From Baffinella frigidus (Eukaryota > Cryptophyceae > Cryptomonadales > Baffinellaceae), in assembly GCA_026770585.1 (NCBI GenBank), contig MU647225.1, positions 49,388-74,014 on the forward strand: 24,627 nt of DNA, written 5' to 3'. Shown one piece after another: positions 1 to 24,627 of the stretch. The notes beneath the pieces are model-generated. The model searched no databases. It saw only the letters and a list, made by a program, of their open reading frames with translations, and was not told the DNA's origin. The translations under genes and the position numbers were made by a program. Within the stretch, counting starts at the first letter, position 1. The number at the start of each line of letters is the position of its first letter.

Positions 1-116
1 TTAGGGTTTAGGGTTTGGGGTTTAGGGTTTGGGGTTTGGGGTTTGGGGTTTGGGGTGTGGGGTTTAGGGTTTAGGGTTTGGGGTTTAGGGTTTAGGGTTC
101 AGGGTTTGGAGGGCTC
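1..116 (+). repeat. degenerate telomere-like repeat, G-rich strand
   Basis: Runs of TTTAGGG mixed with TTTGGGG variants. The G-rich strand reads rightwards at the left edge of the window, so this is not a chromosome end as oriented and is best read as interstitial sequence or an intron of a minus-strand gene. Confidence 0.9.
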
Positions 117-580
117 ACAACCTGCGCGTGCTGCCTCACCCCCCCCCAAGGCCCAAGGCCTAGGTTCTAGGGTCTAGGGTCTAGGGTCTAGGGTCTAGGG
201 TCTAGGGTCTAAGGTCTACGGTCTAGGATCTAGGGTCTAGGGTCTAGGGTCTAGGGTTTACGGTTACGGGTTAGGTCTGTCCTCTGCACGCACGAGCCGA
301 AAGCGCAGGGTTCGAAAATGCTTGGATCTGCGAAGCCGTGTGTGGGGGAGGGGGCTCACAACTTGCGCGTGCTGCCTCATCCCCCTCCAGGCCCAACCGA
401 TCCGCGACAGCGCGCAATTCTTAAGTCAACCACGTCAGATCTTACGTGGATAAGGTGTCGGTTTCCCTCGATCATTCTGGCGTGGTTCGTTTCCGCAGTT
501 GAGGGTTGGGGGGCTCACAACTTGCGCGTGCTGCCTCATCCCCCCCCAGGCCCAGACGATCCGTGACAGCGCGCAATGGA
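107..580. repeat. three-copy block with TCTAGGG array
   Basis: A block reading ctcacaacttgcgcgtgctg on plus occurs at about 111-150, 356-395 and 515-552. The last two copies continue into a shared segment ending near cgatccgcgacagcgcgc, and partial copies of that segment recur near 700 and 790. Between copies 1 and 2, about 164-266 is a TCTAGGG heptamer array. No reliable gene is seen. The pattern resembles the partial-exon copies of the 13.6-23.5 kb gene, but no coding frame is secure. Confidence 0.6.
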
Positions 581-616
581 ACACGCCGATCGACCTGAAT
601 CCGGTCGCCGATTGAC

Positions 617-1207
617 TAAGTTGACGGATTTGTACCGAAAACCCAGCATGTCAACTTAAGAATAGTCGTGCGTCCGCATCTTTCCCACGCCCCAACCGAT
701 CCGTGACAGCCGATCGGCCTGTTCCCGAGACTAAGTTGACGGATTTGTACCACACACCCAGCATGTCAACTTATCAATAGCCCGCCAAGCGATCCGTGAC
801 AGCGCGAAATGGAACGTGCCGATCTCATCCCCACACTTGGCAACTTATGGCAACTTCTGACGCCAAAAGAATTCATTTCGAGCATTTGATTTAAATGCCT
901 GTGGGGATGTGATCGACTTGTTTTCGGTCGCCGCTCCACTAAGTTGACGGATTTGTACCGGAACCCCAGCATGTCAACTTAAGAATGGTCCGCCAACCCG
1001 AGTGAGACCTTGAATCGGCGATCGGCCTACCCGGAAAAATGTTCCAATTTTAATGAAAAAGTTCCGGTTATTTTCATAGGAGCTGGGCGAAGGTCAATTA
1101 GGGCCCGAATCCTAACTCTCATTTATCTGGGCTCATGAATTTGGTGAGCCCGGGCTCTTTTCCACTCCAAAGGACGGGTTTGTACCACCGAACCCAGCAT
1201 GCCAACT
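617..1207. repeat. four dispersed copies of a 40-base fold-back motif
   Basis: The motif runs from AAGTTGAC through a TTTGTAC core to CCCAGCATGTCAACTT, so its ends are complementary. Copies lie at 617-660, 733-772, 941-980 and about 1169-1207 (diverged). Inverted or partial copies occur at about 4658-4690, 4784-4822 and 16932-16976. Several copies end a block with a GGGCTCA...TGAGCCC hairpin (near 1128-1150, 4433-4455 and 4832-4862). Probably the terminal part of an old inverted-repeat element. No gene is seen in 580-1260. Confidence 0.6.
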
Positions 1208-1266
1208 TGAGAATAGTCAGTTAACCCGAGTAAGGCCGAGCTACAGAACGGGCCCTACCCACCACC

Positions 1267-1395
1267 AGCCCTCAGAGTGGGAGCAAATCGCCTTTTTTCA
1301 TCCCTGTGATTAGCACTGGAGGTCGCCGGATTCCAGCGACCAGTGGTACAAATCAAGGGTCCCGCTATAGCGGATTTGATCCCACTCTGAGGGCT
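1267..1395. mobile_element. inverted-repeat element, family F (AGCCCTCAGAGTGGG ends)
   Basis: Terminal inverted repeats start AGCCCTCAGAGTGGG and end CCCACTCTGAGGGCT. Two internal hairpins are visible: GGTCGC...GCGACC at 1321-1341 and CCGCTATAGCGG at 1362-1373. Related, mostly partial copies lie near 21660-21730, 22020-22060, 22467-22600 and 22990-23070. Too short to code for a transposase. Confidence 0.75.
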
Positions 1396-1436
1396 TCTGG
1401 GATGCAGGATTCCTGCGCAGGGGGGTCCCTCCGCCC

Positions 1437-1650
1437 AGGGTTTAGGGTTTAGGGTTTAGGGTTCAGGGTTTCGGGTTTCGGGTTTAGGGTTTAGGGTCTA
1501 GGGTTTAGGGTTCAGAGTTTTAGGGTTTAGGATTTCGGGTTGAATGACACATCCGTGGAGGGTTTAGGGTTTAGGGTCTAGGGTTTAGGGTTTAGGGTCT
1601 AGGGTTGAGGGTTTTGGATTTAGGGATTAGGGTTTCGGGTTCGGGGACAC
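1437..1650 (+). repeat. degenerate telomere-like array
   Basis: TTTAGGG, TCTAGGG and TTTCGGG heptamers. At 1541-1562 a short non-repeat segment resembles the edge at 1640-1662 (both gacac then a gagggttt end). It may be a donor-edge copy of the candidate exon to its right on the minus strand. Confidence 0.8.
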
Positions 1651-2261
1651 CTCTGTCGAGGGTTTCTGCTGCCGCTGCTTCCACTCTGCCCTACTCCGTC
1701 TTGGATCCCGCTCCAAAAATGCCCGCCCCCCCTCCCCCTCCCCCTCTCCCGCAGCGTCTGCGTCGTCCCTCCCACCTGCTGCCCCTGCCAGCGTCAGGAG
1801 GAGCTCTGAGAAGAGCAGGAAGGAGAAAAGGGTGCCTCGAGAAGCAATCCGCGTGGGAGCTTCACCTGCATTGCCGGCGTCCATGTGCGCGCTTCTCACC
1901 ACAGCCGCACTACGCCGCAGAATCCCCGTCCTCCACCCCGGCGCGCCCCCGGCAACCCGTTCTGCACCGCAGATGTTCCCCCCACCTCCACCAACAGGAA
2001 AGCGAACTTGGAAGGACGGAGCGGGGCGGAACGCGACCAATCCATCCCCGAACCTCGACCGGACGGCACCAGTTGTTCCTGCCGCGCCGCTGATGCACTC
2101 CAGCAGCGCCAGCAGGCTCCTTGCCGGGCACATTCCCCGCATTCCTGATGGATCCTCGATGAAAAAAAACGTGAGTCGGAGTTCCCCGACTCTTTGTTCG
2201 TGGCAGGTTTTTTCGTTACTCCTTTTTGTGTGGTGTGTTTCTCTGAGCCCACATCCGACAT
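1651..2261 (-). CDS. candidate spliced gene, function unknown (weak)
   Basis: A GC-rich, telomere-repeat-free block is open on both strands, so coding is unproven. Minus is preferred because the adjoining telomere-like array (1437-1650) would have the C-rich strand as sense, as in the better-supported genes here. A possible start is ATG at 2259-2261 (MSDVGSEKHTTQKG, then a GT donor). A possible exon end is ...KPSTE with donor GT at 1649-1650. In between, the minus frame reads a hydrophobic stretch (LFSFLLFSELLLTLAGAAGG, Met at 1882-1884), but the same bases form a pyrimidine tract ending in CAG and could instead be an intron 3' end. No family is recognised. Its composition resembles the GC-rich first introns of the genes at 6863 and 23629. 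Confidence 0.2.
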
Positions 2262-2370
2262 AGAACAAAGCCGCCTGAAGGATGCGCTTGCAAGACCTCT
2301 TTCGGCGCCTCTGCTCAGGCATAGCCTAGCTCTGCCTCGCTCGGGTTGACCGACTTTTCTCAAGTTGAAG

Positions 2371-2950
2371 GTGCGGGGTGTAGGGTGTAGAGTGTAGGGT
2401 GTAGGATTTAAGGCTTAGGGGTTTAGGCTAAGCCTTCAATCAGAACTGCTGGTCTCCGCAACGGGCCGACACAGGCTAGACGTCCAGGTCCTAGTCTTAG
2501 TTTTTAAGCTCGGCAACCCATAAAACTGTCAAACCGAGCCTGTTCAACTCAGCGATCTCATGCGGCGGAATGCAGTTTTCAGTAAAAAACACCAGTTTTA
2601 ATTTCCACGGCAGTTTTTAGTAAAAAAACACCAGTTTTAATTTTCACACAAACTAGGGGCGTTAAACAGAAATAAATTCTACACGAATACATTAGTCAAC
2701 CACCGAGGCTCGTCACCTGTCCGACCGAGGCTCATAATGTAGAGGCGTCCGGCGTGTCCTGACGCCCCTAAGAAGCCCAAACGAAGCCCGCTCTAGCCTA
2801 GAGCCTCTACGACTGTACAGGGGTGCTTGATGTGATCCGAAAGGAAGCATGGCCTTTCTATAGAACCAGTTCCGGTGTCCGCCTATGGTGGGAGCTCGAA
2901 GAACCTAAAGGACCTAAAGGACCTAGGAACTGCAGCAGCTGGAACACGCA
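2371..2950. repeat. no gene seen; 38-base tandem duplication
   Basis: The left end has degenerate telomere-like GTGTAGG repeats (about 2375-2440). A 38-base unit beginning cagttttcagtaaaaaacac is tandemly duplicated at 2573-2610 and 2611-2648. Nothing else is recognisable up to the element starting at 2951. Confidence 0.6.
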
Positions 2951-3036
2951 TCCCTCAAGTGCCCATAGGGCGAACGTCCTTGGAAGGTCCTAGGGCCCTA
3001 CCGTAGGGCGTATGCGCCTACTGGGCACTTGAGGGA
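2951..3036. mobile_element. inverted-repeat element, family B
   Basis: Ends TCCCTCAAGTG and CACTTGAGGGA. The interior has the CCTACCGTAGGG palindromic core shared by family B. The right-hand TA is also the left target TA of the family A element that follows. Confidence 0.75.
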
Positions 3037-3168
3037 TACAGGGGTACCTCGCTCATAAGAAATCACTTTCTCCTAAAACCCTACAGTGGGCCTACGCCTA
3101 GGGCCCTATGGGGGTCCTAGTTAGGGGCGGGGGGGGGGGCGCTTTCTTATGAGCGAGGTACTCCTGTA
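3037..3168. mobile_element. inverted-repeat element, family A (MITE-like)
   Basis: TA-CAGGGGTACCTCGCTCATAA at the left and TTATGAGCGAGGTACTCCTG-TA at the right, with CCTAGG-rich interior and a poly-G run. Non-coding, about 130 bases, with TA at both edges. These are features of a non-autonomous Tc1/mariner-type (Stowaway-like) element, though no transposase is present. Confidence 0.85.
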
Positions 3169-3360
3169 GGGCTGGTAGGAGGTGGAGTTAGAATCCATCC
3201 GGAAAATGCTCGTATGAGCGGCCGACACGGGGTACAGTAGTGACACAATGCGTAGCATGTGTGGCGCTGGCGCTGGTTGTTTGGCAATAAATTATCAATC
3301 TCTCTGTAGGGCTGCCTCGCTCGTACGGTAACGCCTCCTGTCTCCACGCCATAAACTGTA

Positions 3361-3461
3361 TCCCATAAGTGGCCATGCCCACAAATTTGAGGGTCTAGAG
3401 GTCCTAGGCAGGTCCTAGGGCCCTACCGTAGGGCATATAAGCCTACTGGGCACTTAAGGGA
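3361..3461. mobile_element. inverted-repeat element, family B
   Basis: TA-flanked on both sides (3359-3360 and 3462-3463). Ends TCCCATAAGTG and CACTTAAGGGA. The variable hairpin position holds an imperfect CCC-a-CAAATTTG-a-GGG at 3378-3393. Confidence 0.8.
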
Positions 3462-3725
3462 TAGCAGGAAGATACCCAGGGTCCGAAGAGAGGTGATACG
3501 AAAAGAAGCATGGCTTTTCTGCAGAACAAGTTCCAGCGTCAGCCTGTGTTGGGAGCTCGAAGAACCTGAAGGACCTAAAGGACTAAAGGGGCGTTGACCT
3601 ATCCAGTATGCCAGAAGCGAGTAGCCTGGTACACTGCTACGTAGGCCAAAATTCGAGGTACCTCAGTGACCGGCAGCTCTCGGCCCAAACAACGCCCCCG
3701 GCAGCCTTCAGCCGGCTGGTGGCCC
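3462..3725. other. no gene seen
   Basis: A segment near 3490-3590 repeats material at 2835-2930 (aaggaagcatggcctttcta-like, then gggagctcgaagaacct). No coding evidence and no family recognised. Confidence 0.4.
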
Positions 3726-3887
3726 TACAGGGGTACCTCGCTCATAAAAAACCGCCTCCCCCTAGGACCCTACACTAGGGACTATGCCTAGGGCCCTATG
3801 GTGGTCCTAGGGGGGGGGCGGTTTCTTATGAGCGAGGTACCCCTGTCGAGGGGGGGGGCTGTTTCTTATGAGCGAGGTAACCCTGTC
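3726..3887. mobile_element. family A element with duplicated right half
   Basis: A complete family A copy (3726-3846) is followed directly by a second right-hand end (3847-3887), with the G-run and TTTCTTATGAGCGAGGTA repeated. This points to slippage or partial duplication at the G-run. Confidence 0.8.
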
Positions 3888-4004
3888 ACGGCAGCGTCTG
3901 CGGCAGCTGGCATCGTTCACTGACTCCACACCACTGCACCCCCCACCCCGCGCGTCCCGCGCGCCTCCAATTAATCGCACCACTGGATCGAATTGCATCG
4001 CCGC

Positions 4005-6728
4005 TTAGATGCCGCCCTCACCGGTCGGGTAGCTGTTCTTGAAGCCCTCCTGGTTGAAGACCTCGTCGTAGTCCTTCCACTGGTGGTCCGCCGTGCCCTT
4101 GAACACCCAGTCCGGGACCTGAGTTTGGGGTTGAGGGGTTCGGTTTTGGGGTTTTGGGGTTTTGAGACGGAGCACGTGCCGCACTCCGGTCTAGCGCCGC
4201 CTCACTCGGGTTGAGAACAGTCTGTCAAGGCGCTGCCTCACTCGGGTTGACCCACTATCCCTCAAGTGACCAGGAGGCGCATACGCCCTACCGTAGGGCC
4301 ATAGGACCTGCCTAGGGCTTCCACGGGCGATTATTCGCCCGTTGGTCACTTAAGGGATACTCGACCTGTCGGTGTACGCACAGCACTCCGTTCCTGAAAT
4401 GGCGCGGGAGCATCTTGGGAGCGGGACAGAGCCCGGGCTCACCAAAGTGGTGAGCCCAAATAGACTGAGGCAGAGCTAGCAGGTCCCGCGTGAAATGGAG
4501 CGCGGGCGTCCTGCGGTGGTGCGCAGGTGTCCTGTACAGGGGTACCTCGCTCATGAGAAACAGGCCCCCCCCTAGGACCACGGTAGGACCCTAGGCATGG
4601 TCCTACTGTAGGGTCCTAGGGGGTGGCGGTTTCTTATGAGCGAGGTGCCCCTGTAGTTGACATGCTGGGTGTGCGGTACAAATCCGTCATCTCAGTCGGT
4701 ACACGCACAGCACTCACTTCCTGGAATGGCACTCAGCTTCCGCGTGAAATGGCACGCGGGTGGGTTCACCGACTATTCCCAAGTTGACAAGCTGGGTGTG
4801 CGGTACAAACCCGTCTACTTTCGAGCGGGAACGCGACCCCGGCTCACCAAACTGGTGAGCCCAGATAGACTGAGACAGAGTAGGGCCAACAATGGTGCGC
4901 GGGTGTCCTGCAGTGGTGCGCGGGGTCTGAACGCTACTACGTGTGACTCCCTTAACCTTGCAGCCGTAGGTGACCTTGGAGTATAGATACCCACACGGGT
5001 GTCCTGTAGTGACCCGTAACCCCGCAGTGATCCGCCGCCTCACTCCGCAACCAGCAACCATCGCCCCGCCTCACTACGCAACCTCCCAACACGAAATACA
5101 AACCCCGAAGCCCTGGTACCCTAGTAGGCTAATCCCGCGCTCAGAAGCCATCCAGTCTGGGAGAACTTTGAAGGAAGCAGAACCTCCGCAGAGCCGCAAC
5201 GTCTTTAGCACTCCTGCATCCTTGTACCTTCAAACAGCGAACTACAGGGGAGGGTTGCATAGAAGAACACGCACCCCCCCCCTACGAACCGACGTTGAGT
5301 CTGCCCCTAGAACCCTTCAATCAGTCCCTACAACCCTAGGGCAGTTGAACCCTTCACTCAGTCCCTAGAACCCCAGGGCAGTTCTAGAGGGGGGTGGGTG
5401 GTTGGGTCTTCAGTGTGTCGATGGAACCCGAAAGGCAGGCTCTAGGGACAGGCTGAAGGGTTCTAGAGGCACACTCAATGTCGGCTGGTGTGTGTGGGGG
5501 GGTGCGTGTTCTTCTATGCGAAACACCCCTGTAGTTCGCGGCTCTAGCAGGGGGGATGCGAGTTGGTGTGTTCCAAATAACCCAGTTCTCAGCAGCCCTG
5601 CAGGGCACCGTCCACGTCCTCTCGCATGCAACCTGGTCCTCGGAAACACCTGCTTCTGCACACCCTCAAGGCGCACCCGAGCGCCTTGACCCTTCAACCT
5701 TCAACCCTGAACCCTACACCCTGGGGCACGTCGTTGACAAGTGCGACTACAGGGGTAACTCGCGCATAAAGAACCGCACACCCTCCTAGGACCGCCGTAG
5801 GGCTATAGTGCAGGCCTACTGTAGGGTCCTAGGGGGTGCGTCTCCTTGTGAGCGTGGCTCTGCACACGCGGTCACCCCACGTAGCGGCCGCCGCACGTAG
5901 CAGGGTACGGGGGCAGGCCCATCCTGAGCTCGGCCTGGAACCTCCTGCCAGGTGCTCACTCACCTCTAGAGCTGACATCAGAAATTTTCATGCCGGGGGG
6001 CGCGCACCTCCCCGAGGGCGTTGGTGTAGTGGTCAACCGAGCCGTCGGCGTCAGCCTTGTTGCCCCATCCGTTCGGCCCAACACGCGACGCCACCGAGGT
6101 ACTGCACGCAAATGGGGGGGGCGTGAGCCGCATGCGATCATCTGCGATGTATCTGCCTGCCCCCCCAGCCGGCGCGCAGCTCCTCCAGACCACGGCGGCG
6201 TGCAGCCCAGGAGCTCAGCTGGACTGCGAGAGCGAACCACGCCACGGGCGCAGCGCCTACCCGTCCCGCCCACCCGTTGCGCGCTGGAAGGACTTCCCAA
6301 AGAGAAAATTGTGTCCCAGAGCGACCACGCGCCTCGCAGCCACGGGGAGGCAGCCTGGCAGCTGCTGGGGCACGGGCCTGAGGGGCGGGGGCAGCAGACC
6401 TGGCGAGCGCCGCGTTCGGTGCGTGCCAGCAGCACTCATAGGCGCCGTCACCAGCAGTGTTCTCGTCGTCAACATCCTCGCCATCAGCGTTCTCCGCGAA
6501 ATCCTTCGAGTCAAGCATCTGGGTCTGCCCCACCACCTTCCGGTACGCAAGGAGCTCCGACTTGAAGTGCGCGGGGCTCTCCTGCTGCGAGGTCACCATC
6601 GCCGCGACCATGGCCGCAGCCATGAGCCCAGCCATGATACCAGCCGCCATCTTGAGCGGGGCCATCGAGGCCCGCTTCTCCACCACAGGGGTCACCCCAG
6701 TGGCAGTCCCATAACTTACCGCCACCAT
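4005..6728 (-). CDS. three-exon gene, 178 aa, unrecognised, N-terminal hydrophobic segment
   Basis: Exons 6728-6400, 6101-6008 and 4118-4005 join in frame (329+94+114 bases) to stop TAA at 4005-4007. Exon 1 begins MVAVSYGTATG. A second Met precedes MAAGIMAGLMAAAMVAAMV, a hydrophobic segment near residues 27-45 that looks like a targeting or membrane signal, perhaps bipartite plastid/thylakoid import (inference). It continues with an acidic stretch rich in D, E and N. Exon 2 reads VGPNGWGNKADADGSVDHYT and ends NALGE. Exon 3 starts VPDWVFKGTADHQWKDYDEV and ends SYPTGEGGI. Splice sites are AG/gtctgc, gtgcag/T, GAG/gtgcgc and ctcag/GTC. The second intron (1889 bases) holds several inverted-repeat elements, and its 3' end is telomere-like (accccaaaaccccaaa on the sense strand). 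Reading on past exon 2 without splicing gives a short alternative end (VRAPRHENF). I do not recognise the family. The exon 1 donor is the least certain part. Confidence 0.65.
4119..4175 (+). repeat. telomere-like tract forming an intron 3' end
   Basis: TTTGGGG and TTTTGGGG units lie directly beside exon 3 of the minus-strand gene. On the sense strand this is the C/A-rich pyrimidine tract before the acceptor. Confidence 0.7.
4258..4357. mobile_element. inverted-repeat element, family B
   Basis: TA duplications at 4256-4257 and 4358-4359. Ends TCCCTCAAGTG and CACTTAAGGGA. The variable hairpin is GGGCGA-ttat-TCGCCC at 4325-4340. It lies in the second intron of the minus-strand gene. Confidence 0.85.
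4535..4655. mobile_element. inverted-repeat element, family A
   Basis: Full copy with TACAGGGGTACC and GGTGCCCCTGTA ends and the CCTACTGTAGGGTCCTAGG interior. Intronic. Confidence 0.85.
4656..5236. other. intronic, repeat remnants only
   Basis: Contains two inverted copies of the GTTGACATGCTGGGTGTGCG fold-back motif (near 4658 and 4784) and a GGCTCACCA...TGGTGAGCC hairpin near 4832-4862. The rest of this intron segment shows nothing recognisable. Confidence 0.45.
5237..5540. mobile_element. long inverted-repeat element with family A-like tips
   Basis: Inverted ends of about 45 bases include GCGAACTACAGGGG and its complement, then TGCATAGAAGAACACGCACC. The tips match the CAGGGG of family A, with TA at 5243-5244 and 5532-5533. 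The interior has two tandem units ending ccctagggcagtt. Non-coding. Confidence 0.75.
5748..5864. mobile_element. diverged family A element
   Basis: TACAGGGGTAACTCGCGCATAA at the left and a degraded TTGTGAGCGTGGCTCTGCA at the right. It keeps the CCTACTGTAGGGTCCTAGG core. Older copy, intronic. Confidence 0.7.
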
Positions 6729-6862
6729 TTCTCAGGATGGCCTTTCGTTTTGATCAACTCCACCAGGCAAAGTGGACAGGACTTTGCAAAGTGGACACCC
6801 CCGAACCTCCGCCCCAAAACGAAAAAAAGGTCTCGAGCGTGCACCAAAAACCTCCAGCAACC
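6729..6862. promoter_or_regulatory. short divergent promoter of the unknown gene and RACK1
   Basis: Only 134 bases separate the two start codons, which point away from each other. The segment contains two copies of AAAGTGGACA (near 6770 and 6788) and a run of A after CAAAACG. No TATA box is evident. That it is a bidirectional promoter is inferred from geometry. Confidence 0.55.
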
Positions 6863-9814
6863 ATGTCGGAGTCTCTGTCCCTCCGCGGTACCATGAAGGG
6901 CCACAACGGCTGGGTCACCGCCATCGCCACCACGTACGACCCTGTCCTTCTCCTCCACCCTGTTCACTGTTTTTTTTTGGCGCAGGCGCGGAGCGGGCTT
7001 GCAGTGGGGGGATTTTGCCTGGCGGGGGCAGGGCCAGGGAGCGACAGGGCGGCGGTTCGCTTGCCGTGAGGAGCAGGGATGAGAGCGCGACAGTCGGATT
7101 GCGATCTTTCCCACCTGCGCGTGTGCAGAGCGCAGGCTTGAAGGTCGCACTGACCCTGGTTGGTCGCTCCCTTGGCAGTCCTAACCCGGAGACCGAGAAC
7201 ATGCTCGTGTCCGCCTCGCGCGACAAGACCCTCATCGTGTGGCACCTCACCCGCGATGACCCCGCCTCGTACGGTGTCCCCCGCCGCTCCCTCCTGGGCC
7301 ACTCCCACTACGTCCAGGACGTGGTGGTCTCCTCGGACGGGCAGTTCGCGCTCTCCGGCTCGTGGGACGGCACCCTCCGCCTCTGGGACCTCAACACCGG
7401 CATCACCACGCGCCGCTTCGTTGGCCACACCAAGGACGTGCTCTCGGTGGCCTTCTCGGTTGACAACCGCCAGATCCTCTCCGGGTCGCGCGACAAGACC
7501 ATCAAGCTCTGGAACACCCTCGGCGACTGTGAGCACCCGAAACCCGACCACGCCAGAATGCTCCAGTGCAAAAGGCCTCGAAGGGATGTCAGACGTCACG
7601 TCGGCGTTAAACCGCTCAACTCAACAAGTAGAACCGTTTTTCCAGGAACGTTGCAGACTGTGTCGTGAGAACTTCGGGTTTCGTTTCCTTGACATGGCTT
7701 CAGCTCCACGTAGCCAACCCTCAACCCCAACCCCTCCTCCAGGCAAGTACACCATCGGCGCCTCGGGCGCTGAGGAGGGCCACTCCGAGTGGGTCTCGTG
7801 CGTGCGCTTCTCGCCGTCGGCGCAGAACCCGCTCCTTGTCTCGTGCGGCTGGGACAAGCTCGTCAAGGTGTGGAACCTGTCCAACTGCAAGCTCCGCACC
7901 AACCTCGTCGGCCACACCGGGTACCCCCCACCCCCCTACATCCTACACCCTACCTCAACCCCCCCAAAGACCACCTAAGCTCGCCCTCTCCAACCCCTCA
8001 CTAACCCTAAACCCTCTACACACCCTCTCCAAACCCTCCCTGATCCCTCTCTCAATCAACCCTCCCTAAATAAACCAAACTCTCTCCAAACCTTCCCCGC
8101 ACCCTCCCTGATACCCTCCCTGATACCCTCCCTCCACCCTCCCTCCACCCTCCTAACCCCGCAGCGCCACCGCAGGTACCTGAACTACGTGACGGTGTCC
8201 CCGGACGGCTCGCTCTGCGCGTCGGGCGGCAAGGACTGCACTGCCATGCTCTGGGACCTCCAGGAGGGCAAGCACCTCTACTCCCTCGAGGTGCGAACCC
8301 CATTCAAACTCCAAAGCTCGCATAAACAACCACCCCTTCAACTCCAAAGCTCGCATAAACAAGTGCAGCTCGCATAAACCCCTCAACCCTGAAGCTTTCC
8401 AACCCCTCAATTCTTCATCCGATGCGATGTTCTTCTTCTTGATTACTCTCACGCCTAGAGATGAGTGATCCAAAAGTCTATGAGCCTTGAGACGAAGTGA
8501 CCCCCCTCTACCTCCCTACCCCTTTCCAGCTTGGAATGGTAGCGGGGGGGGTCATCGGGGAGAATGGTGGGTGCTCGATGAGACCACCCCCCTCAACCTC
8601 CCTACCCCAGCTTGGAATAGTCAGGGGGGGGGTCATCGGGGAGGATGGTGGGTGCTCCACCTCGAGCCTTGCCACACACCATACACCATACACACACGCA
8701 AATCTTTCATCCTACACCATGAACGAGACTGCGCCCTGCCTGTCTGCCGGAGCTAGTCCCTTGCACCCGGAACATTCAGCGCTGCTCTCCTCCCGCTGCC
8801 CCCCTTCACAACCCTCAACCCTCAACAGCACCCACCCACCCAAAAAAACTCCAAACCCGCTGCGCCCTAAACCCTGAGCACACTCTTTAACAAATACATA
8901 CGGATTAGGTCTCAGGTCTGGCGCCAGCGGGCTTTCTCTATTGCCGCCCAGCGTGTGTTTTTCAGCAAAGTTTCTCTCTCTTATCTATTCTTATCAAGCA
9001 ACACGGTTCGCAGGCGGGCGACACGATCAACTCGCTGCTCTTCTCGCCGAACCGCTACTGGCTGTGCGCGGCGACCAACACCTCGGTGAAGATCTGGGAC
9101 CTCGAGTCCAAGAACATCGTCGCCGAGCTCATCCCGGACGTACGCCCCCAGTCCCGAACCGAAACCCCTGAAAACCCTATCGAAGACCCTGCAACCCATA
9201 AACGTCGTCGAAGACCCTACAACCCATAAACACTTGACTGTAAACCCTGAAACCCACACCGTAACCCGTGAGAAGCCGAACACGGACCCATCAAGACCAC
9301 CGAATAGGACCCCTCTACACCGAACCCCTGAGTCATCTTCCTTTTGCCTGGCACCCTCTCAAAGAATTCAACTCAGATCAGGCCACGTTACCCGAGGGGG
9401 GGGGGGGGGGTAGAGAGGGGGACAGGCGGAACATGATTGGGGGCTTCGGTGTACAGGGGTACATCGCTCATAAAAAACTGCCCCCCCCCCTAGGACCCTA
9501 CAGTAGGGCCCTATGGGGGTCCCTAGGGGGAAGCGTTTTCTTATGAGCGAGGTACCCCTGTAGAGAGGTCTTGTGCGGTCGTCTTCATGGAACAGGGCCT
9601 GATGATACACACACGGTAGAGAGTCTTCCCAAACATTTCCCAGAACGAAACCTAACCCACACTCTCCCGTTCACAGGACATCCCCCCCGTGGGCCCCAAG
9701 GCCATCAAGATCGCGTGCATCTCCATGTGCTGGTCCGCGGACGGCAACTCCCTCTTCACTGGCTACACGGACGGCGCGATCCGCGTGTGGGCCGTGCAGA
9801 CCGTCGGCCGCTAG
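6863..9814 (+). CDS. RACK1: RACK1 / receptor for activated C kinase, 40S-bound WD40 scaffold
   Basis: Six exons, 6863-6933, 7179-7528, 7743-7920, 8176-8290, 9014-9139 and 9677-9814, join in frame to a 325-residue protein (the family is usually 313-318). All five introns are GT-AG. The start is [20 protein letters not shown], and the protein has the seven-blade WD40 order: [100 protein letters not shown] and [12 protein letters not shown], ending [10 protein letters not shown]. The Arg-Asp-Lys of blade 1 (residues 38-40), used by the family for ribosome contact, is present. RACK1 sits on the small ribosomal subunit near the mRNA exit and couples translation to signalling. Introns 3-5 are C-rich with CCCTAAA-like words in the sense strand, and intron 5 carries a family A element. 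Confidence 0.97.
8291..9013 (+). other. RACK1 intron 4 with internal duplications
   Basis: Holds an imperfect tandem duplication (about 8500-8660) with two copies of cagcttggaat...ggggtcatcgggga...ggtgggtgctc. It also has a smaller duplication of caactccaaagctcgcataa (8310-8361). The 3' half has scattered CCCTCAACCC-type telomere-like words. No coding features. Confidence 0.7.
9452..9562. mobile_element. family A element inside RACK1 intron 5
   Basis: TACAGGGGTACATCGCTCATAA to TTATGAGCGAGGTACCCCTGTA, with the CCTACAGTAGGGCCCTATGG core. It does not touch the splice sites. Confidence 0.85.
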
Positions 9815-9846
9815 ATTGCTCTCTATCGACTCGCGGCGCTGGTGTA

Positions 9847-9871
9847 TGTAATGGGTAGCCAATCCAATAAA
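9847..9871 (+). promoter_or_regulatory. likely polyadenylation signals of RACK1
   Basis: TGTAA at 9847-9851 (the usual signal of green algae) and AATAAA at 9866-9871, 33-57 bases after the stop codon. Which one is used cannot be decided from sequence. Confidence 0.5.
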
Positions 9872-9921
9872 TTTCATCAGTGGATTTGCGTGTGGGCAGT
9901 GCCGTGCAGATCGTCGGTCGG

Positions 9922-10178
9922 TACAGGGGTACCCCGCTCATCAGAAACTGCCCCCACCCCCTGGGACCACCATAGGGCCCTAGCTACATGTACATGTAGG
10001 CATACTCCTACTGTACAGGGGTACCTCGCTCATAAGAAACCGCCCCCCCCTAGGACCCTCAGTAAGTCCATGCCTAGGGTCCTAGGGGGGTCCTAGGGGG
10101 GTGGGCGTTTCTTATGAGCGAGGTGCCCCTGTAGGGTCCTAGGGAGGGGCGGTTTCTTGTTGGCGAGGTACCCCTGTA
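9922..10178. mobile_element. family A element interrupted by a second family A element
   Basis: The outer copy runs 9924-10176 with flanking TA. It is split after CCTACTG by the inner copy (10016-10131). Rejoining the two sides across a single TA restores the CCTACTGTAGGGTCCTAGG motif found intact in other copies. Confidence 0.9.
10014..10133. mobile_element. nested family A element with TA target duplication
   Basis: The inner copy 10016-10131 is flanked by TA at 10014-10015 and 10132-10133. Because the host sequence is another copy of the same family, the empty site is known, so the duplicated target is directly read as TA. Confidence 0.92.
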
Positions 10179-10518
10179 AATGCATTTGATGGCGAGCCCA
10201 GTTTTTACTCATGACAGCGCATGTCCAGCCATGCCGCGCCAAGACGTGACTTATGAAGCCTAAGTCTTCTCTACGCACGCGTCACGCTGCGCGCCACTTC
10301 CTGTAGCCAAGTCGCTTTACAAGATCACTTCCCAAGAAGCAGCCTCGGTGCTTTACTATGCCAAAAGTAGAGTCCAGTGACTTTGGGCGATGCCCGCTCC
10401 TCAAGAACCAAGTACCGAGACGCCTCGCCAACCGCTCGGCCCTCCGACGTTGTGAGGACCGGGTCCTGGACGGGCCCACGCACCTCTTCGAGGTCGGGAC
10501 CAGCCCCGACTTCTCTCG
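10179..10518 (+). other. non-repeat stretch; possible degraded coding fragment
   Basis: A plus frame reads LLKNQVPRRLANRSALRRCE... to FEVGTSPDFS at about 10394-10513, which looks protein-like. It has no start, splice or family support and ends at the family A element. It could be a relic exon. Otherwise nothing is recognised. Confidence 0.2.
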
Positions 10519-10762
10519 TACAGGGGTACCTCGCTCATAAGAAACCGCCCCCCCCCCTAGGACCCCCCTAGGACCCTATCCCTTAAGTGCCCAGTAGGCA
10601 CATACGCCCTACGGTAGGGTCCTAGGACCTACCTAGGACCTCTTGGCCATCAAATTTGACGGCCTGGGCACTTAAGGGATAGGACCCACCTAGGACCCTA
10701 GGCATGGTCCTACTGTAGGGTCCTAGGGGGGTGCGGTTTCTTGCGAGTGAGGTACCCCTGTA
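10519..10762. mobile_element. family A element interrupted by a family B element
   Basis: The left part is 10519-10576 and the right part 10682-10762, with TA-flanked ends and the normal GGTCCTACTGTAGGGTCCTA core on the right. Family B (10579-10679) sits inside it, so this B copy is the younger of the two. Confidence 0.88.
10579..10679. mobile_element. family B element nested in family A
   Basis: TA duplications at 10577-10578 and 10680-10681. Ends TCCCTTAAGTG and CACTTAAGGGA. The variable hairpin GGCC-a-TCAAATTTGA-c-GGCC lies at 10645-10664. Confidence 0.9.
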
Positions 10763-11165
10763 CATGTAGCCCTTCGAGAGGCACGACCTCGTAGCCCTGA
10801 GAGTGGCACGAGCTTACTAGTGACAAGCAAGGCAGTTTGGCCTTGGGATCCCGAATTGAAGGATCCTGACACCACGACGTGAGCCTCGCTGTCGCTGTTC
10901 CAAGGGTGTCCTTGTACTGCTGTCACGTCCCGAAAATAGTAGTACCGGGCTGTAACAAGGCGGTACAAAAAGGTACAAGCCGGTACAAAAAGTTACTACC
11001 GTCACGTCCAAATAAGCCGTCCATCTATCATATAGGCCACACCCACAAGAATTTTCCAGGCTCTGACTGCAGGGGTGGAGATCCTCCCCGGCTGTGCGTC
11101 ACCCCACGCACTTCGCTACAGCGCAGAAGGGAGCGCACAAGGCCCATTCCTGACAACTCAGGCAG
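10763..11165. other. no gene seen
   Basis: Includes a short tandem of CGGTACAAAAAG (about 10961-10992). No element, splice-consistent exon or known family is recognised. Confidence 0.4.
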
Positions 11166-11175
11166 AGGCCTCTGT

Positions 11176-11270
11176 CTCCCCCTAGGACCCTACAGTAGGC
11201 CTATGCCTAGGGCCCTCTGGTGGCCCTAGGGGGGGGGGGGGCAGTTTCTTATGGGCGAGGTACTCCTGTA
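11176..11270. mobile_element. family A element, left end missing
   Basis: Keeps the CCTAGGACCCTACAGTAGGC core, poly-G run and right end (TTTCTTATGGGCGAGGTACT, then CCTGTA). The TACAGGGGTACC left end is absent. Confidence 0.75.
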
Positions 11271-11392
11271 GAGACAGGCCCTTACACGGGGACAGGGCAC
11301 GGGGCGTTTCCATGTGCATTCACTCGGGACCACGGATAAGCATTTTCTGCTTTACACTGGTGTAAAGCAAACACTGGTGTAAAGCGATCGTC

Positions 11393-11475
11393 CGAGAGGC
11401 CCGCCTCGGGACGGACAAGCCCGCCTCGGGACGGACAGGCCCGCCTCGGGACGGACAGGCCCGCCTCAGGACTAG
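11393..11475. repeat. 20-base tandem repeat, left segment
   Basis: About four units of GGCCCGCCTCGGGACGGACA. The same unit forms the array at 12844-12950 on the other side of the assembly gap and occurs again at 13480-13570. Confidence 0.85.
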
Positions 11476-11565
11476 TGGCTATGTCTCGAGGCAGTGGATT
11501 CACTTGAAAACCAGTGAAGTCACACCAAAAGGAGGCCTGGTCAAATGGCCCAGACATAGCCACTA
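11473..11565. mobile_element. 93-base inverted-repeat element in the array
   Basis: TAGTGGCTATGTCT and AGACATAGCCACTA form 14-base perfect inverted ends, TA included. It interrupts the 20-base array. An internal hairpin TTCACT-tgaaaacc-AGTGAA is present. Confidence 0.8.
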
Positions 11566-11599
11566 CATGTAGAGATAGGCCCGCCGCAGGGCTAGATTG

Positions 11600-11737
11600 C
11601 CACCAACCCTCATAGACTGGGCAAATCGGGAAAAATGGCTCCAAAAAATCCCGTGAAGGCCGTCGGATTCCGACGGCCTCCAATGGGATTTGGTGTTTTT
11701 GACTTTTTCGATTTGCCCAAGTTGTGAGGGTTGGTGG
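11600..11737. mobile_element. 138-base inverted-repeat element (CCACCAACCCTCA ends)
   Basis: Thirteen-base perfect ends CCACCAACCCTCA/TGAGGGTTGGTGG, then further pairing (GGGCAAATCG, CCCAT/ATGGG). The centre is a hairpin of nine pairs, GGCCGTCGG-att-CCGACGGCC, at 11658-11678. It is related by paired changes to the hairpin at 22523-22543. Confidence 0.85.
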
Positions 11738-11789
11738 TAAGAGGAGGGGCTCCAAGTGTTTTCATGTACATTCATTCGGGCCGCAGGGC

Positions 11790-11910
11790 TACAGGGTTAC
11801 CTCGTTCATAAGAAACCGCCATCCCCTACGACCCTACAGTAGGGCTATGCCTAGGGTCCTATGGTGGTGCTAGGGGGGGGGCGGTTTCTTATGAGCGAGG
11901 TACCCCTGTA
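11790..11910. mobile_element. family A element
   Basis: TACAGGGTTACCTCGTTCATAA left end and TTATGAGCGAGGTACCCCTGTA right end, with normal interior. Confidence 0.85.
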
Positions 11911-12023
11911 GATTAAGAGGAGGGGCTCCGAGCGTTTTCATGTACATTCATTCGGGACCACGGACACGCATTTTTCGCTTTACACGAGGTGCGACGTCCG
12001 AGAGGCCCGCCTCAGGACTGCAG

Positions 12024-12146
12024 TACAGGGGTACCTCGCTCATAAGAAACAGCCCCCCCCCCCTAGGACCACCATAGGGCCCTAGGCATAGGCCTACTGT
12101 AGGGTCCTAGGGGGGGCGGGTTTCTTATGAGCGAGGTACCCCTGTA
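12024..12146. mobile_element. family A element
   Basis: Complete copy with near-perfect ends. A further copy may begin at 12173 (TACAG) just before the gap. Confidence 0.87.
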
Positions 12147-12177
12147 GAGACAGGCCCGCCTCAGGACTACAGTACAG

Positions 12178-12843
12178 NNNNNNNNNNNNNNNNNNNNNNN
12201 NNNNNNNNNNNNNNNNNNNNNNNNNNNNNNNNNNNNNNNNNNNNNNNNNNNNNNNNNNNNNNNNNNNNNNNNNNNNNNNNNNNNNNNNNNNNNNNNNNNN
12301 NNNNNNNNNNNNNNNNNNNNNNNNNNNNNNNNNNNNNNNNNNNNNNNNNNNNNNNNNNNNNNNNNNNNNNNNNNNNNNNNNNNNNNNNNNNNNNNNNNNN
12401 NNNNNNNNNNNNNNNNNNNNNNNNNNNNNNNNNNNNNNNNNNNNNNNNNNNNNNNNNNNNNNNNNNNNNNNNNNNNNNNNNNNNNNNNNNNNNNNNNNNN
12501 NNNNNNNNNNNNNNNNNNNNNNNNNNNNNNNNNNNNNNNNNNNNNNNNNNNNNNNNNNNNNNNNNNNNNNNNNNNNNNNNNNNNNNNNNNNNNNNNNNNN
12601 NNNNNNNNNNNNNNNNNNNNNNNNNNNNNNNNNNNNNNNNNNNNNNNNNNNNNNNNNNNNNNNNNNNNNNNNNNNNNNNNNNNNNNNNNNNNNNNNNNNN
12701 NNNNNNNNNNNNNNNNNNNNNNNNNNNNNNNNNNNNNNNNNNNNNNNNNNNNNNNNNNNNNNNNNNNNNNNNNNNNNNNNNNNNNNNNNNNNNNNNNNNN
12801 NNNNNNNNNNNNNNNNNNNNNNNNNNNNNNNNNNNNNNNNNNN
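12178..12843. other. assembly gap (N)
   Basis: 666 N. It lies between a likely family A start and the 20-base array, so it probably hides repeat sequence. Any reading frame drawn through it is meaningless. Confidence 0.99.
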
Positions 12844-12950
12844 ACAGATAGGCCCGCCTCGGGACAGATAGGCCCGCCTCGGGACGGATAGGCCCGCCTC
12901 GGGACAGATAGGCCCGCCTCGGGACAGATAGGCCCGCCGCGGGACAGACG
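12844..12950. repeat. 20-base tandem repeat array, right segment
   Basis: Exact 20-base period, ACAGATAGGCCCGCCTCGGG, five units with single-base variants, continuous with the gap on its left. Confidence 0.95.
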
Positions 12951-12975
12951 GGGGGGCTTTTAGGAGTTCGAGATT

Positions 12976-13136
12976 CCACATAGCGGGCTAAGAAGGGATT
13001 TTCGGCCCATTCCGGGCCGAGTTTCCGCTACCTTGTCCGTAGGAACCCCCCTATGTCCCTACGGGTTGCCTACCGTAGGGTCCTCGGTCTTATCGCCTAG
13101 GGGCGATTCAAAACCCCTTCGAAGTCCGCTGTGTGG
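12976..13136. mobile_element. inverted-repeat element, family G (CCACATAGCGG ends)
   Basis: Left end CCACATAGCGGGCTA, right end TCCGCTGTGTGG. Internal hairpin CGGCCC-attcc-GGGCCG at 13003-13019, then a conserved segment GTTTCCGCTACCTTGTCCGT and CCCTACGG...CCGTAGGG. Other copies lie at 14495, 18703 and 19078. Confidence 0.8.
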
Positions 13137-13138
13137 GG

Positions 13139-13404
13139 AGCACACGAGACGTCCTTCTCCTGTTGGACCCACTAACCCTTGCTCATGCTCCACCCTGGAT
13201 GGAACATTATGGTATTTTGAGCATTCTTAAGTCAACTCCCCTTGAGATGCAGCCGCAATGCGGCTGCCCCGTGATGAATGGATCTGGTACAAAAAGGTCT
13301 AACATGTATTTTAGTGATACAAACTATGTCAACTTTTGCGATAAAGGGTTATTCGGGATTGGCCGCAAGTCCCCTCCAGGGTGGGTCGCTCCCGCCGGCC
13401 TTGT
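13139..13404 (-). pseudogene. duplicate of OB-fold gene exon 7, broken by an inserted element
   Basis: Acceptor CAG then ACAAGGCCGGCGGGAGCGAC at the right, and AGCATGAGCAAG... to GTCTCGTGTGCTCC at the left. These match the intact copy at 13569-13657. The family D element (13190-13384) splits it exactly between GAC and AGC, and the left part has an in-frame TAG. Not functional as read. Confidence 0.75.
13190..13384. mobile_element. inverted-repeat element, family D, with variable hairpin
   Basis: Ends CCACCCTGGA/TCCAGGGTGG. Hairpin GCAGCCGCA-a-TGCGGCTGC at 13249-13267. Comparison with uninterrupted exon 7 copies gives a precise insertion point with no visible target duplication. Confidence 0.88.
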
Positions 13405-13443
13405 CTGTGAACGGGAAACAGAACCGCACCATGCGCTACGTAA

Positions 13444-13487
13444 CCCGCGGCGGGCCTATCAAATGCCTGGGATAGGCCCGCCGCGGG
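13444..13487. repeat. 17-base-pair hairpin in the 20-base array
   Basis: CCCGCGGCGGGCCTATC, a ten-base loop, then its exact complement. Built from array units (GGCCCGCC) in opposite orientation, followed by four more 20-base units to about 13570. Confidence 0.85.
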
Positions 13488-13568
13488 GCAGACGGGCCCG
13501 CTTCAGGATAGACGGGCCCGCCTCGGGACAGACGGGCCCGCCTCAGGACAGATAGGCCCGCCTCAGGA

Positions 13569-16500
13569 CTAGGGTTGAGGGATTGGAGCGCACCAGACGT
13601 CTTTTTCCTGCTGCACCCACTGGACTTTGCTCATGCTGTCGCTCCCGTCGGCCTTGTCTGTGAAGGGAAAGCAGAACTGCAAGGAGGGTAGGGCTTGGGG
13701 TTAGGGATCAGGGTTTAGTGTAAAGAGACTCCGCCGCTCTGGGCGTGTAAAGCGGCTCAGTGTAAAGCGGCTCAATGGCTTTACAGGCGCGGAGAGGGGG
13801 GGCGGGTTGGGGTTTGGGGTGTGGGGTTCGCGTCTAGGGTTTGGGGTTTGAGGTTTGCTCATGCTGTCGCTCCCATCGGCCTTGTCTGTGAAGGGAAAGC
13901 AGAACTGCGGAGGAGAAGGGAGAGAGTTTAGGGTTCAGGTTTTGGGGTTTCGGATTTGGGGTTGAGGGTTCACTTCCGTCGGCCTTGTCAGTAAAGGGGA
14001 AACAGAACTGCGCGCGCGGAGGAAGAGGAGGGTTGGAGCCTGTGAACACGAACCAGAACCGCGCACAGTATAAAGAGACTCACCCGCTCTGGGCGTGTAA
14101 AGCGGCTCAGTGTAAAGCGGCTCAATGGCTTTACAGGCGCAGAGAGGGGGGGCGGGTTAGGGTTTGTTGTATGGGGCTCGCTTCTCAGGATCTGGGGGTT
14201 GGGGTTTGCTCATGCTGTCGCTCCCGTCCGAAATTTCTGTGAACGGGAAACAGAACTGCGCAGGCGGCGGGAGTGGGGGGGCACACCACTCGAGGCTAGA
14301 AGTGTGACTATTTTAAAACAGGGCTTCATTTACAAGTGATGGGGAAAAGAAATGTGTAGTAATTTTCATGCATATAGGGGCATTTGGTCACGTAGCTCAA
14401 GTTATAACTTGAGCTACGTGACCAAGCATGCCCGTGACTGGTACTAAATTTAACAGCCCCACATTTAAAATACCCCCTCTTCCAGCCTCGAGTGGACACA
14501 GCGGGCTATGACGGGGTTTTCGGCCCAAACTGGGCCGAGTTTCCGTTACCTTATCTGTAGGAGCCCCCTATGTCCCTACGGGTTGCCTACCGTAGGGTCC
14601 TAGGTCTTGTCGCTTAGGGGTTATTCGAAATCCCTTCGAAGTCCGCTGTGTGGGTAGGGTCTGTGAAGGGGACACCGAACGCGGAGGGACAGGGGTTTCA
14701 TCTCCATAGAAGTATTAATTAATTGCTTTCGACGTGACGAAATTTACTACACAAATGCTTTACTATTACTTTTATGAGCAAATCGTGTAGTAATTTTCGT
14801 TGCCCAGAAGCAATTGATTAATACTTATATGAAGATTAGGTTGGGGGTGAGGGTTCGCACGGGTAAGGGTTTAGGGCCACCCTGGAGGGGACTTGCGGCC
14901 AATCCCGAATAACCCTTTATCGCAAAAGTTGACAGGATGCGTACCACTAAAATACTTACAAGACCGTTTTGTACCAGATCCATTCATCACGGGGGACTGA
15001 GGGCTCAGTCCTTTTCAAGGGGAGTTGACTTAAAAATGCTCAAAATACCCCCACCCTGCCTCCAGGGTGGTTAAGAAACATAAATACGCACAGTATCCCT
15101 TAAGGTGCCAGCCGGTCAAAATTGACCCGCAAGAGGTCCTAGGCAGGTCCTAGGGCCCTACGGTAGGGCGTATGCGCCTGCTGGTCACTTAAGGGATAAA
15201 GCGGCTCAGTCGCTTTGCAGGCGGAGGGAGGGGCGGGTTCCAATCGAGGATGCCAGAGGGGCCTATTTACATGTGGGGTTGTAAACATTTGTACCAGGAT
15301 AGGGTGTTTCAACCTCGTGACTGTGCAAAATTTGCAGAGTTACGTGACCAATCAACGAAAGTTACTACACAAATGCCCACTTTTAAAAGCACATCGGTTT
15401 TAAATAGGCCCCTCTAGCATTCTCGTGTGGTTGGGCCACTTAGCAGCGGCCGAGTTGCTTTTCGCCTTGAATTCAAGGTGGAATTCCGGTTAGGTTCCAG
15501 GGCAATGGATAAGATTCTAGTACGAATCGATTAGATGGACTGTATCCGTAAAGCCTCTGGTGGCTGCTAAGTGGCTTGCGCCGAAATCTCGAACCCTAAA
15601 GCCTAAAGCCTACACCCTGAACCCCAAACCCTAAAGCCTGAACCCTAAACCCTAAACCCTAAACCCTAAACCCTAAACCCTAAACCTCACCCTAACCCCC
15701 GGGGGTTAGGGTGAGCACGGGTCAGGGTTTAGGGATTTTAGTACTGGGATTCTAGCACTAGTGATTTTAGTACTAGAAGCGCCCCACGTGTTCGCTAGAA
15801 AAAGGGGCAGTTTCTGACCCCTTTCCTAAGTCAATTCCTTCACAAAACCAACACCTTAGGTTGTAAGAACGAATCTTGGAGTTTAAAAAGATTTTGAAGT
15901 TTTAAAATTTGTGCCAGGAATTGACTTTCGGACTTACGAAAGGGGCCCGAAACTGGGGCCTTTTCTAGTTAGTGTGTTCCTTCACGTTTATCTCAGAAAA
16001 GGGATTTTTAAATTCGTTTTCTTAAGTCAATTCCTGTACAAATTCGTCAACTTATTCTTTTCTCTGCGCATAAGTTGACAAAATTGAAGGGGAGTTGACT
16101 TAAGAAAACGAAATTAAAAATCCCTTTTCTGAGATAAACGTATGCTGTTCCCGGGCACTCATGCAAAAAGCTAACGCCAGCGAAGTACTTAGAGCCTACG
16201 GCGTGCCTACGGTAGGTGCCCCCCTCCTACGACTTTTAAAGACCTTGTTTTAAACGTCGTAGGAGGAGGGGGGGGTCCTACCGTAGGCTAAGGGGTCCGC
16301 TGGCGTTAGCTTGTGGCATTAGCACGATACCAAGTTAGTCGCGAAACCTTTGGAAAGTTCAGTAGTTTCTCCTACGGCATTGCCTAGGACCTCCTACCGT
16401 AGGCCAAAATCCTAGGACATTTTGGTCCTAGGAGCCCTACAGCCTACGGTAGGCAGGTCCTACCTAAATCCGTAGGGAAACTATCGAACTTTCCGAAGGT

Positions 16501-19500
16501 TTCCCTATGAAAGTGTGTTGTCTAGCTCTGCCTGCGTACAACTGTGCCATAAAACACATTTAGAGCAGAAACTGCGGTACAAAAGGGTATAAAACACGTT
16601 GCCATAAAACACATTTAGCCGTAAAACACATTTAGAGCAGAAACTGCGGTACAAAAGGGTACCTAAAATACATTTATGGTGCGCCCAGTTTTACTGAAAC
16701 AGCGCTAGGTTATTCCCGGACACGATGACACCCGAGAGAACTACTGGACCTCTAGAGTCCGTCTTTCGATTTCTAGGAAAGCCTTGCCGAGGCTTCAACG
16801 GCTCCAATTCCCACAACGTTCGAGGGCATTTTACCCTGTAAACAACTTTTACCCCGTCTACAACCACCTTACGGCCGAAATCGAAAGGTGGGTTCTGGAG
16901 GTTCAGTAGAAGGGACACGACCTCCCCCGCTCCAAAGTTCACGGGTTTGTAGCGCACACCCAGCATGTCAACTTGAGAATCGTCTGGACAGTCAGCCCGA
17001 GTGAGGGCAGAGCAAGGACCTCCCCCGTCCGCTCAATCACATGATGACTCTGTAGTGTGTTGTTCCCGGACATGATGACATTAGAGTGTGGTGTTCCCGG
17101 ACACGATTATACTCGAGTGTGTTGTTCCCGGACATGATGACACTCGAGTGTGTTCTACACGGACGTGATGACACCGAGAGGAGGGACATGACCTCCCCCG
17201 TCCGCTCAATCTTCCCGAGCTTCCCCGCGTAGAGCGTGCTCGCCCCTTTGTAAAGCGCACAGTAGCTGATTAAGGTTTAGGGTTCAGGGTTCAGGGTTTG
17301 GGGTTTGGGGTTTGGGGTTTGGGGTTTGGGGTTGAGGTTTGGGGTTTGGGGTTTGGGGTTTGGGGTTTGGGGTTCAGGGGTTAGGGTTGAGGGGTTAAGG
17401 TTGAGGGTTGAGGGTTGAGGGTTTGGGGTTTAGGGATTAGGGGGTTCGCCCCTTTGTAAAGCGCACAGTACCTGTCGGTTTGGGGTTTGGGGTTCAGGGT
17501 TCGGGGGTTCAGGGGTTAGGGGTTAGGGGTTAAGGTTGAGGGTTGAGGGTTCGGCCCTTTGTAAAGAGCGCAGTACCTGGCTGTTTAGGGTTTAGGGTTT
17601 AGGGTTTGGGGTTTGGGGTTTGGGGTGTAGGGTTTGGGGGTTGGGGCTTAGGGCTTAGGGTTGAAGGTGTAGGGTTTGGGGTGTAGGGTTTAGAGTTCGG
17701 GGCTTAGGTTTAAGTGGTTTATGGATTAGTGTTGTGTTTAGTGTTCAGTGTTCAGTGTTCAGTGTTTAGTGTTTAGTGTTTAGTGTTCAGTGTTGAGTGT
17801 TTAGTGTTTAGTGTTTAGTGTTTAGTGTTGAGTGTTGAGTGTTTAGTGTTGAGTGTTGAGTGTTTAGTGTTTAGTGTTTAGTGTTTAGTGTTTAGTGTTG
17901 AGTGTTGAGTGTTTAGTGTTGAGTGTTGAGTGTTTAGTGTTTAGTGTTTAGTGTTTAGTGTTCAGTGTTTAGTGTTGAGTGTTTAGTGTTGAGGGTTTAG
18001 TGTTTAGTGTTTAGTGTTTAGTGTTTAGTGTTGAGAGTTTGGGGTTTGGCGTTCACGGTTCAGCGTTTAGGGCGGATTCCATACCACCCTAGATTTTACG
18101 CGGAGCAATTGTAAAAAACAATGGCTCCAGTAGAGTCCCTCTCAGGGACTTTCGATCCACTTTTGGCGTGTATTCCCCCTAAAATCCGAGAAATTGACTT
18201 TTGCGATTGCTCCTCGTCCGATCTTGGGTGGTGTACGTAGCAGACACGTAGCATCCAGCCTTTGGGTTTAAGGTGTCGGCCAGGGTCTAGGGTTGAGGGT
18301 TGAGGGTTCAGGGCGTAGGGTATAGGGTTTAGGGTTTAGGGCGTAGGGTTTAGGGTGTAGGGTTTAGGGTTTAGGGTTGAGCGTTTAGGGGTTAGGGTTT
18401 GGGGTTTAGGGTTTAGGGGCTAGGGGTTAGGGATGCACCCTCCAGTGAGGCGGATGATGTCCCCCGGCTGCACTAGCTCCCCGTTTCAGGATTTCGGTTT
18501 CAGGGTGTCGGGTTCAAGGTTAGGGTTAAGGGTTTAGGGGTGCAGGGTTGAGGGTGCCCGAAACCCTCAGAGTTAGACAGTGGAGGTCTCCTACCCGCTG
18601 GTCAGCCGGATGATGTCCCCCGACTTTTGAGGGTTTAGGGGTTAGGGTTGCACCCTTCCAGTAAGGCGGATAATGTCCCCCGACTTTCAGGGTAAGGGGT
18701 GTCCACACAGCGGGCTACGAGGGGATTTTCGGGCAGGAAATGCCCGAGTTTCAGTTACCTTATCCGTAGGAACCCCCCCTACCCCCCTATGGGGATTTTT
18801 TTGTGATAGGGAGGCACCCGCCAGTCAGCCGCTACTGAAAAGCCCCAGGGGAAGTGTCAAAAAGTAGCGGACACTCTGGTGTCCTATACTTTTGAGCCAT
18901 TTTCTCCTCAAAAGGCAATTTTCACCCCCAAGGACGTGACCAAAATTCGTCAAAAGGTAACCTACAAGTAATTTTAGTGTCGTGTCCAAGAATTTTGAGA
19001 CTTCCTCTGGGGCTTTGCAGTAGCGAATGATGTCCCCTGGCTGGACTAGCTCCCCGTAGGCGTCGAACAGTGACGCGTCCCGAGTTTCCGTTACCTTATC
19101 CGTAGGAACCCCCCTATGCCCCTACGGGTGGCCTACCGTAGGGTCGTGGGTCTTGTCGCTTAGGGGTTATTCAAAATCGCTGAGGGGTTATTCAAGATCC
19201 CTTCGAAGTTCGCTGTGTGGGAGGGTTGCACCCTCCAGTGAGGCGGATGATGTCCCCTGGCTGGACTAGCTCGCCGTAGGCGTCGAATAGTGACGCGTTC
19301 CTGGGTGAGGGTGTCGGGTTGAGGGTTGAGGGTTTAGGATTTGGGGTTTAGGGGTTAGGGTCTGGGGTTTGGGGTTTGGGGTTTAGGGGTTAGGGCTTGG
19401 GGTTTAGGGTTTAGGGTTTAGGGTTTAGGGATTAGGGTTCAGGGTTTGGGGTTTAGGGTTTAGGGTTTGGGGTCTGGGGTTTGGGGTTTGGGGTTTAGGG

Positions 19501-22500
19501 GTTGGGGGTGAGGGTTTAGTGTTTCGGGTTTCGGGTTTCGGGTTTCGGGTTTGGGGGTGAGGGTTTAGGGTTTAGTGTTTCGGGTTTGGGGTTTGTGGTT
19601 TCGGGTTTTGGGGTCAGGGGTTACATCTTGGCCGTGTTGTCCCCGACCACGATGTGGTGCACGGTGTTGCCCTCCTTGGTCCCCGACGTCGACACTGTCT
19701 CAGGGTGTAGGGTTCAGGGTTAAAAAAAGAACAGGGTAGCGGCATGAATCCAGGGTGGTCAAGCCTACGGTACGGACTACGGTAGGCAGTAGGACGGTCC
19801 CTAGCGCTCCTGAGAGAACCCCGGGAGGCTGTGGTGCTGCCAGCCTTCGTCCCCGATGTCGACACTGTCTCCGGGATTTAGGTTCAGGGCTCAGGAACTG
19901 AACTCAGGGTTCAGGAACTGGACTCAGGGTTCAGGAACTTGACTCAAGGTTCAGGAACTGAACAGAATAACGGCCTATATCCAGGGAACTGAAGAGGATA
20001 ACGGCCTAAATCCAGGGTAGTTGAGGGTTAGGTTTCAGGGTTGAGGCGTATGGCGTGCTCGCCCCCTTGTAAAGCGCGCAGTACCTAACGATTAGGGTTG
20101 AGGGATTCGTGCGCGGAGGGGTGGGGGGGGGGCACAGGTTTAGGGTTGAGGGTTGAGGGTTGAGGGCTTAGGGGTTGGGGTGGAGGGTTCGGTGTGGTGC
20201 ACGGTGTTGCCCTCCTTCGTTCCCGATGTCGACACTGTCGCAGGGTTAAGTGTTTAGGTTCAGAGAGAGAAAAGTGCGCGTTTATTACGGGTCGAAACGG
20301 ACATGGCCACCATGTATACGGAGTTTAGGGTTTCGGGTTGAGTGTTTTGTGTTTAGGGTTTAGGGTTTAGGGTTCAGGGTCTAGGGTTTAGGGTTTAGGG
20401 TTTAGGGTTTAGGGTTTAGGGTTTGGGGTTTGATGTGGTGCACGGTGTTGCCCTCCTTGGTCCCGGACGTCGACACTGTCGCCAGGTTTAGGGTCTATGG
20501 TTGAGGATGTAGGGTTGAGGGTTTAGGGTTTGGGGATTTGTGCGAATGAACAGCGTGTTGGTGATCTTAGGGACCCGAGGGGTTTAGGTTTCGGGGATGA
20601 GGGTTGAGCGCTCGCCTTTAGGGTTTAGGGTTCAGGGTTCAGGGTTTAGGGTTTAGGGTGTGGGTTCAGGGTTCAGGGTCCAGGGTTTATGGTGTAGGGT
20701 TTGGGTTTAGGGTTTATGGTTTAGGGTTAATGGTTTAGGGTTCAGGGTTTAGGGTTAGGTTTTAGGGATTGGGGTTCAGGGTTTAGGAATTAGGGTTTAG
20801 GAATTAGGGTTAAGGGTTTGGGGTTTAGGGTTTGGGGGTTGGGGTTTAAGGTTTAGGGTTTAGGGTTTAGGGTTTAGGATTTAAGGCTCGAGCGTAAAGA
20901 AGAAGAAGAAGATCATGGTTCAACGCTTTGGATCCACGCCATGTCACAAGTGGGAATTTCACACGCGACGTTTCGCGCTAAAAGTGTTTCGTGGTACAAA
21001 AAATCATTGTAGCGCCCAGTAACGGCTCCAATTCCCAACACTTTGGGCGTGTTTCCCGGGTAGAATTAACTTTACCCGTAGATGGTGTAGTAAAATGAAA
21101 TCCGACTTATGACCTGGCGTGGTACCCTAAACCACGAACCTAAATGGACCGTCCTGCGAAGCCCACCCAAACAGGGCGCTACGTGGGGGTATTCCAGGGT
21201 CGCCCTTTGAGCCATTGGGTCGCCCTTGGAGCTGTTTTCTTCTCAAAATTGACTTTTGAATACCGTTTCCCCCTAAAAAATGACTTTGAAATACCCCCCC
21301 CTCCAGCCCTGCGTGGTGTGTGGCAGGGTAGAGGGGGAGAACAGAGGGACTGGCGTTCGAAGAGCACACAGAGGACTACGGACCTTTCATCAAAAGTCAA
21401 CTTACCCTGTGGGGAGTTATTTTTAAGGATTTTCTGGTGCAACTTTGGTCACGTTACCGCTAAATCGTTGCTGCCATAAACGCGAGAAGGTTCGCAGACA
21501 CACTCACCAAAAGTTGACGGTGCTGGGACTAAACCGTCAACTTTCGCCAGGGTTTGACCTTTGTCGAGGACGATGAACTGCGTGTTGATGATCTTGTCGC
21601 CGGGTCGGATCGAGTTGAACTTCTTCCATTGTCTGTTCAGGGTTCAGGGTTCAGGTTCGAGCCGTCAGAGGGGAGCACATCCTCGCTGTCGAGACACCTC
21701 CTTACATGCTTTGTGCACTTTGCACCACTGGTCGGATCGAGTTGAACTTCTTCCATCGTCTGTTCGGGTTCAGGGTTCAGGTTTTGGGGCTTCGGGTTTC
21801 GGGTGCGGGGTTGAACTTTTCCATTGTCGGTTGGGGTTCAGGCCCTTGAGGGTTAGTGTTCAGGTTTTAGAGGGTTAGGGTTCGGGGTTCGGGTGTTCGG
21901 GGTTAGGGGTTAGGGTTGGGATTCGGGGTTAGGGGTTAGGGTTGGGATCGTGTCGCCTGGTCGCATCGAGTTGAACTTCTTCCATTGTCTGTTGAGCGTT
22001 TCGGGGCGGGGTTCAGGTTTTAGCTCTCAGAGTGGGAGCAAATCCTCTTTGTCGAGACACCTTACCTCCCCACTCGAGGCTGGAAGAGGGGGTATTTTAA
22101 ATGTGGGGTTGTTAAATTTAGTACCAGTCACGGGCATGCTTGGTCACGTAGCTCAAGTTATAACTTGAGCTACGTGACCAAATGCCCCTATTTCAATGAA
22201 AATTACTACACATTTCTTATTTCCCCTTCACTTGTAAAAGAAGCTCTGATTTAAAAAAGTCACACTTCTAGCCTCGAGTGGCCTTTGCACCACTGGTCGC
22301 CGGTTCAACGTTCATATTTTGGTGGTTTCGGGTTTCGGGTGCGGGGTTGAACTTTTCCATTGTCTGTTGGGGTTTGGGCCCATTAGGGTTAGTGTTCAGG
22401 TTTTAGGGGGTTAGGGTTCGGGGTTGGGGTGTTCGGGGTTAGGGGGTAGGGTTGGGATTCGGGTTTCAGCCCTCAAGAGTGGGAGCAAATCCTCTTTGGA

Positions 22501-23488
22501 GAGACACCTCCTTGGCACCACTGGTCGCCGGATTCCGGCGACCTCCAGTACAAACCAAGGGGATTGAAAAAGGCGATTTGACCACGGCGCGGGCTGGTGG
22601 GAGGCAGGATTGCAGCAGCGCTCCAGCCTGGAGCTGAGTAGGGGTTAAATCGTTGAATAACCCTCGATCTCAAAAGTTGACAGATTTGTACTACTACAAT
22701 ACTTTTACGCCTTTTTGTACCAGAAATCATTCATCACGACCGCGAGGAATCCTCGCGGTTTTGTGGGCAACGTGATCTTAAGTTGCCAAATATACCCTGG
22801 GGTCAACTCGAGGCCGGCTGTACAAGAATAGCTCTGATGCAGGCGGGTTGGCCGACTTTAGTCAAGTTAACGTTCACGTTCTGGAGTTACATCCGTCAAC
22901 TTTGGAGCGAAACCGAGCCCGGTCTCACCACATTGGAGAGCACATGAGAGCTAGGGGGGAGGGGCGCTACTTGTCCGCGATGGGCTCGTTGCCTCCTATT
23001 CCGGCGACCTCGAACAAACCAAGGGGATTGAAAAAGGCGATTTGCGATAACTGCGAGGGCTTGAGGCAGGAAGGATTCCAGCAGTGCTCTGTACAAGAAT
23101 AGCTCTGCCTAAGAGCTGGGGGGAAGGGGCGCTACTTGTCTGCGATGGGCTCCTTCCAGATGGTCGCGTTGATGTAGCGCTGGAACAGCTGCACTTAGGG
23201 TTTAGGGTTTAGGGTTCAGATTGAGGGTGCAGCCAAATGTTCAGTTTGAAGGGGGTTCCGAGACGTACACGCGCTGGCATGGGTGGGAGATCGACAGCAC
23301 AGCGCAGCCGCTACACGCAGATTCCCTCCGGGGGCTCGCAACCCCCTCCGCGTGCTGGCTACACGCCACGATCTCCTCAAACGCCGGGTGCAGAGTGGGC
23401 CGCCGAGCTGCGTTCATCAGAGACTCACCGCCTTGTCGGTCCCCGGCCCCACGCTGTTGGCGGGGAGGGATATGTGTTGCTTCGACAT
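13569..23488 (-). CDS. OB-fold single-strand DNA-binding protein, SOSS-B/NABP (hSSB)-like, seven exons, 171 aa
   Basis: Exons 23488-23429, 23188-23136, 21632-21559, 19694-19625, 19300-19232, 17265-17165 and 13657-13569 join in frame (60+53+74+70+69+101+89 = 516 bases). The protein starts MSKQHISLPANS. Exons 3-6 carry the OB fold in order: FNSIRPGDKIINTQFIVLDK, TKEGNTVHHIVVGDNTAK, LFDAYGELVQPGDIIRLTG, then YCALYKGASTLYAGKLGKIE and RTGEVM. This matches the SOSS-B plan (PG...FIVLE, G.....VAD.T, LIQPGDIIRLTKGY, FKGCLTLYTGRGG, IGEF.M). Family members bind ssDNA in break repair, transcription termination complexes and, in mammals, at newly replicated telomeres. Donors and acceptors are GT-AG, and 3' splice tracts are mostly telomere-like (CCCTAAA/CCCTGAA). 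Exons 1-6 are well supported by phase and homology. The exon 6 donor (17164, alternative 17174) and exon 7 are tentative, because that C-terminal tail (DGSDSMSKVQWVQQEKDVWC) has no known counterpart. Confidence 0.85.
13847..13875 (-). pseudogene. acceptor-edge copy of exon 7
   Basis: ttcacag then ACAAGGCCGATGGGAGCGAC, breaking off after AGCATGAGC into telomere-like CCTCAAACCCC. Lies upstream (minus-strand sense) of the intact exon. Confidence 0.8.
13971..13988 (-). pseudogene. short acceptor-edge copy of exon 7, acceptor lost
   Basis: ACAAGGCCGACGGAAGTG, preceded by a matching pyrimidine tract, but with TG in place of the AG acceptor. Runs into CCCTCAACCCC. Confidence 0.65.
14208..14236 (-). 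pseudogene. acceptor-edge copy of exon 7
   Basis: ttcacag then AAATTTCGGACGGGAGCGAC, ending at AGCATGAGC and telomere-like sequence. First bases differ from the intact exon, which makes in-frame use unlikely. Confidence 0.7.
14286..14495. mobile_element. inverted-repeat element, family E, with 42-base perfect palindrome
   Basis: Ends CCACTCGAGGCTAGAAG/CTTCCAGCCTCGAGTGG. The centre (14384-14425) is a perfect palindrome, each arm 21 bases beginning TTGGTCACGTAGC. Second copy at 22070-22281 in the other orientation with an identical palindrome, and a diverged copy at 15240-15430. Confidence 0.9.
14495..14652. mobile_element. family G element
   Basis: GGACACAGCGGGCTA to TCCGCTGTGTGG. Hairpin CGGCCCA-aac-TGGGCCG at 14521-14537. 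Abuts the family E element. Confidence 0.78.
14701..14832. mobile_element. AT-rich inverted-repeat element
   Basis: TCTCCATAGAAGTATTAATT at the left pairs with AATACTTATATGAAGA at the right. A second inner pair is ACTACACAAATGC/GCAAATCGTGTAGT. Its low GC contrasts with the surroundings. Confidence 0.75.
14877..15070. mobile_element. family D element, inverted copy, different hairpin
   Basis: Ends CCACCCTGGA/TCCAGGGTGG. The interior is nearly the reverse complement of 13190-13384, but the hairpin is GGACTGAG-gg-CTCAGTCC at 14994-15011, unrelated in sequence. Confidence 0.9.
15096..15196. mobile_element. family B element
   Basis: TA duplications at 15094-15095 and 15197-15198. Hairpin GGTCAA-aa-TTGACC at 15114-15127. 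Confidence 0.87.
15240..15430. mobile_element. diverged family E element with replaced palindrome
   Basis: The last 22 bases of each end pair well (GCCAGAGGGGCCTATTTA class). The right-centre keeps GTTACGTGACCAA and ACTACACAAATGCC seen in the other two copies. The 42-base palindrome is absent and a short TGCAAA-a-TTTGCA hairpin (15324-15336) is present instead. Confidence 0.7.
15435..15575. mobile_element. 141-base inverted-repeat element (GCCACTTAGCAGC ends)
   Basis: Thirteen-base perfect ends GCCACTTAGCAGC/GCTGCTAAGTGGC. Contains the palindrome CCTTGAATTCAAGG near 15465. Confidence 0.85.
15597..15685 (-). repeat. telomere-like array, C-rich strand on plus
   Basis: Five to seven good CCCTAAA units at 15640-15684 with variants before them. 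This is the only C-rich-on-plus array between RACK1 and 24 kb. Confidence 0.9.
15686..15715. repeat. 30-base perfect palindrome at a telomere-repeat orientation switch
   Basis: CTCACCCTAACCCCC followed by its exact complement. Left of it the array reads CCCTAAA, right of it the sequence reads TTAGGG-like. Confidence 0.93.
15795..15968. mobile_element. inverted-repeat element (CTAGAAAA ends)
   Basis: CTAGAAAAAGGGGCAGTTTC pairs with GAAACTGGGGCCTTTTCTAG. A GTCAATTCC/GGAATTGAC inner pair follows. Non-coding. Confidence 0.78.
15985..16140. mobile_element. 156-base element with ~46-base near-perfect ends
   Basis: From CGTTTATCTCAGAAAAGGG to its complement ending GAGATAAACG. The two ends continue pairing through CGTTTTCTTAAGTCAA/TTGACTTAAGAAAACG, so the element can fold into one long hairpin. 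The inner part has GTCAACTTAT/ATAAGTTGAC. Confidence 0.88.
16169..16312. mobile_element. inverted-repeat element (AGCTAACGCCAGCG ends)
   Basis: AGCTAACGCCAGCG/CGCTGGCGTTAGCT ends, then GCCTACGGTAGG and its counterpart CCTACCGTAGGC, and CCTCCTACGACTTTTAAA pairing with TTTAAACGTCGTAGGAGG. Confidence 0.85.
16343..16503. mobile_element. inverted-repeat element (GAAACCTTTGGAAAGTTC ends)
   Basis: Eighteen-base ends with one mismatch, then CCTACCGTAGGC/GCCTACGGTAGG and an inner CCAAAATCCTAGGAC...TTTTGG fold. Same CCTACGGTAGG core as family B and 16169-16312. Confidence 0.85.
16544..16680. repeat. imperfect tandem duplication (CATAAAACACATTTAG)
   Basis: Two long copies of taaaacacatttagagcagaa...actgcggtacaaaagggta plus two short copies of CATAAAACACATTTAG. 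Confidence 0.8.
16681..17040 (-). pseudogene. edge fragments of OB-fold gene exon 6
   Basis: On minus, 17037-17018 reads ATTGAGCGGACGGGGGAGGT like exon 6. 16930-16900 reads GGAGCGGGGGAGGTCGTGTC, a diverged version. 16738-16711 reads TCTCTCGGGTGTCATCG, like the exon 6 end and donor. All lie downstream of intact exon 6 in the transcript. Confidence 0.55.
17041..17160 (-). repeat. ~32-base tandem copies of the exon 6 donor edge
   Basis: On minus, units of TGTCATCATGTCCGGGAACA alternate with ACACTCGA. Each keeps TCATCAY/GTCCG, the proposed exon 6 donor context (GT at 17164-17163). Four units, one diverged. Confidence 0.65.
17447..17471 (-). pseudogene. acceptor-edge copy of exon 6
   Basis: cgacag then GTACTGTGCGCTTTACAAAG, breaking off after GGGGCG into CCCC/CTAA repeat. 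It lacks the rest of exon 6. Confidence 0.85.
17552..17576 (-). pseudogene. acceptor-edge copy of exon 6
   Basis: agccag then GTACTGCGCTCTTTACAAAG, breaking off after GGCC into CCCTCAACCC. Confidence 0.85.
17720..18046 (+). repeat. TTTAGTG variant array with higher-order period
   Basis: About 45 heptamers, nearly all TTTAGTG, TTGAGTG or TTCAGTG, in place of GGG forms. With A=TTGAGTG and B=TTTAGTG, the order AABAABBBBB repeats at 17828-17897 and 17898-17967 (last unit of the second has one change): a 70-base higher-order unit. Confidence 0.93.
18083..18232. mobile_element. inverted-repeat element (ACCACCCTAGATTT ends)
   Basis: ACCACCCTAGATTTTACGCGGAGCAATTG-type left end (first 18 bases ACCACCCTAGATTTTACG) pairs imperfectly with CGATTGCTCC...GATCTTGGGTGGT. 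Hairpin GTCCCT-ctc-AGGGAC near 18137-18151. Confidence 0.8.
18281..18440 (+). repeat. telomere-like array, intron 5
   Basis: TTTAGGG/TTGAGGG/GTGTAGGG heptamers. No coding evidence. Confidence 0.85.
18439..18483 (-). pseudogene. donor-edge copy of exon 5
   Basis: On minus, GGGGAGCTAGTGCAGCCGGG through ATCCGCCTCACTGGAGG to donor GT. Keeps GELVQPGDIIRLTGG and the donor. The 5' part and acceptor are missing. Confidence 0.85.
18595..18622 (-). pseudogene. donor-edge copy of exon 5
   Basis: On minus, GGGGACATCATCCGGCTGAC then CAGCGG/gtagga. Only GDIIRLTSG and the donor remain. Confidence 0.8.
18654..18686 (-). pseudogene. donor-edge copy of exon 5
   Basis: On minus, GGGGACATTATCCGCCTTAC then TGGAAGG/gtgcaa. 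Only the GDIIRLT end and donor remain. Confidence 0.8.
18703..18805. mobile_element. family G element, right part missing
   Basis: CCACACAGCGGGCTA left end. Hairpin CGGGCA-ggaaa-TGCCCG at 18730-18746. Loses homology after CCTATGGGG. Confidence 0.75.
18818..19077 (-). pseudogene. donor-edge copy of exon 5 split by an inserted element
   Basis: On minus, GACGCGTCACTGTTCGACGC through GGGGACATCATT (19077-19026), then the element, then GGCTGACTGGCGG/gtgcct (18830-18818). Removing the element restores GDIIRLTGG and the donor. Confidence 0.85.
18830..19025. mobile_element. inverted-repeat element inserted in an exon 5 copy
   Basis: CGCTACTGAAAAGCCCCAG pairs with CTGGGGCTTTGCAGTAGCG. Hairpin GGACAC-tctg-GTGTCC at 18869-18884. 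The two-base CG at both edges looks like the target duplication, by comparison with the uninterrupted copies. Confidence 0.88.
19078..19221. mobile_element. family G element, left part missing
   Basis: Starts inside the family at CGAGTTTCCGTTACC and ends TTCGCTGTGTGG. A TTAGGGGTTATTC segment is duplicated. It replaces the 5' part of the adjacent exon 5 copy. Confidence 0.75.
19301..19624 (-). repeat. intron 4 of the OB-fold gene, almost wholly telomere-like
   Basis: A 324-base intron between exon 4 (TAK-AT/gtaacc) and exon 5 (acccag/G). On the sense strand it is a run of CCCTAAA, CCCCAAA and CCCGAAA heptamers from donor to acceptor, with nothing else. Confidence 0.9.
19830..19864 (-). pseudogene. 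acceptor-edge copy of exon 4
   Basis: agacag then TGTCGACATCGGGGACGAAG, departing from exon 4 after GGCAGCACCA. Lies upstream of intact exon 4. Confidence 0.8.
19873..20040. repeat. short tandem of GGTTCAGGAACTGGACTCA
   Basis: Four 19-base units at about 19885-19963, then a duplicated GATAACGGCCTA segment. Intronic, function unknown. Confidence 0.7.
20056..20084 (-). pseudogene. acceptor-edge copy of exon 6, displaced into intron 3
   Basis: cgttag then GTACTGCGCGCTTTACAAGG, ending after GCGAGCACGCC. The only acceptor-edge copy lying outside the intron that ends at its parent exon. Confidence 0.75.
20193..20234 (-). pseudogene. acceptor-edge copy of exon 4
   Basis: gcgacag then TGTCGACATCGGGAACGAAG, matching exon 4 to CACCGTGCACCAC, then repeat. 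VSTSGTKEGNTVHH is still readable. Confidence 0.87.
20432..20475 (-). pseudogene. acceptor-edge copy of exon 4
   Basis: gcgacag then TGTCGACGTCCGGGACCAAG, matching to GTGCACCACATC, then AAACCCCAAACCC. Breaks within three bases of the copy at 20193. Confidence 0.87.
20542..20568 (-). pseudogene. internal fragment of exon 3
   Basis: On minus, AAGATCACCAACACGCTGTT then CATTCGC, matching the KIINTQFI part of exon 3. No splice site attached. Confidence 0.6.
20886..21500. other. no gene seen; old repeat remnants
   Basis: Has acggctccaattcccaacac, shared with 16797-16817, and a segment (21180-21310) with inverted GGGGGTATTC/GAATACC words and a tttgagccattttctcctca-like stretch shared with 18890. 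Probably a decayed inverted-repeat element. Intronic to the OB-fold gene. Confidence 0.5.
21510..21544 (-). promoter_or_regulatory. hairpin just inside intron 3 after the exon 3 donor
   Basis: AAAGTTGACGG and CCGTCAACTTT form an 11-pair stem with a 13-base loop, 14 bases downstream of the donor GT (21558-21557) in the transcript. It may be a relic of the GTTGAC fold-back repeat. A splicing role is only a possibility. Confidence 0.5.
21730..21759 (-). pseudogene. acceptor-edge copy of exon 3
   Basis: cgaacag then ACGATGGAAGAAGTTCAACT, breaking off after CGATCCGACC. Upstream of intact exon 3. Confidence 0.85.
21811..21828 (-). pseudogene. short acceptor-edge copy of exon 3, acceptor lost
   Basis: ACAATGGAAAAGTTCAA follows CCG in place of CAG, then breaks into CCCC repeat. 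Confidence 0.7.
21946..21988 (-). pseudogene. acceptor-edge copy of exon 3
   Basis: caacag then ACAATGGAAGAAGTTCAACT, matching to GGCGACACGATC, then CCCAACCC. The longest of the exon 3 copies. Confidence 0.87.
22070..22281. mobile_element. family E element with 42-base perfect palindrome
   Basis: Reverse-orientation copy of 14286-14495 with the same palindrome (22140-22181). Inserted into a family F remnant whose two sides (GAGACACCTT and TTTGCACCACTGGTCGCC) are found joined near 21700 and 22510. Confidence 0.9.
22346..22363 (-). pseudogene. short acceptor-edge copy of exon 3
   Basis: caacag then ACAATGGAAAAGTTCAAC, then CCCGCACCCG repeat. Shares the AAAAG spelling with the copy at 21811. 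Confidence 0.75.
22467..22620. mobile_element. family F remnant with nine-pair hairpin
   Basis: AGCCCTCAAGAGTGGGAGCA left end. Hairpin GGTCGCCGG-att-CCGGCGACC at 22523-22543. Then ACAAACCAAGGGGATTGAAA, shared with 23010-23040. Confidence 0.75.
22640..22806. mobile_element. diverged family D element, third hairpin
   Basis: Shares AATAACCCT...CAAAAGTTGACA, TTTTGTACCAGA and CATTCATCACG with the other two copies. The hairpin is ACCGCGAGGA-a-TCCTCGCGGT at 22739-22759. Terminal repeats are eroded. Confidence 0.82.
22969..22990 (-). pseudogene. donor-edge copy of exon 2
   Basis: On minus, AACGAGCCCATCGCGGACAA followed by gtagcgcc, the same donor context as intact exon 2 (donor at 23135-23134). Only the end of exon 2 remains. 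Lies downstream of it. Confidence 0.8.
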
Positions 23489-23628
23489 CTCCTCCCTCTC
23501 GCGCGCGCTCTCTCTCTCCCTCGCAGCTCAGCGCCCGCTGTCTCCCCGTCCGCGATCCCCTTGCTCCAAGTCCAGACCTGAGGCGGGCCCGCCACGCCCT
23601 CCTTACCGCCAAGATTCGACGCGTTGGG
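23489..23628. promoter_or_regulatory. short divergent promoter of the OB-fold and SAM genes
   Basis: 140 bases between opposed start codons. Contains a CT-rich run (CTCTCTCTCTCCCTC) near 23508 and GC-rich flanks. No TATA box. Same geometry as 6729-6862. Bidirectional function is inferred. Confidence 0.5.
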
Positions 23629-24506
23629 ATGGCGTCTTGCGGCCCAGGCGCAGAGGTTTGCGCCGCGCGGAGGCGACGAGAGAGCGGGGAGACGGCGGGC
23701 TTCCACGAGGCAGCTTGGAGCGTGCACAGTGCTGCGCCTGTAGGGGCGCCACCAGCGTCAAAAAAAAGAGACTCGCATCTGGCGGTGGGCACTCGCCGGC
23801 GTGTTCAGCGCGATGAGGAGAGGTCGCCGGCAACATCTTGGGGCTGCAGCACTGACGGTACCGTCAACGCGTCGGATGCCGTGGTTCCGAAGAGCGTGCG
23901 TCGCGCGTTTGGAGGCACCGCCTTCCGCAGCGCGCTATGCGTTTTGGTCCTGCTCTCAACTCTCACGGGAGCAGCCGGGGCAGAGAGAGGGGCTGAAGGA
24001 GACGCTGCTGGGCGGGGGGGTGGAAATGGGGCGGGCGGGGGTGGGAGTGCGGGGGGGCAGGGCGCCGAGCTCGCTCCAAGACAGGCGATAGACGACTGGT
24101 CGCCTTCTCAGGTACCAACCCTGATGGAGCGTTTTGATCGTTTGAAAGCTGGCTGATTTGTACCCTAAACCCTCAACCCGAATCCCTAATCCGTAAACTA
24201 CGCCCCCTAAAGCCTACACCCTAAACCCTGCACCCTACACAACACCCTAAACCCTAAACCCTGAACCCTAAACTGTAAACCCAAACCCGAAACCCGAAAC
24301 CCGAAACCCGAAACCCTAATCTCTAAACACTAAACACTAAATACTAAACCCCTGAACCTGACAACCTAAACCCGAAACCTCAAACCCTAAACACTAAATA
24401 CTAAACCCTAAACCCTAAACCCTAAAACCCTAAACCCTAAACCCTAAACCCCAAACCCCAGGTCGCACACTGGCTCGACAAGATCGGGGCAGAACTCGAC
24501 GACCCT
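23629..24506 (+). CDS. 5' part of a SAM-like domain gene, runs past the window
   Basis: Proposed exons 23629-23655 (MASCGPGAE), 24085-24111 (AIDDWSPSQ) and 24462-24506 (VAHWLDKIGAELDDP), all phase 0, then donor gtaagc and an intron that continues beyond the window. DDWSPSQVAHWLDKIGAE fits the start of a SAM domain (W..  .V..WL..IG), a protein-protein or RNA-binding fold. The split of this motif across the intron at 24112-24461 is well supported. The first exon and its intron (23656-24084) are less certain: the same frame stays open from 23629 to 24111 and reads a hydrophobic stretch (ALCVLVLLSTLTGAAGA) that could be a signal sequence, or simply an intron pyrimidine tract. The 3' part is not in the window. 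Confidence 0.5.
24112..24461 (-). repeat. telomere-like intron of the SAM-like gene
   Basis: 350 bases, of which 24163-24461 is nearly all CCCTAAA, CCCGAAA and ACACTAAA heptamers. Donor CAG/gtacc, acceptor cccag/GTC. Sense strand is C-rich. Confidence 0.88.
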
Positions 24507-24627
24507 GTAAGCCTCAAACCCTAAACCCTAAATCTTAAACCCTAAACCCTAAACCCCAAACCCTAAACCCTAAACCCCAAACCCCAAACCCTAAACCCCA
24601 AACCCCAAACCCCAAACCCCGAACCCC
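24507..24627 (-). repeat. telomere-like repeat at window end, start of the next intron
   Basis: gtaagcctcaa followed by CCCTAAA and CCCCAAA heptamers to the last base. C-rich strand on plus, so not a chromosome end in this orientation unless the window is cut inside it. Confidence 0.88.

Follow-up and report, generated by a model that had tools for sequence, protein, structure and literature searches.

Introns of a minus-strand gene encoding a SOSS-B (hSSB1-like) protein contain truncated copies of the gene's own exons, each keeping one splice edge. All 13 truncated copies with an acceptor edge lie upstream of the intact exon, and all five copies with a donor edge (one of exon 2, three of exon 5, and one of exon 6) lie downstream. 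Exon-edge copies recur in this genome, with the same relation between edge and side. We consider it likely that they arose by local tandem duplication across exon-intron borders, with selection keeping the intact exon, so that introns grow by shedding exon edges.

The window, i.e., the whole stretch of 24,627 nucleotides analyzed here, corresponds to positions 49388 to 74014 of contig MU647225.1, its last third, in an assembly of 382 Mb, and it includes a 666-base N gap. On the plus strand it carries a RACK1 gene (6862-9815), whose best named relative by identity among the 120 matches listed is from Guillardia theta (83% over the full length), with Goniomonas at 78%; by E value, one plant protein (64%) outranks Guillardia theta among these matches. 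Given that the nearest named relative by identity is a cryptophyte, the DNA, as judged from RACK1 alone, is most likely from a cryptophyte nuclear genome. No relatives were confirmed in viral and prokaryotic collections, and Rfam gave no match.

The SOSS-B protein is a cryptophyte version of this family. Its residues 45 to 133 find their best solved-structure match in SOSS-B1 (PDB 5d8f chain A; E = 4.7e-20, an OB-fold alignment), and two Pfam OB models match it, both under their cutoffs. The OB-fold can thus be aligned with that of SOSS complex subunit B1 (hSSB1), but the cryptophyte protein has an N terminus of its own. P0121, a 180-amino-acid protein from a relative, held in a transcript database with MMETSP as its source, is 90% identical to the SOSS-B product, and the joined exons align to it free of gaps from KQH onward, through the joins of exons 1 to 6 (E1 to E6). 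All donors of E1 to E6 are GT, and all acceptors of E2 to E7 are AG. A sequence-only reading of this DNA had placed the gene's exon copies within 16711..22990; the C-terminal part of P0121 puts E7 about 3 kb outside that range, at 13594-13676. An open frame with 30-base repeats that follows E6 (17190-17040) was ruled out as the last exon, since P0121 continues FCFPFTDK, located at 13676. The last exon (WVPKQNG-like) was not found in a search of the window and may lie in the N gap or further out; because this exon was not found, the E7 donor is assumed to be GTGCGC.

We aligned the exons, with 40 bases of flank, to the SOSS-B gene on both strands and inspected each copy. Rows for E4 at 17139, 17077, and 10480 (antisense) and for E7 at 14670 were dropped (E values of 0.26 to 0.83), as was one for E4 at 13988 (E = 5e-4), which contained 13 exon bases only, plus heptad flank. 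The exons and copies are as follows (in the text, copies are cited by their higher coordinate).

23429..23488, minus strand: exon 1 (E1), MSKQHISLPANSVGPGTDKA; no copies found.
23136..23188, minus strand: exon 2 (E2), intact; CCCTAAA heptads before the acceptor.
22947..22990, minus strand: donor-edge copy of exon 2, from exon base 34 to intron +24; downstream; GT kept.
21559..21632, minus strand: exon 3 (E3), intact.
22346..22368, minus strand: exon 3 copy with acceptor edge, ending at base 19; upstream; sister of 21842.
21946..22032, minus strand: exon 3 copy with acceptor edge, ending at base 43; upstream; 37 flank bases, partly non-heptad.
21810..21842, minus strand: exon 3 copy with acceptor edge, ending at base 19; upstream; AG lost (CG).
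21730..21783, minus strand: exon 3 copy with acceptor edge, ending at base 30; upstream.
20546..20568, minus strand: internal piece of exon 3, bases 38-60; downstream; outside the simple rule.
19625..19694, minus strand: exon 4 (E4), intact.
20432..20502, minus strand: exon 4 copy with acceptor edge, ending at base 44; upstream.
20190..20274, minus strand: exon 4 copy with acceptor edge, ending at base 43-45; upstream.
19833..19889, minus strand: exon 4 copy with acceptor edge, ending at base 32; upstream.
19232..19300, minus strand: exon 5 (E5), intact.
19023..19081, minus strand: exon 5 copy, an exception to the rule, bases 1-58; downstream; without AG and without donor; fused to the end of a mini-element.
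18644..18680, minus strand: exon 5 copy with donor edge, starting at base 44; downstream.
18593..18620, minus strand: exon 5 copy with donor edge, starting at base 44; downstream; the weakest copy (E = 0.006).
18429..18484, minus strand: exon 5 copy with donor edge, starting at base 24; downstream.
17193..17265, minus strand: exon 6 (E6), intact.
20046..20104, minus strand: exon 6 copy with acceptor edge, ending at base 39; in intron 4.
17551..17620, minus strand: exon 6 copy with acceptor edge, ending at base 26; upstream.
17446..17506, minus strand: exon 6 copy with acceptor edge, ending at base 26; upstream.
17017..17038, minus strand: exon 6 copy with donor edge, starting at base 55; downstream; absent from the sequence-only reading.
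13594..13676, minus strand: exon 7 (E7), intact, FCFPFTDKADGSDSMSKVQWVQQEKDV; begins FCFPFTDKADGSDSMSK.
14205..14259, minus strand: exon 7 copy with acceptor edge, ending at base 51; upstream.
13970..14011, minus strand: exon 7 copy with acceptor edge, ending at base 38; upstream; 6 synonymous and 0 other changes.
13854..13943, minus strand: exon 7 copy with acceptor edge, ending at base 51; upstream; 90-base downstream flank in common with the 14259 copy.
13137..13428, minus strand: whole second copy of exon 7; downstream; parts 13428-13385 and 13189-13137 around a mini-element; GG acceptor and in-frame TAG.

The exon-edge copies in the SOSS-B introns are real. Bare exons gave 20 matches to the introns at E ≤ 0.01, counting the three exceptions to the rule (the internal E3 piece, the E5 copy at 19081, and the whole E7 copy), whereas 50 dinucleotide shuffles gave a mean of 0.06 and a maximum of 1. 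The region is highly repetitive and the N gap lies within the window, as would suit an artefact of assembly or chance. We nevertheless give that explanation almost no credence in view of the shuffles, of a side rule common to nine contigs, and of the copies themselves, which are 80 to 100% identical to their own exon and mostly below 100%. The splice dinucleotides are largely preserved, with AG kept in 12 of the 13 acceptor-edge copies and GT in 5/5 donor-edge copies. The copies might act as splicing decoys or as poison exons.

The alignment bore out much of what had been read by eye: the acceptor-edge counts for E3, E4, E6, and E7 (four, three, three, and three, all upstream), the single donor-edge copy downstream of E2 (22947-22990), and an E6 copy in an earlier intron, located in intron 4 (20046-20104). 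Three of the four donor-edge copies claimed for E5 stand, all downstream, but the fourth (19081-19023, bases 1-58) has neither donor nor AG. Donor-edge copies had been assigned to E2 and E5, correctly for those two, but E6 has one also (17038-17017). The loss of AG, attributed earlier to two acceptor-edge copies, affects just one (21842). The internal E3 piece (20568-20546) and the whole second E7 are additions to what had been read by eye.

Some of these copies may be copies of copies, since break points are common to two copies each in E3 (base 19), E4 (∼44), E5 (44), E6 (26), and E7 (51); the flank that two E7 copies have in common is 95.6% identical over its 90 bases. Stretches of intron only are locally duplicated in SOSS-B as well, as expected if local duplication is a general process, of which the exon edges may be just what can be seen. 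In E6 and E7 divergence is lowest in the copy closest to the exon, which fits only roughly a simple stack with the nearest copy youngest; E3 is mixed and E4 reversed, and copy order gives no clean clock.

Our further sample comprised 13 genes: RACK1, which served for comparison, five proteasome genes (a Pfam search of the assembly gave six exon matches, which we read as five genes), and seven cyclophilin genes (a search gave twelve matches on nine contigs, seven of which were examined). Between 1.1 and 3.5 kb was seen of each proteasome and cyclophilin gene, and outside SOSS-B exon ends and the choice of the intact copy were judged from sequence alone; both strands were covered in SOSS-B, C53, and L040, and the same strand only in L042 to L048. 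Edge copies were found in 8 of these 13 genes. In the proteasome gene C53, one exon is preceded by three acceptor-edge copies and another is followed by a single donor-edge copy; the proteasome gene L040 has one acceptor-edge copy, upstream. The cyclophilin genes contribute one donor-edge copy in L042, six copies over three exons in L044, three donor-edge copies in L045, one acceptor-edge and one donor-edge copy around one exon in L046, one of each kind in L047, and three copies in L048. The stretches seen of the other 5 of all 14 genes held no such copies: RACK1 (introns, at E ≤ 0.01), the proteasome genes L036, L037, and L038 (up to 1.5 kb from the match), and the cyclophilin gene L043 (same strand). 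A piece of the RACK1 terminal exon just downstream of that gene (9888-9923) was left uncounted, as were short pieces seen by eye in L044 (∼937), L047 (∼553 and ∼1806), and L048 (∼752), a copy in L048 at 1749 that matches another copy and not the exon, and donor-edge repeats at the start of L046 with no parent in view. One C53 copy seen by eye (d2, no BLAST row) is outside the side count and inside the codon count described below.

Altogether, across nine genes on nine contigs, every one of the 19 acceptor-edge copies is upstream of its exon and every one of the 21 donor-edge copies is downstream; a single further copy is an exception. Counting every copy singly, although not all are independent events, and scoring the ambiguous copy 19081 as an acceptor-edge breach, this gives a Fisher P value of 8e-11; with break points collapsed (SOSS-B, C53, and L040 only), the counts are 13 to 1 versus 0 to 5 (P = 5e-4). 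The 40 counted single-edge copies are in direct orientation, on the same strand, and within ∼3 kb of their parent. Both kinds flank the same exon in SOSS-B E6 and in L046, acceptor-edge before and donor-edge after. Homology extends into non-heptad intron flank at E3 22032, E2 22990, L044 1867-1940, and L045 883-943; flanks made of heptads cannot be judged in this respect. An equal split of the copies between both sides of the exon was one of the results named beforehand as speaking against the sequence-only reading, and the copies are not equally split. Another was an unlinked paralogue as their source: none was found with P0121, whose 11 matches in the searchable part of the assembly are all at the SOSS-B locus. 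A search with the DNA of 17000-17300 likewise matched that locus only and gave no sign that this stretch is dispersed over unrelated loci.

Our preferred reading, which the earlier one had in outline (tandem duplication between a break point in the exon and another in the intron) and which the side rule supports, would run as follows. Short local tandem duplications, of tens to hundreds of bases, would be frequent near exon-intron borders in this cryptophyte nucleus, often with filler (CCCTAAA-like heptads or mini-elements) at the joint. With one break within the exon and the other within the flanking intron, such an event would leave an intact exon and a truncated copy. Inclusion of the upstream intron would yield a copy that retains the acceptor edge and lies upstream of the exon, and inclusion of the downstream intron one that retains the donor edge and lies downstream. 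Since the break positions dictate the side of the copy, the side rule is expected from tandem duplication. Selection is an unlikely source of the rule, by the argument that any intronic decoy, no matter which exon it derives from, lies between a true donor and a true acceptor. As the intact exon would still be spliced, the duplication would be tolerated, and repetition would add more edges to the intron. The E6 copy in intron 4 would require either a larger duplication followed by the loss of one E5 or another route. The copies themselves, with their edges and sides in nine genes, are observed; how the DNA was repaired or replicated, in which order the events took place, and that the spliceosome tolerates them is inferred.

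The joints themselves are often occupied by CCCTAAA-like heptads. These run mostly in the sense of the gene: sense and antisense counts are 156 to 17 in SOSS-B, 188 to 15 over 12 other loci, 14 to 0 in RACK1, and 35 to 0 in 23950-24627, where a plus-strand gene is our own reading. An antisense array lies in SOSS-B intron 6 (15590-15700), an intron with 9 sense to 12 antisense heptads, and the stretch 4120-5990 has 5 to 5. Heptads precede all six SOSS-B acceptors, E2 to E7, and in 11 of the 13 SOSS-B acceptor-edge copies the break runs directly into heptads (at least 15 of 21 bases matching, as at 23% of random places in the gene). Three donor-edge copies in L045 show no heptads in the 1,114 bases seen, so heptads are a common filler at joints but are not required. 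Since they supply a C-rich tract and a CTAA-type branch sequence, they are plausibly linked with acceptor function. They look more like an iterated branch-site and pyrimidine signal than like telomere healing, which we set aside as their origin because their orientation mostly follows the sense strand of the gene.

Heptads before every SOSS-B acceptor (E2 to E7) and after most breaks might also suggest strand invasion and aborted copying between heptad tracts, a template switching that would drop acceptor edges into nearby tracts. The E6 copy in intron 4 would suit this explanation, and so would the weak microhomology at the joints (14 versus 7.9 expected; P = 0.036 with a null corrected for break-point assignment; a stronger P value of 0.0002 was set aside, its null ignoring how break points are assigned). 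We place no weight on this microhomology, whose weakness counts against our preferred reading. We regard it as extremely improbable: no side preference would be expected, so the side rule already weakens it, the donor-edge copies would need a separate cause, and the three L045 copies occur in a stretch where no heptads were seen.

Mini-elements form the second kind of filler. A CACACAGCGG-type mini-element lies between the end of the intact exon and the copy in SOSS-B E5 (element ∼19080-19226, copy 19081), and others of this type lie before the copy at 1867 in L044 and at ∼1077-1216 in L048 (copy at 1246); another of the same family, at 12978-13140, directly adjoins the end of the whole E7 copy. 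From these four cases, mini-element insertion may have triggered some of the duplication events. Element-driven growth would go further, with introner- or MITE-like mini-elements inserting at the borders and the edge copies being the far halves of long target duplications, a geometry equal to that of tandem duplication. We think this rather unlikely as the general cause, since most SOSS-B and C53 copies have no mini-element adjoining and join heptads with no element between, the lengths of the duplicated stretches vary widely, and the mini-element at 14496-14657 has no exon copy beside it.

The divergence of the copies separates SOSS-B from the other genes. For neutral copies of an exon that changes at synonymous sites only, ∼0.39 to 0.42 of the differences are expected to be synonymous. 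Outside SOSS-B we counted 39 synonymous to 42 other differences (P = 0.12), which is consistent with neutral decay of ordinary shed copies. The SOSS-B count was 48 to 20 (expected, ∼0.39 synonymous; P = 2e-7 at the observed transition bias), 37 to 20 with common variants collapsed (P = 8e-5), and P was 5e-4 under the harshest setting. This codon count omits copy 21842, the sister of 22368, and includes the exceptions 20568, 19081, 13428, and 13189 (12 synonymous to 6). The synonymous share differs between SOSS-B and the other genes (P = 0.007); within SOSS-B the excess is present in E4 to E7 and absent in E3 (1 to 5). Simple shedding with neutral decay does not explain this excess, which implies a coding past of the copies or another source, e.g., a diverged haplotype. 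Possible causes are exchange with a diverged haplotype, once-complete second exons, and faster synonymous change of the exon. RACK1 exon 2, searched against the assembly for a second haplotype, matched only itself, which gives no support to a diverged allele as the source of the synonymous differences; no second allele or paralogue was found there.

A coding past would be natural if the copies were the remains of whole tandem exon duplications, long spliced as mutually exclusive exons and truncated later. The strong SOSS-B excess and the whole second E7 favor this history, as do the lengths of E2, E3, E4, E6, and E7, which are not multiples of 3, so that double inclusion would shift the frame. 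We still find it very unlikely, because later truncation should leave either edge on either side and the side rule is nearly absolute. Moreover, the other genes show no significant synonymous excess, the copies are truncated, and the sole whole one (E7) has no AG and carries a stop and an insertion.

If duplication across borders is the right explanation, these introns hold a readable record, in which truncated copies of their own exon edges are oriented by the event that caused them, and intron growth becomes testable gene by gene. The same arrangement offers a natural experiment in splice-site choice, in which a true site faces near-identical putative decoys a few hundred bases off. A bolder version, which seems to us distinctly unlikely, would make exon-edge shedding the main route of intron growth genome-wide, with edges that are not inert: in some genes, such as SOSS-B, copies and exon would swap roles over time, the present exon would be one among several lineages able to code, and the spliceosome would have to choose in each gene among many duplicate splice sites that look genuine.

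Intron lengthening is usually ascribed to transposon insertion or to slow expansion. Among the literature matches listed, with subscription journals mostly outside their scope, no title or abstract describes intron growth by exon-edge copies, and the scale of the pattern, not its elementary step, looks new. In plant genomes, short tandem duplications arise from the repair of staggered breaks; these too are direct local duplications with variable filler at the joint, and we know of no claim in that work of exon-edge series or of a role in building introns. Interstitial telomeric repeats share the CCCTAAA-like heptads, but those described here are degenerate, intronic, and largely in sense orientation. 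Introners form dispersed families and give rise to new introns. Like them, exon-edge copies are repeated sequences with splice signals that add to introns; unlike them, each exon-edge copy belongs to one particular exon and lengthens an intron that is already there. Introners and introner-like elements are named in an excerpt of PMC3488318. Tandem exon duplication, which according to an excerpt of PMC6071210 gives rise to mutually exclusive exons, likewise consists of local tandem duplications of an exon and adjacent intron. In the system of that excerpt, whole exons are duplicated and used, whereas copies of the SOSS-B type are truncated, keep one edge, come in series, and leave one intact exon.

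A mini-element of ∼140 to 170 bases, CCACACAGCGG...CCGCTGTGTGG, repeatedly adjoins exon copies; it occurs in the window and, among the other stretches of the same assembly (L037 with a proteasome gene, L042 to L048 with cyclophilin genes), in L044, L045, L047, and L048. It is listed here with a second, palindromic type.

Window 12978-13140: CCACACAGCGG...CCGCTGTGTGG mini-element
Window 14496-14657: CCACACAGCGG...CCGCTGTGTGG mini-element
Window ∼18693-18793: CCACACAGCGG...CCGCTGTGTGG mini-element
Window 19080-19226: CCACACAGCGG...CCGCTGTGTGG mini-element
Window 3821-12142: palindromic mini-elements, arms like GGGGTACCTCGCTCATAAGAAAC around a CCTAGGACCCTA core

Allowing up to 4 mismatches, we found six GGGGTACCTCGCTCATAAGAAAC-like arms in the window, with further ones recognized by eye; mini-elements resembling these palindromes were also seen by eye in L037, L042, L043, L045, and L048.

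Other repeats lie within the introns of SOSS-B, the hSSB1-like OB-fold gene on the minus strand. Two copies of a 212-base element (22070-22281 and 14286-14495) are mutually inverted and 95% identical, each being intronic in this one gene. Intron 6 contains a GTGTCATCATGTCCGGGAACAACACACTCGA-like unit of ∼30 bases, tandemly repeated at 17039-17173 and 16709-16736, as well as a sizeable array of telomere-like heptads (15590-15700) that is antisense, contrary to the sense-strand trend. The last SOSS-B exon is missing and could be located in a run of 666 N bases at 12178-12843.

In L042, a cyclophilin exon is present in two copies (1244-1307 and 1482-1545), each still encoding cyclophilin-like protein sequence; its 3′ end seems to be CAGTA|C, with GT absent from the expected place in both copies. 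Past the exon in L046, a direct tandem repeat of 330 bases with 90% identity spans 1319-1967. Within the window, an exon-like segment near heptads is repeated with different truncations (108-155, 350-418, 509-577, and 790-824). A 3′-end piece of the last exon of RACK1 (plus strand, 6862-9815) lies directly downstream of that gene, at 9888-9923, suggesting that edge shedding, the proposed tandem duplication that leaves truncated exon edges, may also affect terminal exons.
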